From contig NZ_LT629711.1 of the NCBI RefSeq assembly GCF_900104525.1, positions 3,472,001 to 3,536,000 on the forward strand: a DNA stretch of 64,000 nt, read 5' to 3'. This document shows, in pieces, positions 1 through 64,000 of this stretch (the first letter of the stretch is position 1; each line of letters begins with the position of its first letter). The notes below the pieces were generated by a model. The model did not search any database. It worked only from the letters and a program-made list of their open reading frames with translations, and was not told where the DNA came from. Source of the stretch: Pedococcus dokdonensis. GTDB lineage: Bacteria; Actinomycetota; Actinomycetes; Actinomycetales; Dermatophilaceae. Both the position numbers and the translations under genes were made by a program.

Positions 1-707
1 ACGAGGCCTTCCCCGGCGACGACCACGGCCTCGGCTTCGAGCTGAACCAGCGTTGGTACATGGACTCCTTGTCCGGACCGCGCACCGCCGGGCACACCGG
101 CTACACCGGCACCTCCATCGTCATCGACTTCAGCTCCCGCTCCTTCGCGATCCTGCTGACCAACCGGGTGCACCCCTCGCGCAGCTGGGGGAGCAACAAC
201 CTCGCCCGTCGTGAGTGGGCCGGAGGCCTGGGACAGGCGCTGCGCGTGCGACCCGCTGTCGGCGCGACGGCGTGGTCGGGAGGGGCCGCCAACGCCGCCA
301 CGCACACCCTCACCACGCCGTCGGTGGCGGTCCCCGCCTCGGGTGCGCGGCTCGGGTTCGACCTCTTCCTCGACACGGAGGAGACCGACCTGCTCACCCT
401 CGAGCGCTCGACCGACGGCGGCGCCACCTGGCAGCCCCTGCCGTTCACCACCCGCGACCGCGGTGGGGAGAGCGCGAGCGACGGCACCGTGTCCGGCACC
501 CGCGACCGGCACTGGCTGCAGGCGCGGGCCGACCTCCCCCCCGGGGCGCAGCAGCTGCGGTGGCGCTACACGACTGACGCGACCAACCTCGGCCGGGGCG
601 TCTACGTGGACGGCATCCGCCTCACCGCGGGTCGCGCCGTGCTGCTCGACGCCGAGAAGTCGCCCACCCTGCTCACCGCAGACGGCTGGACCCTCCGGTC
701 CCGGTGA
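1..707 (+). CDS. Serine hydrolase (class C beta-lactamase fold), C-terminal part
   Basis: The frame is open from base 3, so the N-terminus with the expected Ser-x-x-Lys nucleophile lies off the left edge. The visible part contains HTGYTGTS (bases about 87-122), matching the third active-site box (HTG/KTG type) of beta-lactamase-fold esterases and amidases, then an LLTNRVHP segment typical of the fold's end. About 150 further residues form a beta-rich extension with SxDGGATWQPL, as in MAM or immune-inhibitor-type accessory domains. It sits directly before a MurR-like regulator and murQ. In Bacillus the equivalent position in the murein-recycling operon is held by AmiE, a beta-lactamase-fold MurNAc-L-Ala amidase, so a muropeptide amidase/esterase role is likely but inferred. 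Its stop overlaps the next start (GTGA). Confidence 0.8.
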   Translation, partial: EAFPGDDHGLGFELNQRWYMDSLSGPRTAGHTGYTGTSIVIDFSSRSFAILLTNRVHPSRSWGSNNLARREWAGGLGQALRVRPAVGATAWSGGAANAATHTLTTPSVAVPASGARLGFDLFLDTEETDLLTLERSTDGGATWQPLPFTTRDRGGESASDGTVSGTRDRHWLQARADLPPGAQQLRWRYTTDATNLGRGVYVDGIRLTAGRAVLLDAEKSPTLLTADGWTLRSR

Positions 708-1630
708 GCGCGTCACCGACGCCGTACGGTAAGCCCATGCCATCGCGCGATCGGGGCCCCGAGGGCTCGGCGACCACAGTCCCGCTGCTGGTGCGGCTCC
801 GGGGGATCCGACCGTCGCTGTCGCCGGCCGAGGACCGGGTCGCCGAGAAGGTGCTCGACAACCCTCGTGGGGCAGCGTCCCTGACGATCAGCGAGCTGGC
901 AACGGCGGCAACGACATCCGAGACGACGGTGCTGCGGTTCTGTCGGCGTCTGGGGCTGCCGGGGTATCCCCAGCTGCGGCTCGCGCTGGCCGAGGAGAGC
1001 GCCCAGCCGCGCTCGACCGGCGCCCAGGACACGGACATCAGCGCCAAGGACACCATCGACGACATCATCGCCAAGGTGGCCTTCACCGATGCCAGCGCTG
1101 TCGAGGAGACCGCCCAGCAGCTCGACCGCGAGGCGCTCGCCGCCACTGCAGCGGCGATCGCGGCGGCCGGCCGGGTCGATGTCTACGGGATCGGGGCGAG
1201 CGCGGTCGTCGGCATCGACCTGCAGCAGAAGCTGCACCGCATCGGCGTGGTCGCCTTCGCGTGGAACGACCCCCACATCGCGCTGACGAGCGCGACCCTG
1301 CTGGGCAAGGGCGACGTCGCCATCGGGATCTCGCACTCCGGCACCACGTCAGAGACCATCGAGGCGCTCGAGCTGGCCAGGGAACGCGGGGCCGCGACCG
1401 TCGCGATCACCAACTTCCCGCTGTCGCTGCTGGCCGCCCGGGCCGACCACCTGCTCACCACGGCAGCGCGCGAGACCAGCCTGCGCTCGGGTGCGACGGC
1501 GAGCCGGATCGCCGCGCTGACGATCGTCGACTGCCTCTACATCGCGGTCGCGCAGCGGCACCTCTCCCGGGCTCGGAAGGCCGTCAAGGAGACCCGCGCT
1601 GCCGTCGCCAGCCACCACCTCCTGCCCTGA
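704..1630 (+). CDS. RpiR/MurR-family transcriptional regulator
   Basis: About 300 residues with the two-part RpiR layout. An N-terminal HTH_6 domain (around residues 30-105) contains a TISELATAATTSETTVLRFCRRLG helix-turn-helix region, split by a linker from a C-terminal SIS sugar-phosphate domain beginning VDVYGIGASAVVG. The family senses phosphosugars; MurR senses MurNAc-6-phosphate and represses murQ. Two starts are possible: GTG 704, overlapping the previous stop, or ATG 737 (MPSRDRG). Neither has a strong ribosome site. The gene lies upstream of murQ in the same direction, and a dyad inside the murQ promoter (1833-1861) is its probable operator. The MurR role is inferred from context; the family call is firm. 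Confidence 0.9.
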   Translation: MSASPTPYGKPMPSRDRGPEGSATTVPLLVRLRGIRPSLSPAEDRVAEKVLDNPRGAASLTISELATAATTSETTVLRFCRRLGLPGYPQLRLALAEESAQPRSTGAQDTDISAKDTIDDIIAKVAFTDASAVEETAQQLDREALAATAAAIAAAGRVDVYGIGASAVVGIDLQQKLHRIGVVAFAWNDPHIALTSATLLGKGDVAIGISHSGTTSETIEALELARERGAATVAITNFPLSLLAARADHLLTTAARETSLRSGATASRIAALTIVDCLYIAVAQRHLSRARKAVKETRAAVASHHLLP

Positions 1631-1639
1631 CCGACCGCA

Positions 1640-1776
1640 CTTCTGGCCACTCGTGCGGGGTGGGAGGGCTCCCCTTCTGGCTACTGATGCGGGGTGGGAG
1701 GGCTCCCCTTCTCGCTACTGGTGCGGGGTGGGAGCGCTCCACTTCTGGCCACCGGTGCGGGGTGGGAGCGCTCCGT
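1640..1776. repeat. Four-copy 34-bp tandem repeat
   Basis: Four head-to-tail units with an exact 34-bp period start at 1640, 1674, 1708 and 1742. Each reads roughly cttctggccactggtgcggg followed by gtgggagsgctccc, with a few substitutions between copies. A partial inverted copy (ggccagaagtg) follows at about 1800-1810. The array fills the gap between the regulator and the murQ promoter. The unit carries no obvious coding sense. It could act as a weak termination or topological element, or simply be a minisatellite. Confidence 0.8.
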
Positions 1777-1832
1777 TCGCCCCAACACCCAGCATGGTCG
1801 GCCAGAAGTGCTGTTGTTACTCATTCACATTC

Positions 1833-1861
1833 TTGACGGACATTCCGTAGGAAACTAACCT
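1833..1861 (+). promoter_or_regulatory. murQ promoter with internal dyad (likely MurR operator)
   Basis: TTGACG at 1833-1838 and TAACCT at 1856-1861 are separated by exactly 17 bp and fit a primary sigma-factor promoter. The start codon GTG 1868 begins 6 nt after the -10 box, so the murQ transcript should be leaderless. Inside the spacer, TTCC-gta-GGAA (1843-1853) forms a dyad well placed to block RNA polymerase. Assigning it to the upstream MurR-like protein is inference. Confidence 0.7.
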
Positions 1862-1867
1862 CGCGGT

Positions 1868-2827
1868 GTGAGCAGTGACGTGAGCGTGAGCGCGCCGACC
1901 GAGGAGCGCCACCCGGGGACCACCTCGATCGACACCGAGTCGACCCTCGACATCCTCGTCCTGCTCAACGACGACGACGCCAAGGTCGCGCCGGCCGTGG
2001 CCGAGGTGCTGCCCGAGCTGGCCGCCCTGGTCGACCGTGCGGTGCAGGCCATCCGCGGCGGCGGCACGGTGCACTACTTCGGGGCCGGCACGTCGGGTCG
2101 GCTGGCCGTCCTCGACGCCGCTGAGCTGCTCCCCACCTTCAACGCGCCCGACGGCCTCTTCGTCGCCCACCACGCGGGCGGGCTCGGCGCGCTGCTTCGG
2201 GCGGTGGAGAACGTCGAGGACGACGAGGATGCTGGTCGGGCCGAGGCGGAGGCCGTCCGACCCGGCGACGTCGCGGTCGGCCTCACCGCGTCCGGTCGCA
2301 CCCCCTACGTCGGTGGGGCCCTGGAGCGCGCCAAGGAGCGGGGCGCGGTGACTGCGCTCGTCACCTCGAACCCACACGCCGACCTCGCTGAGCACGCGGA
2401 CCACGTCCTGGTCGCGCGCACCGGCCCGGAGGTGCTGACGGGCTCGACCCGGCTCAAGGCCGGCACGGCCCAGAAGCTCATCCTCAACTCGTTCTCGACC
2501 GCTGTGATGATCCGGCTCGGGCGCACCTGGTCGAACCTCATGGTCGATGTCGTCGCCACCAACGCCAAGCTGCGGGGCCGGGTGGTCCGGATCCTGCAGG
2601 AGGCGAGCGGTGCCGACGACGCCGAGGCTCGCGCGGCCCTCGAGCAGGCCAGTGGCGAGCTCAAGCCGGCCCTGCTCTCGATGCTCGCCCACGTCGACGC
2701 ATCCGTGGCGCGGGCCGCGATCGAGCAGCACGGTGGCTCGGTCGCCGACGCCCTCGCCGCCCTCACCGTGACCCCGTCCTCCCCGACTGAGACCCGCCCG
2801 TCCCCCGCCCCCAGAGGAGAGAACTGA
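1868..2827 (+). CDS. murQ: N-acetylmuramic acid 6-phosphate etherase MurQ
   Basis: MurQ cleaves the lactyl ether of MurNAc-6-phosphate to GlcNAc-6-phosphate and D-lactate in the cytoplasm, the committed step of murein sugar recycling. The 319-residue product has the usual length and the family signatures: STLDILVLLNDDD near the N-terminus, the SIS-domain phosphate loop HYFGAGTSGRLAVLDA, and STRLKAGTAQKLILN with the following NLMVDVVATN. GTG 1868 is chosen because the -10 box ends six bases upstream (leaderless). The stop overlaps the ATG of the ABC binding protein (TGATG), so murQ, the transporter and the kinase are probably one operon. Confidence 0.95.
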   Translation: MSSDVSVSAPTEERHPGTTSIDTESTLDILVLLNDDDAKVAPAVAEVLPELAALVDRAVQAIRGGGTVHYFGAGTSGRLAVLDAAELLPTFNAPDGLFVAHHAGGLGALLRAVENVEDDEDAGRAEAEAVRPGDVAVGLTASGRTPYVGGALERAKERGAVTALVTSNPHADLAEHADHVLVARTGPEVLTGSTRLKAGTAQKLILNSFSTAVMIRLGRTWSNLMVDVVATNAKLRGRVVRILQEASGADDAEARAALEQASGELKPALLSMLAHVDASVARAAIEQHGGSVADALAALTVTPSSPTETRPSPAPRGEN

Positions 2828-4116
2828 TGACCCGTCTAACCAGCAAGGCCCTGGCCGCGACCACCCTGGTCGGGCTCGCGGCCGCCCTGGCAGCGTGTGC
2901 GCCCTCCGGCGGTTCGGGGGATGCGGGCGGTGACGGCAGGACCACGCTCACCGTCTGGTCCTGGCGGGTCGAGGACGAGGCCGCCTACAAGAAGATCTTC
3001 GCCGCCTACGAGAAGCAGCACACCGACGTGTCGGTCGACTTCAAGGCCTTCAAGGCCACCGAGTACAACAAGATCCTCGCGACCGGCCTGGCCGGCTCCG
3101 ACGGCCCCGACGTGCCGCAGGTCCGCTCCTACGGCCAGCTCCAGACGACCGTCGCCTCGAAGTCACTGGTGCCGCTGGACGGCAAGGTCGACCTCACCGG
3201 CTGGGACGAGAACATCGTGGCCAGTGCGAAGGGCAAGGAGGACGGCAAGATCTACTCCGTGCCGTTCGCCCGCCAGACCGTGCAGATGTTCTACAACCAG
3301 GGCCTGTTCGAGAAGAACGGCCTCAGGGCGCCGACCACCTGGGACGAGTTCACCGCCGCCAACACCAAGCTGGCCGGCGCAGGCGTCATCCCGATCGCCG
3401 TCGGCGCGAAGGACGACTGGACCCTCCCGATCGTGCACGAGGTCCTCGCTGCGCCGCGGTTCGGCGGGAAGGCCTTCCAGGACCAGGTGATGAGTGGGGC
3501 GAAGGACTTCACCAGCCCTGACTGGGTCGCGTCCGTCGAGGTCGTGAAGAGCCTCGAGAAGTACATGCCCAAGAACGTCACCGGCGTCGCCGCCACCGAC
3601 GCGCAGACGCTGTTCAGCGCGGAGAAGGCGGCGATGATCCCCGGTGGTTCGTTCGACCTCGCCGTCCTCCAGAAGGCCAACCCCGCGGTGCAGATCGGGG
3701 TGTTCCAGGTGCCCCCGCCGCCCGGCTCGCCGAGTGGCTCCGAGGCCACCACCCCCGGCTGGGCCGACGGCAACTTCGGCGTCTCCACGAAGTCCAAGAA
3801 CCAGGCTGCCGCCACCGAGCTCGTGAAGTGGATGTCCACCAAGGAGTTCGGTCAGATGGTCGCCGACGACATCAAGCAGATCTCGGCCGTGCCCGGCGTG
3901 GAGTTCAGCGACCCGCTGCTGAAGACGATGAACGACAACTACACCAACAGCGGCTCGCCCTACCTGCTCCTCACCGACTTCCGCTACGGCGCCCCGTCCG
4001 GCACCGACCTGTTGGGCAAGGGCCTGCAGCAGCTGCTGCTCGGGTCCAAGGACGCCAAGGCCGTGAGCACGGAGCTCGACACCGGCGTCAAGACCTGGTT
4101 CAAGCCCACCTCGTGA
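2827..4116 (+). CDS. ABC sugar-binding lipoprotein (CUT1 type)
   Basis: A family 1 extracellular solute-binding protein of 429 residues. The signal peptide ends in the lipobox LAAC, with the lipidated Cys near residue 24, so it should be tethered to the outer face of the membrane. The mature part begins TLTVWSWRVEDEAAYKKIF, typical of carbohydrate binders. An agagga ribosome site precedes ATG 2827, which overlaps the murQ stop. With the murein genes around it the ligand is probably MurNAc, GlcNAc or a muropeptide sugar, but this is inferred from context only. The stop overlaps the GTG of the first permease. Confidence 0.92.
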   Translation: MTRLTSKALAATTLVGLAAALAACAPSGGSGDAGGDGRTTLTVWSWRVEDEAAYKKIFAAYEKQHTDVSVDFKAFKATEYNKILATGLAGSDGPDVPQVRSYGQLQTTVASKSLVPLDGKVDLTGWDENIVASAKGKEDGKIYSVPFARQTVQMFYNQGLFEKNGLRAPTTWDEFTAANTKLAGAGVIPIAVGAKDDWTLPIVHEVLAAPRFGGKAFQDQVMSGAKDFTSPDWVASVEVVKSLEKYMPKNVTGVAATDAQTLFSAEKAAMIPGGSFDLAVLQKANPAVQIGVFQVPPPPGSPSGSEATTPGWADGNFGVSTKSKNQAAATELVKWMSTKEFGQMVADDIKQISAVPGVEFSDPLLKTMNDNYTNSGSPYLLLTDFRYGAPSGTDLLGKGLQQLLLGSKDAKAVSTELDTGVKTWFKPTS

Positions 4117-5012
4117 GGCGACGGACGGGGCTGCTCTTCCTGGCCCCTGCGCTCGTGCTGTTCGGCGTGTTCGTGCTCTACCCGATGCTGACCGCGTTCT
4201 CCTACGCGTTCTTCGACTGGCGGGGTACGACCCGGGGTGGGTTCGCGGGGATCGCCAACTTCCAGACCCTCTTCACCAAGGCGCCGTTCACGACCGACCT
4301 GCCACGGGCGTTGCTGCACAACGTCGTCTTCTTCATCGGGACGATGCTGGTGCAGAACACGATCGGGCTCACCGTCGCGTTCCTCCTCCACCGGAGGGCC
4401 CGCACGCGACGCCTGCTGCAGACGCTCTACGCGATGCCGTACCTCGTGAGCCCGATCGTGATCGGCTACCTGTGGACCCTCCTGCTCTCGCCGACCTTCG
4501 GCCCCGTCAACCAGCTGCTCACCAAGCTCGGGCTGGAGTCGTGGGCCCTCCCGTGGCTCGGTGACCCCAAGACCGCCCTGTGGGTGGTGGTGCTCGTGAG
4601 CGTGTGGCAGTGGATCGGCTTCCCGGTCCTGCTGTATGGCGCCGCGCTCGGTGGGGTGCCGGAGGAGCTGAGCGAGGCGGCCCGGGTCGACGGCGCGTCC
4701 TACCGGCAGACCTTCTTCAAGGTGACCCTGCCGCTGCTGGTCCCGGCCATCGGCACGGTCTCGGTGCTCACCTTCATCTTCGCGATGGAGGCCTTCGCGC
4801 TGCCGTACGCATTCGGCGGGTCGACCGGAAACCCCGCTGGGGCAACGGACTTCGTCTCCCTGCTCTTCTACCGCAGCGCCTTCGACTCGGGTGCGGTCGA
4901 CGCGATCGGCAGCTCGTCGGCCCTGGCGACCCTCCTCTTCCTCATCATCTTCGGGGGCGCGCTGGCCGCCACCGCGGTGCTGCGCCGGCACGAGCGGAGG
5001 ATCACGACGTGA
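4113..5012 (+). CDS. ABC sugar permease, MalF-like
   Basis: An inner-membrane permease of 299 residues starting at GTG 4113, which overlaps the binding-protein stop as GTGA. Six hydrophobic segments are evident, beginning GLLFLAPALVLFGVFVLY. The EAA loop that docks the ATPase reads EELSEAARVDGASYRQTFFKVTLP (around residues 185-208). It pairs with the next gene to form the channel. A longer frame runs upstream through the binding-protein gene, but that part is a shadow. No ATP-binding subunit is encoded nearby. Confidence 0.93.
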   Translation: MRRRTGLLFLAPALVLFGVFVLYPMLTAFSYAFFDWRGTTRGGFAGIANFQTLFTKAPFTTDLPRALLHNVVFFIGTMLVQNTIGLTVAFLLHRRARTRRLLQTLYAMPYLVSPIVIGYLWTLLLSPTFGPVNQLLTKLGLESWALPWLGDPKTALWVVVLVSVWQWIGFPVLLYGAALGGVPEELSEAARVDGASYRQTFFKVTLPLLVPAIGTVSVLTFIFAMEAFALPYAFGGSTGNPAGATDFVSLLFYRSAFDSGAVDAIGSSSALATLLFLIIFGGALAATAVLRRHERRITT

Positions 5013-5899
5013 CCGCCCTCCCCACGACGACGGCGCGGGAGCAGCGCGTGCTCGAGCCGCCACGCGGTGGCTCGGCCCGCGCCAAGCCGGTCGGTGGCGT
5101 GACCGCCAGCATCGCGCTGTGGCTCTATGCAGCCTTCGCGCTGATCCCGTTGCTGCTCATGGTGGCCAGCTCGTTCCGCACCAATGCCGACCTCATCACC
5201 GACCCGCTCGGCGCCCCGTGGCCGGTCTCGACGACGAGCTATCGCGAGGCCTGGACGACGGGCAACTTCGCCACCTACTTCTGGAACTCCCTGCTCGTCA
5301 CGGTCGGCGCCGTCGTCGTCTCGACGGTGGTGTCGACGATGGCCGCCTACGCCCTGGCGCGGGTGCGCTCGCGCTGGTTCGCCGGGATCGAGTCGGTATT
5401 CCTCTCCGGGCTGATGCTCCCGATCCACCTGGCGATCCTGCCGATCTTCTTCCTCTTCGACAGCCTCGGCCTGATCGACAGCCGGCTCGGGCTGGCCCTG
5501 ATGTACGGCGCGGCCGGGGTGCCGTTCTCGATCTTCGTCCTCACGACGTTCTTCCGGCAGCTGCCCGAGGAGCTCGAGGAGGCGGCTGCCCTCGACGGTG
5601 CGTCCGCTTGGCAGACCTTCTGGCGGATCATGGTGCCCCTGGTCCGACCCGCCCTGGCCACGGTGGCGGTCTTCCGCTTCGTGCCGATCTGGAACGACTT
5701 CCTCTTCCCCCTCGTCCTGCTGCGCCGCGAGGAGAAGTACACGTTGCCGGTCGGCCTCACCACCTTCTTCGGCGAGAACGCCACCAACTTCTCGGCGGTC
5801 TTCGCGGGCCTGGTGATCACCACCGTGCCGCTCGTCGTCCTGTTCCTCCTGGCCACCAAGCAGATCGTGGCGGGCTTGACCGCCGGCATGTCGAAGTGA
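5009..5899 (+). CDS. ABC sugar permease, MalG-like
   Basis: A second channel subunit of 296 residues. GTG 5009 overlaps the stop of the first permease as GTGA. It has a long first hydrophobic segment (IALWLYAAFALIPLLLMVASSF) and an EAA loop EELEEAAALDGASAWQTFWRIMVPL near residues 190-215, as expected for MalG-type CUT1 permeases. Together with 2827-5012 it makes a complete importer apart from the ATPase, which in many actinobacteria is a shared MsiK/MsmK protein encoded elsewhere. Confidence 0.93.
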   Translation: MTALPTTTAREQRVLEPPRGGSARAKPVGGVTASIALWLYAAFALIPLLLMVASSFRTNADLITDPLGAPWPVSTTSYREAWTTGNFATYFWNSLLVTVGAVVVSTVVSTMAAYALARVRSRWFAGIESVFLSGLMLPIHLAILPIFFLFDSLGLIDSRLGLALMYGAAGVPFSIFVLTTFFRQLPEELEEAAALDGASAWQTFWRIMVPLVRPALATVAVFRFVPIWNDFLFPLVLLRREEKYTLPVGLTTFFGENATNFSAVFAGLVITTVPLVVLFLLATKQIVAGLTAGMSK

Positions 5900-5912
5900 T
5901 CGGGTCGCGCCC

Positions 5913-6857
5913 ATGACGGGCGGACCGGTCGTGGGAGTCGACATCGGTGGCTCCGGCCTGCGCCTGCAGGCCTGGTATGCCGCCGGGGCGGGTCCAGTCC
6001 GCACCGCGCCCGGGGTGCGCATCGGGTCCACCGGCATCGACGTGGCTGCCGCTGTCGCCGACGCGCGGGCCCTCCTCGACGAGGAGCGTGCGACCGGCGG
6101 CCGCGAGGGGCCGCCCGCCACCGTCGTGTGGTCGATGCGGGGGTTGCTGTTCCTCGCGGATCGGACCGAGGTGCTGCGGCTGGTCCGCGAGGGTCTGCGC
6201 GCCGACGTCACCGTGGTGGTCTCCGACGCCGTCGCCAACCTGGTGGGTGCGACCGGGGGGCTGCACCCGGCCGCGGTGGTCGCGGCCGGGACGGGGGCGG
6301 TCGCGTTCGGCACCGACTTCGCCACCACCTGGCGACGGGTGGACGGCTGGGGGCACGTCCTCGGTGACGTGGGCTCCGGGGCCTGGCTCGGCCTCGAAGG
6401 GCTGCGGGTCGCCCTGCGTGCAGCAGACGGGTTGTCCGGTGGATCCGAGGCGCTCCTCGGGGCCGGTGTCGACCGGTTCGGCCCGACCGAGTCGTGGCCG
6501 CGGCAGCTGATGGCGACCCTCGACGCCCCGGAGCGGCTCGCGTCGTTCGCCCCGGTGGTCACGGCCGCGGCTCCGACCGACCCCGTGGCGGCAGGGCTGT
6601 GCCAGCGGGCGGGGCAGGGGCTCGGTGAGGCACTTCTGGCGGCTGCGACGGGCCTGGGCAGCCCGCACCTCGTCGCCACCGGCGGCGTGCTGGTGGACGG
6701 GCCGGTGTGGTCCGCACTCGTGGCCACGCTCGCCGCACAGGGGGCGCAGCTGGCGCCGGCCCGCGGCGGAGCCCTCGACGGGGCGCTGCTGCTCGGGCGG
6801 CGCCTCGGCGAGGAGGGGCAGCTCCCGGAGCACCCGGCATACCTCGTCGTGGGCTGA
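5913..6857 (+). CDS. BadF/BadG-family amino-sugar kinase (NagK/MurK-like)
   Basis: A 314-residue ASKHA-fold kinase. The phosphate-1 motif VVGVDIGGSGLRL is at residues 6-18, and a second phosphate loop GTGAVAFG follows GGLHPAAVVAA. The segment GWGHVLGDVGSGAWLG matches the conserved block of bacterial GlcNAc kinases. Family members phosphorylate GlcNAc, and MurK of Clostridium acetobutylicum also phosphorylates MurNAc at O6. Placed 13 bp after an ABC importer and in line with murQ, the protein most likely makes MurNAc-6-P (substrate of MurQ) and GlcNAc-6-P. Substrate choice cannot be read from sequence. Confidence 0.88.
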   Translation: MTGGPVVGVDIGGSGLRLQAWYAAGAGPVRTAPGVRIGSTGIDVAAAVADARALLDEERATGGREGPPATVVWSMRGLLFLADRTEVLRLVREGLRADVTVVVSDAVANLVGATGGLHPAAVVAAGTGAVAFGTDFATTWRRVDGWGHVLGDVGSGAWLGLEGLRVALRAADGLSGGSEALLGAGVDRFGPTESWPRQLMATLDAPERLASFAPVVTAAAPTDPVAAGLCQRAGQGLGEALLAAATGLGSPHLVATGGVLVDGPVWSALVATLAAQGAQLAPARGGALDGALLLGRRLGEEGQLPEHPAYLVVG

Positions 6858-6861
6858 GCGG

Positions 6862-7416
6862 TCAGTCCCTGGGCGTGTTCTGGTAGCGGATGTAGGCGCT
6901 GGAGTCGCGGTGCCACAGCCGCACCACCGCCCACGCACCCACGAACAGGATGGCGAAGGCGAGCGTGAAGGCGAACTTGCCCGCGGTCGGCAGCAGCGCT
7001 CCCGCGAACAGCCCCACGTAGACCGGCAGGAGCACGCTGGCGATGATCCGGGCCCACCGCGACCCCCGCGCGGTCGCGCGGGCGAGGGCCAACCAGATGA
7101 CGCACGCCGCGACCGCGACGATCGTCGTCAGCCCGAGGGTGAACCGCAGGACTCCCTCGATGTCGGCGTCGGTCGCCGGCAGCTTGCCCACCACGACCTC
7201 GCGTCGGATCGCGTCGCGCAGCTCTGCGCGGGTGAGGAAACCGCGCAGCACCTCGCACACCTCGAGGAAGGCCCCGAACTGCATCAGCCGCACGCTCTCG
7301 ACGATCGAGCGCGGCGGCACCAAGGGCTTGCCGGGCTGCCAGGTGTGCTCTTCGGGCCGGCCGTCGCCGGCGCCGTCGGGGCTCAGCACGCCGCGCCACC
7401 GGATCTGTCGGGCCAT
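6862..7416 (-). CDS. Conserved membrane protein, function unknown
   Basis: A 184-residue protein. The start ATG 7416 (MARQIRWRG) is preferred because the frame further upstream runs through the tRNA-Ser gene. The N-terminal 80 residues are soluble, with PPRSIVESVRLMQFGAFLEVCEVLRGF and a charged RAELRDAIRREV helix. Then come about four hydrophobic segments (LRFTLGLTTIVAVAACVIWLAL, IASVLLPVYVGLFAGALL, FAFTLAFAILFVGAWAVV and a weaker one). The pattern is common among actinobacterial hypothetical proteins and suggests no enzymatic motif. It is convergent with the kinase gene, with only 4 bp between the stops. Confidence 0.75.
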   Translation of the reverse strand: MARQIRWRGVLSPDGAGDGRPEEHTWQPGKPLVPPRSIVESVRLMQFGAFLEVCEVLRGFLTRAELRDAIRREVVVGKLPATDADIEGVLRFTLGLTTIVAVAACVIWLALARATARGSRWARIIASVLLPVYVGLFAGALLPTAGKFAFTLAFAILFVGAWAVVRLWHRDSSAYIRYQNTPRD

Positions 7417-7446
7417 GCGTGGAGGATAGGCGACCCGCGCGCAAGA

Positions 7447-7478
7447 GAACGGCCCCAGCGCACGCGCGGGGGCCGTTC
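7447..7478 (-). terminator. Stem-loop after tRNA-Ser
   Basis: Arms gaacggcccc (7447-7456) and ggggccgttc (7469-7478) pair perfectly over 10 bp around a 12-nt GC-rich loop. It lies immediately 3' of tRNA-Ser on the minus strand. No U-tract follows, as is usual for actinobacterial terminators. Confidence 0.65.
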
Positions 7479-7480
7479 GG

Positions 7481-7568
7481 TGGCGGAGGATAGGGGATTC
7501 GAACCCCTGAGAGCTTTCACTCAACACGCTTTCCAAGCGTGCGCACTAGGCCACTATGCGAATCCTCC
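7481..7568 (-). tRNA. tRNA-Ser (anticodon GGA)
   Basis: Read on the minus strand, the acceptor GGAGGAT pairs with ATCCTCC. The D arm, an anticodon stem CACGCTT/AAGCGTG with loop containing GGA, a long variable arm typical of class II tRNAs (about GTTGAGTGAAAGCTCTC) and a T arm GGGGTTCGAATCCCC are all present. The 3' CCA is encoded (7481-7483). It reads UCC/UCU serine codons. The tRNA-Ser, ffs, dnaX, recR order is common in actinobacteria. Confidence 0.96.
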
Positions 7569-7694
7569 GCCGAGGAGGCTACCCGAGCGGCACCCCACCC
7601 CTGAAATCGCTCCTGCGAATCGCTGCCGAGGCGCCCTGCCACGGGCACCAACCTCGACGGGGTGCTCTTCCCACACTGGTAGGACCGGCGCGGC

Positions 7695-8156
7695 TCAGCT
7701 CTGGGAAGCGGCCGGTGGGCCGACGAGCAGGGCGAGCAGGGTCAGCGCGCTGACCGCCGCGACCGCCACGCCGCCTGCCGCGACCGGGCGAGCGAGCATC
7801 CATGCCTGCGCCCGCTCGAGCAGACCGGTCGGCTGGTCCCGGCCCGGAGCCAGCCGCCAGGGCCCGTCGAGCTGGCTGCGGCGCTCGGCCCGCCGGTCGA
7901 ACCACACCGTCAGGAACGGCGGGACGGCGCTCGCGAGGGCGAGCGCGGTGGTGGCCGGTGACCAGCGCTGGTTGACGGCCACGAACACCGCGCCCAGGCA
8001 GTAGGCGATGAAGACCACGCCGTGCGCCATACCGAAGACCTGCACGCCGAGCTCGGTCGTCCCCGTGCCGTACTTGAGGAGCATGCCCACGAGGAGCAGG
8101 GCCCAGGTGACCGCCTCGGCGACGGCGAGGCGACGGAACAGCTGCAGCGGCGACAT
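7695..8156 (-). CDS. DUF3817 integral membrane protein
   Basis: A 153-residue protein beginning MSPLQLFRRLAVAEAVTWALLL. It matches the DUF3817 pattern: a short basic N-terminus, then membrane segments VTWALLLVGMLLKY, GMAHGVVFIAYCLGAVFVAV, ALALASAVPPFLTVWF and a C-terminal AAGGVAVAAVSALTLLALLVG. The FGMAHGVVF motif is characteristic. Upstream in-frame sequence exists but lacks a better start. Function is unknown; the family is restricted mostly to actinobacteria. It is transcribed away from ffs. Confidence 0.85.
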   Translation of the reverse strand: MSPLQLFRRLAVAEAVTWALLLVGMLLKYGTGTTELGVQVFGMAHGVVFIAYCLGAVFVAVNQRWSPATTALALASAVPPFLTVWFDRRAERRSQLDGPWRLAPGRDQPTGLLERAQAWMLARPVAAGGVAVAAVSALTLLALLVGPPAASQS

Positions 8157-8349
8157 GCCCCCAGTCTCTGCGACCTCCTCGGCGTCGACCGCGGCGGGGT
8201 CCGTACCCAGGAGGTGGTCTCCCAGCTGCGCCACCAGACGCGGCTGGACGAGGCCCCGAACTGGTCGAGGTGTGGACACCGGGGACCGCCCTACGCGGTC
8301 GGTTCGACGGATTGGCTGTCGCGGAGTCGCCCCGTCTACACTGGCGGCA

Positions 8350-8441
8350 GGCACCCCGTGTGGTGGTACCTCTCCGAACTCCCCCAGGGCAGGAATGCAG
8401 CAAGGGTAGGAGAGCTCTTCCAGGTACGCGGGGTGTCCCTT
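8350..8441 (+). ncRNA. ffs: Signal recognition particle RNA, small type (4.5S-like)
   Basis: The SRP RNA core is clear. Helix 8 reads ctccgaactcccccagggcagg followed by the tetraloop and asymmetric loop ggaatgcagcaagggtagg, and the long stem is closed by ggcaccccg (8350 on) with cggggtgtcc (to about 8440). It binds Ffh and directs ribosomes to the membrane. A TACACT -10 box lies at 8337-8342, 7-8 nt before the expected 5' end. ffs next to dnaX is classical in actinobacteria. Exact ends are approximate. Confidence 0.92.
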
Positions 8442-8456
8442 TGTCTGCCACGACTC

Positions 8457-8512
8457 CCGGGTCTTTGATGGGTTGACCCCACCCTGGCGGGGTCAACCCA
8501 TCAAAGACCCGG
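8457..8512. terminator. 24-bp perfect inverted repeat between ffs and the ABC pair
   Basis: Arms 8457-8480 and 8489-8512 are perfectly complementary over 24 bp, with loop accctggc. The core is gtctttgatgggttgacccc. It lies between ffs (plus) and the converging permease gene (minus), so it can terminate both. It is unusually long and perfect for a simple terminator. Confidence 0.75.
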
Positions 8513-8518
8513 CGGGCG

Positions 8519-9922
8519 TCAGGTGCGGTGGCCCTCGTCGAGGAGCCGGACCCGGCGTCGCCCGAACGCCACCGCGGCGTACGACGCGAGCACCAGCACC
8601 ATCAGGGTGTTCGAGAGGCTCGAGCGGGTCAGCAGCGCCGTCGAAGCGACCCCACCGATGACCGTGAGCAGCAGCGGACGCGAGTACCAGAAGGCGACCG
8701 ACACCACGGCGGACCCCGGCGAGAAGAGGCTGACCGGCGGCAGACCCCGGAACGCGGCCATCAGGTGGGCGCCCGCGACCAACGGCAGCACGGCCAGCGG
8801 CCACACCACGGCGGCAGCCCCGGCCGCGGGCGCGCTGGCCAGGACGAGACCGCCGGCGAGCAGGGACACCACGGCGTACGACGCCGAAGGAGTCACCAGG
8901 TGCGCCAGCGCCTCGCGTCCGTAGGCGAGCCCGATCAGGGGCGGGGTGCCGGCGTTGTCACCTTGCAGCCGCAGGCCCTCGGCCCAGCTGCCGAAGCCGA
9001 GGTAGCAGGCGATGATCCCGGCGAAGGCGACGATGTTGGGGACACCGGGCACCGTCGCGTGGGCGAGCGCCCAGGAGCCGAGGGCGCAGAGCACGGTGCC
9101 GGTGAGGAGCGCCCCTGGCGAGCGCCGCAGCCCCAGCAGGTCGCGTCCGGCCAGCGCCGCGACCGGGCCTCGGGCCCGCAGGCGGGTCCGGCGCAGCCGC
9201 GTCGTGGGGGACGCGACGTCGAGCCGGGCGGCGCGCAGGTCGCCGGCCAGGACGGCACCCCCCATCGTCACCGCGCGGGAGGACTGGGTGCGCAGGGCGA
9301 CATGGTGCAGTGCTCGCAGCGACGTCCGCGACCGCAGGACGGTTGCGGGACCGCGCGGACCGGTCGGCCACGAACGCACCTGGCCCCAGAGCCACATCGC
9401 GGCGAAGCCCAGCCCCAGGGCCAGCCCGGCAACGCTCGCCGGGAGCAGTGCCCACGGCGACGACACCCCGGCGACCACCATCCCGGTGCCGACGACCGCG
9501 CCGGTGAGAAGGCCCCCGACCAGGCAACCGAGCAGGCTCAGCCGCCACCAACGACGCAGCACCACGGCGCGGTCGAGGGCGCTGACGGCGACGTGGTCGA
9601 GGTAGGGGAGGTCCGGCACGACCGGCCCGCGGATCGAGCCCAGGCGGTGCGCGAGCAGCCAGATGGCGAGCGCGAGGGCGCCCACGACCGTCACGCCCTG
9701 GATCCCGGTCAGGTGCCTCGAGATCCAGCCCGGGTCGACGAACAGGAAGAACGCCCGCGAGGCCGGCACGCCGTAGGTGAGGGCAGCGATCACGGCGACG
9801 TACGCGGCATACACGATGTTGCCGTTGCCCTCCTCGGGCAGGCCGCCGCGGATCACCCGGCGCGCCTGGTCGAGGCGCTCGCGGTCGCCGGCGGGACCGG
9901 CCTCGTCGGGTGGTCCGCTCAC
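8519..9922 (-). CDS. Putative ABC transporter membrane protein
   Basis: A 467-residue polytopic protein. GTG 9922 overlaps the stop of the ATPase gene (GTGA on the minus strand), which fixes this start; the longer frame upstream is a shadow of that gene. About ten to twelve hydrophobic segments occur, for example VYAAYVAVIAALTYGV, GVTVVGALALAIWLL, GCLVGGLLTGAVVGTGMVVAG and LLLTVIGGVASTALL. A charged cytoplasmic stretch at roughly residues 170-245 is rich in Arg. No substrate can be read. The tight coupling to the ATPase suggests an ABC-2-like exporter of unknown cargo. Confidence 0.75.
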   Translation of the reverse strand: MSGPPDEAGPAGDRERLDQARRVIRGGLPEEGNGNIVYAAYVAVIAALTYGVPASRAFFLFVDPGWISRHLTGIQGVTVVGALALAIWLLAHRLGSIRGPVVPDLPYLDHVAVSALDRAVVLRRWWRLSLLGCLVGGLLTGAVVGTGMVVAGVSSPWALLPASVAGLALGLGFAAMWLWGQVRSWPTGPRGPATVLRSRTSLRALHHVALRTQSSRAVTMGGAVLAGDLRAARLDVASPTTRLRRTRLRARGPVAALAGRDLLGLRRSPGALLTGTVLCALGSWALAHATVPGVPNIVAFAGIIACYLGFGSWAEGLRLQGDNAGTPPLIGLAYGREALAHLVTPSASYAVVSLLAGGLVLASAPAAGAAAVVWPLAVLPLVAGAHLMAAFRGLPPVSLFSPGSAVVSVAFWYSRPLLLTVIGGVASTALLTRSSLSNTLMVLVLASYAAVAFGRRRVRLLDEGHRT

Positions 9923-10656
9923 GGGGCGACCACGTCGACGACGCGGTCGGCGATCGCCTCGGTCATCGCGGGGTCGTGGCAGGCCACCACGAGCGCGGCG
10001 CCAGCGGCCTTGCGGGCCAGCAGGATCTCGGTGAGCAACCCGCGCTTGTGGGTGTCGAGGCGCTGCTCGGGCTCGTCGAGGAGGAGGACCCGGGACGGGC
10101 GGAACAGCACCAGTGCGAGGTGGAAGAGGTGCTGCTGCCCCGACGAGAGCTCGTGCGGGAAGCGCTCGGACAGGTGGTCGATCTCGAGGCTCACCAGCAG
10201 GTCGTCGGCGCGCTGGTCGGCCGTGCCGATCGCGCCACCCCACGTCGAGTCGATCAGGACGAGGTGGTCGATGACGGTGAGGTCGCGGTATGCCGTGGGG
10301 TAGCCGATCAGGGCGGCGACCCGGGCTCGGGTGGCCGGGTCGCGCTCGTCGAGGGGCTCCCCGTCGAGGCTGGCGGTGCCGTCGGAGGCCTCGAGCGTGC
10401 CGGCAAGGATCCGCAGCAGCGTCGTCTTGCCGCTGCCGTTCTCGCCACGCACGACGACACACTCCCCGGACGAGACGGCGAGGTCGACGGGGGCGAGGAG
10501 CACGTTGCCGTCGACGTGCTTGCCGACGCCGGTGGCCTCGAGGTGCACGGGGAGGGCCTCCGACGCCCCGACCTCCGCGGGTCCGGGGGCCTGCGGCGGG
10601 GTCTCCTGCTTGCGGCGCGCGAACATCTGCCTCCCTCGTCCGCGCCAGTCTGCCAC
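9919..10656 (-). CDS. ABC transporter ATP-binding protein
   Basis: A 245-residue nucleotide-binding domain. Walker A is GENGSGKTT (around residues 71-79), Walker B VLLLDEP, and the H-switch is in VVACHDP. The signature motif reads LSSGQQHLFHLAL instead of LSGGQ, and the residue after the Walker B Asp-Glu-Pro context is unusual (EPEQRLD). The N-terminus (MADWRGRGRQMFARRKQ) is basic, and a second start ATG 10626 is possible. It forms a two-gene operon with the membrane protein. It may be divergently expressed from the dnaX promoter region. Confidence 0.85.
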   Translation of the reverse strand: MADWRGRGRQMFARRKQETPPQAPGPAEVGASEALPVHLEATGVGKHVDGNVLLAPVDLAVSSGECVVVRGENGSGKTTLLRILAGTLEASDGTASLDGEPLDERDPATRARVAALIGYPTAYRDLTVIDHLVLIDSTWGGAIGTADQRADDLLVSLEIDHLSERFPHELSSGQQHLFHLALVLFRPSRVLLLDEPEQRLDTHKRGLLTEILLARKAAGAALVVACHDPAMTEAIADRVVDVVAP

Positions 10657-10753
10657 CGCGCCGGACGGCCGCTCCGGCTGCCTCTCCGACTACCTCCCTG
10701 GCTGCCTCTCGGGTCGGCTCCGGGAGGGGGACGCGGATGTCTGCGGGGGCGAC

Positions 10754-10759
10754 TAGGGT
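10754..10759 (+). promoter_or_regulatory. dnaX -10 box (leaderless)
   Basis: TAGGGT ends 7 nt before the dnaX GTG at 10767, giving a predicted transcription start at or next to the start codon. No purine-rich ribosome site precedes the GTG, which supports leaderless translation. The -35 region is not clear. Confidence 0.55.
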
Positions 10760-10766
10760 TCCCGAG

Positions 10767-13157
10767 GTGAGCACCGCCCTGTACCGCCGCTACCGGCCCG
10801 AGAGCTTCGCCGACGTCATCGGGCAGGAGCACGTCACCGAGCCGCTCATGCAGGCGCTGCGCACCGGTCGGGTCAACCACGCCTACCTCTTCTCGGGCCC
10901 GCGCGGCTGCGGCAAGACCACCAGCGCCCGCATCCTGGCCCGCTGCCTCAACTGCGAGCAGGGGCCGACCCCCACCCCGTGCGGCAGCTGCGACTCCTGC
11001 GTCGCGCTCGCCCGCGGCGGGGCCGGCAGCGTCGACGTGATCGAGATCGACGCGGCCAGCCACGGAGGTGTCGACGACGCGCGCGACCTGCGCGAGCGGG
11101 CGTCCTACGGACCGGCCCAGAGCCGCTACAAGATCTACATCATCGACGAGGCCCACATGGTCACCCCGCAGGGCTTCAACGCCCTGCTCAAGATCGTCGA
11201 GGAGCCGCCCGAGCACGTGAAGTTCGTCTTCGCGACGACCGAGCCCGAGAAGGTCATCGGCACGATCCGCAGCCGCACCCACCACTACCCGTTCCGGCTG
11301 GTGCCGCCGGGCCAGCTGTCCGACTACATGGCCTCGCTGTGCCAGCAGGAGGGTGTCGCCGTCGCTCCGGGCGTGCTGTCCTTCGTCACCCGTGCAGGCG
11401 GCGGCTCGGTGCGTGACTCGCTGTCCGTGCTCGACCAGCTGATCGCCGGCTCCGGCGACGAGGGCCTCACCTACGAGAGCGCGGCGGCGCTGCTGGGGTT
11501 CACCGACGCCGAGCTGCTCGACGCGATCATCGACGCCTTCGCCGCCGCCGACTCCGCCGGGGTGTTCCACCAGGTCGACCGGGTGATCGAGACCGGGCTC
11601 GACCCGCGCCGGTTCGTCGAGGACCTGCTCGAGCGGCTGCGCGACCTCATCGTCGTCGCGGCCGTCCCGGACGGCGCCTCGTCGGTGCTGCGCGGCGTGC
11701 CCGAGGACCAGCTCGAGCGGATGCGCCAGCAGGCCGCCGCCTTCGGTGGCGGGGCGTTGTCCCGCGCCGCCGACATCGTCAACGCCGGCCTCACCGAGAT
11801 GACCGGCGCCACCGCGCCGCGGCTCCAGCTCGAGCTGATCTGCGCGCGCGTCCTGCTCCCCGCCGCCTCCGGCGAGTCCGGGTATGCCGCGCGGCTCGAC
11901 CGCCTCGAGCGTCGCCTCGACGTCGAGGGGGTGCCCTCGGGCGCCCAGCCGCCGGCGACGACGGCGTCGGCCGCCCCCGCCCCCGCCTCGCCGGCGCCGG
12001 CCCCCGCCTCGCCGGCGTCCGCCCCCGCCCCGGCCGTGCCTGCCGCGTCCGCCCCCACCGCCTCGGCCGCGCCCGCTGCTCCGGTGGCCACTCCGGTCGC
12101 TGCTCCGGCCTCCGAGGCGCCCAGCCGTCCGCAGGCCGAGCCGTCGACCCCGACGCCACCGGTCGCGGAGCCGACCGGCTCGCCCACTGGGGCCGGGGAG
12201 CCCGCGGTCGCCGAGCCGGTGGACCAGTCGCCGCAGCCCACCAGCCCCGCTCCCGAGCCCGTGTCCGAGCCCGTGTCCGAGCCTGCCGCCGCTGCTGCCG
12301 AGACCGAGCCGACGCGACCGGCCGCGATCGCCGGCGGGATGGACGTCGCGGCGATCCGCCGGGCCTGGCCCGACATCCTCGCCTGGATCTTCAAGCACAA
12401 GCGGACGACCTGGACGCTGCTGTCGGAGCACGCCTCGGTGCACGACTACGACGGGTCCAAGGTGGTGCTGGGCATCTCGACCGTCGGCATCGCCAACACC
12501 TTCCGGCACGGCCCGCACGCCGACCTCGTCCGCCAGGCCCTGATCGACGTGCTCGGGGTCGATGCCCGCGTCGAGGGCGTGCCGACGCCTGACGCGGCGG
12601 CGAGCGCACCGTCCGGCGAGGCGCACCCCACCGTGACCCCTGCCAACCGGTTCCCCTCCGACGACCCCGCGGTGAAGGGCGACAACCCGGCGCCGCGAGC
12701 GTCCGGCGGATCGTCCGCTGCCGGTTCGGGCGGTGGTGCTGCCGCGCAGGGTGGTGCCGGGCAGCGAGGTGGCGACCCCACGGCATACGCCGGTCTCGCG
12801 GCGTCCAGCCCGCCCCCCGAGACCGGCGGCGGCTGGGCGACGGCGTCGTCGGGCCCGTCGAGCGGGCCGAGCTGGGCCAGCGAGGCCCCGGGCGGCTCGC
12901 CCCCGGCGGCACCACCCGCAGGCTCGCCACCGGCCACGGACCAGGCTCCGACTGCCGCGGAGCCGGGCACGGGCTCGAGGTTGGCAGCGGCCAAGGCGGC
13001 CGTCGCCGCGGAGGAGCCGGCCCGCACCCCTGACACCTACGTCGCCGACGACAGCGCGGCCAGCGCCGACGACGAGGACATCGCCGAGCTCGGCGAGGTG
13101 GGCCGCCCCGTGATCGAGCGGCTGCTCGGTGGCAAGGTCATCGACGAGGGGCCGTGA
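10767..13157 (+). CDS. dnaX: DNA polymerase III subunit gamma/tau
   Basis: The clamp-loader ATPase of 796 residues. It starts MSTALYRRYRPESFADVIGQEHV, the universal DnaX N-terminus. Walker A is GPRGCGKTT (near residue 45), the zinc-binding cysteines are in CLNC and CGSCDSC, Walker B is IIDEAHM and sensor 1 lies in FATTEPEKV. From about residue 390 the sequence becomes a long Ala/Pro/Ser-rich tail with a folded insert (AIRRAWPDILAWIFKHKRTTWTLL) that is typical of the actinobacterial tau C-terminus. I see no A-tract for programmed frameshifting, so only a full-length product is expected. The TAGGGT -10 box fixes the GTG start. Confidence 0.96.
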   Translation: MSTALYRRYRPESFADVIGQEHVTEPLMQALRTGRVNHAYLFSGPRGCGKTTSARILARCLNCEQGPTPTPCGSCDSCVALARGGAGSVDVIEIDAASHGGVDDARDLRERASYGPAQSRYKIYIIDEAHMVTPQGFNALLKIVEEPPEHVKFVFATTEPEKVIGTIRSRTHHYPFRLVPPGQLSDYMASLCQQEGVAVAPGVLSFVTRAGGGSVRDSLSVLDQLIAGSGDEGLTYESAAALLGFTDAELLDAIIDAFAAADSAGVFHQVDRVIETGLDPRRFVEDLLERLRDLIVVAAVPDGASSVLRGVPEDQLERMRQQAAAFGGGALSRAADIVNAGLTEMTGATAPRLQLELICARVLLPAASGESGYAARLDRLERRLDVEGVPSGAQPPATTASAAPAPASPAPAPASPASAPAPAVPAASAPTASAAPAAPVATPVAAPASEAPSRPQAEPSTPTPPVAEPTGSPTGAGEPAVAEPVDQSPQPTSPAPEPVSEPVSEPAAAAAETEPTRPAAIAGGMDVAAIRRAWPDILAWIFKHKRTTWTLLSEHASVHDYDGSKVVLGISTVGIANTFRHGPHADLVRQALIDVLGVDARVEGVPTPDAAASAPSGEAHPTVTPANRFPSDDPAVKGDNPAPRASGGSSAAGSGGGAAAQGGAGQRGGDPTAYAGLAASSPPPETGGGWATASSGPSSGPSWASEAPGGSPPAAPPAGSPPATDQAPTAAEPGTGSRLAAAKAAVAAEEPARTPDTYVADDSAASADDEDIAELGEVGRPVIERLLGGKVIDEGP

Positions 13158-13160
13158 GCC

Positions 13161-13742
13161 GTGGCGCCGAGCCGGATCCCGTTCGCTGAGCTCCTGACCA
13201 GGCCCACCGCCGTCGAGCGGGCGGCTCCGTTGCCGGGAGACGACCGGGTGTTCCCGGCCGACGTCGTGATGGACCGGGCCTGCACCCTCGCCGCGCCACC
13301 CGAGGTGGTCTGGCCGTGGATCGTCCAGCTCGGCAAGGAGCGCGCCGGCTGGTACTTCCCGGGCTGGCTCGAACGAGCCGTGCCGTCGAAGCGTCGCGGG
13401 TTGCGGCACGTCGCCCCCGAGCTCCAGGGGCTCGAGGTCGGCGCCGTGGTGCCCGACTGGGGCGGCGCCCACGCGACCTTCACGGTGCTCGAGCTGGAGC
13501 CGGCCGACCACCTGCTCCACGGCTCGGTCCGAGGGCGCACCCGGCTCACCTGGTGCCTCCACCTGACTCCCGTCGGGAGCGACCGCACCCGGCTGCACCT
13601 GCGCCTGCGGCTGGCCCCGGTGCGCAGGCGGCGGCTGGCCGCGCACGTCGGTGGGCTGTTCGACCAGCTCACGGTGATGGGGCTGGCGGCCGGACTCCGC
13701 GAGCGGCTCCCCACCGGTTCGGGGTATCACCGGGCGCAATAG
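13161..13742 (+). CDS. SRPBCC-family (polyketide cyclase-like) protein
   Basis: A 193-residue protein starting at GTG 13161, 3 bp after dnaX, so probably cotranscribed. The pattern [33 protein letters not shown] and later [23 protein letters not shown] fits the START/SRPBCC hydrophobic-pocket fold, with alternating beta strands and a C-terminal helix ([19 protein letters not shown]). Ligand unknown. It has no signal peptide. Its place between dnaX and recR seems to be an insertion in an otherwise conserved pair. Confidence 0.75.
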
Positions 13743-13803
13743 CGCGCTGGATCACCCCGCACCGGTCCGGGGCGGCGGCGCGGGCGCTGACACCACGAGG
13801 GCA

Positions 13804-13809
13804 TAGGCT
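13804..13809 (+). promoter_or_regulatory. recR -10 box (leaderless)
   Basis: TAGGCT ends 7 nt before the GTG start of recR at 13817, with no ribosome site between. The spacing equals that of dnaX. Confidence 0.55.
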
Positions 13810-13816
13810 CACCGAT

Positions 13817-14416
13817 GTGTACGAAGGTGTGGTCCAGGACCTGATCGACGAGCTCGGCCGGTTGCCCGGCGTGGGGCCCAAGAGCGCCCAGCGGATCGCG
13901 TTCCACCTGCTCCAGGCCGACGCGATCGACGTGAAGCGGCTCGTCGAGGTGCTCACCGAGGTCAAGGCCAAGGTGCGGTTCTGCGAGACCTGCGGCAACG
14001 TCGCGGAGTCCGAGCAGTGCCGGATCTGCGCCGACCCACGCCGCGACGGCACCGCGATCTGCGTCGTCGAGGAGCCCAAGGACGTGGTCGCCATCGAGCG
14101 CACCCGTGAGTTCCGCGGCCGCTACCACGTGCTCGGTGGGGCGATCAGCCCGATCGACGGCGTGGGTCCCGACGACCTGCGGATCAAGGAGCTGATGACC
14201 CGCCTGGCGTCGGGTGAGGTCACCGAGATCATCATCGCCACCGACCCCAACCTCGAGGGCGAGGCGACGGCGAGCTACCTCGCCCGGTTCCTGCGCCCGA
14301 TGGGGCTCAAGGTCACCCGGTTGGCCTCCGGCCTGCCGGTCGGCGGCGACCTGGAGTACGCCGACGAGGTCACCCTCGGCCGGGCGTTCGAAGGCAGGAG
14401 GCTGCTCGATGTCTGA
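13817..14416 (+). CDS. recR: Recombination mediator RecR
   Basis: RecR acts with RecO/RecF to load RecA at gaps. The 199-residue protein has family length. An N-terminal helix-hairpin-helix region ([21 protein letters not shown]), the four-Cys zinc finger CETC-x8-CRIC (about residues 56-71), a Toprim domain ([16 protein letters not shown] to [15 protein letters not shown]) and the C-terminal [21 protein letters not shown] are all present. GTG 13817 is set by the -10 box. The stop overlaps the following DUF5063 start by eight bases. Confidence 0.97.
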
Positions 14417-14963
14417 CGACCTGCAGGTGCTCGCCGACGACTGTGCCGGCGAGGCGCGCACCTTCCTCTCGACCATGACCGAGGTGGCGTCCGGCAGTGA
14501 GCCGGCCGCCGCGATGCCGATGACGCTGCTGGCCCTGTCGCAGGTGCTGCTGATGGGTTCGCGGCTCGGGGCGATCGAGGACGTCGTGCCCGAGGAGCGG
14601 TTCGAGGCCGACCCGGGTCCGGACGTCGACGTCGACCCGCTGCGCAGCGCGCTGGCCAACCTGTTCGAGGGCCTCGACGACTACGCCTACGTCGTCGACC
14701 CGCTCGTCGACGTCGAGGTGGCCCGCAGCGCGTTGTCCGAGGACGTGGCTGAGATCGCCTCAGCCCTCTCGCACGGCCTGCGCCACTACGAGGCCGGGCG
14801 CGCGTCGGAGGCGCTGTGGTGGTGGCAGTTCAGCTACCTCTCGACCTGGGGTGACGCGGGCGCCCGCAGCCTGCGGGCGATGGTGTCGCTGCTCGCGCAC
14901 ATCCGGCTGGACGCCGACGAGGAGTCCGTCTCCGAGGCCGAGTTCGACGCCCTGCACCCCTGA
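14409..14963 (+). CDS. DUF5063 family protein
   Basis: A 184-residue acidic, mostly helical soluble protein overlapping the end of recR. It contains [29 protein letters not shown] and a Trp-rich region [33 protein letters not shown], which match the DUF5063 pattern. Family function is unknown, although it follows recR in many actinobacteria, which suggests a link to DNA repair or simple cotranscription. No catalytic motif is seen. Confidence 0.85.
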
Positions 14964-14973
14964 CCGCCGCCAC

Positions 14974-15022
14974 CGTTCGAGGTGATGTTGTACCGGAATC
15001 CGGTCGGGTATCACCTCGAACG
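14974..15022. terminator. Two-level stem-loop between convergent genes
   Basis: Outer arms cgttcgaggtgat (14974-14986) and atcacctcgaacg (15010-15022) are perfect over 13 bp. They enclose an inner dyad accgg-aat-ccggt. It lies between the DUF5063 gene and the converging ABC permease gene, so it can serve as a bidirectional terminator. Confidence 0.75.
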
Positions 15023-15030
15023 CCGGGCGG

Positions 15031-16181
15031 TCAGGCGATGCGGGTGCCGTTCGGGAGGCGCCGGATCGGGGTCCGGAGCCGACTGCCGGCCAGGACCGTG
15101 GCGCCGCCCCCGGCGAGCAGCAGGAACGCCAGGCCGTAGGGCCAGACCGGTGCGGTGTCGAGTGCCTTCTGCAACGGGTCGTCGGAGCCCTCGTCGGTGT
15201 AGTCGCCGGAGAACATCGCGACGTCGCGGGCGCAGGAGTCCTCGACCTCGGCGCCCGGTCCGTTGCGGGCGGCGCGCGCACCGGCGCTGATCCACCGCAT
15301 CGGCGTGAACCCGCTGGAGTAGATGCCGTTCTCCTTGCGCGGAGCCGATGGCGCGGCGTCGGCCACCACCACGAACGGGTTGAGCGGCAGGATCCACCAG
15401 ATCCGTTCGGTGTGGGCGACCGTCGTGCGGCGCGTGAAGGTCGTGCAGTCGGCTCTGGTCGGTTGCTGGTTCGCCTTCTGGAGCTCCTCGATCTGCTCGG
15501 GGGTCAGGTTCGGGTCGGCCGGGTCGAAGGCCGGCGGCTGGTGCTGCTCGTACCAGTTGTCCGGGATGCCGTGGACCTGCTGGGTCTCCTGCTGCGTGAC
15601 GAGGAAGGCGCTGAGCCCGAAGCCGATGGTCGTGCCGAAGACCAGCGCCCCCATCGTCAGGTAGGTCAGCACCGCTGACGAGACGGTCCGCGCGGTGAGC
15701 GTCGAGAACATCAGCCCGATCGCGCAGGTGACGGCGAGCACCAGCACCAGCACCAGCAGCGACAGCACGATCCGGCCGCCGGAGATCCCGCCCTCGAACC
15801 ACGCCCAGGCCAGGAACGGCAGCGCGGTCGCGAGGAATGCCAGCGCCACCACCCAGGCCGACAGGAGCTTGCCGAGCGCGATGTCCCACGGCGTCAGCAG
15901 TGTCGTCTGCAGGGTGGCCAGCACCCCGTGCTCGCGGTCGCCGTTGACCGACGTGGCGGTCAGGGACGGGACGATCAGCATCGAGAGGCCGAGGACGAAG
16001 AAGACCACGATGTCGTACATCGCCGAGCCGGAGCGCAGGTCGGGGTCGTTGGTGGCCCAGTAGGACAGGAAGCTGACGCCGGCGATCAGCAGCACCCAGA
16101 TCCCGAAGACGATCGGCCAGCGCGAGGTGCGCAGCCGCTGGCGCAGCTCGAGGGCCGCGATGGTGCGGATGCCGTGCCAGC

Positions 16182-16185
<4 letters not shown>
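15031..16185 (-). CDS. ABC-2 type permease
   Basis: A 384-residue membrane protein. It opens ALELRQRLRTSRWPIVFGIWVLL, the usual ABC-2 start, then has IVVFFVLGLSMLIVPSLTATSVNGDREHGVLATL (the NG-DRE-G-L motif of the family) and several further membrane segments. A large extracytoplasmic loop of about 140 residues (QETQQVHGIPDNWYEQ to SDDPLQKALD) separates segments 5 and 6 and holds two Cys that might form a disulfide. Its ATG overlaps the ATPase stop (ATGA). Substrate unknown. Confidence 0.88.
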
Positions 16186-17096
<911 letters not shown>

Positions 17097-17195
17097 GCGC
17101 GAAGGCTAGCGGCGCGGTGACGAGCGGACCTGAGCTTTCGTACTCACCCACGCGTCCGGCATACGGCACCCGCGTCACACGATGAGGACCGCCGT

Positions 17196-17256
17196 TAGAC
17201 TGGCCGCCCGTCCCACCCGCACGCCCCACCCGCACCCCTGCCCGTGGTCCCAGGAG
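17196..17256 (+). promoter_or_regulatory. lysC -10 box and ribosome site
   Basis: TAGACT at 17196-17201 is a -10 candidate and AGGAG at 17252-17256 lies 7 nt before GTG 17264. The transcript would have a leader of roughly 55-60 nt, unlike the leaderless genes nearby. I see no T-box, attenuator or lysine riboswitch in it. Confidence 0.5.
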
Positions 17257-17263
17257 AAGCACC

Positions 17264-18531
<1,268 letters not shown>

Positions 18532-18535
<4 letters not shown>

Positions 18536-19623
18536 CCTCACTCGCCTCGAGGGCGCCCCGCCCGACCCTCGCGCTGGTCGGTGCCACGGGTGCCGTGGGG
18601 GCGGTGACCCAGCAGGTGCTCGCCATGCGCGCCGACATCTGGGGTGAGATCCGCGCCGCCGCGGCGCCCGAGGACGCCGGCACGGTGCTCACCGTCTGTG
18701 GCCGCGAGGTCGTCGTCCAGGAGCTGACGCCCGAGTTCTTCGACGGTGTCGACATCGCCCTCGTCGACGTGCCGGCCCCGGTCGCCGCGCACTGGGCGCC
18801 GATCGCGGCGCAGCGCGGTGTCGTCGTCATCGACAACAGCTCGGCACTGCGCGGCGATCCCGAGATCCCGCTCGTCGTGCCCGAGGTCAACCCGCTCCAG
18901 GTCCGCAACCGGCCCAAGGGCATCATCGCCAACCCGGGGGCGACGACCCTGACGATGATCGACGCCCTCGGGGTGCTGCACGCCGGGTGGGAGCTGACCG
19001 AGCTGGTGGTCGCCTCCTACCAGGCCGCCTCGGGTGCGGGCCGGGTGGGGATGGCCCGCCTCTACGACGAGCTCGAGGTCGTGGCCGGGCACCGCGAGCT
19101 CGGCCACCAGCCGGGTGACGTCCGCCGCCTCATCGAGCACGAGCTCGGCGCCGAGTCCCCCTTCCCGGCTCCGCTGGCGCTCAACGTCGTGCCGTGGATC
19201 GGCACCGCCGCCGAGGACGGCTGGACCTCGGAGGAGCTCAAGATCCGCAACGAGACCCGTAAGGTGCTCGGGCTGCCCGAGCTCCGCGTCTCCGCCACCT
19301 GCGTCCGGGTGCCGGTCATCACCACCCACTCGGTCGCGGTGCACGCGACCTTCGCCCGCCGCATCGACGTGGCCGAGGCGCGGCAGGCGCTGGTCGAGGC
19401 ACCCGCGGTCGTCGTGCTGGACGACCCCGAGAGCCGCGAGTTCCCGACCCCCTCCGACACGGTGGGCTCCGACCCGCGGTTCGCGGGGCGACTGCGCCAG
19501 GCGCTCGACTTCCCGAACACCCTCGACTTCTTCATCTGCGGAGACAACCTGCGCAAGGGCGCGGCGCTCAACATGGTGCAGGTCGCCGAGCTGGTCGCGA
19601 AGGACCTGGCTGTCGTCAGCTGA
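18532..19623 (+). CDS. asd: Aspartate-semialdehyde dehydrogenase-like protein lacking the catalytic Cys
   Basis: A 363-residue protein with the Asd fold and location, directly after lysC. Kept: the NADP loop [41 protein letters not shown], the base His in THS, and [10 protein letters not shown]. Lost: the active-site block normally NPNC(S/T)T reads NPGATT (bases 18932-18949), so the nucleophilic Cys is Ala. The SAGGS substrate/phosphate loop is also replaced, by DVPAPV. As an acyl-enzyme mechanism needs that Cys, normal Asd activity is unlikely. The frame is intact with normal codon use, so it is a maintained pseudoenzyme or has a new role. A genuine Asd should exist elsewhere. Confidence 0.85.
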
Positions 19624-19635
19624 GCCGCGCTGACC

Positions 19636-20109
19636 TCAGTCGTCGAGGGTCGCGGTCAGCCCGCCCTCACCGGTGCCGAGCTCGAGTCGCCCCGTGGCCG
19701 GCACGGTGATGGTGGCGCACCCCTTGAGCAGGTCGACCTGGGGTGCCTCGACCAGCCGGCAGAGGGTGCGCCGACCGGTGGCCGTGAGCGTGAACCGACC
19801 CTTGTCGTCGATCGGGGCCAGCACCCCGCCGGCACTGGTGACGTCGTCGTGCAGGACCCGCCCGGCGGCGTAGGGCAGGTCAGCGCTGCCGGGCACGTCG
19901 ATCCCCGACTGCCCGAGGAAGTCGGTGAGGGAGTCGTCCTCGAGGACCGCGACCCAGCCGCCACCGAGCGGTCGGTCCTTCTGCCCGGTGTCGTCGACGG
20001 CGACCACCGTGCCCTCCAGCCGGTCCGGCCCGCCGCACGCAGCCAGGGGGAGCGCCAGCGCCGTGGCGACCACCAACGCGCACGGACGGAGAGGGCTGCG
20101 GGAGGCCAT
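19636..20109 (-). CDS. Small secreted lipoprotein, function unknown
   Basis: A 157-residue protein. ATG 20109 gives a signal peptide ending LPLAAC, a lipobox with Cys near residue 23; in-frame sequence upstream would hide the signal, so this start is preferred. The mature part (RLEGTVVAVDDTGQKDRPLGGGWVAVL, later GRFTLTATGRRTLCRLVEAP) looks like a small beta-barrel or carboxypeptidase-regulatory-like domain with two Cys. No named family recognised. It is convergent with the asd-like gene, 12 bp apart. Confidence 0.75.
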   Translation of the reverse strand: MASRSPLRPCALVVATALALPLAACGGPDRLEGTVVAVDDTGQKDRPLGGGWVAVLEDDSLTDFLGQSGIDVPGSADLPYAAGRVLHDDVTSAGGVLAPIDDKGRFTLTATGRRTLCRLVEAPQVDLLKGCATITVPATGRLELGTGEGGLTATLDD

Positions 20110-20139
20110 GGCCCGACATCCTGCCCCACCGGGGTGACC

Positions 20140-20182
20140 GGGGTCTTCGAGGGATCCGACGGGCCGGGGTCTTCGAGGGATC
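20140..20182. repeat. Direct repeat ggggtcttcgagggatc, two copies
   Basis: The 17-bp sequence occurs at 20140-20156 and 20166-20182 (26-bp period), just upstream of the lipoprotein gene and in the divergent region with the LytR_C gene. It may be a regulator site or a small duplication. Confidence 0.5.
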
Positions 20183-20261
20183 GGATCCCGCAAGGACCCG
20201 TGGTCGCGGGGCAAGGATCACGGGTGGGTGACGATGACGAGCCTCCGCGTGTCGCTCAACC

Positions 20262-20294
20262 TGTGACAGATGTGACTGGTGTGACGATTGTGAC
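20262..20294. promoter_or_regulatory. Four TGTGAC repeats at 9-bp spacing (MtrA-like site)
   Basis: TGTGAC occurs at 20262, 20271, 20280 and 20289, an exact 9-bp period. On the other strand this is GTCACA-N3 repeated. The response regulator MtrA, which controls cell-wall and division genes in actinobacteria, is reported to bind direct repeats of GTCACAgcg-like 9-mers. The array begins 61 bp before the LytR_C gene start. The assignment to MtrA is inference; the periodic array is plain in the sequence. Confidence 0.6.
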
Positions 20295-20322
20295 TCGATC
20301 GGGAACGAGCCAGGGGGCAGGG

Positions 20323-21177
20323 ATGAAGGCCGAGGACCTCACACCGACACAGCTGTGGCGCAAGCACCGACTGCGGCAGGTCATGCTCTTCGTGACCATC
20401 CCGGGAGTCCTGCTGGGCACGGCGAGCATGACGGCGGCATACTCGGCCGGCTGGATGACCCCCGCGCCACCCAAGCCGGCCTGCACCCCGGTGGTCGTGC
20501 CCGCGCCCGCCCGCGGCTCGTTCACCGTCAACGTCATGAACGCCACCGGCCGCAACGGCGTTGCCGGCCAGGTGGCAGCCGGGCTCGGCAAGCGCAAGTT
20601 CGAGATCCGCGGCATCAGCAACGCACCCGAGTCCTGGTACGTCACCCAGCCCGCGGTCGTGCACCACGGGCCTGCCGGCCTCGACCAGGCGCTGCTCACG
20701 GCGTCGCAGATCCCCGGCGCGAAGCTCTTCGCCGACTCGCGCAAGGGCACCTCGGTCGACGTGGTCGTGGGCCTCGCCTACACAGGCATGGTGGCGCTCC
20801 CGCCGCGGCTCAAGCCGATCCCCTCCGAGGTGCACGTCAACGTCTACAACACCACCTACCGGACCGGGCTGGCCCAGAGCGTGGCCGACGAGGTGACCTC
20901 GCGCGGGTTCAAGGTCGAGGACGTGGCCAACGACCCGCTGCGCACCATGACGGCCGGCACGGCGGTGATCCGCTACGGCGAGCAGGGTGACCTGGCCGCC
21001 GCCCTGCTCGCGGGTCACGTGCCGGGCGCGCAGCTGGTGAAGGACACCCGCCCCGACGCCAGCGTCGACCTCGTCATCGGCAACGCCTTCAGCGCGCTCA
21101 CCCCGACCGCCGAGGTGCCCCCGCTGCCCGCCCGCCCCAAGCAGCCCACCCCCACCGTGGCCCGCCCCTGCACGTGA
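20323..21177 (+). CDS. LytR C-terminal domain protein, membrane anchored
   Basis: A 284-residue protein starting at ATG 20323 after gggggcaggg. An N-terminal cytoplasmic segment (LTPTQLWRKHRLRQVML) leads into one membrane helix (FVTIPGVLLGTASMTAAYSAGW). Outside are two LytR_C domains in tandem: TVNVMNATGRNGVAGQVAAGLGKRKFEIRGISNAP (around residues 70-150) and HVNVYNTTYRTGLAQSVADEVTSRGFKVEDVAND (165-250). This domain often accompanies LytR-CpsA-Psr ligases that attach glycopolymers to murein, but no LCP catalytic domain is present here. It ends with a Pro-rich tail. Confidence 0.85.
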   Translation: MKAEDLTPTQLWRKHRLRQVMLFVTIPGVLLGTASMTAAYSAGWMTPAPPKPACTPVVVPAPARGSFTVNVMNATGRNGVAGQVAAGLGKRKFEIRGISNAPESWYVTQPAVVHHGPAGLDQALLTASQIPGAKLFADSRKGTSVDVVVGLAYTGMVALPPRLKPIPSEVHVNVYNTTYRTGLAQSVADEVTSRGFKVEDVANDPLRTMTAGTAVIRYGEQGDLAAALLAGHVPGAQLVKDTRPDASVDLVIGNAFSALTPTAEVPPLPARPKQPTPTVARPCT

Positions 21178-21246
21178 CCAGCACCTGAGCCGGCGGCGCG
21201 CCCGGGCTGGCTTCGAGGGGGACGAACAGGGCACAGTGGGTGCCCG

Positions 21247-22185
21247 ATGAGCTCCCGTCCCGTGTATGCCGTGCCCCTCGTGCCGCTCGTGTGCCTCGCC
21301 CTCGCCGCGTGCGGAGGCGACCCGGGCGGCTCCGCCGCCCCCACCTCGGTCTCGGCCACGACACCGAGCAGCACGACGACGGCGCCGCCCACGACCACCT
21401 CGACGACCACCTCGCCCACGACCACCAAGCCGACGACGACCTCGGCCACGACCCAGGCCCCGCCGAAGCCGACGCGCTCCACCCCGGCGGCCAGGCCCAG
21501 CCCGAGGCCGGCCACTGCGCTGTCACCGGTGCCGCGGGCGGGGGCGGAGCCGACCGTCCGGTTCCCGAAGAACGAGCCGGCCGTCGGCTCGGGTGCCAAC
21601 GCCTCCATCGCGCGGGTGCCCGACTCGGTGTGGAACCGCATGGTGGGCGTCTCGTGGACGTCGGGCTGCCCGGTCGGCCGCTCGCAGCTGCGCTACGTGC
21701 GGGTCAACTTCTGGGGCTTCGACGGCAAGCGCTCACGGGGCTCGATCGTGGTCAACGCCTCGATCGCCGACGAGACCGCGGCCGCCTTCACCCGGCTCTA
21801 CTCGCTGCAGTTCCGGATCCGGCAGATGAAGCCGATGGACTCGACGTGGGGCAAGAACCCGAAGGGTCCGGGCGCCAACGACTACGCGGCGATGGAGGCG
21901 GACAACACCTCGGCCTTCAACTGCCGCTACGTCGGCGGTGAGGAGGCGAGCAAGGTCTACAGCAAGCACGCCTACGGCACCGCCATCGACGTCAACGACT
22001 TCGAGAACCCGTATGTCGCCGACAACGGCACGGTCTACCCGGACCGCTACTTTCTGACCCGACGCGGACCCGCTCCGGGCGTCTTCTCGTCCAGCGGCAG
22101 CGCGGCGGTGCGCGCCTTCACCAGCCAGGGCCTGCGGTGGGGCGGGCTCTGGAGCAACCCCGACTACCAGCACTTCGACCGATGA
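21247..22185 (+). CDS. M15-family peptidase lipoprotein (D-Ala-D-Ala carboxypeptidase-like)
   Basis: A 312-residue secreted lipoprotein with lipobox LAAC (Cys near residue 21), then a Thr/Pro-rich spacer of about 75 residues as used to cross the wall. The catalytic domain carries the M15 zinc signature SKHAYGTAIDVN (SxHxxGxAxD) and the second histidine motif WGGLWSNPDYQHFD near the C-terminus. Expected action is cleavage of D-Ala or stem-peptide bonds of murein. It overlaps the next gene by ATGA and forms an envelope pair with it. Confidence 0.9.
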   Translation: MSSRPVYAVPLVPLVCLALAACGGDPGGSAAPTSVSATTPSSTTTAPPTTTSTTTSPTTTKPTTTSATTQAPPKPTRSTPAARPSPRPATALSPVPRAGAEPTVRFPKNEPAVGSGANASIARVPDSVWNRMVGVSWTSGCPVGRSQLRYVRVNFWGFDGKRSRGSIVVNASIADETAAAFTRLYSLQFRIRQMKPMDSTWGKNPKGPGANDYAAMEADNTSAFNCRYVGGEEASKVYSKHAYGTAIDVNDFENPYVADNGTVYPDRYFLTRRGPAPGVFSSSGSAAVRAFTSQGLRWGGLWSNPDYQHFDR

Positions 22186-23027
22186 GCCGCAGCACCGCTC
22201 GCGCGACGGCGCTGCTGTCCCTCCCGCTGGTCGTCTCGCTGGTCGCCGCGTGCGGTGGTGGCGACGCGGAGTCGGCCGGTCCGACGACGGCGCCGTCCAC
22301 CTCGACCACCGCGTCCTCGAGCAGCGCGACCGGCTCCACGACGACCCCCACGTCGACCACCACCACGACCACCACGACGTCGAAGCCGACGCCCAGCACC
22401 ACGACCCGCAGGGCGACACCGAGGCCGTCGCCCCGGCCGTCACCGAAGCCGTCTCCCAAGCCGCAGGCGGCCACCTGCAAGGTGCCGTCGGGGGTGCGGG
22501 CGGCCCAGGTCGTGCTGGTCACCTCGTCCGGGTCGAGCGCGACGGTGCGGGCCTGCCGTCGCACGTCCAACGGCTACGTCCGCGAGCTCGGTCCCTACTA
22601 CGGCCACGTCGGCCGCAACGGCGTCAGCTGGTCCAAGCGCGAGGGCGACCTCAGGACGCCGGCGGGCACCTACCCGCTGCGTGGCGGTTTCGGGGCGCGG
22701 GCGAACCCGGGCCTGGCCCAGGGATGGTTCCGCGTCGACGGCAACGACGTGTGGGTCGACGACAGCGGGTCGAGCCTCTACAACACCCACCAGCGCAAGC
22801 CGGTCTCCGGACGGTGGGACTCGGCCGAGAACCTGCTCAACACACCGGCCTACAACTACGCCCAGGTGATCGGCTACAACGAGTCGCGCACCCCCGGCAA
22901 GGGATCGGCGATCTTCTTCCACGTCGACACCGGCGGCGGCACGGCCGGCTGCGTCTCGCTGCCGACCTCGGCGCTGCTGGCGGTGCTGCGGTGGGAGCGC
23001 GCGGGCGCCGTCATGTCGATCAGCTGA
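22182..23027 (+). CDS. L,D-transpeptidase (YkuD-like) lipoprotein
   Basis: A 281-residue protein with signal peptide and lipobox VAAC (Cys near residue 24), then a spacer almost identical in style to its upstream neighbour (runs of Thr, then PRPSPKPSPKP). The C-terminal half has GDLRTPAGTYPLRGGFG and the catalytic FFHVDTGGGTAGCVSLP (His-x10-Gly-Cys), marking the YkuD L,D-transpeptidase fold that makes 3-3 murein cross-links or attaches proteins. The shared spacer design suggests the two genes arose together. Confidence 0.88.
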   Translation: MSRSTARATALLSLPLVVSLVAACGGGDAESAGPTTAPSTSTTASSSSATGSTTTPTSTTTTTTTTSKPTPSTTTRRATPRPSPRPSPKPSPKPQAATCKVPSGVRAAQVVLVTSSGSSATVRACRRTSNGYVRELGPYYGHVGRNGVSWSKREGDLRTPAGTYPLRGGFGARANPGLAQGWFRVDGNDVWVDDSGSSLYNTHQRKPVSGRWDSAENLLNTPAYNYAQVIGYNESRTPGKGSAIFFHVDTGGGTAGCVSLPTSALLAVLRWERAGAVMSIS

Positions 23028-23075
23028 CTCGACGCCATACCCCTCCGCGTCGCTATCTCCGCGTCGCGATCTTCG

Positions 23076-23152
23076 CGTCGCTATCTCATGCAAAAGGCGA
23101 GTTAGCGACGCGTCCAACGTCGCAAACTCGCCTTTTGCATGAGATAGCGACG
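23076..23152. repeat. Dispersed palindromic element, copy 1
   Basis: Arms 23076-23110 and 23118-23152 are 35 nt with 34 matches, loop cgtccaa. The arm core ctatctcatgcaaaaggcga is identical to copy 2 at 34742-34811. Additional gcgtcgctatctc fragments precede it (from 23047). Copy 1 follows the L,D-transpeptidase gene. It could terminate that transcript, and its reuse elsewhere points to a REP-like repeat family. Confidence 0.85.
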
Positions 23153-23208
23153 GACCAGTGGGCAGACCATGGTGGAACTGCCACGGGTGACACGGCAGAG
23201 TGGGCCGC

Positions 23209-24408
23209 ATGCCGGTACGCACTGTTGCCATGCTCACCGCGGGTGGTCTCGCCCCCTGCCTGTCCTCCGCCGTCGGTGGCCTGATCGAGCGCTACTCCGA
23301 GGTCGCCCCCGACGTGCGGATCCTGGCCTACCGCAACGGGTATGCCGGCCTGCTCACCGGTGACTCGGTGGACGTCACCGCCGAGGTGCGCGCCAAGGCT
23401 CACCTGCTGCACCGCTTCGGTGGCAGCCCGATCGGCAACAGCCGGGTCAAGCTCACCAACGTCAAGGACTGCGTCGAGCGCGGGCTCGTCCGGGAGGGCC
23501 AGGACCCGCTGCACGTCGCGGCGGAGCAGCTGACCAAGGACGGCGTCGACGTCCTGCACACCATCGGGGGCGACGACACCAACGGCACGGCCGCGGACCT
23601 CGCGGCGTACCTGCACTCCAACGACTACGAGCTGACCGTCGTGGGGCTGCCCAAGACGATCGACAACGACGTCATCCCGATCCGCCAGTCGCTCGGCGCG
23701 TGGACCGCTGCCGAGCAGGGGGCGACGTTCGCCCGCAACGTGATCGCCGAGCACACCGCCAACCCCCGCGCGCTGATCGTGCACGAGGTGATGGGACGCA
23801 ACTGCGGCTGGCTCACGGCCGCCACGGCGCAGGCGCACCACGACTGGGTCACCGGCACCGAGTTCAGCGGCTGGGTCGAGAACGCCGCGCAGCGCTGGGA
23901 CGTGCACGGCGTCTACGTCCCCGAGCAGCCGCTCGACATCGAGAAGGAAGCCGGCCGGCTCCGCAAGGTGATGGATGACTTCGACGGGGTGAACCTCTTC
24001 ATCTCCGAAGGCGCCGGCGTCGCCGAGATCGTCGCCTCGATGGAAGCAGCCGGGCAGGACGTGCCCCGCGACCCGTTCGGCCACGTGCAGCTCGACAAGG
24101 TCAACCCGGGCGCGTGGTTCGCGAAGCAGTTCGCCGACCTGCTCGGCGCCGACAAGGTGCTGGTGCAGAAGAGCGGCTACTTCTCCCGCTCCGCCGCCGC
24201 CAACGACGCCGACCTCGCGCTGATCAAGGACTGCACCACGTATGCCGTCGACGCGGCCCTGCGCGGTGAGTCCGGGGTGGTGGGCCACGACGAGGAGCGA
24301 GGCGACCAGCTCCGCGCCGTCGAGTTCGAGCGGATCAAGGGCGGCAAGGCCTTCGACCCGACGACGGACTGGTTCACTGCACTGCTTGCCGACATCGGTC
24401 AGGCGTAG
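23209..24408 (+). CDS. pfp: Pyrophosphate-dependent 6-phosphofructokinase
   Basis: About 400 residues, catalysing fructose-6-phosphate to fructose-1,6-bisphosphate with PPi. The motifs TAGGLAPCLSSAVGG, GGDDTNGTA and PKTIDND are diagnostic: the second Asp of GGDD and the Lys of PKTIDND block ATP and favour PPi in the PFK family. MGRNCGWLTAATA binds the sugar phosphate. ATG 23209 (MPVRTVAML) is preferred, with GTG 23200 nine bases upstream as alternative. It stands alone, with the palindromic repeat just upstream. Confidence 0.92.
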   Translation: MPVRTVAMLTAGGLAPCLSSAVGGLIERYSEVAPDVRILAYRNGYAGLLTGDSVDVTAEVRAKAHLLHRFGGSPIGNSRVKLTNVKDCVERGLVREGQDPLHVAAEQLTKDGVDVLHTIGGDDTNGTAADLAAYLHSNDYELTVVGLPKTIDNDVIPIRQSLGAWTAAEQGATFARNVIAEHTANPRALIVHEVMGRNCGWLTAATAQAHHDWVTGTEFSGWVENAAQRWDVHGVYVPEQPLDIEKEAGRLRKVMDDFDGVNLFISEGAGVAEIVASMEAAGQDVPRDPFGHVQLDKVNPGAWFAKQFADLLGADKVLVQKSGYFSRSAAANDADLALIKDCTTYAVDAALRGESGVVGHDEERGDQLRAVEFERIKGGKAFDPTTDWFTALLADIGQA

Positions 24409-24421
24409 CAGGGTCGGGTGC

Positions 24422-26140
24422 ATGGCAACCACGGCACCCGACGCACCGAAGCCCAGCACCACGGCATACCGGGCAGCGCGGGACACGCTCGTCGCGCTCA
24501 GTGGACAGCACGATCGCGCGGTTGCGGAGTTCCGTTGGCCTGACGTGGGGGAGCGGTTCAACTGGGCCATCGACTGGTTCGACGAGGTCGCGCGCCACAA
24601 CGCCACCACCGCACTCTGGATCGTCGAGGAGGACGGGTCCGAGACCAAGCTCGGCTTCGACGAGCTGGCGACGCGCTCCGACCAGGTGGCGGTCTGGCTG
24701 TCCGGGCTCGGGGTGGGCCGAGGTGACCGGGTGCTGCTCATGCTGGGCAACCAGGTGGAGCTCTGGGAGGCGATGCTCGGGATCTTCAAGCTCGGGGCGG
24801 TCGTCATGCCGACCACCGCCGCGCTCGGACCCGCCGACCTGCGCGACCGCGTGGAGCGGGGCGAGGCGAAGGTGGTGGTGGCCAACGCCGCCGACGCCGC
24901 CAAGTTCGAGGAGGTGCCCGGCGACTACCTGCGGGTCAGTGTCGGGAGCGCCGAGGGTTGGCACCCCTACACCGATGCGTATGCGGTCGAGGGCCACCGG
25001 TTCGAGACGGTCACCTCCGCGAGTGACCCCATGCTGGTCTACTTCACGTCCGGGACGACCAGCAAGCCCAAGCTGGTCGAGCACACCCAGGTCTCCTACC
25101 CGGTCGGGCACCTGTCGACGACGTACTGGATCGGAGCCCGGCCCGGCGACGTGCACCTCGCAATCAGCTCCCCGGGCTGGGCCAAGCACGCGTGGTCGTG
25201 CTTCTTCGCCCCCTGGATCGCCGAGGCGACGATCTTCGTCTACAACTACGCGCGCTTCGACGCGGCGGCCCTGCTCGACCAGATCCGGCGGGCCGGCGTG
25301 ACCACGTTCTGCGCACCGCCGACGGTGTGGCGCATGCTGATCCAGGCCGACCTCAGTGGCGGCAGGGGCTCGCTCCGGGAGCTGCTGGCGGCCGGCGAAC
25401 CGCTCAACCCCGAGGTGATCAGCCAGGTGGAGAAGGCCTGGGGACTGGTCATCCGCGACGGCTACGGCCAGACCGAGACGACTCTGCAGGTCGGCAACAT
25501 CGCCGGGGAGCCGCTCAAGCCGGGGTCGATGGGTCGGCCCATGCCGGGCGTCCCCGTCGCCCTCGTCGACCCCCTCACGGGACAGCCGGCCGACGAGGGT
25601 GAGATCGTCCTCGACCTCTCGGAGCACCCGGTCAACCTGATGACCGGCTACCTCGGCGACGAGGAGCGGCAGGCCGAGGCGATGGCCGGCGGTTACTACC
25701 ACACCGGTGACGTCGCCCAGAGGGACGCGGACGGCTACATCACCTACATCGGCCGCACCGACGACGTCTTCAAGGCGAGCGACTACAAGGTGTCGCCGTT
25801 CGAGCTCGAGAGCGTCCTCATCGAGCACCCTGCGGTCGCCGAGGCCGCCGTCGTCCCCGCGCCCGACCCGACGCGCCTCGCGGTGCCCAAGGCCTACATC
25901 GCGCTGGCGCCAGGCTGGGAGCCCGATGCCTCGACGGCCGAAGCGATCCTGCGGCACGCCCGTGAGCACCTCGCGCCCTACCTGCGGGTCCGCCGGGTGG
26001 AGTTCTACGAGCTGCCCAAGACCATCTCCGGCAAGATCCGCCGGGTCGAGCTGCGCGACCGTGAGCAGCACGCTTTCGACGGCGGTCGATCCCTTTCGGA
26101 GGAGTTCCGCGACGACCAGTTCCCCGACCTCAAGGGGTGA
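24422..26140 (+). CDS. Acyl-CoA synthetase (AMP-forming)
   Basis: A 572-residue ANL-superfamily ligase that activates a carboxylic acid as adenylate and transfers it to CoA. P-loop YFTSGTTSKPKLVEH (about residues 206-220), GYGQTET (about 346), YHTGDVAQRDADGY (about 425), and the C-terminal catalytic Lys in KTISGKIRRVELR (about 533). The sequence resembles medium-chain/benzoate-type ligases (FNWAIDWFDEVA at the N-terminus) rather than acetyl-CoA synthetase. Substrate unassigned. It starts 13 bp after pfp. Confidence 0.9.
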   Translation: MATTAPDAPKPSTTAYRAARDTLVALSGQHDRAVAEFRWPDVGERFNWAIDWFDEVARHNATTALWIVEEDGSETKLGFDELATRSDQVAVWLSGLGVGRGDRVLLMLGNQVELWEAMLGIFKLGAVVMPTTAALGPADLRDRVERGEAKVVVANAADAAKFEEVPGDYLRVSVGSAEGWHPYTDAYAVEGHRFETVTSASDPMLVYFTSGTTSKPKLVEHTQVSYPVGHLSTTYWIGARPGDVHLAISSPGWAKHAWSCFFAPWIAEATIFVYNYARFDAAALLDQIRRAGVTTFCAPPTVWRMLIQADLSGGRGSLRELLAAGEPLNPEVISQVEKAWGLVIRDGYGQTETTLQVGNIAGEPLKPGSMGRPMPGVPVALVDPLTGQPADEGEIVLDLSEHPVNLMTGYLGDEERQAEAMAGGYYHTGDVAQRDADGYITYIGRTDDVFKASDYKVSPFELESVLIEHPAVAEAAVVPAPDPTRLAVPKAYIALAPGWEPDASTAEAILRHAREHLAPYLRVRRVEFYELPKTISGKIRRVELRDREQHAFDGGRSLSEEFRDDQFPDLKG

Positions 26141-26174
26141 CTCCGGCGGCGGCCGGAGATCGGACATTTGCCCG

Positions 26175-26237
26175 TTGGCTGAATGCTGGCGCTCGTCTAC
26201 GATCGCTGCGTCAAACTGGGAGCCGGGGAACGTTCCC
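26175..26237 (+). promoter_or_regulatory. Promoter and 12-bp palindrome before NUDIX-like gene
   Basis: TTGGCT (26175-26180) and TACGAT (26198-26203) with a 17-bp spacer form a good promoter. GGGAACGTTCCC (26226-26237), a perfect 12-bp palindrome, lies about 20 bp downstream in the leader, where a bound repressor would block elongation. The ribosome site gtgggag (26254-26260) precedes ATG 26265. Confidence 0.55.
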
Positions 26238-26264
26238 ATCGACGAATCTCGATGTGGGAGAAGC

Positions 26265-26690
26265 ATGAATGGACTGGCGACTGCCGTGCCGCTGACGACG
26301 CGCATCGCCGTCCACGTGCTCGGGGTGGACCCCGATCGTCGCGTCCTGCTCGACCGGGCCCGTCCACCGCTCGAGCCGGTCTGGGGCCTCCCGGGTGCAC
26401 TGGTCGAACCGGGTGAGGACCCCGTCGTCCGCGCGCGTCAGCTGGTCTCCGACGCCGGCGCGCTCACCGCGACCCGGGTGGAGGTGATCGACCTCGAGAG
26501 CCTCGTCGAGGACGGCCTGCACGTCGTCCACATGGTCTTCGAGTGCGGTGCCGAGCCGTCGCTGTTCCCGACCGACGCCGGGTCGACCGCGCTCTGGTGG
26601 ACCCTCCCGGAAATCGTCGGCCTCCGACTGTCGGCCCGCACCCGCAAGGCCCTCGCCTCGCGCTGGGCGTGGATCTGGCCCGACACCTGA
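26265..26690 (+). CDS. NUDIX-fold protein with degenerate Nudix box
   Basis: A 141-residue protein starting at ATG 26265 after gtgggagaagc. The fold is suggested by TTRIAVHVLGVDPDRRVLLDRARPPLEPVWGLPGALVEPGEDPVVRARQLV and a late ALWWTLPEIVGLRLSARTRKAL. The catalytic box should be REUxEExG but reads RQLVSDAG, so the metal-binding Glu residues are Gln, Ser and Asp. Hydrolysis is therefore doubtful, and a ligand-sensing role, as in NUDIX regulators, is possible. It has its own promoter and ends 97 bp before the uncharacterised cluster. Confidence 0.7.
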   Translation: MNGLATAVPLTTRIAVHVLGVDPDRRVLLDRARPPLEPVWGLPGALVEPGEDPVVRARQLVSDAGALTATRVEVIDLESLVEDGLHVVHMVFECGAEPSLFPTDAGSTALWWTLPEIVGLRLSARTRKALASRWAWIWPDT

Positions 26691-26787
26691 TCGCCTCGGC
26701 GTCAGGGCATTCCGCCCATTACGGGCATCTGGTTGCGCGTGGGGGCAGTTGGTCTCACTGGATGGTCGTTGAGGGGTTTCGACCCCG

Positions 26788-28116
26788 TTGGACCCCGAGT
26801 ACCGTGAAAACGGCGGTCCGCCGGGTCCGCTGGGGTATCAGAGCAGGCCGGGGCTGCCAGTGCGGACCTACCCATATGCGTTTCACGTCGCCCTCGACGG
26901 CAATGGACTGAACGGTCTCGAGGGCCGGGCAGGCGTGTGCCTGTTCCACTACGACCCGGTGACCGGTGACCACGCCTACAAGGTCAAGTACTTCGGCGGC
27001 GCCTCCGGGGGACACGCCCCGAATGTCGACCCGACCCGTCGGATCGGCTTCCTCGGCAACACCGGGCAGCACCTGCTCTTCTACGACCTCGCCACGCTGG
27101 AGGAGGCCGACCGCGTCTCGACGCTGAGGTTCGAGGTGCCGGACACGACGATCAAGGGCAGCACCCACCTGGTCTGGCTCGACGACACCCAGTTCGTCAC
27201 GTCCATCGGCGAGCACCTCTGGAAGTTCGACGTCAACCGGCTCACCAAGGCAGAGCAGATCGCACCGCACGGCCTGATGGTCCCGCACGCGATGAAGCGC
27301 ACCGCCTCGGGCCGCTACATCGTCTTCGGTGGCATGGACCACCCGACCCGGGGCGAGGCCAAGGAGGTCGGCATCCTCGACACCCACACCGGGGAGGTGC
27401 GCCGCGTCGCGTTGCCGACCACCTGCTGGCACGTCGTCTGCCACCCGGTGCTCGACGTCTTCTACGCGATCTCGTTCAGGGTCAACGCCGCCGACCGCAG
27501 CGACTACCAGCACTGGGGCATGGCCTGGCTGCGGCAGTACGCGTTCGAGATCGATGCCGAGGACGGTCGGGTGGTGCGGCACTGGGCCGCCGACCGCGAC
27601 CTGCCCGCCCACATCAACTCCGACGTGACGATCAGCGACTCCGAGCTCATCTTCTGCACCGGGGGCAGCCACACCGTGGTGTTCGTCGACCTGCTCACCC
27701 TCAGCCAGCACCGCCTCATCGACGAGCACCCCGGGGCGCTGGAGAGCCTGGCCCTCACCCGCCAGTCGGCCAACACCGTCGCCGAGTCGGTGATGCGCGG
27801 CAACTTCTTCAGCAACTCCAACCTCTACGCCGAGTCGCTGAGGGTGAGCCGGGGTGCACTGGTCGACGGCATCTACGCGTGCCAGCTGTCGGCCGACCAG
27901 ACCCTGCTCTTCACCGCCAACCGCGGCCAGAACCACATCACCGTCTACGACTACCCGTCGCTCGAGGTCCGCGACCGGATCGTCATGCCCGAGCTCCAGG
28001 AGTTCGACCCACGACTGGCCGCCTGGGGTGACCCCCGCCTGGGTTTCCACCACTCCTACCTGGTCAGCCCCGAACCGCCCTCGTCCGAAGCACACCGTCC
28101 CGCAGGAGAGCTCTGA
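26788..28116 (+). CDS. Uncharacterised propeller-like protein, first gene of novel cluster
   Basis: About 442 residues from TTG 26788 (MDPEYRENG), or about 418 from GTG 26860 (MRTYPYAFHV). No signal peptide or membrane segment. The sequence has repeating blocks of about 50 residues with paired strands (GHAPNVDPTRRIGFLGNTGQHLLFYDLATL; GRYIVFGGMDHP; WHVVCHPVLDVFYAISF; ELIFCTGGSHTVVFVDLLTL; YACQLSADQTLLFTANRGQNHITVYDYPSLEVRD), as in WD40/lactonase/YncE beta-propellers. No active-site motif recognised. Family unknown to me. The stop overlaps the next gene (TGATG), so the cluster is one transcription unit. Confidence 0.7.
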   Translation: MDPEYRENGGPPGPLGYQSRPGLPVRTYPYAFHVALDGNGLNGLEGRAGVCLFHYDPVTGDHAYKVKYFGGASGGHAPNVDPTRRIGFLGNTGQHLLFYDLATLEEADRVSTLRFEVPDTTIKGSTHLVWLDDTQFVTSIGEHLWKFDVNRLTKAEQIAPHGLMVPHAMKRTASGRYIVFGGMDHPTRGEAKEVGILDTHTGEVRRVALPTTCWHVVCHPVLDVFYAISFRVNAADRSDYQHWGMAWLRQYAFEIDAEDGRVVRHWAADRDLPAHINSDVTISDSELIFCTGGSHTVVFVDLLTLSQHRLIDEHPGALESLALTRQSANTVAESVMRGNFFSNSNLYAESLRVSRGALVDGIYACQLSADQTLLFTANRGQNHITVYDYPSLEVRDRIVMPELQEFDPRLAAWGDPRLGFHHSYLVSPEPPSSEAHRPAGEL

Positions 28117-28574
28117 TGGCCGACTACACGATCGACACCACCGTCTTCGGCGGCAACACCTTCAGCTCCGACGTCACTGCCGATGTGACGTCCACGCTGA
28201 CCGGCCTCGACCACATGAACCTCACCCTGGCCGGCGGCACCACCAACACCAACAACGGCGAGAACACCGTCCACAGCGACGCGACGATCACGCTGGAGCC
28301 AGTGACCACCACGTCGACGGTCAACACCACCTCGAAGGTCGACTCCGACGCCACCGTCGCCACCACGTCGAGCGTCGACCTCAAGCCGGTGGCGGTCGAC
28401 ACCTGTGTGCGGCTCGAGCTCGGACCACCGCCGGCAACCGAGGTGTGCACCCCCTACGAGCAGACGTGGGGCTGGTCGGTGCTCGGCCTCGAGCTGTTCG
28501 CCCTCACCGTGCGGGGCAGCTCGACCACCCACATCCGGCCCGAGCACCACGGCCCCGTCGTGATCGACCTGTGA
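28116..28574 (+). CDS. Thr/Ser/Val-rich beta protein, unknown
   Basis: A 152-residue protein, ATG overlapping the previous stop. Residues 1-90 alternate Thr/Ser with Val/Ala/Asp (EPVTTTSTVNTTSKVDSD, ATVATTSSVDLKPVAVD), predicting long extended strands without a hydrophobic signal. The last 60 residues change character: CVRLELGPPPATEVC, a pair of Cys 14 apart, then the hydrophobic YEQTWGWSVLGLELFALTVRG. It resembles small structural or fibre-forming proteins more than enzymes. I do not recognise the family. Confidence 0.7.
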   Translation: MADYTIDTTVFGGNTFSSDVTADVTSTLTGLDHMNLTLAGGTTNTNNGENTVHSDATITLEPVTTTSTVNTTSKVDSDATVATTSSVDLKPVAVDTCVRLELGPPPATEVCTPYEQTWGWSVLGLELFALTVRGSSTTHIRPEHHGPVVIDL

Positions 28575-28581
28575 GCCGGTC

Positions 28582-29298
28582 GTGACCACCGCCCGTCGCC
28601 AACCGGCCAAGAAGGTGGCCAAGCCTGCCCGGAAGGCGGCCGCCACCCGGGGCAGCGCACCTTCGACCCCGAAGGCCGCGGCCGTCCCCACGTCTGACGC
28701 GATCGTGCTGACCGGCCCACCCGGCCTGCTGCGGGCCACGGTCTCGGTCGAGAACGCCGTCGACCAGCGGGTCGCCGTGCGCGGACTCACCCTGCACCGC
28801 GCGGGGCGGGAGGCGCTGTCCGGGACGGGCGCCGCGGTGATCGCCCCGGGTGCCACGGCGGAGCTGCCGGTCACCTTCCGCTTGGAGCCGGACACCCCGC
28901 CCGGGGACTACCCCGCCGAGGTCGAGGTCGGGGGCATCCGCCGCGAGGCGGTGCTGCGGGTCGAGCCGGACCTGGCCCTCCACGTGTCACCGCGCCGGAT
29001 GCTGGCCGAGGTCGGCAGCTCCGAGGTCACCCTGACCGTCACGAACGACGGCAACGTGCCGATGTCCCTGGCCGCCGTGGTGCGCGCCCGCACCGACGAC
29101 GGCGGTCCCGACCCGGGCCCCGACGTGACGCTGACCCTCGCCCGCGCGACCACGGTCGCGGCCGGCAGCACGTCCGTCCTCGGCGGCACCCTCGCCGTCC
29201 CCGAGGAGCTCGACCCCACCCGGCGGCACACCGCTCGGGTCCCCGTCGGCACTGCCGACCTCGACGTCATCATCCTGCCCCGCGACGCATCGGAGTGA
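28582..29298 (+). CDS. Beta-sandwich (Ig-like repeat) protein, unknown
   Basis: A 238-residue protein from GTG 28582, 7 bp after the previous gene. The first 35 residues are basic and Ala/Pro rich (ARRQPAKKVAKPARKAAATR), like a nucleic-acid or polyanion-binding tail. Two Ig-like beta-sandwich repeats follow: TGPPGLLRATVSVENAVDQRVAVRGLTL to GGIRREAVLRVEPDL, and HVSPRRMLAEVGSSEVTLTVTNDGNVPMSLAAVV to the end. This is the layout of COG1470/NEW3-type domains that are normally extracellular, yet no signal peptide is present. Function unknown. Confidence 0.7.
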   Translation: MTTARRQPAKKVAKPARKAAATRGSAPSTPKAAAVPTSDAIVLTGPPGLLRATVSVENAVDQRVAVRGLTLHRAGREALSGTGAAVIAPGATAELPVTFRLEPDTPPGDYPAEVEVGGIRREAVLRVEPDLALHVSPRRMLAEVGSSEVTLTVTNDGNVPMSLAAVVRARTDDGGPDPGPDVTLTLARATTVAAGSTSVLGGTLAVPEELDPTRRHTARVPVGTADLDVIILPRDASE

Positions 29299-29303
29299 TT
29301 GCC

Positions 29304-30344
29304 ATGAGCACCACCGCACCCGAGTACCTCACCTCCCTGCGCGACGGCCTCGCCGACGCCGTGCAGCAGTGGGTGGACCAGTCGACGACGGCCTGGGACC
29401 AGTGGTCACGGGCCTGGGGTCCCGTGGCCGAAGCCGCCGGGATGGGTATGCCGGGTGCGTCCGGTGCGGCGTCCGGCCGCCGGGACCGTGGCGGGTCCGG
29501 GCAGCACGGGAAGCACGGTGGGCATGGTGGGCATGGTGGGCACGGTGGGCCCGGCCACCACCACGAGCAGCACGACCATGGACGCCACCACGGCGAGCAG
29601 GGTTGCGGTTGCGGGGGATCCGGTGGGTGCCGCGAACCGGACGGACACGGACACGCCCATGACCACGCCCATGACCACGGCCACTGCCACGACAGCGGAC
29701 CCGGCCACGTCCGCGGCCATGACCACGACCATGGCCACGACCATGGCCGCGACGAGGCGGGTTGCGGCTGCCAGGACCGCTGCGGCTGTCGCGATGCCTG
29801 CGACTGCTGCGTGCCGGCGGCCGACGTCATCGTCCGTGCCCGGGTGGGCGAGGTGCGGGTCGTGCCGTTCCGGCTGCACAACCCCTGGCGCCGGGAACGG
29901 GAGGTCTCGCTGGAGGTCGGACCGTGGCACGGGTGCGACGGAGACGACCTCCAGGTGCGGGCGGTCCTGGAAGAGGAGAAGCTCGTCCTCGCGCCGTGCG
30001 AGGACCGGGTGGTCCGGTTGCTGGTCTCGGTCAGGAGCACGGGCGACGACGGTTCGTCGACCAGCCGGGACGCCGCCGACCAGGCGACGGACAAGCAGGC
30101 CGACAGCAAGGCCGACGACGCGCCCGCCAAGGCGGCCCGGGCGGCTGCCGCCACGGCGCGCGAGCCGGTCGACGTGGTCGTCGGCCCCCGCGGACGCGGC
30201 AAGGACGTCGAGTCGTGCGTGAGTGCGTATGCGGATGTGCGCTTCGAAGGATGTGCCCGTCCCCAACGAGTGGCGGTCGTGGTGCTGCCGGCCGAGTGCG
30301 ACCCGGTCGACGTCGGCTGCGACTGCGGCTGCTGCTGCTGCTGA
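29304..30344 (+). CDS. His/Cys-rich putative metal-binding protein with helical head and beta domain
   Basis: A 346-residue protein from ATG 29304 (ribosome site ggag at 29292; GTG 29295 is an alternative). Three parts: an amphipathic helix head YLTSLRDGLADAVQQWVDQSTTAWDQWSRAW (residues 7-37) like phasin helices; residues about 55-165 with repeats GHGGHGGHGG, HGHAHDHAHDHGHCHD and CGCQDRCGCRDACDCC; then a beta-sandwich region (VIVRARVGEVRVVPFRLHNPW) and a charged Ala/Asp/Lys linker. It ends in GCDCGCCCC. I count about 22 Cys. Such composition binds Ni, Zn or Cu in other proteins (HypB, SlyD, metallothionein). The family is unknown to me. Confidence 0.75.
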   Translation: MSTTAPEYLTSLRDGLADAVQQWVDQSTTAWDQWSRAWGPVAEAAGMGMPGASGAASGRRDRGGSGQHGKHGGHGGHGGHGGPGHHHEQHDHGRHHGEQGCGCGGSGGCREPDGHGHAHDHAHDHGHCHDSGPGHVRGHDHDHGHDHGRDEAGCGCQDRCGCRDACDCCVPAADVIVRARVGEVRVVPFRLHNPWRREREVSLEVGPWHGCDGDDLQVRAVLEEEKLVLAPCEDRVVRLLVSVRSTGDDGSSTSRDAADQATDKQADSKADDAPAKAARAAAATAREPVDVVVGPRGRGKDVESCVSAYADVRFEGCARPQRVAVVVLPAECDPVDVGCDCGCCCC

Positions 30345-30354
30345 GGAGACCGCG

Positions 30355-31053
30355 ATGAGCGAGACGAACGGCACCGACGAGACCCTGGCCCGGATCACCG
30401 AGCTGGCCCGCCAGGCCCTGCAGTCCCAGTCGACCCTGGCCAAGCAGTCGCTGGAGCTCGGCCGCGCGGCCCTGTCAGGCGACGTGGACCGGTCGACGGC
30501 GAGTCGCGCCTACCTCGACGCGGTGACCCGCGAGGGGGCGCGCTACTGGCGTGAGGCCGGGGCGCTCGGCCTCGACTACGCGAGCGAGCTGATGGCGCTG
30601 GGGACGCGCAGCGCGGCTCGGATCATCAGCGACGCCTCGGTGGCCGGCGGCACCCGCGTGCGGAGGACCACGAACGGTGCCCACCGCGGGGGCGCCCCCC
30701 AGGCGCCCCCGACCGAGGAGGACGATGGCCTCCGGCGCTCGCGGGTGCACCTGCGAGCAGCTCTGGGACAGACCGCCCAGGCCACCGTCACGGTGGTCAA
30801 CCGGCACCCGCGGGCCCGACGGGTCGAGCTCGAGCCGAGCGAGTTGCGTGACGCCACCGGCACCGTCGTCGCCGTGACCCTCGAGGTCGACCCCGACCAC
30901 GTCACGATCCCAGCGGGCGAGGAGCACCAGGTGCGGATCTCCGCCGACCTCGACGAGGGCGTCGTGCAGCCCGGTCAGCAGTACGTCGGCAGCGTGACGG
31001 TCAGCGGCGGCGACGAGGCCATGTTGGAGGTGACCGTCGAGGTCGCGGACTGA
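30355..31053 (+). CDS. Phasin-like helix plus beta-sandwich protein
   Basis: A 232-residue protein from ATG 30355 after gaggag. Residues 8-105 are helical and amphipathic ([59 protein letters not shown]), resembling phasins or coiled coat proteins. A disordered linker (RGGAPQAPPTEEDD) joins a C-terminal beta-sandwich (LRAALGQTAQATVTVVNRHPRARRVELEP to the end). The same head-linker-sandwich plan occurs in the His/Cys-rich neighbour. The last 53 bp overlap the end of the converging SDR gene. Confidence 0.72.
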   Translation: MSETNGTDETLARITELARQALQSQSTLAKQSLELGRAALSGDVDRSTASRAYLDAVTREGARYWREAGALGLDYASELMALGTRSAARIISDASVAGGTRVRRTTNGAHRGGAPQAPPTEEDDGLRRSRVHLRAALGQTAQATVTVVNRHPRARRVELEPSELRDATGTVVAVTLEVDPDHVTIPAGEEHQVRISADLDEGVVQPGQQYVGSVTVSGGDEAMLEVTVEVAD

Positions 31054-32140
31054 CCGCCGAGTCGGCGGACGGGTCTCCCAGCGGCCCGGCCACGAGGTCC
31101 CGCGCAGCCCGGACCTCGGGGTGCAGTCGCAGGCCCTCGCGAGCCCAACGGGGCAGGTCCGGGCTCACGGCCAGCCAGGCGAGTGAGGCGGCGACGGCCG
31201 CCCTGGCCGGCCGCGCGGCATACCCGAGGTCGTGCGCCTTGGCCGAGGTGTACCAGTAGAACCGGCCGACGGTCGACGCCTCGTCGCGGGTGGTCAGCGG
31301 TCGCTCGTCGCGCACCCCCGCCCACCACTCCGCCGCGGCGGAGACTGCCCACGCGCTCCCTGCGTCCATCTCGGCGAACGGGCCGGGGAGGCCGGCCAGG
31401 TCTGACACGAGGGTGTGCAGCATCCGCCAGCTGACGTCCTCACCGCCGAGCAGGTAGCGCTCACCGGCCACCCCTTGCTCGAGCAGCGTCAGGTGGCCGG
31501 CTCCGACGTCGCGGGCATCGACCACGTTGCACCCGCCGGGGAAGGTGCTGCGCGTGGGGTCGAGCAGGTAGCGCAGGACGATCGCGTTGCTCGGTGCCAG
31601 ACGGTTGAACGGACCGCCCAGCACGACGGTCGGCAGCGCGAGGACGACCTCGAGGCCGAGCCGTCCCCCGGTCTCCAGGGTGACTGCCTCCTGGGCGACC
31701 TTGCTGGCGTAGTAGGCCGGGGCCGGCTCGAGGCCGAGCTCGTCGCGCTCGGAGCGGGCGCGGGGGAGCAGGTTCGACCCGCGGGTGACCGACGACGAGG
31801 TCACCACGACCCGGCGCGCGCCGGCCGCTGCCGCTGCCTCGAGGACGGTGCGGGTGCCGTCGGTGTTGACCTGGTCCACCTCGGCCGCGCGCGCGTCGCC
31901 GAAGGCGTAGACCGCGGCGCAGTGCACCACGGCGTCGCACCCGGCCAGGGCCGCGCGCAGGGCTGCGGGGTCGGTGAGCGCAGCCGTCGCCGACGGCACC
32001 TCCCGGCCGGCGAGGGTCAGCGGTCCGCGACGTCCCGGGTCCGGGCGGGCCACCGCGACCACCTCGTGCCCTGCGTCCAGCGCGGCCAGGGCGACCTGGC
32101 TCCCGACCATCCCGGTGGCGCCGGTGACCGCGACCCTCAT
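31001..32140 (-). CDS. NAD(P)-dependent epimerase/reductase (extended SDR)
   Basis: A 379-residue extended short-chain dehydrogenase. The Rossmann motif VTGATGMVGSQVALAAL is at residues 5-21, DAVVHCAAVYAFGD follows, and the catalytic Tyr/Lys are in YYASKVAQEA, with the Ser in VVTSSSV. It resembles dihydroflavonol reductase/HpnA-type epimerases. The C-terminal tail (SPRPRRSPPTWPRRRR) is Arg/Pro rich and antisense to the end of the phasin-like gene. ATG 32140 overlaps the stop of the upstream DUF362-like gene (ATGA), so the two are an operon facing the novel cluster. Confidence 0.88.
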   Translation of the reverse strand: MRVAVTGATGMVGSQVALAALDAGHEVVAVARPDPGRRGPLTLAGREVPSATAALTDPAALRAALAGCDAVVHCAAVYAFGDARAAEVDQVNTDGTRTVLEAAAAAGARRVVVTSSSVTRGSNLLPRARSERDELGLEPAPAYYASKVAQEAVTLETGGRLGLEVVLALPTVVLGGPFNRLAPSNAIVLRYLLDPTRSTFPGGCNVVDARDVGAGHLTLLEQGVAGERYLLGGEDVSWRMLHTLVSDLAGLPGPFAEMDAGSAWAVSAAAEWWAGVRDERPLTTRDEASTVGRFYWYTSAKAHDLGYAARPARAAVAASLAWLAVSPDLPRWAREGLRLHPEVRAARDLVAGPLGDPSADSAVSPRPRRSPPTWPRRRR

Positions 32141-34107
32141 CGCGGGCCCCTTACGTGACGGAAGCCGTGGGCATCGAGCTCGGTGCCCGAATCTCTTGTG
32201 CCACCAGCAGATTCCGCCTGGCTCGCACTCGCCCGCTGGTCGACCGCCCAGTCCGAGACCGCGCCCAGCACCAGGTCGAGGGCGCGAGTCAGCAGCGGCT
32301 CCGCGGGGTCCATCGGCGGGCGCCCGATCCGGAACTCGCGCCCCTCGAAGCACGCCTCGAGGTTGTCGAAGGTGGTGGTGAAGAACCGGCGGTAGGCCTC
32401 CTCGAGCAGCGGGTTGCGCAGCTCCGGGACCGACGCGAGGTCAACGCCCGACCAGCTGTCCGGCAGCGCAAAGAGCTGCCGTCCGCGCACGACGACCCGG
32501 GTGCCACCGGGCGTGCGTGAGAAGGTCAGGCTGCCGTCGTCGTAGTCCGCAGATCCGTTGGGGCTGCTGACCGTTCGCCAGGTCAGCCGGTGGGTGTCGG
32601 TGCTGCGCTCCACCAGCTCGATCTTGCAGACGTCGATCGGCTCACCGCCCCAGGTCGCCAGGTAGTTGGGCTGGGGGAGGTAGAGGTTGCGTTCCGCCTG
32701 GCGGGTGCGGGTCGTCCCGCCCCGTGCCGTCGACGAGACCGTGACGCGTCGGCCCCCGAGGTAGTCGGCCATCAGGCTGATCCCTGCTGCCACGTCGACC
32801 CGTGCCACCCACTGGTCGAAGTCTGCCCGCACGTCGCGGGCCACCTCGAACACCGTGGCCCCGTCGACGAGCCGCCAGCGCATGCCGTCGGCGTTCTCCG
32901 GCAGCTCCTCCACCAGGGCGTCGAAGGGTGCGAAGAAGGCGGGCAGCCCGTCATAGCGGTCAACCGGGTATGCCGCCGGGTCGAAGCCCAGCGGCACCTC
33001 GCGCCGGTCGACGGTGTCCTTGTCGAAGGTGGTCGACCAACCGAGCGCGCCGAGGCGGGCGGCCCCGACGGCGCCCAGGACTGCGGTCAGCGGGAGGTGG
33101 CCGGCCGGGTCGTCCGCCGCGACGACCAGCGGCGTGAGCAGGTCACGCAGCGTCGTGAGCACGGGGTCGCCAGGCTCCGCGGCGTCGTCCGGCCCGCCGG
33201 TGGCAGCGCTCAGCACGCGGGCCAGCCTCGGCTCGGCGGCCACCGACCCGGCCGCGGCGCGGGCCAGCGGATGGGCGGCGTGAGCGCCGTCGAGCGACGC
33301 GAGGCGACCCTCGGTGCGGCCGGTGGGTGGGCCGACGGCGAGCAGTGCGCGCTCGAACAGGGGTGCGGCGGACCGGTCCAGCCCCAACAGTGCCGCGGTG
33401 GCGCTGTCGGCGGCGAGCAGGTCGGTGGCCACCACGAGGGCACGGCTGTCGAGCGGCTGCGGCAGCCGGCCACCGTCGGGACCGACGCTTGCGGCGAGGG
33501 CGTCGACGACCGCGAGGGTCGGCGGCAGGTGGGTGAGCAGGTCGGCTCCGACGTCGGCGGGGTCGGCGCCGGCCACCTCGGGAGCCGCACCGAGAAGCGT
33601 GCGCAGGCACGCGGCATACCCCTCGGTCAGGTCGGTGACCGCGCGGCCGACGACCACCCGCGTCGGCGACTCCACCCAGCAGCGCGAGACGAGACGACCG
33701 GACAGCACGCTCGTCCCGGGCACCGGCGCGCCCACCAGGTCGGCGCCGAGGTCGACCACGTCGTAGGCCGCCCCGGCCGGCGTGCGCCCGCCGAGCCCCG
33801 CCTGCCGGGCGAGCTCGGACACCGACCGGTGGCCGCGGTCGCGGTCGTACGACGAGATGCTGCTGCCGACCACGACCGGGTCACAGCCACGGTGGCGCAG
33901 CTGGTCGACGACCGCGTGGACCACGGCGGCGCTGACCGGGGTCGGCTGGCGCAGCCGCACGAGCACCACGGCGGCGTCCGAGAGCGGGGGGTCGAGCGCA
34001 GTGAGCGCCGGCCCGAGGGCGTCGACGTCCCCGCCACCGGCCACGATGCAGACCAGCGGTTCCCGGCTCGGCACGCCGCGGGGTGCCACCCGTCCATGCT
34101 GTGCCAC
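32137..34107 (-). CDS. Two-domain protein: DUF362-like N-terminus, SRPBCC-like C-terminus
   Basis: 656 residues from GTG 34107. Residues 15-350 resemble DUF362 (SDAAVVLVRLRQPTPVSAAVVHAVVDQLRHRGCDPVVVGSS and a central DVGADLLTHLPPTLAVVDALAA), though the 4Fe-4S cysteines found in some DUF362 proteins are absent. From about residue 385 a lipid-pocket-like beta region follows (GMRWRLVDGATVFEVARDVRADFDQWVARVD; GTRVVVRGRQLFALPDSW; LLEEAYRRFFTTTFDNLEACFEG). The first assignment is moderate, the second tentative. It is coupled to the SDR gene by ATGA overlap and convergent with the 26788-31053 genes. Function unknown. Confidence 0.7.
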   Translation of the reverse strand: MAQHGRVAPRGVPSREPLVCIVAGGGDVDALGPALTALDPPLSDAAVVLVRLRQPTPVSAAVVHAVVDQLRHRGCDPVVVGSSISSYDRDRGHRSVSELARQAGLGGRTPAGAAYDVVDLGADLVGAPVPGTSVLSGRLVSRCWVESPTRVVVGRAVTDLTEGYAACLRTLLGAAPEVAGADPADVGADLLTHLPPTLAVVDALAASVGPDGGRLPQPLDSRALVVATDLLAADSATAALLGLDRSAAPLFERALLAVGPPTGRTEGRLASLDGAHAAHPLARAAAGSVAAEPRLARVLSAATGGPDDAAEPGDPVLTTLRDLLTPLVVAADDPAGHLPLTAVLGAVGAARLGALGWSTTFDKDTVDRREVPLGFDPAAYPVDRYDGLPAFFAPFDALVEELPENADGMRWRLVDGATVFEVARDVRADFDQWVARVDVAAGISLMADYLGGRRVTVSSTARGGTTRTRQAERNLYLPQPNYLATWGGEPIDVCKIELVERSTDTHRLTWRTVSSPNGSADYDDGSLTFSRTPGGTRVVVRGRQLFALPDSWSGVDLASVPELRNPLLEEAYRRFFTTTFDNLEACFEGREFRIGRPPMDPAEPLLTRALDLVLGAVSDWAVDQRASASQAESAGGTRDSGTELDAHGFRHVRGPR

Positions 34108-34166
34108 TCCCTCAATGAAACCAGCGGGCCCTCGCCAGCGACAGGGGGCGATGACATAGTGAGCAG

Positions 34167-34415
34167 GTGGCCGACGACATCGACATCCAGCAGCACATCA
34201 AGGGGCTCATCGACGAGGAGCACGGCCTGCGCAGCCGGCTCTCGGCCGGTGAGATCAGCGTCGAGGAGGAGAACGCCCGCCTGCGCAGCCTCGAGGTCGA
34301 GCTCGATCAGTGCTGGGACCTGTTGCGGCAGCGTCGCGCCAAGCGTGAGTTCGGCGAGGACCCGGCGGAGGCCGCCGTGCGTGACGAGCGGACGGTAGAG
34401 AACTACCGCGGCTGA
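34167..34415 (+). CDS. DUF2630 family protein
   Basis: An 82-residue charged helical protein: DDIDIQQHIKGLIDEEHGLRSRL, EISVEEENARLRSLEVELDQCWDLLRQRRAKREFGEDP and VENYRG match DUF2630, a small coiled-coil family common in actinobacteria, function unknown. GTG 34167 lies 6 nt after CATAGT (34155-34160), a possible -10 box giving a leaderless mRNA. It is divergent from the DUF362-like gene. Confidence 0.88.
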   Translation: MADDIDIQQHIKGLIDEEHGLRSRLSAGEISVEEENARLRSLEVELDQCWDLLRQRRAKREFGEDPAEAAVRDERTVENYRG

Positions 34416-34550
34416 TCGGGTCTGACCGCCTGCTCGGCGGATCGGCCGTCACGCGGCGTTCACCGGGTGTTCCGGCGTGGCTGGCTGGACACAGCGGGCG
34501 CAGGTTCTACCCTCGAAGGAGGCCGGAACCCGACACGAGGGGGTGCGCCC

Positions 34551-34715
34551 ATGCGCACAGCACTTGCCCACCTGCACGTTCCCCACCCGCACGTCGAGCA
34601 CCACGAACCGACGTGGTGGCTCAGCCACAGCCTCGCGGCCGTCGCCGCCGCGGCCCTGATGATCTACGGCGCCGCCGTGCTCGTCGTCCTCGCCGCGGTC
34701 CTGCTCTTCTCCTGA
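34551..34715 (+). CDS. Small single-span membrane protein
   Basis: A 54-residue protein, ATG 34551 preceded by gaggggg. A His-rich start (HLHVPHPHVEHHEPTWW) is followed by one membrane helix (LAAVAAAALMIYGAAVLVVLAAVLLF). The His cluster next to the membrane could bind metal or be incidental. No family recognised. The dispersed palindrome follows within 30 bp of its stop. Confidence 0.6.
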   Translation: MRTALAHLHVPHPHVEHHEPTWWLSHSLAAVAAAALMIYGAAVLVVLAAVLLFS

Positions 34716-34741
34716 CCCCCGACACCCCCCCGCCCGGCGGC

Positions 34742-34811
34742 GCTATCTCATGCAAAAGGCGAGTTAGCGCCGGGCGTGAGCGGCGCTAACTCGCCTTTTG
34801 CATGAGATAGC
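34742..34811. repeat. Dispersed palindromic element, copy 2
   Basis: Arms 34742-34772 and 34781-34811 are perfectly complementary over 31 bp with loop ggcgtgag. The arm shares gctatctcatgcaaaaggcg and the next seven bases (agttagc) with copy 1 at 23076-23152. It lies between convergent genes (small membrane protein, MBL hydrolase) and could terminate both. Confidence 0.85.
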
Positions 34812-34840
34812 TCCGCTGCGGGAGCTGGGGAGCTGGTGAG

Positions 34841-35491
34841 CTACCAGCGGCGGTCGATCCATTCCTCGAGGTGTGGCAGCTCGGCGCCGATCGTCGTCGA
34901 CTCGCCGTGCCCGGGCAGCACCACGGTGTCCTCGGGCAGGGTGAACAGCCGTCGCACCGACTCGATGATGGTGTCGAAGTCGCTGTAGGCGTGGCGGGTC
35001 GCGCCCGGCCCGCCCGGGAAGAGCGTGTCGCCGGTGAAGACCACGCCCAGGGCCGGGGCGTGGAAGCAGCACGAACCCGGTGTGTGGCCGGGGGTGTGCA
35101 GCACGTGCAGCTCGACATCACCGACGGTGAGCACCTGGCCGTCGGCCAGCGTCGCGTCCGGGGTCACCGGGTAGAGCTCGTCCCAGAGGAACCGGTCCGC
35201 CTCGTGCAGGTGCGCCGGCGCTCGGGTGCCGTCGCACACCTCACCGACCGCGTCGAGGTGGTCGAAGTGCCCGTGCGTGACGAGGACGCCACGCACCCGC
35301 TGCTCGCGCGGGATCGACTTCACGATCGCGCGGCCGTCGTGGCCGGCATCGATGACGAGGCACTCGCTGTCGTCACCGACCACCCAGGTGTTGTTCTCGA
35401 GGGTGAGTGCGCCCTCGGGTCGGTCGAAGGTGCCTGCGGTGACGATACGCGCGACGCGCACGCCACCCGGGGAAGGTGCGATGTCCGGCAT
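34841..35491 (-). CDS. Metallo-beta-lactamase-fold hydrolase (glyoxalase II-like)
   Basis: A 216-residue protein with the zinc motif THGHFDHLD (HxHxDH), then [15 protein letters not shown] and PGHGESTTI, the order expected for glyoxalase II/MBL hydrolases. ATG 35491 is preferred over ATG 35500 because ggggagg lies 9 nt upstream of the former and abuts the latter. In actinobacteria such proteins often act on mycothiol or acyl thioesters, but the substrate here is unknown. It is convergent with the small membrane gene across the palindrome. Confidence 0.9.
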
Positions 35492-35519
35492 ACCCCCCAT
35501 CCTCCCCGACGCGTGCCGT

Positions 35520-35525
35520 TACGCT
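35520..35525 (+). promoter_or_regulatory. -10 box of DUF2200 gene (leaderless)
   Basis: TACGCT ends 7 nt before GTG 35533, the same arrangement as dnaX and recR, with no ribosome site in between. Confidence 0.5.
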
Positions 35526-35532
35526 CGGTGGG

Positions 35533-35880
35533 GTGCACCGGATCTTCACCACGAGCGTCGCCTCGGTCTATCCCCACTACGTCGCCAAGGTGGAGAAGAA
35601 GGGCCGCAGCAAGGCCGAGCTCGACGAGGTCATCGAGTGGCTGACCGGTTTCGACGAGCCTGCGCTGTCGCGCCACCTCGCGGACCAGACGACCTTCGAG
35701 GACTTCTTCGCGGCCGCCCGGCTCAACCCCAACGCGTCGCTGATCACCGGGTCGGTCTGTGGCATCCGCGTCGAGGAGGTCGAGGACCCGTTGATGCAGC
35801 GGATCCGCTACCTCGACAAGCTGGTCGACGAGCTCGCCAAGGGCAAGGCGATGGCGAAGGTGCTGAGGTCACCGGCGTGA
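35533..35880 (+). CDS. DUF2200 family protein
   Basis: A 115-residue protein beginning [40 protein letters not shown], which matches DUF2200. The middle ([51 protein letters not shown]) is also family-like. It is helical, soluble and of unknown function. It overlaps the following gene by 4 bp (GTGA), so the pair is cotranscribed. Confidence 0.9.
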
Positions 35881-36221
35881 CCCAGCCGCCGTGGACGGTA
35901 GGGCTGTTCGTCTACGGCACCCTCGCGCCGGGCCGCCCCAACGCGCACGTGATGGACGGCATCGTGGGCACCTGGGAGCCGGCGACGGCTCGTGGCGAGC
36001 TGCTGCCGGAGGGCTGGGGCGCGGCCGCCGGGTATCCCGCGATCGTGCTGGCGGCCGATGGCCCGGAGGTGCCCGGCCTGCTGTTCCGCTCGAGCGACCT
36101 CGACGGTCACTGGGAGCGCCTCGACGAGTTCGAGGGCGAGGGGTATGACCGGGTGGTCACCTCGGTGCGCCTGGCGACGGGCGACGACGTGCTCGCGTTC
36201 ACCTACGCCCTGCGACGGTAG
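35877..36221 (+). CDS. Gamma-glutamylcyclotransferase-fold protein (AIG2/YtfP-like)
   Basis: A 114-residue protein from GTG 35877. [17 protein letters not shown] is the glycine-rich substrate loop of the GGCT/AIG2 fold, and [20 protein letters not shown] holds the general-acid Glu (usual E in DxxEGxxY). The family cyclises gamma-glutamyl amines or is uncharacterised. It is coupled to the DUF2200 gene. Confidence 0.88.
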
Positions 36222-36262
36222 CCCCGGAAGGGACCGCGCGCGTCACGCGCCGGGGCCACGCC

Positions 36263-36301
36263 CTGGGGTCGCGTGCTGGGGTCGCGTGCTGGGGCCGCGT
36301 G
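36263..36301. repeat. 13-bp tandem repeat, three copies
   Basis: ctggggtcgcgtg is repeated at 36263, 36276 and 36289 (third copy has one change), between convergent genes just after the stop of the isomerase-family gene. No function seen. Confidence 0.6.
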
Positions 36302-36306
36302 CGGGG

Positions 36307-37089
36307 TCAGGCGTCGGGGTCCCAGTCGCGCAGGCGCTCGAAGCCGACCCGGTCACCGCTGATCTCCAACGACTCCAGCGCGATCCGGTTGTAGTCCCAC
36401 AGGACGATGTCGCTGGCAGTGGCGTTGACGAAGGCATCCGACACGACGTCGACGGACTCCTCCTGGCCGAGCCGTGCGTAGCGGGCGCCGTCGCCGGACA
36501 GGTCGAGGCGCCAGGCCCGGCCTTCGGTGGCGTTGAAGCCGAGGGTGAGGGGTTCGTGCGGCCACACCTCGTCCGTCGACACGCAGGTCGACAGGAACTC
36601 CTCGACCCCGTCGAGCGCGATCGCCTCCGGCAGCGGCTGGGGTGCGCCGACAGCGAGCTGGGCGTCGTAGGTGTGCACGGCCAGCTCCTGCACCTGGTGC
36701 CGCGCCACACCTTCGGCCGTCTCGGGTGACTGCGAGTCGCCCCACCAGGTCCAGCACCCGGCCTCCGGCCCCGCGGCTCGCAGGGCGGCGTCGAACTCGC
36801 CCACCGCGGCCGCCAGCCAGGTCTCCAGCTCCGCCCGATCGCGCGGTGCGGGCGCGGACTCGCTCGGGGCCGTGCCGGCCGGCCGTTCGTCGCAGGGGCC
36901 GGCCGCCACGATCGTGGCCCAGCGTCGCCGACCCTGTCCGACGTGCTCGGCGAGGTCGAAGAGCGACCAGCCGGGGCAGGATGGCACATCCACGTCGAGG
37001 TCGGGCGCTGCCGCGACCACCTCGCGGAAGGCGGTGGAGCGCTCGTCGAGGAGGGCCAGCAGGGCAGCAAAGTCGAGGGTCGTGTGCAC
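36307..37089 (-). CDS. Maleylpyruvate isomerase-family (DinB-like) protein
   Basis: A 260-residue protein with the TIGR03083-type mycothiol-dependent isomerase N-domain: LALLDERSTAFREVVAAAPDLDVDVPSCPGWSLFDLAEHVGQG contains the conserved CPGW and the first metal His (AEHVG). RHQVQELAVHTYDAQLAVG supplies the other His residues. A C-terminal domain of about 90 residues with a conserved-looking GDGARYARLG follows. Family members act in mycothiol-dependent chemistry or as anti-sigma-like proteins; no substrate is known here. GTG 37089. Confidence 0.85.
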   Translation of the reverse strand: MHTTLDFAALLALLDERSTAFREVVAAAPDLDVDVPSCPGWSLFDLAEHVGQGRRRWATIVAAGPCDERPAGTAPSESAPAPRDRAELETWLAAAVGEFDAALRAAGPEAGCWTWWGDSQSPETAEGVARHQVQELAVHTYDAQLAVGAPQPLPEAIALDGVEEFLSTCVSTDEVWPHEPLTLGFNATEGRAWRLDLSGDGARYARLGQEESVDVVSDAFVNATASDIVLWDYNRIALESLEISGDRVGFERLRDWDPDA

Positions 37090-37204
37090 CCCGGTTGTCT
37101 ACCACGGGCGATCGGTATGAAGCCCTCCCTTTTCGATCGTTTCTTGCCTCGTCTCGGGCGCAGGCGTGGGCACGGTTGCTGCGAAAGGGATTGGTGCGGA
37201 AGGT

Positions 37205-38323
37205 TCAGCCGCGGGCGCTGGCGGCGAGCTGGGCTCGCAGGCCGAGGCTGAACACCTCGGCCGGCGGCTTCTGCGACGACTCGAGTCGCCGGTAGGCCGT
37301 CGGGGTCGCGCCCACCTCGGCGAGGAACTGCCGGTTGAAGTTGGCCATGTTGCGGTAGCCACTCGCCTCGGCCACCTGGGCGATCGACAGGGTCGTGGTG
37401 TCGAGCAGGCGCCGGGCGTGCGCGATCCGCAGCTTCTTCACCATGTTGCTGAAGGTCATGCCCGTGGCGCTGCGGAAGTACTTCGAGAAGGTCGGCTCGG
37501 ACATGTACGCGAGCCGGGCTGCCATCGACAGGCGGATGTCGTCGGTGAGGTTCTCGAAGATGTAGGCCAGGCCGGCCTCGACGGCGTTGAGGGAGTTGGC
37601 GTCGGTCGGGCGGCCGAGCCACGGGCTGGCGACCACCTCACGCTCGTCCTGCGGTGACCGCGCGAAGATCGACAGCAGGCGGAAGAGGCTGGCCACCTGC
37701 TCCGACCCCTCGGTGCGCACGACCTCGAGGATGTTCTCGGCCGCCCGCCACGCGGTGGCGCCGGAGAAGACGACACCGCGGGCCGACTGCGCCAGCACGT
37801 CGTCGAGCTCCTGCAGCTCGGGGATCAGCTGCATGCACTCGCGGATCCACTCGTCGGTGAACTGGATGACCGCGTCGCGGTCGACCGCCACCTGTCCGGG
37901 CGGCAGGTCGCTCACCCAGTCGTGGGGCAGCAGCGGCCCCATGATGCTGACGTGACCGGGGGCGAACGTGCCCACGTGGTCGCCGGCGATGAAGCTGCCG
38001 TGGGTCTTGGTGATCAGGTGGATCTCGTACTCGGGGTGGGCGCCCCAGCCGCAGATCTCGCTCGGGAAGTCGTGCGTGAGCGCGCGGAAGGCGTGCTGCG
38101 GGTTGGGCGGGATCACCTCGCGGCGGGGTGCGGCCGGGTACGGGCTGCCGGAGAAGGACTCTGCCGCGAGCTCGATGCCTTCCGACGGCCCGATGCTCTC
38201 CGGCGGCCCGACGCCCTCCGACGGCCCGACGATCCCGGCCGGTGCGAGGCCCTCGGGCGGCGTCATGTCAGCAAGGCGACGCCGTGGCGTGCCGGTCGAC
38301 TGATACGAAGTCCTCACCTCCAT
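37205..38323 (-). CDS. AraC-family regulator of the polyol cluster
   Basis: A 372-residue regulator from ATG 38323 (ribosome site gggggcg); GTG 38371 or ATG 38266 are alternatives. The N-terminal 50 residues contain an imperfect repeat of GPSEG/GPPES units, then a cupin sensor domain (HPEYEIHLITKTHGSFIAGDHVGTFAPGHVSIMGPLLPHDWVSD). The C-terminal double helix-turn-helix reads LSMAARLAYMSEPTFSKYFRSATGMTFSNMVKKLRIAHARRLL and SIAQVAEASGYRNMANFNRQF. It is divergent from the polyol ABC operon and likely activates it on binding a polyol. Confidence 0.92.
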   Translation of the reverse strand: MEVRTSYQSTGTPRRRLADMTPPEGLAPAGIVGPSEGVGPPESIGPSEGIELAAESFSGSPYPAAPRREVIPPNPQHAFRALTHDFPSEICGWGAHPEYEIHLITKTHGSFIAGDHVGTFAPGHVSIMGPLLPHDWVSDLPPGQVAVDRDAVIQFTDEWIRECMQLIPELQELDDVLAQSARGVVFSGATAWRAAENILEVVRTEGSEQVASLFRLLSIFARSPQDEREVVASPWLGRPTDANSLNAVEAGLAYIFENLTDDIRLSMAARLAYMSEPTFSKYFRSATGMTFSNMVKKLRIAHARRLLDTTTLSIAQVAEASGYRNMANFNRQFLAEVGATPTAYRRLESSQKPPAEVFSLGLRAQLAASARG

Positions 38324-38595
38324 CGCCCCCGTCGTGCGGTCCCAGCGGATCGAGACGACAGTGTGCCGCACGGATGCTCAGGCGTGAAGAGGCCTGCTCA
38401 GATGAGCGGCACGGGAAAGTATCGAAAGACTGCCGGAGGCGTCATTGTCCGGCTGCCGTGGCCGAAGCCACGCTTCCCTCATCCCGGCACCGCGGCCGGA
38501 CCAGGTGAGCCCACCTCGTCCCAGGCGGCACCCGGGGCCGAGGCTCGACAGACGGGGCTCGATCGCGAATGGCTCACCTACCAAAGGAGTTAGGC
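38324..38595. promoter_or_regulatory. Divergent control region, AraC gene / polyol operon
   Basis: The 272-bp gap holds a palindrome GCTCA-ga-TGAGC (38396-38407) and a close direct repeat gaaag/gaaag at 38415 and 38424 (9-bp period), both reasonable AraC-type or Crp-type half-site candidates. A small hairpin cgtggccgaagccacg lies about 50 bp further on. The ribosome site aaggag (38584-38589) serves the binding-protein gene. No clean -35/-10 pair is visible. Confidence 0.4.
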
Positions 38596-39951
38596 ATGCT
38601 CGGTTCGAAGCGCGCCCTGACCACGGGTGCGGGCGTGGTGGCAGCTGCGCTCGCCATGGCGGCCTGCTCGTCAGGCGCCGTGTCCAGTGGCGGCGGTGGC
38701 GGAGACGGCAAGAACGTCACGCTCAACCTGGCCACCGTGAACAACGGCCAGATGAAGGACATGGAGAAGCTCAAGGGCGAGTACGAGAAGGCTCACCCGG
38801 GCACCAAGATCAACTTCCAGGTCATGGAGGAGGGCGACCTGCGCGCGGCCGTCACGGCTGACGTCGCGAGCAAGGCCGGCCAGTACGACATCGTCACCAT
38901 CGGCGCCTACGAGACCCCGCAGTGGGGTGCGAACGGCTGGCTCGTGGACCTGACCGACCCGCTCAAGTCCGACGCGGCATACGACGTCGACGACCTCCTC
39001 GCGCCGGTGCGCGAGGCGATCTCCAACGACGGCAAGCAGTATGCCGTGCCGTTCTACGGCGAGTCGTCGATCCTGATGTACAACAAGGAGGTCCTCGACA
39101 AGGCCGGTGTCACCCTCTCGGCGAACCCGACCTGGCAGCAGGTCGCCGACGCGGCCAAGAAGGTCAACTCGTCCTCGATGTCGGGCATCTGCATGCGCGG
39201 CAAGCCCGGCTGGGGTGACCTCTTCGCACCACTGACGACCGTGGTCCAGACCTTCGGCGGCAACTGGTATGACAGCAGCTGGAACGCCACGGTGAACTCG
39301 GCCGAGTGGAAGCAGGCGGTCACGTTCTACAAGACCCTGCTCGACCAGTCCGGTGAGAAGGACCCGGTGTCCTACTCCTTCAACGAGTGCCTGACCGCAC
39401 TCAAGGAGGGCAAGTCCGCCATGTGGGCCGACGCCTCCGTGGCCGCCTCGATGCTCGAGGCCGACGACTCGCCGGTGAAGGGCAAGATGGGATACGCGCA
39501 CATGCCGGTCGACAAGACCAAGGAGTCCGGCTGGCTGTGGAGCTGGAACCTCGCGGTGCCGGCCACCACGAAGAACAAGGACGCCGCCATCGACTTCATC
39601 AAGTGGGCGACGAGCAAGGACTACCACAAGCTCGTCGGCGAGAAGCTCGGCTGGTCGCTGGTGCCACCGGGTGCCCGCAAGTCGACCTACGAGCTGCCGG
39701 AGTACAAGCAGGCTGCCGCGGCCTACGCGCCGATCACCCTCGACGTGATGACGTCGGTCAACCCCAAGCAGCCGGGCGTCAACCCGCAGCCCTGGGTCGG
39801 CATCCAGTACGTCTCGATCCCGGAGTTCCAGGACGTCGGCAACCAGTGCGCCCAGCTGGTCGCGGACTACCTCGCGAACCGCGGCACGGTGGACGACGCC
39901 CTCGGCAAGTGCCAGGACATCGCCAAGAAGGCGGGCGACGCACACAAGTAG
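38596..39951 (+). CDS. Polyol ABC transporter binding lipoprotein
   Basis: A 451-residue CUT1 binding protein with lipobox AMAAC (Cys near residue 23) after a basic start MLGSKRAL. The mature N-terminus VTLNLATVNNGQMKDMEKLKGEYEKAHPG, then IVTIGAYETPQWGANGWLVDLTD and YAVPFYGESSILMYNKEVLDKAG, resemble sorbitol/mannitol binders (SmoE/MtlE). ATG 38596 has ribosome site aaggagt. The next permease is 150 bp away, separated by a strong stem-loop (40004-40042). Ligand inferred from the dehydrogenase at the operon end. Confidence 0.92.
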   Translation: MLGSKRALTTGAGVVAAALAMAACSSGAVSSGGGGGDGKNVTLNLATVNNGQMKDMEKLKGEYEKAHPGTKINFQVMEEGDLRAAVTADVASKAGQYDIVTIGAYETPQWGANGWLVDLTDPLKSDAAYDVDDLLAPVREAISNDGKQYAVPFYGESSILMYNKEVLDKAGVTLSANPTWQQVADAAKKVNSSSMSGICMRGKPGWGDLFAPLTTVVQTFGGNWYDSSWNATVNSAEWKQAVTFYKTLLDQSGEKDPVSYSFNECLTALKEGKSAMWADASVAASMLEADDSPVKGKMGYAHMPVDKTKESGWLWSWNLAVPATTKNKDAAIDFIKWATSKDYHKLVGEKLGWSLVPPGARKSTYELPEYKQAAAAYAPITLDVMTSVNPKQPGVNPQPWVGIQYVSIPEFQDVGNQCAQLVADYLANRGTVDDALGKCQDIAKKAGDAHK

Positions 39952-40003
39952 TCCCCGCCCACCCTGAGGACGTCCGGCCGGTCTCGCACGGATCGGACGG
40001 ACA

Positions 40004-40042
40004 GGGCGCCGGGGTCGTGACTCCCATCCGACCCCGGCGCCC
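40004..40042 (+). terminator. Intercistronic stem-loop between binding protein and permeases
   Basis: Arms gggcgccggggtcg (40004-40017) and cgaccccggcgccc (40029-40042) match over 14 bp with an 11-nt loop. Placed inside the operon, it probably stabilises or partly terminates the upstream message so that binding protein outnumbers the permeases, as seen for other ABC operons. Confidence 0.75.
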
Positions 40043-40101
40043 GGCCTCGGCGCCGTTGCCCCGCAACGGAATTGCCTCCACACACCGCAAGGGGAGTTCC
40101 C

Positions 40102-41040
40102 ATGGCTGTCACCGAGCTCGACACCGTGGTCGCCGCGACCGCGACCGACAAGCGTCGGGTCAAGACCACCAGCAAGGAGGTCTGGACCGCCCGCTGGTTG
40201 CTGCTGCCGGCGGTCGGCTTCCTGATCCTGCTGACCCAGATCCCGTTCCTGTTCACCGTCGGCTACTCGACGATCAAGTGGAACCTGCTCTACCCCGCCG
40301 ACCGCGGGTTCACCGGTTTCAAGAACTACGCGTCCGCGCTGTCGTCCGGTGACCTGGGGCCCTCGATCCTGGCCACCGTGTTGATCACCGCGCTGGCGGT
40401 GATCTGCTCGCTGCTGTTCGGGTTGTTGTTCGCGCTGCTGCTCGACCGGCAGTTCCGCGGCCGGGCACTGGCTCGCACGCTGATGATCACCCCGTTCCTG
40501 ATCATGCCGGCAGCGTCGGCGCTGATCTGGAAGTACTCGATGTTCGACACCAACATCGGCATGCTCAACTGGCTGTCGCGGACCCTGCACCTGCCGGTCG
40601 TGTCGTGGAGCACCGAGCACCCGATGCTGGCCGTCGTGATCGTGCTGACGTGGCAGTTCACGCCGTTCATGATGCTGATCCTGCTGGCCGGGCTGCAGGG
40701 CCAGGACCGCGGCATCCTCGAAGCCGCGCAGGTCGACGGCGCCGGACCGTGGCGCACCTTCACCTGGATCACGCTGCCGCACCTGCGGATGTACGTCGAG
40801 ATCGGTGTCCTGCTCGGCGCGGTCATCATCATCCAGGTCTTCGACCCCATCGCCATCCTGACCAAGGGCACCGGCGGCACCAAGACGCTGGCCTACCTGC
40901 TCTACGAGCGGGCCTTCATCGGTCTCGACGTCGGTCAGGCCGCGGCCTACGGCGTCATCACCGTCGTGCTCACGATCATCGTGGCCACCATCGCGCTGCG
41001 CACCCTGTTCAAGGTCTTCATGGCTGGAGGAAGTCGATGA
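40102..41040 (+). CDS. Polyol ABC permease (SmoF/MtlF-like)
   Basis: A 312-residue permease from ATG 40102 (ribosome site aaggggag). After a soluble start (VVAATATDKRRVKTTSKEVWTARW) come six membrane segments. The EAA loop is ILEAAQVDGAGPWRTFTWITLPHL near residues 210-235, and the C-terminus is AAYGVITVVLTIIVATIALRTLF. It overlaps the second permease by ATGA. Confidence 0.92.
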   Translation: MAVTELDTVVAATATDKRRVKTTSKEVWTARWLLLPAVGFLILLTQIPFLFTVGYSTIKWNLLYPADRGFTGFKNYASALSSGDLGPSILATVLITALAVICSLLFGLLFALLLDRQFRGRALARTLMITPFLIMPAASALIWKYSMFDTNIGMLNWLSRTLHLPVVSWSTEHPMLAVVIVLTWQFTPFMMLILLAGLQGQDRGILEAAQVDGAGPWRTFTWITLPHLRMYVEIGVLLGAVIIIQVFDPIAILTKGTGGTKTLAYLLYERAFIGLDVGQAAAYGVITVVLTIIVATIALRTLFKVFMAGGSR

Positions 41041-41852
41041 CCCGCACCGTCCGTGGAGGACTCGTCACCGCGCTCACCTGGGCGCTCGTGCTGATCTTCT
41101 TCTTCCCCGTCTTCTGGATGATCATCAACGGCTTCAAGCCGGAGTCGGTCGCCTCCTCGATCAACCCCAAGGTGTTCTTCAGCCCGGTCACCACCGGCTA
41201 CCAGCTCGCGATGGACCGCGGGATGAAGGGTTACCTGATCAACTCGGTCACCGCCTCGGTCACCGCGACGATCATCGCCGTGGTCCTGGCGATCCCGGCT
41301 GCCTACGCCCTGAGCATCCGACGGGTCAAGAACGTCGAGGGCGCGCTGTCGTTCTTCATCTCCACCCGCTTCATGCCGATGGCCGCCGTCGTCCTGCCGC
41401 TCTACATCATCCTCAAGAACCTCGGCCTGCTCGACAACATCTACGTCCTGGCCGTCGTCTACGGCGCGGTCAACCTCCCGGTGACGGTCTGGATGATGCG
41501 CTCGTTCTTCCTCGAGGTGCCGTTCGAGATCGTCGAAGCCGCGCGCGTCGACGGCGCCGGACTGTTCCGCGAGATCGTCCGCATCGTCCTGCCCCTGGTG
41601 CTGCCCGGGGTGGCCGCCGCCGCACTCATCAGCTTCATCTTCAGCTGGAACGAGTACTTCCTCGCCACCCTCCTGACCAGCAACGCGGCCCGCACGACCC
41701 CGCCGTTCCTCGGCAGCTTCGTCGACGGCCGCGGCCAGTTCCTGGCGGTGCTGTCGGCGGCGGCGACCATCGCCGCACTGCCGGTCATCGTCGCGGGGTG
41801 GGTCGCCCAGAAGCAGCTCGTCCGCGGCCTGTCCATGGGTGCCATCAAGTAG
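41037..41852 (+). CDS. Polyol ABC permease (SmoG/MtlG-like)
   Basis: A 271-residue permease from ATG 41037 (ribosome site ggagga). The EAA loop reads FEIVEAARVDGAGLFREIVRIVLPLVLPG. The sequence SWNEYFLATLLTSNAARTTPPFLGSFVDGRG before the last helix resembles sorbitol/mannitol transporter subunits. No ATPase gene follows; the dehydrogenase comes next instead. Confidence 0.92.
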   Translation: MTRTVRGGLVTALTWALVLIFFFPVFWMIINGFKPESVASSINPKVFFSPVTTGYQLAMDRGMKGYLINSVTASVTATIIAVVLAIPAAYALSIRRVKNVEGALSFFISTRFMPMAAVVLPLYIILKNLGLLDNIYVLAVVYGAVNLPVTVWMMRSFFLEVPFEIVEAARVDGAGLFREIVRIVLPLVLPGVAAAALISFIFSWNEYFLATLLTSNAARTTPPFLGSFVDGRGQFLAVLSAAATIAALPVIVAGWVAQKQLVRGLSMGAIK

Positions 41853-41900
41853 CCCGCGGCCCCGACCACAGACCCGGACCAGAGACCAGGAACCAGATCC

Positions 41901-43403
41901 GTGACACAGGAACACATCGCCCATCCCCGTGCCGCGGCCGGCGCGGCCCTGCTCCCGGTGGTGCCGGAGTGGGTCGCCTCGCCGACCTACGACCGCTCGC
42001 AGGTGACGGCCTCGATCGTGCACTTCGGGGTCGGCGGCTTCCACCGCTCCCACGAGGCCGTCTACCTCGACACCCTGATGAACCAGGGGCAGGCGCTCGA
42101 GTGGGGTATCTGCGGGGTCGGGGTGCTGCCGCACGACCGGCGGATCATCGACACCCTCGACGCGCAGCGCGGCCTCTACACGGTGGTCGTCAAGCACCCT
42201 GACGGGAAGTGGTCGGCCCAGGTCGTCGGGTCGATCGTCGAGGTGGTCTTCGCCCCGGCCGACCCCGGCTACGTCGTCGACCGCCTCGCCGACGACCGCA
42301 CCCGGATCGTCTCGATGACCATCACCGAGGGCGGCTACCTGGTCAACCAGGAGACGGGGGAGTTCGACGCCGGCGACCCCGGCATCCAGCAGGACCTGGC
42401 GCCGGGTGCCGTGCCCCACACCGTCTTCGGGTATGTCGTCGCGGCGCTGGCTCGTCGTCGGGACCAGGGGCGCGCGCCGTTCACGGTGATGAGCTGCGAC
42501 AACCTGCCGGACAACGGCGACGTGGCGAAGCGGATGATCTGCGCGTTCGCCCGGCTCAAGGACCCCGGGCTCGCGGACTGGATGGAGGCCAACGTCGCAT
42601 TCCCCAACAGCATGGTCGACCGGATCACCCCCGTGACGACCGAGCAGGACATCGAGCGGCTGACCGACCAGTTTGGCGTGACCGATCTGTGGCCCGTGGT
42701 CTGCGAGCCGTTCAGCCAGTGGGTGCTCGAGGACCGCTTCACGCAGGGGCGGCCGCCGTTCGAGGACGCCGGGGTGCAGCTGGTCGAGGACGTCGTGCCC
42801 TACGAGCTGATGAAGCTGCGGCTCCTCAACGCCAGCCACCAGGCGCTGTGCTACCTCGGCTACCTGGCCGGCCACACCTACGCCCACGAGGTCTGCCAGG
42901 ACCCGCTGTTCGTGCGGATGCTGGCCACCTTCATGGAGCAGGAGGCCAGCCCGACCCTGCAGCCGGTGCCCGGCGTCGACCTGGCCGACTATCGGCGGCA
43001 GCTGCTGGAGCGGTTCGCCAACCCCGAGATCCGTGACCCGCTCACCCGGCTCTGCGCCGAGTCCAGCGACCGCATCCCCCAGTGGCTGGTGCCGGTGATC
43101 CGGCACAACCTGCGCACCGGCGGAGCCATCGACGTCTCGGCGCTCGTGGTCGCCTCCTGGGCCAGGTATGCCGAGGGGCTGGACGAGCGCGGACGTCCCA
43201 TCGACGTCGTGGACCGTCGCAGGGAGGCGGTCACCGCCGCTGCCGCCCGCCGGCACGAGGATCCGCTCGCCTTCATCCGCGACCGCGACCTGTTCGGTGA
43301 CCTCGCCGACGACGAACGGTTCACCGCGGCATACACGAAGGCACTCACCGGCCTGCACGAGAAAGGCGCCGTCGCCACCACCCAGGCCGTCCTCGACGCC
43401 TGA
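41901..43403 (+). CDS. Mannitol/polyol 2-dehydrogenase (long-chain family)
   Basis: A 500-residue NAD-dependent polyol dehydrogenase that oxidises mannitol (or a related polyol) to fructose (or its ketose). It has the typical N-terminal SIVHFGVGGFHRSHEAVYLD, the mid-chain SCDNLPDNGDVAKRM, FPNSMVDRITPVTT, and the catalytic Lys region YELMKLRLLNASHQALCYLGYLAGH. GTG 41901 follows the permease by 48 bp. Product ketose would feed glycolysis; pfp lies in the same window but is not linked. Confidence 0.94.
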   Translation: MTQEHIAHPRAAAGAALLPVVPEWVASPTYDRSQVTASIVHFGVGGFHRSHEAVYLDTLMNQGQALEWGICGVGVLPHDRRIIDTLDAQRGLYTVVVKHPDGKWSAQVVGSIVEVVFAPADPGYVVDRLADDRTRIVSMTITEGGYLVNQETGEFDAGDPGIQQDLAPGAVPHTVFGYVVAALARRRDQGRAPFTVMSCDNLPDNGDVAKRMICAFARLKDPGLADWMEANVAFPNSMVDRITPVTTEQDIERLTDQFGVTDLWPVVCEPFSQWVLEDRFTQGRPPFEDAGVQLVEDVVPYELMKLRLLNASHQALCYLGYLAGHTYAHEVCQDPLFVRMLATFMEQEASPTLQPVPGVDLADYRRQLLERFANPEIRDPLTRLCAESSDRIPQWLVPVIRHNLRTGGAIDVSALVVASWARYAEGLDERGRPIDVVDRRREAVTAAAARRHEDPLAFIRDRDLFGDLADDERFTAAYTKALTGLHEKGAVATTQAVLDA

Positions 43404-43427
43404 CCGGCCCTGACGTGGGCGGCCGGG

Positions 43428-44024
43428 TCAGCGGTCGTCCACCGGCCGAACCGAGGCGTCGACCAGTGCTCGGGCCGATGCCTTCGCTGCCGCCGGGGCA
43501 TCGGGGCTGGCGTCCAGTGCGCCGCTGGCCAGTCCGCCGTCGAGCAGCAGGGTGAGTGAGCGCGCCAGGGTGTCGGGGGAGCGCGCCCCAGCCTGCACCG
43601 CCAGCTCGTGCACCCAGGACAGGACTGCCGCCTTGTGGGCCACGGTGCGGTCGTGGACGGGGGTGCCGGGCTGCGACTCGGCGGCGGCGTTGATGAACGC
43701 GCAACCGCGGTAGCCCTCGCGCCGGCACGCGGTGCCGAGCGCGTCGAAGAGGCCGATGAGCTGGTCCGCGGGGTCCGGTCCGGCAGCAGCGGCGGCCTCC
43801 TTGAGCTGCCCCGACCAGACGCCGTCGACCTTGTCCAGGTAGGCGACCACGAGGTCGTCCTTGGCTGGGAAGTGCTTGTAGAAGGTCGCCTTCGCCACGC
43901 CCGACTCCGCGATGATCAGGTCGACCCCCACGGCCCGTATGCCGCGGGCGTAGAAGAGCGCGAAGGCGGCGTCCAGGATGCGTTCGCGAGCAGCACTGGG
44001 GCGCGTGGACGCGGCCTGGGACAT
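43428..44024 (-). CDS. TetR-family repressor
   Basis: A 198-residue regulator. The N-terminal HTH is ERILDAAFALFYARGIRAVGVDLIIAESGVAKATFYKHFPAKDDLVVAYL, and the helical ligand domain includes CRREGYRGCAFINAAAE. It is divergent from the oxidoreductase remnant at 44154, and two copies of a perfect palindrome lie between them (44072-44121). It therefore probably represses both itself and the neighbour in response to a reactive or xenobiotic ligand. Confidence 0.93.
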   Translation of the reverse strand: MSQAASTRPSAARERILDAAFALFYARGIRAVGVDLIIAESGVAKATFYKHFPAKDDLVVAYLDKVDGVWSGQLKEAAAAAGPDPADQLIGLFDALGTACRREGYRGCAFINAAAESQPGTPVHDRTVAHKAAVLSWVHELAVQAGARSPDTLARSLTLLLDGGLASGALDASPDAPAAAKASARALVDASVRPVDDR

Positions 44025-44071
44025 CAGTCGCCTCCTTCGGGACTGGCGGGCTTCGCAGCATACCTTGCTAG

Positions 44072-44121
44072 TAGACAGATCTGTCTGCTACGTTGCGCCA
44101 CGAAGTAGACAGATCTGTCTA
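44072..44121. promoter_or_regulatory. Twin TetR operators
   Basis: The palindrome AGACAGATCTGTCT occurs at 44073-44086 and again at 44107-44120, centre to centre 34 bp. Flanks extend it to GTAGACAGATCTGTCT in both. The two fill the gap between the divergent TetR and oxidoreductase starts, an arrangement of autoregulating TetR pairs. Confidence 0.85.
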
Positions 44122-44153
44122 TCTCACTCGCGACGGACACCCAGGGAGTCGCC

Positions 44154-44810
44154 ATGAAGATCGCAGTCCTCGGCACCGGCAGCGTCGGTCAGGCCCTGGC
44201 CGGCCGCCTCCTCTAGCTCGGCCACGACGTGGTCGTCGGCACCCGCGACCCCGAGGTCACGCGCCAGCGCGGCGAGTCCTTCGGCGAGTGGCTCGAGGCC
44301 CATCCGGACGCCGGCCTGACGACGTTCGGCGAGGCCGCTGCCGATACGGAGCTGGTCGTCAACGCGACCAGCGGGCCCGGGGCGCTTCCGGCCCTCGAGG
44401 CCGCAGGCTCCGACCACCTGGCCGGCAAGGTGGTCGTCGACATCTCGAACCCGCTGGACTTCTCGGCCGGGTTCCCGCCCACCCTCTTCGTCAAGGACAC
44501 CGATTCGCTGGCCGAGCAGATCCAGCGCGCCTTCCCGCAGGCCCGGGTGGTCAAGACCCTCAACACCCTCACGGCGGCGCTCATGGTCAAGCCCGCGGAG
44601 CTCGGCGCGGACTCGTCGGTCTTCGTCTCGGGGAACGACGAGGCCGCCAAGGCGACGGTCACCGAGCTGCTCCAGAGCTTCGGCCACACCGATGTCATCG
44701 ACCTCGGCGACCTCAGCACCGCGCGCGGCACGGAGATGCTGCTGCCCGTGTGGTTGCGCCTCATGGGCGCGCTCGGCACGGCAACGTTCAACTTCAAGAT
44801 CGTCCGCTGA
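44154..44810 (+). pseudogene. NADP-binding oxidoreductase (F420-dependent reductase-like), broken by in-frame TAG
   Basis: From ATG 44154 the frame reads MKIAVLGTGSVGQALAGRLL, a normal Rossmann start, then TAG at 44214-44216, then LGHDVVVGTRDPEVTRQ and 190 more family-like residues to 44810 in the same frame. The rest (VVDISNPLDFSAGFPPTLFV, VVKTLNTLTAALMVKP) matches NADPH-dependent F420 reductase/NAD-binding_10 relatives. One base change (for example CAG to TAG) explains the stop. A restart at GTG 44229 would lack the dinucleotide loop. It may be a recent pseudogene, a sequencing error or a suppressed amber codon. Confidence 0.85.
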
Positions 44811-44851
44811 GCGCGGCGGCCTCCGGTGATCGGCGTATCACCGCGCCCGGG

Positions 44852-44897
44852 GATCGGGGTGTCACCGCGCGTGACTGCGCGCGGTGACACCCCGATC
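44852..44897. terminator. 19-bp stem-loop between convergent genes
   Basis: Arms 44852-44870 (gatcggggtgtcaccgcgc) and 44879-44897 are perfectly complementary, loop gtgactgc. A degenerate third copy of the arm precedes it (44827-44845, gatcggcgtatcaccgcgc). It separates the oxidoreductase remnant from the azoreductase gene. Confidence 0.8.
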
Positions 44898-44905
44898 GGA
44901 GCGGG

Positions 44906-45550
44906 TCAGGCGGCGACGGCGAGCGCCTTGCCGGCCTCCTGCGCGGCGGCGAGTGCCATCTCGTGCAGCGCCGCGGCCGCGTCCTTGAAGTCGTCGAGCG
45001 CGGGGTTGACGCCGACCAGGGTGAACTCGCGCTCGACCACGGTGAGGTCCGCGCCCCAGACGTCGGCAAGGATCCGCCGCAAGTAGCCCGTCGAGTGGTC
45101 CCAGCCCTCCCGCGGGGTGCCGGGACCGTAGGCGCCGCCGCGGACGGTGCAGAGCACGAGCTTCTTGCCGGCCAGGGCCGGGGGCGCGCCGGCGCCTGTC
45201 CGCGGGTCGGTCTGGATCAGGTCGATCCACGCCTTGATGTGCTGGGAGACGCCGAAGTTGTAGAGCGGGACTGCGAGCACGATGGCATCGGCGGCGAGCA
45301 GCTCGTCGAGCAGGCTGGCGGCCAGGGTCACGGCGGCCCGCTGCTCGGGGGTGCGGTCGGCCTCGGCGACGAAGCCGGCGCCGACCGCGGTCGCCCAGAC
45401 GTCCGAGGGCAGCGGGTCGACCCCGAGGTGGCGTCTTTCGACGGTGTCGCCCGGGTGGGCGGCCAGCCACTCGCTCTCCACGATGTCGGCGATCTCTCGG
45501 CTGGCAGAGCCTTCGACGCGGATGCTGGCATCCAGTCGGAACAGGGTCAT
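44906..45550 (-). CDS. FMN-dependent NADH-azoreductase (flavodoxin-like fold)
   Basis: A 214-residue protein from ATG 45550. It begins MTLFRLDASIRVEGSASREIADIVESEW, the AzoR FMN phosphate loop region; AIVLAVPLYNFGVSQHIKAWIDLI and LVLCTVRGGAYGPGTPREGWDHSTGYLR bind the flavin ring. AzoR-type proteins reduce quinones and azo compounds. It is divergent from a MarR gene with twin operators between (45594-45642), which suggests induction by quinones or electrophiles. Confidence 0.93.
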   Translation of the reverse strand: MTLFRLDASIRVEGSASREIADIVESEWLAAHPGDTVERRHLGVDPLPSDVWATAVGAGFVAEADRTPEQRAAVTLAASLLDELLAADAIVLAVPLYNFGVSQHIKAWIDLIQTDPRTGAGAPPALAGKKLVLCTVRGGAYGPGTPREGWDHSTGYLRRILADVWGADLTVVEREFTLVGVNPALDDFKDAAAALHEMALAAAQEAGKALAVAA

Positions 45551-45593
45551 GGGTCTCTCCTCGGGGGTGGGGACGTAGGGGGCCGAGCCGTTC

Positions 45594-45642
45594 ACTTCAA
45601 GCATGAAGTCAGCCACAGGATCAGTCATTTCAATCTTGAAGT
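45594..45642. promoter_or_regulatory. Twin MarR operators
   Basis: ACTTCA-agca-TGAAGT (45594-45609) is a perfect dyad and ATTTCA-atct-TGAAGT (45627-45642) differs at one base; the centres are 33 bp apart. Both carry the TTCAA...TTGAA style core of MarR-family sites and lie between the divergent azoreductase and MarR genes. Confidence 0.8.
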
Positions 45643-45685
45643 CAAATGGGTGTCCGCTGTCGCTCCGCGTCGGTACGCTGCGCCC

Positions 45686-46228
45686 ATGTCCACCAGCAAG
45701 GCGCCAGCCGACACCCAGGCCGAGCACGCGGGTGAAGAGCCGCGCTGGCTGACGGACGAGGAGCGCGACACCTGGCTCGAGGTGGCGACCATCTCGCTCC
45801 AGCTTCCCGGCCTGCTCGACGCCCAGCTCCAGCGCGACAGCGGCCTCAGCCTGTTCGAGTACCTGACGCTGTCCTGGCTGTCGATGGCGACGGACCGTCA
45901 GATGCGCATGGGCGAGTTGGCGCTGCTGGCCCGGGGCTCGATGTCGCGCTTGTCCAACGTCGTCAAGCGTCTCGAGAGTCGTGGGTTCGTCCGTCGCGAG
46001 CCGGATCCGGCCAACGGCCGGTACACCTTGGCGATCCTCACCGAGAGCGGTTGGGACAAGGTGGTCGAGGCAGCCCCCGGGCATGTCGCCGCGGTGCGCC
46101 GCTACGTGCTCGACCCGCTGACGGGGGAGCAGGTCGGCGAGCTCCAGGTCATCGGCGGACGGATCGCCGAGCGGATCCGTGCCGGGCTGATCGGCGAGGT
46201 CTCGGGCGAGGCCGACTGCTGCGAATGA
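45686..46228 (+). CDS. MarR-family regulator
   Basis: A 180-residue winged-helix regulator from ATG 45686. The core runs LPGLLDAQLQRDSGLSLFEYLTLSWLSMATDRQMRMGELALLARGSMSRLSNVVKRLESRGFVRREPDPANGRYTLAILTESG, with recognition helix and the DxxxGR wing. The C-terminus ends ADCCE, two adjacent Cys that might serve redox sensing, although this is speculative. It is divergent from and probably controls the azoreductase. Confidence 0.94.
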   Translation: MSTSKAPADTQAEHAGEEPRWLTDEERDTWLEVATISLQLPGLLDAQLQRDSGLSLFEYLTLSWLSMATDRQMRMGELALLARGSMSRLSNVVKRLESRGFVRREPDPANGRYTLAILTESGWDKVVEAAPGHVAAVRRYVLDPLTGEQVGELQVIGGRIAERIRAGLIGEVSGEADCCE

Positions 46229-46238
46229 CCCGCGGAGA

Positions 46239-46268
46239 AGGGCCGGTCGGCTGACGCCGTCCGGCCCC
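46239..46268. terminator. Stem-loop between MarR gene and tRNA-Pro
   Basis: gggccgg (46240-46246) pairs with ccggccc (46261-46267), extended inward imperfectly by cgg/ccg. It serves the ends of two convergent transcripts. Confidence 0.55.
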
Positions 46269-46276
46269 TCTGATGG

Positions 46277-46353
<77 letters not shown>

Positions 46354-46562
46354 TGGCAATCGCCACCCCACGCCGGTTCGACGGGAGCAGCGACAGTGAA
46401 GGATAGCCCACCGCACCCGGCCGCTCCCAATCGGTATGCCGCAGGGTTGCGACCGGCGGTCCCGTCACCACCGGAGGTGGCGCCGGGTCGCAGACGGCCC
46501 CCCGGTCCGGACCCTGGACCACCGTCCGTGGCGTGCAGCCACAGACGGTCGGCGGGGTGAGG

Positions 46563-47507
46563 TCAGGCGCGCGGGACCAGGGTCAGCAGGGTCGCCTCGG
46601 GACGGCAGCAGAACCGCACCGGTGCGTAGGGCGAGGTGCCGAGCCCGGCCGACACGTGCAGCCAGGCGGCGTCGGCGGGCGCCGCGGACGACGGAGCCGA
46701 GCCGGCCCCCGGCCACCAGCGCGAGACCCCCTTGGCGCGGTTCGTGGGCAGGTCGCAGTTGGTGACGAGGGCGCCGTAGAACGGCAGCGCGAGCTGGCCG
46801 CCGTGCGTGTGGCCGGCGATCAGCAGGCGGGCGCCGTCCTCGACCATGGGGTCGAGCACCCGCTGGTACGGCGCGTGCGTCACCCCGATCGTCACCGCGG
46901 CGGTGGAGGAGGCGGGGCCGGAGACCGCGTCGTAGGAGTCCATCCGGATGTGGGCGTCGTCGGTGCCGACCAGCTCGACCTCGGTGCCACCGAGGCGCAG
47001 CGTCGTGCGCGCGTTGTCGAGGTCGACCCACCCGCCGGCCCGGAACCCGGCTCGCAGGTCCTCGATCGGCAGCGTCACCCGTCCGCGCGGCGCCTCCGCG
47101 TGCTTGCGGGTCAGGTAGCGCGCGGGGTTCTTCTTCACCGGCGCGTAGTAGTCGTTCGACCCCATGACGAACACGCCGGGGAACGCGAACAACGGCTCCA
47201 TCGCGTGCAACGCCCCCGGCACGGCGTCGAGCGCGGCGAGGTTGTCGCCGGAGTTGACCACCAGGTCGGGGGAGAGCGCAGCGAGCCCGCGCACCCACTC
47301 GATCCGGCGGTGCTGCCGCGGCACGAGGTGCAGGTCCGAGACCTGCAGCACCCGTAGGGGCGGCGTCCCGGGCGCCAGCACGGGCACCGTGAACCGGCGC
47401 AGCGCGAACCAGTTCCGCTCCACCACGGCGGCGTACCCGACGCCCGCCACGCCGAGCGCGGCGACGCCGGCGACCGTGCCCAGCGCGGTGCCCACAGTGG
47501 TGTTCAT
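46563..47507 (-). CDS. Metallophosphoesterase, membrane anchored
   Basis: A 314-residue protein from ATG 47507 (MNTTVGTALG; ATG 47516 also possible). One N-terminal membrane helix (TVAGVAALGVAGVGYAAVV), then calcineurin-like motifs: LQVSDLHLVP (DxH), NSGDNLA (GDN), GSNDYY (GNHD variant with Ser-Asn-Asp), and GHTHGGQ. The GNHD box reads GSNDY, so one metal/phosphate His is replaced, as in some YkuE-like enzymes. The ortholog in M. tuberculosis (Rv3683) also neighbours ponA2. Confidence 0.88.
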   Translation of the reverse strand: MNTTVGTALGTVAGVAALGVAGVGYAAVVERNWFALRRFTVPVLAPGTPPLRVLQVSDLHLVPRQHRRIEWVRGLAALSPDLVVNSGDNLAALDAVPGALHAMEPLFAFPGVFVMGSNDYYAPVKKNPARYLTRKHAEAPRGRVTLPIEDLRAGFRAGGWVDLDNARTTLRLGGTEVELVGTDDAHIRMDSYDAVSGPASSTAAVTIGVTHAPYQRVLDPMVEDGARLLIAGHTHGGQLALPFYGALVTNCDLPTNRAKGVSRWWPGAGSAPSSAAPADAAWLHVSAGLGTSPYAPVRFCCRPEATLLTLVPRA

Positions 47508-47574
47508 CCCCGCCATCCTTGCAAACGCAGAACTCGCTGGGTGGGCACCCCCACCCGCCTGAGACACTGGCCCC

Positions 47575-48039
47575 ATGAGCGAGCAGAGCCTCAAGGCCAC
47601 CGTCCGGGACGACCTCACCGACGCCATCCGCCAGCGCGACCAGGTGCGCTCCGGCACGCTGCGGCTCGCCCTCACCGCCATCACCAACGAAGAGGTGTCC
47701 GGCACCGTGGCGCGCGAGCTCAGCGACGACGAGGTCCTCAAGGTGCTCGCCAAGGAGGCCAAGAAGCGCAAGGAGGCCGCGACCGCCTACGCCGACGCGA
47801 ACCGTCCCGAGCTGGCCGCGCAGGAGGAGGCCGAGCTGGCGGTCCTCGAGACCTACCTGCCCGCACAGCTCTCCGACGAGGAACTCGCGGACATCGTCGC
47901 CACGGCGATCGCGCAGACCGGAGCGACCGGTATGCCGCAGCTCGGCCAGGTCATGAAGGTCGCCCAGGGCGTCGTGGCCGGCCGCGCCGACGGTGGCCGG
48001 GTGGCCGCCGCAGCGAAGCAGGCCCTCAGCCAGGGCTGA
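47575..48039 (+). CDS. GatB/YqeY domain protein
   Basis: A 154-residue helical protein: LKATVRDDLTDAIRQRDQVRSGTLRLALTAITNEEV, then ELSDDEVLKVLAKEAKKRKEAATAYADANRPELAAQEEAELAVLETYLPAQLSDEEL, and MPQLGQVMKVAQGVVAGRADGGRVA match YqeY along its full length. The domain also forms the tRNA-binding tail of GatB, so a tRNA-linked role is often proposed, but YqeY itself is uncharacterised. It is divergent from the metallophosphoesterase. Confidence 0.93.
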   Translation: MSEQSLKATVRDDLTDAIRQRDQVRSGTLRLALTAITNEEVSGTVARELSDDEVLKVLAKEAKKRKEAATAYADANRPELAAQEEAELAVLETYLPAQLSDEELADIVATAIAQTGATGMPQLGQVMKVAQGVVAGRADGGRVAAAAKQALSQG

Positions 48040-48104
48040 GCCCGGCCGCGGGGCCCGCCCCGCGGCATACCGGACCGCAGTGACGACGCTGTGCTTGCTG
48101 GACG

Positions 48105-48136
48105 ACGAAGCCCGCACCAGCCGGTGCGGGCTTCGT
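48105..48136. terminator. 14-bp stem, 4-nt loop terminator
   Basis: acgaagcccgcacc (48105-48118) and ggtgcgggcttcgt (48123-48136) match perfectly around agcc. It lies between the convergent YqeY and ponA2 genes, 6 bp from the ponA2 stop. Confidence 0.8.
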
Positions 48137-48141
48137 GACCG

Positions 48142-50568
48142 TCAGCGGCGACCCGGTGGCGGCTTGGTCTTGGTCGGCTTGGGATCGGGCGTCTTGGTCT
48201 TCTCCGGCTTCGGCGGCGGGTTGTAGCCGGTGGAGGTGTAGAGGCCGATCGTCGAGCCGCGCAGGGCCGAGCCGCTGGGGTTGGTGTAGACCACGATCCC
48301 CTGGCCGTAGCCGCTGTTGGTCTGGCCCGCGACCTGCACGAGGAAGCCGGCCTCCTTGAGCCGCGCCGTGGCCTCGCCCACCGACATGCCGCTGACGTAG
48401 GGGACCGAGATCCGGTCGCCGTTGATGATCTTGTTGCTCGGGTCGTCGAACTGCCGCTCGGGCAGGCCCTGCGAGGCGTTCTCGATGAGCTTCTTCCAGA
48501 TCGGTGCGGCGATGTCGCCACCGAAGACGCCGCCGTAGTAGCTGCCGCCGAGGCTGATGCCGTTCATGCCGCGCTGCGAGTAGGGGGTGCCCACCCAGAC
48601 GGCGGCCGCGCGCTGCGCGGTGTAGCCGACGAACCACGACTCGACGTGCTTGTCGGTGGTGCCGGTCTTGCCTGCCGCGGGTCGCGACCCGAGCGAGGCT
48701 CGCGTCCCCGTGCCGCCCTTGATGACGCCCTGGAGCAGCTCGGTGGCGCCCTTGGCGACGTCGGGGTCGATGACCTGCTTGCAGGTGTTCGCGCCGAGCT
48801 TGAGCGGCTTCTTGTCGGCCGTGGTGATCGACAGGATCGGGTTCGGCGGGCAGTACTTGCCGTTGTTGGCGAGGATCCCGTACGAGCTGGCCAGCGTCAT
48901 CGGGGTGACGTCACCGGTGCCGAGCACCGAGCTCGCGTAGCACGGCAGCGCCGGACCAGCACCCGTGTGCAGGTGCATCTTCGTCATCGTGTTCAGCACG
49001 TTGCGGGCGCCCAGCTTGAAGGTCAGTGAGGCGAACGCGGTGTTGATCGAGTCGGCCGTCGCCTTTTTGAGCGGCAGCGGCTTGCCACCGATCGCGTAGT
49101 CGTTGTGGATCGTGTAGGGGCCGCCCGGCGCGCACTGGCCGATCTCCTGCGGGGTGTAGACCGCGCCCTTGGACGTGCTGGCGAACTTTGACGGGACCGT
49201 GCCGTTGACCGGGGTGCCGGTCTCCAGCGCCCGCACGATCGCGAACATCTTGGCGGTCGAGCCGAACTGGAAGCCGGCCGTGCCGTTGTACTTCTCGTCG
49301 ACGTTCCAGTTCACCTGGGTGTAGCCGTAGGCGTTCTGCTGCGCCTTCGTGGTCGGGTACTTGGTGTTCTGGACCATGGCCAGCACCCGGCCGGTGTTCG
49401 GCTCGATGATGGTGGCCGCACCGCCGACCAGCTTGGACCGCTGCGCCTTCGACTTGTCCGCGGGGTCCTTCGGGAGGGCCTTGTTGTTGAACGGCACGCG
49501 CTCGGTGAGGTCCTGCAACGACTCCTTCTGGATCTGCGGGTCGAGGGTGGTCTGGATGGTCAGGCCGCCACCGGTGATGTTCTTGATCCGCTCGGGCTTG
49601 GTCTTGCCCAGCACGTCGAGGCTGTGGTTGTCGAGGTCCTTGAGGTACTCCATGACGTAGTTGCAGAAGTACGGCTGGGACGAGGCGGCGCAGTTGCTCA
49701 GCGGGTTCTTGATCTTGAGCATCTTCTTGACCGGGATCGCCTTGGCCGACTTGAGCTCCTTGGCCGAGATGATGCCGAGGGCGTACATCCGGTCGAGCAC
49801 CACGTTGCGGCGGGCCTGCGCCTTCTCCGGGTAGTTGCGGGGGTCGGTCTTGCCGGGGTTCTGGACCAGACCGGCGAGCAGCGCCGCCTGCGAGAGGTTG
49901 AGCTTCTTCGCGCTCACGCTGAAGTAGTGCTGCGAAGCCGCCTCCACGCCATACGCGAGGTCGCCGTAGTAGGCCAGGTTGAGGTAACCCTGCAGGATCT
50001 GGTCCTTGGTCATCTCCTTCTCGAGGGTGACCGCGTACTTGATCTCCTGGATCTTGCGGGCCGCGCTCTTGCGGACGGCCGCCTGGGCGGCCTCCTCGTC
50101 GTTGGCCCGCAGGGCGTTCTCCTGCAGCGTCAGCTTGACGTACTGCTGGGTCAGCGTGGACGCACCCTGGACGTCGCCGCCCTGGGCGTTCGACGCGACC
50201 GCACGCATGATGCCGCGGGGGTCGACACCGCCGTGCTCGTAGAACCGGCTGTCCTCGATCGCGATCTGCGCCTTCTGCATGATCGGCGCGACCTGCTTGA
50301 GGCTGACGACGATGCGGTTCTCCTGCTGCGGCGTGGCGAGGATGCCGCCGCGGGCGTCCTTGATGGTCGACTGCTGCGAGAGCTGGGTGGCGGTGAACTC
50401 ACCCGGGAGGTCGTCGAACATCTTCACCCCGGAGGTCGCGGCGCTGCCGGTGGCCCCCACCGCGGGGATCAGCAGGCCGGCCGTGAGCAGGCCCATGACC
50501 ATCGCCGTGGCGACGAAGGCTCCGAGCAGGCTGACGACGTTTCCGAGGTTGGTGGCGCGTCCTTGCAT
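48142..50568 (-). CDS. ponA2: Bifunctional class A penicillin-binding protein (PonA2-like)
   Basis: An 808-residue peptidoglycan synthase. After one membrane helix (LLGAFVATAMVMGLLTAGLLIPAVG), the glycosyltransferase 51 domain has AIEDSRFYEHGGVDPRGIMRA and GASTLTQQYVK. The transpeptidase domain has the nucleophile motif GSTAKMF (about residue 435), SINTAF and AAGKTGTT (about 632). A single PASTA domain (DRISVPYVSGMSVGEATARLKEAGFLVQV) and a Pro/Lys tail follow. This is the PonA2 plan, and the gene order with whiB4 and the ArsA pair matches M. tuberculosis Rv3680-Rv3682. Confidence 0.95.
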   Translation of the reverse strand: MQGRATNLGNVVSLLGAFVATAMVMGLLTAGLLIPAVGATGSAATSGVKMFDDLPGEFTATQLSQQSTIKDARGGILATPQQENRIVVSLKQVAPIMQKAQIAIEDSRFYEHGGVDPRGIMRAVASNAQGGDVQGASTLTQQYVKLTLQENALRANDEEAAQAAVRKSAARKIQEIKYAVTLEKEMTKDQILQGYLNLAYYGDLAYGVEAASQHYFSVSAKKLNLSQAALLAGLVQNPGKTDPRNYPEKAQARRNVVLDRMYALGIISAKELKSAKAIPVKKMLKIKNPLSNCAASSQPYFCNYVMEYLKDLDNHSLDVLGKTKPERIKNITGGGLTIQTTLDPQIQKESLQDLTERVPFNNKALPKDPADKSKAQRSKLVGGAATIIEPNTGRVLAMVQNTKYPTTKAQQNAYGYTQVNWNVDEKYNGTAGFQFGSTAKMFAIVRALETGTPVNGTVPSKFASTSKGAVYTPQEIGQCAPGGPYTIHNDYAIGGKPLPLKKATADSINTAFASLTFKLGARNVLNTMTKMHLHTGAGPALPCYASSVLGTGDVTPMTLASSYGILANNGKYCPPNPILSITTADKKPLKLGANTCKQVIDPDVAKGATELLQGVIKGGTGTRASLGSRPAAGKTGTTDKHVESWFVGYTAQRAAAVWVGTPYSQRGMNGISLGGSYYGGVFGGDIAAPIWKKLIENASQGLPERQFDDPSNKIINGDRISVPYVSGMSVGEATARLKEAGFLVQVAGQTNSGYGQGIVVYTNPSGSALRGSTIGLYTSTGYNPPPKPEKTKTPDPKPTKTKPPPGRR

Positions 50569-51003
50569 GTCGACAGGGTAACTGGCGAACCTTGGCCAGC
50601 CGGTTTCCCGAGGCTGCGGACGCAGACGGTGCTGCTCCGGCACCTGGCGACCGTGGCGTTGGCGGCCGTCTGGCCGCCGCTGAGGGCGATCTGCTTCCAG
50701 GACACGCCGATGGCGTCGATCCACGTGGCCGGCGCAGGCCACGGCCCCCGTCAGGGTCCGTGGGGCGCAAGTGAAACAGCGCTGCGAAATGAGCCTGCGA
50801 GGGCGGATTTGACCCTAGTTTTCGCACCGTCCATCGGAGCGAGACGGGATGGCTCGGAATGACTAGTCCCTTTGGTCATCCCAGAACTACACGAATGGGC
50901 CATGTCGTGGAAGTAGTTGCACTTCCTATCGTTTCCACACGTCGATACGGACATTAGACGCAGGGTGAAGCGTCTGCAGCAGCAGTATCTGGAGGCACTG
51001 GAA
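50569..51003. promoter_or_regulatory. 435-bp divergent region ponA2 / whiB4
   Basis: The only gap longer than 300 bp with no gene. The ponA2-proximal 200 bp show nothing beyond GC-rich sequence. Nearer whiB4 are a dyad ATGAC...GTCAT (50859-50879) enclosing gactagtc, and GGAAGT-agttgc-ACTTCC (50909-50926). AT-richer tracts (gtttccacacgtcgatacgg) follow, where the whiB4 promoter probably lies, but no confident -35/-10 pair can be named. The last 35 bp before ATG 51004 hold the ribosome site ggagg. Confidence 0.45.
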
Positions 51004-51339
51004 ATGACTATCGCACCGGAGCGGCCGAGCGGCCAGCCCGTCGGAACGGGGTGGCAGGCCGACTGGGCCCCGCTGGGTTCCTGCTCGAAGACGGACCCCG
51101 ACGCGCTGTTCGTCCAGGGCGCCGCCCAGCAGACCGCCAAGGTCGTCTGCCAGCGGTGCCCCGTCATCGCCGAGTGCCTCGCCGACGCCCTCGACAACCG
51201 CACCGAGTTCGGCGTGTGGGGCGGGATGACCGAGCGCGAGCGCCGGGCCCTGCTCAAGCGTCGCCCCAACATCACCTCGTGGGCCGCCCTCTTCGCGGCC
51301 GCTCGCACCCAGGCCCCGACCGACGCCGAGAGCGCCTGA
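51004..51339 (+). CDS. whiB4: WhiB-family iron-sulfur regulator (WhiB4-like)
   Basis: A 111-residue protein from ATG 51004 with ribosome site ggagg 8 nt upstream. The four cluster ligands are one Cys in PLGSCSKTDPDALF and CQRCPVIAEC (CxxCx5C), followed by the WhiB turn GVWGGMTERERR and a basic helix ALLKRRP for DNA binding. The family binds an oxygen/NO-sensitive 4Fe-4S cluster. WhiB4 is chosen because ponA2 and the ArsA-like pair flank it as in M. tuberculosis; the paralogue cannot be decided from sequence alone. Confidence 0.92.
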   Translation: MTIAPERPSGQPVGTGWQADWAPLGSCSKTDPDALFVQGAAQQTAKVVCQRCPVIAECLADALDNRTEFGVWGGMTERERRALLKRRPNITSWAALFAAARTQAPTDAESA

Positions 51340-51397
51340 CCCCACCAGACCTCCGCACCCCCTTGCGGACCCCCCGACTCCCCCTGTCGGGCCGACG

Positions 51398-51432
51398 GAA
51401 CCCCTGACCGATCCCCCACGGTCCAGGGGTTC
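51398..51432. terminator. Stem-loop between whiB4 and ArsA-like genes
   Basis: gaacccctgacc (51398-51409) pairs with ggtccaggggttc (51420-51432) with one bulged base, loop gatcccccac. It separates convergent transcripts. Confidence 0.7.
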
Positions 51433-51460
51433 TGCGGCGTCCGGGGGCGTAGGGAGCTCG

Positions 51461-52729
51461 TCAGGGGGTGGTGAGGGCGGTGCCGACGGCGCGCAGCCCG
51501 TCGAGGTCGTGGATGTCCTGGGCCGAGGCCGGCACCTCGACCACGGGTATGCCGGGGTGCCCGGCGGTGAACCGCGCCGCCAGCCGCTCCTGCCGGGCCG
51601 CCGTCTCCGCGAGCGCGGCGTGCAGCCGCAGCAAGCCCTCGGTCGTGGCAGCGGTGGTCGAGCGGGTCTGCGGGTCGGCCTGCGGGTCGGTCTGCGCGTC
51701 GGCCAGCTGCTCGGCGCCGGCGAGGGCCCGCGCGGCCGTGAGGGAGGGGGCGGCCACGCGCTGGATGCGGTTCACGACGAGGCCGGCGAGCGGCATACCC
51801 TCCTCGTCGAGGCGACCGGCGAAGAAGGACGCCTCGCGCAGTGCGTCGCGCTCGGGCGCCGCCACGACCACGAACGCGGTCTCGGAGTCCTTGAGCAGCG
51901 CGTAGGTCTGGTCGGCGCGCTCGCGGAACCCGCCGAACATGGTGTCGAGGGCGGCGACGAAGGTCTGCACGTCCTGGAGCAGCTGGCCGCCCAGCACCTT
52001 GGAGAGGGTGCCGGTGACGACGTTGACCCCGACGCTGAACACTTTGAAGCCGGCGCGGCCCCCGGCCTTGGCCGGGGCCGAGAGGAGCCGGATGAACCGT
52101 CCGTCGAGGAAGGAGCCGAGCCGCTTGGGCGCGTCGAGGAAGTCGAGCGCCGACCGCGACGGGGGAGTGTCGACGACGATCAGGTCCCAGCGACCGTCGC
52201 GTCCGGCCTCGGCGCGCAGCTGGCCGAGCTTCTCCATCGCCATGTACTCCTGCGTGCCGGCGAACGAGCTGGACACCGCTTGGTAGAACGGGTTCGCGAG
52301 GATCTGGGCGGCCTTCTCGGGGGTGGCGTGCTGCTCGACCACCTCGTCGAAGGTGCGCTTCATGTCGAGCATCATCGCGTCGAGCGAGCCCCCCGCCCCG
52401 CCACCGGCCGCGTCGGACCCGATGCCAGCCACCGGTCGCGGGGTGTTGTCGAGCTCGGTCAGCCCGAGCGACTGAGCAAGTCGGCGGGCCGGGTCGATCG
52501 TGAGCACGACGACCCGACGGCCGTGCTCGGCCGCCCAGAGCCCGAGCGCGGCGGCGGTCGTGGTCTTGCCGACGCCACCCGCGCCGCAGCAGACCACGAT
52601 GCGCGTCGCCGGGTCGGTGAGCAGGGCGGCGAGGTCGAGCCGCGGGGCAGCGGCGGCGGAGGCGCTGGCGGAGGAGCTGGCGGCCGGGGCGGCCGAGGTC
52701 GTCTTGCGGGCTCGCGTGCGGGGCGGCAT
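51461..52729 (-). CDS. ArsA/Get3-like ATPase, second of pair
   Basis: A 422-residue P-loop ATPase of the anion-transporting (ArsA/GET3) class, corresponding to Rv3680 of M. tuberculosis. The N-terminal 30 residues are Ala/Ser rich, then comes the deviant Walker [24 protein letters not shown], switch [14 protein letters not shown], and switch [23 protein letters not shown] long hydrophobic-helix region follows. Its ATG overlaps the stop of the partner (TGATG), which suggests a heteromeric ATPase. The M. tuberculosis pair is linked to stress and nutrient tolerance; the client is uncertain. Confidence 0.9.
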
Positions 52730-53733
52730 CAGACCATCCCCTGCTCGGCCACGGCGCGGGCCAGGACGGTGATGCCGCCCGCTTCGGTGCCCTCGGCGAG
52801 CAACGGGAGCCGCACGGTCAGCCGTCCCTCGGCTTCGAGCACGGCGTCCTGCTCCCGCTCGAGGGCGACGCGGTCGGCGTGGTGGCCGCCGTCGTCGAGC
52901 AGACCGGTGACCAGTCCGTCGGTGACGCGGATGCCGGCCGTCTCGAGGTCGGCGGTGATCCCCTGGGTCAGCCGGGCGGTGCGGCGTCGTCGCACCGCGG
53001 TGAGGGCCTTGTCGGACAGCAGCGGGTCGCGCAGCTGGTTGACGACGATCGCGCCGAGCGGCAGGTCGGTGCGGCGCAGGTCGGCGAGGGCGTCGACCGT
53101 CTCCTGGACCGGCATCTCCTCCAGCAGGGTCACCACGTGCACCGCGGTGGTGTGGCTGCGCAGCATGCGGGTGATGGAGTCGGCCTGCGACCGGATCGGC
53201 CCGACCTTCGCGACGTCGGCGACCTCCGCGTTGACGTTGAGGAACCGGACCACGCGACCGGTGGGCGGGGCGTCGAGCACCACCGCGTCGTAGGTCGGCG
53301 CGGCGGGGCCCTTGCCGGACCGCCGACCGGCCGCCTCGTAGACCTTGCCGATCAGCAGCACGTCGCGCACCCCCGGCGCGATCGTCGTGGCGAAGTCGAC
53401 CGCCCCGAACCGGTCGAGCACCGACATCGCCTTGCCGACCTTGTAGAACTTCTGGAGGTACTCGCGCAGCGACTCCTTGGCGTCGACCGAGATGGCCCAG
53501 AGCTGGCCGCCGCTGCGGTCCTGCACGATCCGCGTCTCGGTGTGGCCCAGCGGCGGCACGTCGAAGGTCTGCGAGATCCCCTGCCGCCCCTCGACCTCGG
53601 CGAGCAGCACCCGCTTGCCCTGCCGGGTCAGCGCCAGGGCGAGCGCCGCCGCGACCGTGGTCTTGCCCGTGCCGCCCTTGCCGGTGACCACGTGCAGCCG
53701 GACCTTGGACAGGTCGTGGGTGGCCTCGGGCAT
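52729..53733 (-). CDS. ArsA/Get3-like ATPase, first of pair
   Basis: A 334-residue partner, corresponding to Rv3679. Walker A is [24 protein letters not shown], switch [17 protein letters not shown] (a divergent form of the IDPA box), switch [20 protein letters not shown]. The mid-region [32 protein letters not shown] is typical. Differences at switch I between the partners suggest one active and one regulatory site. It is expressed with 51461-52729. Confidence 0.9.
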
Positions 53734-53742
53734 GGGTCCAGC

Positions 53743-54504
53743 CTAGGAGGCGAGCAGGTCGACCGCGTCGAGCACCTTCGCGAAGGCCGGGTGCTCGGGG
53801 TCGATCAGCCCGTAGTGCCCGCCGCCGTCCACTGGGGTGAGGCGCACGTTCGGCGCGCGGTGCGTCGCGGCATACCGCTCGCTGAGCTCGAACGGCACCA
53901 CGTCGTCGTCGCGGGCGTGCACCAGCACGGTCGGTATGGCGGGGGCGAGCCGGGCAGGGTCGGCCGCGGCATACGCCTCGGGCACCTCGGCCGGCCGGCC
54001 GCCGAGCAGCGTGGGGATGGCGTCGCCGCCGACCCCGGTGGCCTCGCCGTGCGCGAGGTCGACGACGCCGGCCAGGCTGACCACGCCGCGGAGGCCGTGC
54101 GCCCAGGGCTGCGCGGCCGCCCAGGTGACCAGCTGGCCGCCCGCGGAGTGGCCGACGAGCACCCACGGGTGGTCGAGGTCGGGGTCGCGACGGATCGCCC
54201 GGATGCCGGCGGCGACGTCGTCGGGGGTGCCGGGCCAGCCGCCGCCGGGCATGCCGGGGCGGCGGTACTCCAGCACCCCGGTGGGGTAGCCGGCGTCGGC
54301 GAAGGCCTGGGCCTGGCGGCTGGCGTGGGCCCGGTCGTACTCGGGGCGCCAGAACCCGCCGTGCACGACGACGACGGTGAGCCGGCGGGTCACCCGCTCG
54401 GGCAGCCGCACGTCGTAGACCTGGGTGGGGTCGTCGCCGTAGGACATCGTGCGGGTCGGCGGACCGGCCCGCTCGTCGAGCACCTGGATCGGGTCACGGG
54501 CCAT
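53743..54504 (-). CDS. Alpha/beta hydrolase (kynurenine formamidase/esterase-like)
   Basis: A 253-residue hydrolase from ATG 54504. The oxyanion motif [12 protein letters not shown] (HGGF/HGGxW), nucleophile elbow [13 protein letters not shown], acid in [10 protein letters not shown] and His in [10 protein letters not shown] complete a Ser-Asp-His triad. The HGG motif puts it with the hormone-sensitive-lipase/arylformamidase type (BD-FAE-like). The substrate is unknown. It lies 9 bp after the ArsA pair's first start but on the same strand upstream, so it may be cotranscribed. Confidence 0.9.
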
Positions 54505-54527
54505 GCGACCATCCTGCCAGCGGTGGC

Positions 54528-54533
54528 TAGGCT
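54528..54533 (+). promoter_or_regulatory. -10 box of DUF4177 gene (leaderless)
   Basis: TAGGCT ends 6 nt before ATG 54540, with ggcggc between and no real ribosome site. It matches the leaderless pattern of nth, recR and dnaX. Confidence 0.5.
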
Positions 54534-54539
54534 GGCGGC

Positions 54540-54710
54540 ATGAACCTGAGCTCCACCAAGAAATGGGAGTACGCGACGGTGCCACTCATCGTCCACGCGA
54601 CCAAGCAGATCCTCGACCAGTGGGGCGAGGACGGCTGGGAGCTGGTCCAGGTCCTCACCGGACCCGACGGCAACGGCCTGGTCGCCTACCTGAAGCGGGA
54701 GAAGGCCTGA
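54540..54710 (+). CDS. DUF4177 small protein
   Basis: A 56-residue protein: MNLSSTKKWEYATVPLIVHA, then TKQILDQWGEDGWELVQVLTG and GLVAYLKREKA. WEYATVPL and GEDGWELVQV mark DUF4177. It matches the small conserved gene between RidA (Rv3678c) and the ArsA-like genes in M. tuberculosis (Rv3678A). Function unknown. It overlaps nothing and ends 1 bp before RidA, so both share the upstream promoter. Confidence 0.9.
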   Translation: MNLSSTKKWEYATVPLIVHATKQILDQWGEDGWELVQVLTGPDGNGLVAYLKREKA

Positions 54711-54711
54711 C

Positions 54712-55188
54712 ATGAGCGCAGTTGAAGACCGCCTGGCCGAGCTCGGCCTGACCGTGCCCGACGTCGCCAAGCCGGTGGCTGCCTACGTCCCGGCCATCCA
54801 GGACGGGCGCCGGATCTACACCTCGGGCCAGCTGCCCATGGTGTCCGGTGAGCTCGTCCAGACCGGCAAGGTCGGTGACGGCCACGGGCTGGTGCCGGCC
54901 GAGGACGCCAAGAAGCTCGCCGAGATCTGCGCGCTCAACGCGATCGCCGCGGTCAAGGGCCTCGTCGGCGACCTCGACAAGGTCACCCAGGTCGTCAAGA
55001 TCGTCGGCTTCGTCGCGTCCGACCCGTCGTTCACCGGCCAGCCCGGTGTCATCAACGGTGCGAGTGAGCTGCTGGGCAAGGCGTTCGGCGAGGCCGGCGT
55101 GCACGCCCGGTCGGCCGTCGGTGTCGCCGTGCTGCCGCTGGACGCCCCCGTCGAGGTCGAGATCGTCGTCGCCCTCGCCGACGACTGA
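54712..55188 (+). CDS. RidA-family (YjgF/YER057c/UK114) protein
   Basis: A 158-residue RidA protein of the longer actinobacterial subgroup: VAAYVPAIQDGRRIYTSGQLPMVSGELVQTGKVG, CALNAIAAVKGLVGDLDKVTQVVKIVGFVAS, and HARSAVGVAVLPLDAPVEVEIVVAL. The family deaminates reactive enamine/imine intermediates made by PLP enzymes. The Arg needed for deaminase activity is probably the one in HARSAVGV. Its ATG is 1 bp from the DUF4177 stop. Confidence 0.93.
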   Translation: MSAVEDRLAELGLTVPDVAKPVAAYVPAIQDGRRIYTSGQLPMVSGELVQTGKVGDGHGLVPAEDAKKLAEICALNAIAAVKGLVGDLDKVTQVVKIVGFVASDPSFTGQPGVINGASELLGKAFGEAGVHARSAVGVAVLPLDAPVEVEIVVALADD

Positions 55189-55199
55189 GCACTGTGCGC

Positions 55200-55270
55200 C
55201 CGGTTCCCCACCGATTCGACGTGAACATGCCGGTGAATCCGGGCGCGTTGACATCGAATCGGGGAGCCGG
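55200..55270. repeat. Imperfect 21-bp inverted repeat
   Basis: ccggttccccaccgattcgacgt (55200-55222) and acatcgaatcggggagccgg (55251-55270) pair with a two-base bulge and a few mismatches. Between them is ggtgaatccgg. It follows RidA and precedes the NUDIX gene, so it could terminate the RidA message. Confidence 0.65.
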
Positions 55271-55282
55271 GAGGGGTATGCC

Positions 55283-56122
55283 GTGGTGATCCGCGAGTTC
55301 CCGATCGCCGACTCCCCGTCGCTGCGGGCCCGGGCCGATGCCTGGCTCGCGTCGCCCGACCCGGCCGGACCGGTGGTGCCCAAGCGGGCCGCCACCGTGA
55401 TGTTCGTGCGGGACGGCGACGCGGGTGTCGAGGTCTTCATGCTGCGCCGGGTCGCGACGATGGAGTTCGCCCCGCGGATGATGGTCTTCCCCGGCGGTGG
55501 GGTCGACCCACGCGACGCGGACGCGGCCCTGCCGTGGGCCGGCCCCAGCCCGGCGGAGTGGGCCGCGCTGCTCGAGGTCGACGAACCCACGGCACGGGTG
55601 CTGGTGGCCGCGGCGGTGCGCGAGGTCTTCGAGGAGTCGGGCGTGCTGCTGGCCGGCCGGTCCGCCGACGAGGTGGTCTCCGACGTCAGCGGCGAGCACT
55701 GGCACGAGCAGCGGCGACGGCTGCTCGACCGCGAGGCGTCGCTGTCCGAGGTGCTCGAGGAGCACGGGCTGGTGCTCCGGTCCGACCTGCTCGGTTACCG
55801 GGCGCACTGGATCACCCCGGAGTTCGAGGCGCGTCGCTACGACACCCGGTTCTTCAGCGCCGCCGTCCCCGAGGGGCAGCGGGCCGACGACGACACCACC
55901 GAGGCCGATGTGGCGGACTGGGTGCGACCGGCCGAGCTGTTGCAGGCCTGGCGCGACGGGCAGGCGCTGATGCTGCCGCCCACGGTCGTGGCCGTCGAGG
56001 AGGTGGCCGCGGCGACGTCCGCGGCCGGCTTCATCGCCGAGACCCCGGTCATCGCCCCCGTGCAGCCCGAGCTGGTCGACACCGGCGACGGCCTCGTGAT
56101 GCGGGCGGACCTCCCCCGATGA
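55283..56122 (+). CDS. NUDIX hydrolase (NUDT7/NUDT19-like, with insertion)
   Basis: A 279-residue protein from GTG 55283 (GTG 55286 possible), ribosome site gagggg. RAATVMFVRDGDAGVEVFMLRRVATMEFAPRMMVFPGGGVDPRDAD starts the Nudix box. An insertion of about 30 residues splits the box before REVFEESGVLL, which keeps all catalytic Glu residues. This split box with the later long helix is typical of the NUDT19-type subgroup that acts on acyl-CoA. In M. tuberculosis a NUDIX gene is not at this exact place, so it may be a lineage addition. Confidence 0.9.
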   Translation: MVIREFPIADSPSLRARADAWLASPDPAGPVVPKRAATVMFVRDGDAGVEVFMLRRVATMEFAPRMMVFPGGGVDPRDADAALPWAGPSPAEWAALLEVDEPTARVLVAAAVREVFEESGVLLAGRSADEVVSDVSGEHWHEQRRRLLDREASLSEVLEEHGLVLRSDLLGYRAHWITPEFEARRYDTRFFSAAVPEGQRADDDTTEADVADWVRPAELLQAWRDGQALMLPPTVVAVEEVAAATSAAGFIAETPVIAPVQPELVDTGDGLVMRADLPR

Positions 56123-56123
56123 C

Positions 56124-56215
56124 TGCAGGAACCTTTGCTAGCAAAGGAAACTCAGTGGTGGACAGCTTGCAACCTGTCCACGAACGAGGAACCCTTGCTA
56201 GCAAAGGTTCGTGCA
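56124..56215. repeat. Nested palindromic element
   Basis: A 92-bp dyad: outer arms 56124-56147 and 56192-56215 are complementary in 22 of 24 positions, and each arm is itself a near-perfect 16-bp palindrome (CCTTTGCTAGCAAAGG at 56132-56147 and CCCTTGCTAGCAAAGG at 56192-56207). Between them is a third stem GTGGACAG/CTGTCCAC (56158-56165 with 56174-56181). It lies between the NUDIX and MBL genes and could fold as one long or three small hairpins. Confidence 0.8.
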
Positions 56216-56228
56216 GGGGGAGGTGGGG

Positions 56229-57062
56229 GTGACGCCCGGCCCGGCGCAGGCCCCTGAGCCGTCTGCGGCCTTCGGCGACTGGCACGGTGGTCAGGTCACC
56301 GAGCGGGCGCTCTGCATCCTGTGTCCCAACCCGAGCCCGATGACCCTCGACGGCACCAACACCTGGGTGCTGCTCGAACCCGGCTCCACCGAAGCGGTCG
56401 TGATCGACCCCGGGCCGCTCGACGAGGGCCACCTGCGTGCCGTGGTCGACGCGGTGGCAGCCCGCGGCGCCCGCGTCACGCAGACGATCCTCACCCACGG
56501 CCACGCCGACCACGCCGAGGGAGCCGACCGGTTCGCCGAGCTGACCGGCGCCCCCACCCGCGCGGTCGGCCGCGGCCACGACGACCTCGCCGATGGCGAC
56601 GTGCTGACGACCGGTGGGCTCGACCTGCGGGTCGTCGCGACGCCCGGGCACACCTCCGACTCGCTGTCCTTCGCCCTCGCCGCCGACCACGCCCTCCTCA
56701 CCGGTGACACCGTCCTCGGCCGCGGCACGACGGTGGTCGCGCACCCCGACGGTGAGCTGGCGGCATACCTCGACTCGTTGGAGCGGATCTCGGCACTCAC
56801 CGGTGGCGGGACGGTGACCTCGATCCTGCCCGGCCACGGGCCGGTCGTGCCCGATGCGTCGGCGATGGTCGCGTTCTACCGCACCCACCGCGCCGAGCGG
56901 CTCGAGCAGGTGCGCCAGGCCCTCGCCGACGGCGCGGCGTCAGCCCCCGACCCGGTGCAGGCCGTCGTCGAGCAGGTGTATGCCGACGTGCCCCGCGAGG
57001 TCTGGCCGGCTGCGGCCCAGAGCGTGGCGGCGCAGCTGGACTACCTCCGCGCGCACGGCTGA
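56229..57062 (+). CDS. Metallo-beta-lactamase-fold hydrolase (LACTB2-like, Rv3677c type)
   Basis: A 277-residue protein from GTG 56229 with an excellent ribosome site (gggggagg); GTG 56211 is less likely. SPMTLDGTNTWVLLE is the LACTB2 N-motif, followed by LTHGHADHAEGA (HxHxDH), ATPGHTSDSL, LLTGDTVLG and PGHGPVV. A C-terminal winged-helix-like tail (RAERLEQVRQALADG to AQLDYLRAHG) matches LACTB2/RNase-like relatives. In M. tuberculosis the ortholog sits between RidA and crp. Confidence 0.92.
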   Translation: MTPGPAQAPEPSAAFGDWHGGQVTERALCILCPNPSPMTLDGTNTWVLLEPGSTEAVVIDPGPLDEGHLRAVVDAVAARGARVTQTILTHGHADHAEGADRFAELTGAPTRAVGRGHDDLADGDVLTTGGLDLRVVATPGHTSDSLSFALAADHALLTGDTVLGRGTTVVAHPDGELAAYLDSLERISALTGGGTVTSILPGHGPVVPDASAMVAFYRTHRAERLEQVRQALADGAASAPDPVQAVVEQVYADVPREVWPAAAQSVAAQLDYLRAHG

Positions 57063-57161
57063 GCCCCGGCGGCGCACCGCGGGTGCCGGGGACCGCTCCC
57101 CATCGACCTCGCCCACATCCCTCCCTAGCGTCGGTGACTCATCAAACGGGAGGGAACCACC

Positions 57162-58193
57162 ATGAACACACGCACCATCACGCGCCCGCGACTGGGGGCC
57201 GGTCTGGCTGTCGCGACGCTGCTGACGGCCGCCGTGGCCGCGGTCGCGCCGGGGATCAGCGACGCCGCGGCCCCATCGGCCCATCCGGCCGCTGCTGCCG
57301 CCGCGACCAAGACCACCTGGGAGCCGCGCTGGCACTCGGAGTTCGGCGGCAACGCGCCGGCGAAGTGGAAGGGGGTGCCGGACACGTCGCGCACGGCCTG
57401 GAGCACCGCGAACCGGATCATGGTCAGCCAGGCCAAGAAGTCGCAGGCGCACTACCTGGCCCGCAACGTCGACCAGCGCAGCGGCAACCTGGTCATCACC
57501 ACCGAGCGGCACTGCGTGAAGAAGTCCGCCACGCACACGAACTTCGACCTCTACACGAACGCGACCGCGTCCGTGGCACCCTGCGGCGCCGGCAAGAAGG
57601 CGGTCTACTCGTCCGGCCGGCTCGACATGCTCGACGCGGGCAAGCAGCTGAGCGGCAACTTCAAGGTCGAGTTCCGCGCCTCGATGCCGGACCAGCCTGC
57701 CGTCGGCACCCGCCAGGCGTTGTGGATGCACAACACGGACCAGTACTGCGACAGCGTCGATGCCCTCACCAACCTCGGTGAGTTCGACGCGCTGGAGTGG
57801 TACGGCGACCGTCCTGGCCGCACCACCGCCACGACCCACATGTCGTGCAAGGGCAACGGGGACTGGAAGACCATCCGCCGCCAGCACGCCGGCCCGATGT
57901 CCAACGCGGACAACACCTTCCACGTCTGGTCGGTCGAGAAGGTCGGCAAGCGGGTGAAGTACTTCATGGACGGCAAGCAGCTCGACGGCAAGGACGTCTG
58001 CGGCGCCGGGAAGTTCACCCTCACCGCACCGGTGAGCTGTGCCCAGGTGATGGGGCTGCCCTACTTCCTCATCATGAACGGTGAGGTGTTCAAGGACGGC
58101 AACAACGGCACCGGTCACCGCAGCCCGCTCGACGGCCGGCGGTTCCCGAAGCAGCAGCTGCAGGTCGACTGGGTCCGCACCTACACCGGCTGA
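57162..58193 (+). CDS. Secreted glycoside hydrolase family 16-like enzyme
   Basis: A 343-residue protein with a signal peptide (LGAGLAVATLLTAAVAAVAPGISDAAA). The catalytic motif GEFDALEWYG (ExDxxE, Glu nucleophile and acid near residues 208-213) and the strands GRLDMLDAGKQLSGNFKVEFRASMP and FHVWSVEKVGKRVKYFMDGKQL fit GH16, which includes laminarinases and licheninases. A region with six Cys may hold disulfides. ATG 57162 has ribosome site gggaggg. It is an outlier in the Mtb-like block and so likely an insertion. Confidence 0.85.
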   Translation: MNTRTITRPRLGAGLAVATLLTAAVAAVAPGISDAAAPSAHPAAAAAATKTTWEPRWHSEFGGNAPAKWKGVPDTSRTAWSTANRIMVSQAKKSQAHYLARNVDQRSGNLVITTERHCVKKSATHTNFDLYTNATASVAPCGAGKKAVYSSGRLDMLDAGKQLSGNFKVEFRASMPDQPAVGTRQALWMHNTDQYCDSVDALTNLGEFDALEWYGDRPGRTTATTHMSCKGNGDWKTIRRQHAGPMSNADNTFHVWSVEKVGKRVKYFMDGKQLDGKDVCGAGKFTLTAPVSCAQVMGLPYFLIMNGEVFKDGNNGTGHRSPLDGRRFPKQQLQVDWVRTYTG

Positions 58194-58209
58194 CCCCCCC
58201 GCAGACAGG

Positions 58210-58242
58210 GGTATGCCGCGTGGCCGGGCCACGCGGCATACC
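58210..58242. terminator. 16-bp palindrome terminator
   Basis: ggtatgccgcgtggcc (58210-58225) and ggccacgcggcatacc (58227-58242) are perfectly complementary with a single-base centre. It lies after the GH16 gene and before the converging crp gene. Confidence 0.75.
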
Positions 58243-58259
58243 TCGGTCTCGTGCTGGCG

Positions 58260-58300
58260 GGCGCTCGCTGTGGAGGCGCTCGCTGTGGGGGCGCTCGCTC
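58260..58300. repeat. 15-bp tandem repeat at the crp 3' end
   Basis: ggcgctcgctgtggr is repeated at 58260, 58275 and (truncated) 58290, up to the crp stop codon at 58299-58301. Confidence 0.6.
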
Positions 58301-58976
58301 AGCGCGCGCGACGCTTGAGGCGCTCGACGTCCATCAGGAGCACGGCACGGGCCTCGAGCCGCAGCCAGCCGCGGGTGGCGAAGTCGGCGAGCGCCTTGTT
58401 GACCGTCTCGCGGGAGGCGCCGACCAGCTGGGCGAGCTCCTCCTGGGTGAGGTCGTGGGCGACCAGGATGCCCTCCTCGACCGGGCGGCCGAAGCGGGCC
58501 GAGAGGTCGAGCAGCGCCTTGGCGACGCGGCCGGGGACATCGGTGAAGACGAGGTCGGCGAGGTTCTCGTTGGTGCGGCGCAGTCGCTTCGCGAGCGCGG
58601 CGAGCAGGACCTTCGCGACGCCCGGGCGGCCCTCGAGCAGGCCGTTGAGGTCGTCGTTGCCGATCCCGAGCAGCTGGGTCTCGGCCACGGCGGTCGCGGT
58701 CATGGTGCGTGGACCGGGGTCGAACAGGCTGAGCTCGCCGAACATCTCGCCGGGACCGAGGATCGCGACGAGGTTCTCGCGGCCGTCGGCGCTGCGGCGG
58801 CCGAGCTTCACCTTGCCCTCGCGGATGACGTAGAGGCGGTCGCCCTGGTCGCCCTCGGTGAACAGCACGTCGCCGCGCTCGAGCCGGGTCTGCGTCATCG
58901 AGGACATCAGCGTCGTCGACGCCTCGTCGTCCAGCGCTGCGAACAGCGGGGCCTTCTTCACCACGTCGTGATCCAC
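58299..58976 (-). CDS. crp: Crp/Fnr-family regulator (GlxR/Crp)
   Basis: A 225-residue regulator from GTG 58976. The cAMP-binding domain has RGDVLFTEGDQGDRLYVIREGKVKLGR and GEMFGELSLFDPGPRTMTATAVAET (the phosphate-binding GELSL...PRT cassette). The C-terminal HTH is LTQEELAQLVGASRETVNKALADFATRGWLRLE. It corresponds to Crp Rv3676 of M. tuberculosis and GlxR of corynebacteria, global cAMP regulators. It is divergent from nth. Confidence 0.95.
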   Translation of the reverse strand: MDHDVVKKAPLFAALDDEASTTLMSSMTQTRLERGDVLFTEGDQGDRLYVIREGKVKLGRRSADGRENLVAILGPGEMFGELSLFDPGPRTMTATAVAETQLLGIGNDDLNGLLEGRPGVAKVLLAALAKRLRRTNENLADLVFTDVPGRVAKALLDLSARFGRPVEEGILVAHDLTQEELAQLVGASRETVNKALADFATRGWLRLEARAVLLMDVERLKRRAR

Positions 58977-59039
58977 GGGCGACAGTGTGCCACGTCGGTT
59001 GTGCCATGGTCGGCCGCGTCGGATGTCTGTCTCGCACCG

Positions 59040-59045
59040 TAGGCT
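59040..59045 (+). promoter_or_regulatory. nth -10 box (leaderless)
   Basis: TAGGCT ends 6 nt before GTG 59052, supporting that start over GTG 59046, which would overlap the box's exit. Confidence 0.5.
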
Positions 59046-59051
59046 GTGCTG

Positions 59052-59831
59052 GTGTCTGGAGCCCCCGCCCGCGCCGCCGCCGACGAGACCCCCGTCGCGC
59101 TGACCCGGCGTGCCAGGCGGATCTACCGCATGCTGCACGAGCACTACCCCTACGCGCACTGCGAGCTCGACTTCGCCAACCCGCTGCAGCTGCTGGTGGC
59201 GACCGTCCTGTCCGCCCAGACCACCGACGTGATGGTCAACAAGGTCACGCCGGTGCTGTTCGAGCGGTTCCCCGACGCGGCCGCGCTCGCCGGCGCCGAC
59301 CGCGAGGAGCTCGAGACGCTGCTCAAGCCGACCGGCTTCTTCCGGGCCAAGACCAACTCGGTGATGAAGCTCGGCGCCGACCTGGTCGAGCGGTTCCACG
59401 GCGAGGTGCCGCCGCGGATGAAGGACCTCGTCACCCTGCCCGGCGTCGGCCGCAAGACCGCGAACGTCGTGCTCGGCAACGCCTTCGGCATCCCCGGCAT
59501 CACCGTCGACACGCACTTCGGGCGACTGGTGCGACGGTTCGGCTGGACCACCGAGGAAGACCCGGTCAAGGTCGAGGAGGTGGTCGGCAAGCTCATCCCG
59601 CGCAAGGAGTGGACGATGCTCAGCCACGTGCTGATCTTCCACGGCCGGCGCACCTGCCACGCCAAGAAGCCCGCCTGCGGCGCCTGCCCGATCGCCCGGC
59701 TGTGCCCGTCCTACGGCGTGGGTGAGACCGACCCGGTCAAGGCCGCGAAGCTGCTCAAGTACGAGCTCGCGCCCGGGGCCGTCAACCCCTATGCAGCCGT
59801 GCCCGGTTCGGCGGGAGCAGCTGCGTCGTGA
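59052..59831 (+). CDS. nth: Endonuclease III
   Basis: A base-excision-repair glycosylase/AP lyase of about 259 residues. The helix-hairpin-helix is [21 protein letters not shown], with the catalytic Lys in GRKTA and the catalytic Asp in [16 protein letters not shown]. The 4Fe-4S ligands are C-x6-C-x2-C-x5-C in [20 protein letters not shown] 59052 follows a -10 box by 6 nt. The stop overlaps the next gene (GTGA). Usually a thioredoxin-like gene follows nth in M. tuberculosis; it is absent here. Confidence 0.96.
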
Positions 59832-60520
59832 CGTCCGGCCGCCCCGCCTGGCTCGACCGCGCCCGCGCCGCGATCGCCGCGGCCGACCGCGGCTACTTCC
59901 AGGCCTTCGCGCCGCCGCCGGAGGGTGGTCGGCGGTCCAGCGTGATGATGCTGTTCGGCCCGGCGGAGGGCGGCGGCGAGGACGTCGTGCTCACCGAGCG
60001 CGCCCACACCCTGCGCACCCAGCCCGGCGACATCTCCTTCCCCGGGGGCAAGCGGGAGCCGTCCGACGCCTCCGACGCCGCGGCCGCCCTGCGCGAGACC
60101 CAGGAGGAGGTCGGGATCGACCCCGCCTCCATCGACGTCGTCGAGACGCTGCCGGAGATCTACCTCAGCCCCCGCAAGTTCGTCGTCACCCCGGTCCTGG
60201 GCTGGTGGCGCGAGCCCGGCGGGGTCGACGCCATCGACCCCACCGAGGTGCACCGGGCGGTGCGGGCGCCGCTGGCCGCCCTGCTCGACCCGGCGGCGAG
60301 GTTCACCGTGTCGCACCCGAGCGGCTACCGCGGGCCCGGGTTCGAGTTCGACGGGTTGTTCATCTGGGGCTTCACCGCCGGGTTGCTGTCGGCTGTGCTC
60401 GATTTCGGCGGTTTGACCCAGACGTGGGACCGTAGCGTCGAGCGTCCCCTGCCCGACCGCTACCGGCCGGGTGGCCCCCGGGACGCGCTGACCAGGACCG
60501 CGACGGAAGGCCGAGCCTGA
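59828..60520 (+). CDS. CoA pyrophosphatase-type NUDIX hydrolase (NudL)
   Basis: A 230-residue protein from GTG 59828, overlapping nth. [45 protein letters not shown] joins the NudL/CoAse motif ([13 protein letters not shown]) to a full Nudix box with all Glu residues. The expected reaction splits CoA or acyl-CoA to 3',5'-ADP and phosphopantetheine. Its stop overlaps marP by one base. It matches Rv3672c in position. Confidence 0.93.
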
Positions 60521-61731
60521 TGTTCCTCGGACTGACCGTCCTCGACTACCTGCTGATCCTGCTGTTCATCAGCTATGCCTTCACCGGGTTCCGGCAGGGC
60601 CTGGTGGTCAGCGTGCTGTCGCTGGCGGGGTTCCTCACCGGTGGCGCGATCGCGATGTGGCTCGTGCCGCTGGGGATCGAGCGGTGGTCGTCGCTCGAGT
60701 CCTCCCCGCTGCTGCGCTCGGTGGTCCTGATCGCGGGGGTCTTCATCCTCGCCTCGCTCGGCCAGGCGGTGGCGGTGACCATCGGCGGGTCGCTGCGGTC
60801 CAAGCTGAAGATCAAGCCGGCCCAGTGGTTCGACGCCAGCCTCGGGGCGGTGGCGGTCGTGGTGTCGGCGGCGGTGCTCGTCTGGTTCATCGCCGGCGCC
60901 CTGCGCGGCGGTGCCCCCGCCCCGATCGCCAAGGCGATCGGTGAGTCCCGGGTGCTGCGCACGATCGACCGGGTGGTCCCCCCGGGCACGTCGCGGTTGT
61001 TCGCGGGGTTCCGCGAGGTGCTCGACCGAGAGGGCTTCCCGCGCGTCTTCGACGGCCTGGAGAGCGAGCGGATCACCCCGGTCGCGCCACCCGACGCGGC
61101 GGTCGCGCAGACCGCCGGAGTGCGTCAGGCGGCGTCCTCGGTCATCAAGATCACCGGAGTGGCGGCCGCCTGCAACCGCGGCCAGGAGGGCAGCGGCTGG
61201 GTCGTCGCGCGCGAGCGCGTGGTGACCAACGCCCACGTCGTCGCCGGGATGCAGTCGGCGACCCTGCGCATCCACGGGACCGGACGGTCCTACACCGGTC
61301 GCGTGGTCCTCTTCGACGCCAAGCGCGACCTCGCCGTGCTCGCCGTGCCCGGGCTGCCGGCCGAGCCGCTGCGCCAGGGCGCCGACCTCGCCCGTGGCGA
61401 CAGCGGTGTCGTCGCCGGCTTCCCGCTCGACGGCCCCTACCGGCTCGACCCCGCCCGGGTCCGTGAGGTCGTCGACGCCCGCGGCTCCGACATCTACGGC
61501 CGGCCGGGCACCAGCCGTGAGGTCTACTCGCTCTACGCGCAGGTGCGGCCCGGCAACTCCGGTGGGCCGCTGCTCGACCCCGACGGCCGGGTGGTCGGAG
61601 TGGTCTTCGCCAAGTCGCTCGACGACGACCGCACCGGCTACGCGCTGACGATGGACGAGGCCCAGCCGGTGCTCGACGCCGCGTCGGCCGCCGCGTCACC
61701 GGTGGACACCGGCGCCTGCGTCGCCGGCTGA
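60520..61731 (+). CDS. marP: Membrane serine protease MarP-like (CvpA plus trypsin fold)
   Basis: A 403-residue protein. Four membrane segments in residues 1-130 form a CvpA-like domain (FLGLTVLDYLLILLFISYAFTGFRQG). The extracytoplasmic protease has His in NAHVVAG (about 238), Asp in KRDLAVLAV (about 270) and Ser in GNSGGPLLD (about 347). Cys in AACNRGQEG and in the C-terminal TGACVAG may form the regulatory disulfide known for M. tuberculosis MarP (Rv3671c), which is needed for acid tolerance. ATG 60520 overlaps the NudL stop. Confidence 0.94.
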   Translation: MFLGLTVLDYLLILLFISYAFTGFRQGLVVSVLSLAGFLTGGAIAMWLVPLGIERWSSLESSPLLRSVVLIAGVFILASLGQAVAVTIGGSLRSKLKIKPAQWFDASLGAVAVVVSAAVLVWFIAGALRGGAPAPIAKAIGESRVLRTIDRVVPPGTSRLFAGFREVLDREGFPRVFDGLESERITPVAPPDAAVAQTAGVRQAASSVIKITGVAAACNRGQEGSGWVVARERVVTNAHVVAGMQSATLRIHGTGRSYTGRVVLFDAKRDLAVLAVPGLPAEPLRQGADLARGDSGVVAGFPLDGPYRLDPARVREVVDARGSDIYGRPGTSREVYSLYAQVRPGNSGGPLLDPDGRVVGVVFAKSLDDDRTGYALTMDEAQPVLDAASAAASPVDTGACVAG

Positions 61732-61827
61732 CCCGGGCTCTCCCGCACTTATTGCGTCTGGGTGGTCACGGGTTCCGGGGGCCTCGCCGACGATCTGCGC
61801 GCAACACGTCGCGGGACGGGCGTGCGG

Positions 61828-62739
61828 TCAGGGGAGCGTGGCGAGCCAGTCGAGGAGGTGCTGGTTGACCACCTCGGGGGCCTCCTCGGGCAGGAAGTGT
61901 CCGGCGTGCGGCACCAGGTGCCGCTCGAACCGCCCGGTCACGTAGTCCGCCGACCCGCCGGCAGTGTCGGCGAGGACGGCGCCGTCGTGCTGGCCGTGCA
62001 GCTGGAGCACCGGCAGGCTGATCGACGTGCGCATCCGGGCGGCGAACCGCCACCCGTCGGGCCGCACCTGGCTGCGCACCACCCACCGGTAGTACTCCGC
62101 CGCCGAGTGCGCCACGAACGGCAGCGCCATGGCGTCGGAGTAGATCCGCGCCTCCTCGGGCGACGGCCAGATCCCCTCGGGTGACGCCCACTCGCGCAAC
62201 AGCCGCTGCACGTAGCCGCCGTGCACCGTCATCTGCCGCTCGGGCACGAACGGCCGCTGCAGGCCGCCGAGGTAGGAGTTGGCCCTGAGCTGGCGTGGGT
62301 TCGAGAACGACGCCTTCCGGAACACCAGGGGGTGCGGCATCGACAGCGACGCGATGGCGCGGGTGACGGTGGGTTGCAGGGTCGGCATGCTCCACGCGAT
62401 CCAGCCACCCCACCCGTGCCCGACGACCACGGCCCGCGACGCCCCGAGCGAGCGGAGCACGGAGGCGACATCGGTCGCCGAAGTCCGGGTGTCGTAGCCG
62501 CGCGGGGGCTTGTCGGACGCGCCATACCCGCGCAGGTCCATCGCGCACGCGCGGTAGCCGGCCTCGGCGAGCGCCGCCATCTGGTGTCGCCACGCCCACC
62601 AGAACTGCGGGAAACCGTGCAGCAACAACACGATCGGGCCCTCGCCCTGCTCGGCGACGTGGAACCGCGCGCCGTTCGCCGCGACGAACCGGTGCTCCCA
62701 CGGGCCCTCGATGAGGGCCATCGAGGCGTCGAGGCTCAT
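61828..62739 (-). CDS. Alpha/beta hydrolase of EphE type with altered nucleophile
   Basis: A 303-residue protein with epoxide-hydrolase style motifs: LLLHGFPQFWWAWRHQM (HGFP oxyanion), MDLRGYGASDKPPRGYDT, acid in LHGQHDGAV, and His in HAGHFLPEEAP. The elbow that should carry the nucleophile (GHDWGG) reads GHGWGG on the coding strand (bases about 62412-62430), so the Asp or Ser is Gly. Either the family uses another chemistry or this protein is inactive. It is convergent with marP and corresponds in position to Rv3670. Confidence 0.88.
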   Translation of the reverse strand: MSLDASMALIEGPWEHRFVAANGARFHVAEQGEGPIVLLLHGFPQFWWAWRHQMAALAEAGYRACAMDLRGYGASDKPPRGYDTRTSATDVASVLRSLGASRAVVVGHGWGGWIAWSMPTLQPTVTRAIASLSMPHPLVFRKASFSNPRQLRANSYLGGLQRPFVPERQMTVHGGYVQRLLREWASPEGIWPSPEEARIYSDAMALPFVAHSAAEYYRWVVRSQVRPDGWRFAARMRTSISLPVLQLHGQHDGAVLADTAGGSADYVTGRFERHLVPHAGHFLPEEAPEVVNQHLLDWLATLP

Positions 62740-62803
62740 GACTGGGTATGCCGTTCGGCTGGGTGTCTGGGGACGGTGGCGGTGGGGTGCGGGGCGTCGG
62801 CCG

Positions 62804-63202
62804 TCAGGAGGCGGACTTCACGGCGGTGACGGTGTCCTGGGCGTTCTTGATGGTGCGCTCGGGCTTGCCCTTGATCTTCTTCATGCTGTTGCGGCCGAGC
62901 ACGGCCAGGACCGCCGCGACGAGGAAGAGCAGGCCGGTGGTGATGAGGTAGCCGGCCCACTCGGGCAGCCAGATGTCGAGCACGGCGACGATGGTGTGGA
63001 AGAGGAAGATCAGGCCGAGCAGCGCCACGAACGCCGCCGCTGCGAACATGCCGGCTCCGGCGCCGGCCTTCTTGGCGTCGGCCGCGATCTCGGCCTTGGC
63101 GAGCGCGATCTCGCTGCGGACGATGGTCGAGACGTCGTGGGTGGCATCAGCGACGAGCTGGCCGATGGTCCGCTCCTGCGACGAGTCCTTGGCAGTGGTC
63201 AT
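62804..63202 (-). CDS. Phage-holin-fold family membrane protein (PF07332 type)
   Basis: A 132-residue protein from ATG 63202. A soluble helix (QERTIGQLVADATHDVSTIVRSEIALAKAEIAADAKKAG) leads to two membrane segments (GMFAAAAFVALLGLIFLFHTIVAVL and AGYLITTGLLFLVAAVLAVLG) and a basic tail (RNSMKKIKGKPERTIKNAQ). Despite the family title it is a chromosomal actinobacterial protein, at the place of Rv3669, and no phage genes are near. Function unknown. Confidence 0.88.
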   Translation of the reverse strand: MTTAKDSSQERTIGQLVADATHDVSTIVRSEIALAKAEIAADAKKAGAGAGMFAAAAFVALLGLIFLFHTIVAVLDIWLPEWAGYLITTGLLFLVAAVLAVLGRNSMKKIKGKPERTIKNAQDTVTAVKSAS

Positions 63203-63334
63203 GGGTCGTACCTCCGGTTCTGCGGCACCTGCCCGCCCCACGACCCTACCCAGAACGCGAGGACCGACGCCCGTCCAGCACGGCCCCTAGACTCGGCGGT
63301 CGATGGACAGGCGGCTCGGCCAAGGAAGGACGTC

Positions 63335-63799
63335 ATGAGAGCAAGAGACCTTGCGCAGGAGTTCCCGACCGTGCAGGAGTCGGCGGATGCCCTGCAGGCG
63401 TCGCGCACCATGGCCGAGAGCGGTCGCCCGGGCCTGGTGGTCCTCGACGCCGCCGGCCGGGCGCGGACCATCCTGCCGGGCTCGCAGGTGCTGCGCTTCG
63501 CCATCCCCCGCTACGTGCAGGAAGATCCGCGCCTGTGCCGGGTGTACGACGAGAAGACCGCTGACGAGCTGTTCGGGCAGCTCTCGGGCAAGAGCGTCCG
63601 GGACCTGCTGCCGGACGCCGACGACCACGCCGAGCTGCCAGTCGTCGATGCCGACGCGACGTCGATCGAGGTGGCCGCCGTGATGGCCCGGATGCGCAGC
63701 CCGCTGGCGGTCGTCCAGGACGGTGACACGATCCTGGGAGTCATCACGGTGAGCCGGCTCCTGCGGGCACTGCTGCCTGAGGAGAACCCTGCCCCATGA
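63335..63799 (+). CDS. CBS-domain pair protein
   Basis: A 154-residue protein from ATG 63335 with ribosome site ggaagga. Two CBS motifs: MRARDLAQEFPTVQESADALQASRTMAESGRPGLVVLDAAGRARTILPGSQVL and SVRDLLPDADDHAELPVVDADATSIEVAAVMARMRSPLAVVQDGDTILGVITVSRLL. The pair normally binds adenine nucleotides. A -10 box TAGACT lies near 63287-63292. The stop overlaps the transporter gene, so it likely regulates that transporter. Confidence 0.9.
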   Translation: MRARDLAQEFPTVQESADALQASRTMAESGRPGLVVLDAAGRARTILPGSQVLRFAIPRYVQEDPRLCRVYDEKTADELFGQLSGKSVRDLLPDADDHAELPVVDADATSIEVAAVMARMRSPLAVVQDGDTILGVITVSRLLRALLPEENPAP

Positions 63800-64000
63800 C
63801 CACCGCGCTCGTGGTCACGGCGTTCATCGCCGCGTACGTCCTCATCGCCACCGAACGCATCCACCGGGTCGCCGCTGCCCTGTGGGGCGCTGCAGCGATG
63901 GTGCTGCTCGGGGTCGTCGATGCGAAGACCGCGTTCTTCAGCGAGGAAACCGGTGTCGACTGGAACGTCATCTTCCTGCTGCTCGGGATGATGATCATCG
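63796..64000 (+). CDS. SLC13/ArsB-NhaD-type ion transporter, N-terminal part
   Basis: The frame from ATG 63796 (overlapping the CBS stop as ATGA) is open to the window end. It begins MTTALVVTAFIAAYVLIATERIHRVAAALWGAAAMVLLGVVDAKTAFFSEETGVDWNVIFLLLGMMII. YVLIATERIHR, DAKTAF and the WNVIFLLLGMMII region are typical of the ArsB/NhaD/citrate-transporter superfamily start. The ion or substrate is unknown. The C-terminus is off the window. Confidence 0.85.
   Translation, partial: MTTALVVTAFIAAYVLIATERIHRVAAALWGAAAMVLLGVVDAKTAFFSEETGVDWNVIFLLLGMMII

Follow-up and report, generated by a model that had tools for sequence, protein, structure and literature searches.

A conserved seven-gene module of Pedococcus dokdonensis with a candidate role in handling a hydrophobic small molecule

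Analysis of a 64,000-nucleotide stretch of Pedococcus dokdonensis DNA (hereafter the window) reveals a single conserved, co-inherited module of seven genes, consisting of five plus-strand genes (g1 to g5) and two minus-strand genes (F2 and F1); this is well shown. We tentatively propose, while holding it to be somewhat short of probable, that the module deals with a small hydrophobic compound in the cytosol, with enzymes and carriers served by scaffolding or coating proteins (g2 to g5). In our judgement it is unusual for at least seven genes with no named function to stay together across distant phyla, the order of four being fixed, and full-text literature searches listed no paper on the gene set.

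Organization of the module

An earlier, sequence-only reading had described a cluster of five genes (26788..31053) with no recognisable function. All five plus-strand open reading frames are present. However, the set was drawn too small, as the convergent minus-strand genes F1 and F2 are also members, and its description was too strong, as these two can be identified as a carrier type and a dehydrogenase type. The features are as follows.

26131..34167, no strand: indel block of 8.0 kb, missing at the matching place of the same-genus genome G108 (blastn, tblastn)
26265-26690, plus strand: nudix gene inside the indel block (NUDIX 29 bits, cut-off 21.1)
26860..28116, plus strand: g1, predicted seven-bladed beta-propeller, 418 aa, family F0
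28116..28574, plus strand: g2, Thr-rich beta-type protein, 152 aa, family F6
28582..29298, plus strand: g3, Ig-like sandwich with a Lys/Arg/Ala/Pro-rich N-terminus, 238 aa, family F4
29304..30344, plus strand: g4, Trp-containing helical head, His-rich and Cys-rich middle, Ig-like domain and Cys-rich C-terminus, 346 aa, family F8/F14
30355..31053, plus strand: g5, helical head and Ig-like domain, 232 aa, family F3
31001..32140, minus strand: F2, NAD(P)-dependent dehydrogenase/epimerase, 379 aa, convergent with g5 and overlapping it by 53 bp
32137..34107, minus strand: F1, fusion of a DUF362 (LarA-fold) domain with a START/SRPBCC domain, 656 aa

The genes are tightly packed: g1 and g2 share 1 bp (28116), the subsequent gaps are 7, 5 and 10 bp, and the F1 stop and F2 start overlap by 4 bp. 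The start of g1 is the GTG at 26860 and not the TTG at 26788, near homologs such as P0001 and P0041 beginning with MRTYPYAFH, while the F2 start was set by its HpnA match. Scanning of positions 26100-34900 gave no promoter-like site (0.1 expected) and two terminator-like sites (0.9 expected, sd 0.8).

None of the genes of the 8.0-kb block, the nudix gene included, has a match in the corresponding 15.5-kb stretch (L107) of G108 by blastn or tblastn. In the window, a phosphofructokinase-type gene, named from its sequence, lies upstream of the acyl-CoA synthetase gene; a search of the 1.4 kb that L107 offers at that place did not find it.

All five plus-strand products fall below the family cut-offs of both Pfam and NCBIfam, and at E <= 1 in these libraries they have no encapsulin, gas-vesicle, microcompartment or phage-tail match, in agreement with the earlier reading. 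The reported lack of a signal peptide or membrane helix agrees with Kyte-Doolittle hydropathy means over 19-residue segments, in which the highest value for g1 to g5 was 1.58 against 2.37 in one PAP2 control. A cytoplasmic placement is compatible with the sequences.

Distribution of the module

Co-occurrence was counted in 48 of 81 propeller loci, those having at least 7 kb on both flanks; the other 33, with a flank shorter than 7 kb, were omitted. Eighty of the loci are the best 80 of 107, near relatives included. The profiles used were built partly from the same loci, and that for g4 can also catch the g5 Ig domain (L016 and L038).

The propeller and the START domain form the most constant core, a START domain of the F1 type being present in 46 of the 48 loci and DUF362 together with the dehydrogenase in 36. 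The full g2 to g5 set occurs in 20, every one of which also has DUF362 and the dehydrogenase (20/20). Independent occurrence of members was not seen for g2, g3 and g4, which across the 48 loci are either all present (20) or absent, with the exception of L016, where only g4/g5-type profile matches remain. The g5 type and the propeller are found also without g2 to g4, the latter in 28/48 loci, so g1 itself is probably not part of a coat. Some other phyla have a second, stand-alone START-like protein (F5). According to record titles, gene order is conserved in five phyla, several of the records being metagenome-assembled, and cultured isolates with the module include Pedococcus and Terrabacter strains. 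The prediction that many genomes would carry the set as one unit, with no known family among its members, is borne out. A search for spread of g1 on plasmids gave no match.

The propeller and START genes of Pseudoalteromonas, Rheinheimera, Saccharothrix and Crossiella loci lie amid genes for aldehyde dehydrogenase (Pfam) and class-III aminotransferase, in some cases with an acyl-CoA-dehydrogenase-like gene under the Pfam cut-off; one locus (L048) has an NRPS and another (L083) an MMPL exporter. The presence of the core inside such natural-product-like clusters hints at a worthwhile enzyme activity. Together with the patchy distribution and the absence of the whole block from G108, it also speaks for a plain secondary-metabolite pathway, in which g2 to g5 would be accessory proteins for docking or stability and no body or coat would be formed. 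However, four proteins kept together and in order across phyla, three of them with homologous Ig domains and none of a catalytic family, exceed what such a pathway would seem to need, and we regard this explanation as somewhat unlikely.

The carrier and dehydrogenase genes

DUF362 belongs to the LarA superfamily (Pfam clan CL0471), and F1 has both the domain match and the fold; this relation rests on VIA-align and the Pfam match, the top 50 Foldseek hits of F1 being START-type structures only. The START/SRPBCC part is predicted to adopt the helix-grip fold and has a Polyketide_cyc2 sequence match under the cut-off, while the F1 profile has no match in the PDB by sequence at E <= 0.1. The C-terminal tail bears a D-x-x-G-F-x-H motif. 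Racemase-like nickel chemistry seems unlikely for F1, because in 25 aligned DUF362 domains no column reaches 80% conservation for His or Lys. One column is His in 18 of the 25 and Val in the protein of the window.

F2 matches the Pfam families Epimerase (3.7e-24) and 3Beta_HSD (1.9e-12). Its nearest NCBIfam relatives are HpnA (TIGR03466; 190.5 bits, cut-off 367.65), SdmB (NF052578; 99 bits, cut-off 600) and OleD (NF042422; 55.3 bits, cut-off 580). From this kinship and the START domain of F1 we infer that the ligand of the module is hydrophobic.

The propeller and a candidate metal-binding partner

The description of g1 as propeller-like is supported by an AlphaFold model (pLDDT 93.7) that aligns to propellers in Foldseek and VIA-align. 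The sequence has no PDB match at E <= 1, and the profile has one, to a cilia protein (E 0.052). When an alignment of 49 sequences is read against the model, with blades assigned manually from the strand list, six of the seven blades show a conserved His where the inner strand begins or close to that point. Ordinary repeat propellers also have His at that position of the blade. It is possible that these histidines stand at the centre of g1 and that the protein holds a metal.

Of the 346 residues of g4, 28 are His and 22 are Cys, in line with its earlier description as His/Cys-rich, and four Cys are invariant in 18 aligned sequences. It is likely a metal-binding protein, and the suggested metal-loaded member among the five is compatible with the sequences. 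These residues and the conserved histidines of g1 would suit a metal-handling complex, in which g4 gathers metal and passes it, jointly with the Ig proteins, to g1; the propeller would then be the catalytic metalloenzyme for a substrate bound by START. However, 27/48 well-flanked loci have g1 but no g4 match, so g1 does not need g4, and the long His runs of g4 are limited to some lineages. We consider such a role of g2 to g5 unlikely.

The Ig-like and helical-head proteins

Profile-profile comparison upholds the claim that three of the proteins, g3 to g5, share Ig-like sandwiches (g4-g5 98.7%, g5-g3 95.9% and g4-g3 69.7%; one reversed control 0.3%), and these domains are homologous. The family alignments comprise 19 (g3), 18 (g4) and 27 (g5) sequences. 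The g5 protein matches fn3_5 (E 4.2e-5, under the Pfam cut-off), and its profile matches two glycoside hydrolase entries and a serine peptidase in the PDB (E 0.034-0.068). The g2 protein has no Pfam match at E <= 1; in the C-terminal part P113, G124 and G134 are invariant and E126 nearly invariant among 21 aligned sequences.

A basic N-terminal tail is real in the g3 of the window and present in 10/19 members of its family, where it is commoner, although members of F1 (8/25) and F7 (6/17) have one too. By a stricter rule basic tails were found in 6/28 against 21/339 control ORFs, and basic C-terminal tails are also common in F2 (13/48). As a sign of DNA tethering these tails were set aside, because ORF starts are uncertain.

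A helical head shared by g4 and g5 finds only weak agreement between the two profiles (40.8%), and the supposed phasin homology of the heads gains no support. Against nine genuine phasins, kept from 16 extracted for agreeing ORF length, hhalign gave 0.8% for the g5 head and 0.5% for the g4 head, which is at the level of the reversed controls (0.7 and 1.0%). A polyhydroxyalkanoate-type granule with g4 and g5 as phasins would draw on the Phasin_2 family (PF09361), which touches 3/27 g5-type proteins at E <= 0.1 (best E 0.001) and whose sole match in two of 20 genomes (those of L022, E 0.0097, and L056, E 0.0127) agrees with the g5 homolog in its calculated record coordinates. However, all these matches are under the curated Pfam cut-off, the g5 of the window has none in its own table, and genuine phasins lie elsewhere in 11/20 genomes. 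The genome of the window has no PhaC_N (PF07167) match at E <= 0.001; the control search found PhaC_N in one of 14 named genomes, that of Caulobacter. With phasin homology unsupported and PhaC_N lacking, the granule was rejected as highly improbable. A hopanoid or carotenoid/squalene product was likewise rejected, SQHop_cyclase_C and SQS_PSY being without a match in this genome. Since all three families are unmatched there, the module cannot be put down to a common polymer, hopanoid or carotenoid product. That g1 to g5 are unrelated hypothetical genes lying together by chance, as the lack of a named family might suggest, can be practically dismissed in view of their order and co-occurrence across phyla, with the same genomes in two samples.

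Proposed function

In the proposed handling of a hydrophobic molecule by the seven genes, the START domain of F1 would hold the greasy substrate, assisted by F5 in other phyla, and F2 would oxidise or reduce it with NAD(P). The propeller, whose histidines would form a central ring, would act on the START-bound compound, possibly using a bound metal, while g4 may keep or pass on metal through its His/Cys-rich segments. The g2 to g5 proteins, with the Ig domains of g3 to g5 and the helical heads of g4 and g5, might form a scaffold or coat that holds the enzymes together with a body of product. The earlier reading had likewise suggested that the five proteins may build a coat, filament or granule.

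A more far-reaching form of this proposal is a novel cytosolic compartment or coated body, present in at least five phyla, in which g2 to g5 would build a shell or scaffold, aided by the amphipathic-looking heads of g4 and g5, around a hydrophobic product made and moved by F1, F2 and a propeller of a new enzyme class. We consider it rather unlikely. If g2 to g5 do assemble into a body, bacteria would have a further, new type of inclusion, and if the propeller is a metalloenzyme, it would represent a new enzyme family.

Comparison with known systems

A likeness to PHA phasins lies in the short helical heads of g4 and g5 and in proteins that would be cytosolic by sequence. Unlike phasins, g4 and g5 have Ig domains attached, and profile homology is not detectable. 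Among the HpnA/SdmB/OleD short-chain dehydrogenases F2 finds its nearest relatives, yet it stays well under all three curated cut-offs, and the hopanoid setting of HpnA has no SQHop_cyclase_C counterpart here.

F1 differs from the LarA superfamily and DUF362, which has no assigned function in Pfam and is treated, as is DUF2088, in PMC11770544, by its fusion to a START domain. That domain has its own strongly conserved signature when set beside other START/SRPBCC proteins (StarD4/5, CERT, the carotenoid-binding protein and aromatase/cyclases). Among seven-bladed propellers, g1 is 8-15% identical to the YVTN/6-phosphogluconolactonase type and the nitrous-oxide-reductase type. A central His ring, as in metal-cluster propellers of the latter type, is a possibility for g1, with a conserved His in six of its seven predicted blades.

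Composition of the module

The five plus-strand genes of the window (g1, propeller; g2, Thr-rich beta; g3, Ig-like; g4, His/Cys-rich with an Ig-like domain; g5, helical head with an Ig-like domain) form one module with two convergent minus-strand genes, F1 and F2. The sequence-only reading had described g1-g5 as a five-gene cluster. These genes are real, with 1-bp overlaps or gaps of 5 to 10 bp between neighbours, but the unit was drawn too small, as F1 and F2, identified by clustering ORFs around propeller loci, recur as partners. The start of g1 is most likely GTG 26860 and not TTG 26788 as proposed before, because near homologs open with MRTYPYAFH. None of g1-g5 scored above cut-off against Pfam and NCBIfam models, and hydropathy revealed no membrane-like segment in any of them, as had been claimed.

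Further genes in the window
26265-26690, plus strand: nudix gene (Pfam NUDIX, 29 bits against a cut-off of 21.1), inside the 8-kb block missing from the same-genus genome G108
31001-32140, minus strand: F2, NAD(P)-dependent dehydrogenase (Pfam Epimerase 3.7e-24, 3Beta_HSD 1.9e-12)
32137-34107, minus strand: F1, DUF362-START fusion protein (Pfam, and recurrence near propeller loci)

F1 and F2 lie tail to tail with g5, and the stop of F1 overlaps the start of F2 by 4 bp. Among NCBIfam models HpnA is nearest to F2, SdmB next and OleD fourth, every score being far under cut-off. Extra members in other lineages are F5, a stand-alone SRPBCC-like protein whose Pfam match stays under cut-off, and F7, a PAP2 phosphatase. 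The C-terminal tail of F1 (32137-32200), a low-confidence stretch, carries a D-x-x-G-F-x-H motif that is conserved in an alignment of 25 homologs; a strict pattern finds it in 40/49, and the tail resembles a docking peptide. A small family of about 123 aa (F21) lies near the module in five loci, including L038:9565-9936, L044:1460-1891 and L077:577-945, and its L044 member has no match in Pfam.

Conservation and distribution

Scanning the propeller alignment against genome contigs located 107 loci, and the 80 best were retained; counts refer to the 48 of 81 loci (the window among the 81) with at least 7 kb on each side of the propeller. An F1-type START domain is present in 46/48, DUF362 in 36 and F2 in 37, including every one of the 36 with DUF362. 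Neighbourhood conservation bears out the grouping of g2-g5: the complete set occurs in 20 loci, all 20 with START, DUF362 and F2, while g2 or g3 without the rest occurs in none of the 48. Proteins of g5 type are more widespread (32/48), a Streptomyces example having the head without the Ig domain. In 26 of the 81 loci g2-g5 matches lie on one strand, in 25 of these in the order g2-g3-g4-g5 (read by stop codons); in L038 a single ORF is matched by both g4 and g5 profiles, so a separate g4 is not evident there. Record titles and taxonomy lines place the complete sets in Actinomycetota, Pseudomonadota, Bacteroidota, Verrucomicrobiota and, with L042, an Anaerolineae (Chloroflexota) bin; several of the genomes are metagenome-assembled.

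Across the order (248 genomes), propeller, full-length F1 and strong g5 matches (E < 1e-50) are each confined to the same five genomes; in a sixth, F1 matches weakly and only over the DUF362 part, and five further genomes have weak g5 matches in the Ig part. Propeller and full-length F1 likewise share the same four of 396 genomes of the phylum, two more matching F1 in the DUF362 part only. G108 has no match to propeller, F1 or g5. Its DNA aligns with the window from an acyl-CoA synthetase gene to 26130 and resumes at 34168, with 16 bp between; tblastn of g1-g5, F2, F1 and the nudix gene found no match in this 15.5-kb stretch, and blastn of the block alone gave short matches of at most 34 columns. 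Since the flanks match and the module genes do not, the 8.0-kb block carrying these genes and the nudix gene is either there or missing in its entirety. Full-text literature searches found no paper on the gene set, an absence left unproven as preprints and most subscription papers were outside their scope.

Propeller tree

On a tree of the propellers from the 48 well-flanked loci, the complete cassette requires five state changes, three of them forced by well-supported branches. START-only loci require two and are confined to a single, largely actinobacterial region of the tree in which Pseudoalteromonas and Rheinheimera group beside Saccharothrix and Crossiella. In these four taxa the propeller and START pair lies amid aldehyde dehydrogenase (Pfam) and class-III aminotransferase genes, some loci adding an acyl-CoA-dehydrogenase-like gene, L048 an NRPS and L083 an MMPL exporter. 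The position of the START-only loci and their gene surroundings therefore indicate that propeller and START can serve as a core without g2-g5.

The pair lies within apparent unnamed biosynthetic clusters in L048, L051, L052, L059, L068, L025, L028 and L083 (aminotransferase III family 8/8, aldehyde dehydrogenase family 7/8, acyl-CoA-dehydrogenase-like 5/8 by clustering). In two START-less loci (2/81, which may be chance) urease genes adjoin the propeller homolog or lie no more than roughly 10 kb away from it:
L034 (Actinokineospora), 12151-15181: UreB, UreC and UreF by Pfam
L084 (Sandaracinaceae MAG), 395-3242: UreF by Pfam, UreC-type ORF by clustering

Domains of g3-g5 and proposed function

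The Ig-like domain said to be common to g3, g4 and g5 is indeed homologous among them (69.7-98.7%; reversed control 0.3%). The helical head attributed to both g4 and g5 shows a weak likeness (40.8%), and a relationship of these heads to phasins is not supported by Pfam scan, genome search or profile-profile comparison. Phasin_2 matched 3/27 g5-type proteins (best E 0.001), and in 2/20 genomes the sole weak Phasin_2 match shares the coordinates of the g5 homolog, the contig identity of the match being unconfirmed. Against nine genuine phasins g5 gave 0.8% and g4 0.5% (reversed controls 0.7 and 1.0%).

The propeller and the START domain most likely act together, because START accompanies the propeller in 46/48 loci. 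A hydrophobic substrate is suggested by the START domains and by the resemblance of the dehydrogenase to HpnA, SdmB and OleD. As g2-g4 are found exclusively where the pathway takes its DUF362-START and dehydrogenase form (20/20), they would serve this form, as scaffold, coat or metal supply. We tentatively favour a pathway with a scaffold or coat, at somewhat less than an even chance. That g2-g5 are simply accessory proteins of the pathway is rather unlikely. Four Cys of g4 are invariant among 18 aligned sequences and its His runs are lineage-specific, features which are consistent with metal binding; a metal-supply role is the least probable of the three.

Dispersed repeat in the window

A palindromic dispersed repeat with the core CTCATGCAAAAGGCGAGTT is present at 23084-23144 and 34746-34807. 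The core has 63 exact copies (30 forward, 33 reverse) in the 3.94-Mb, single-contig host genome, and none when written backwards as a control. Best hits place this genome near Phycicoccus/Pedococcus. Copies are arranged singly, as inverted pairs and in short arrays, and the repeat is reminiscent of REP/BIME elements.
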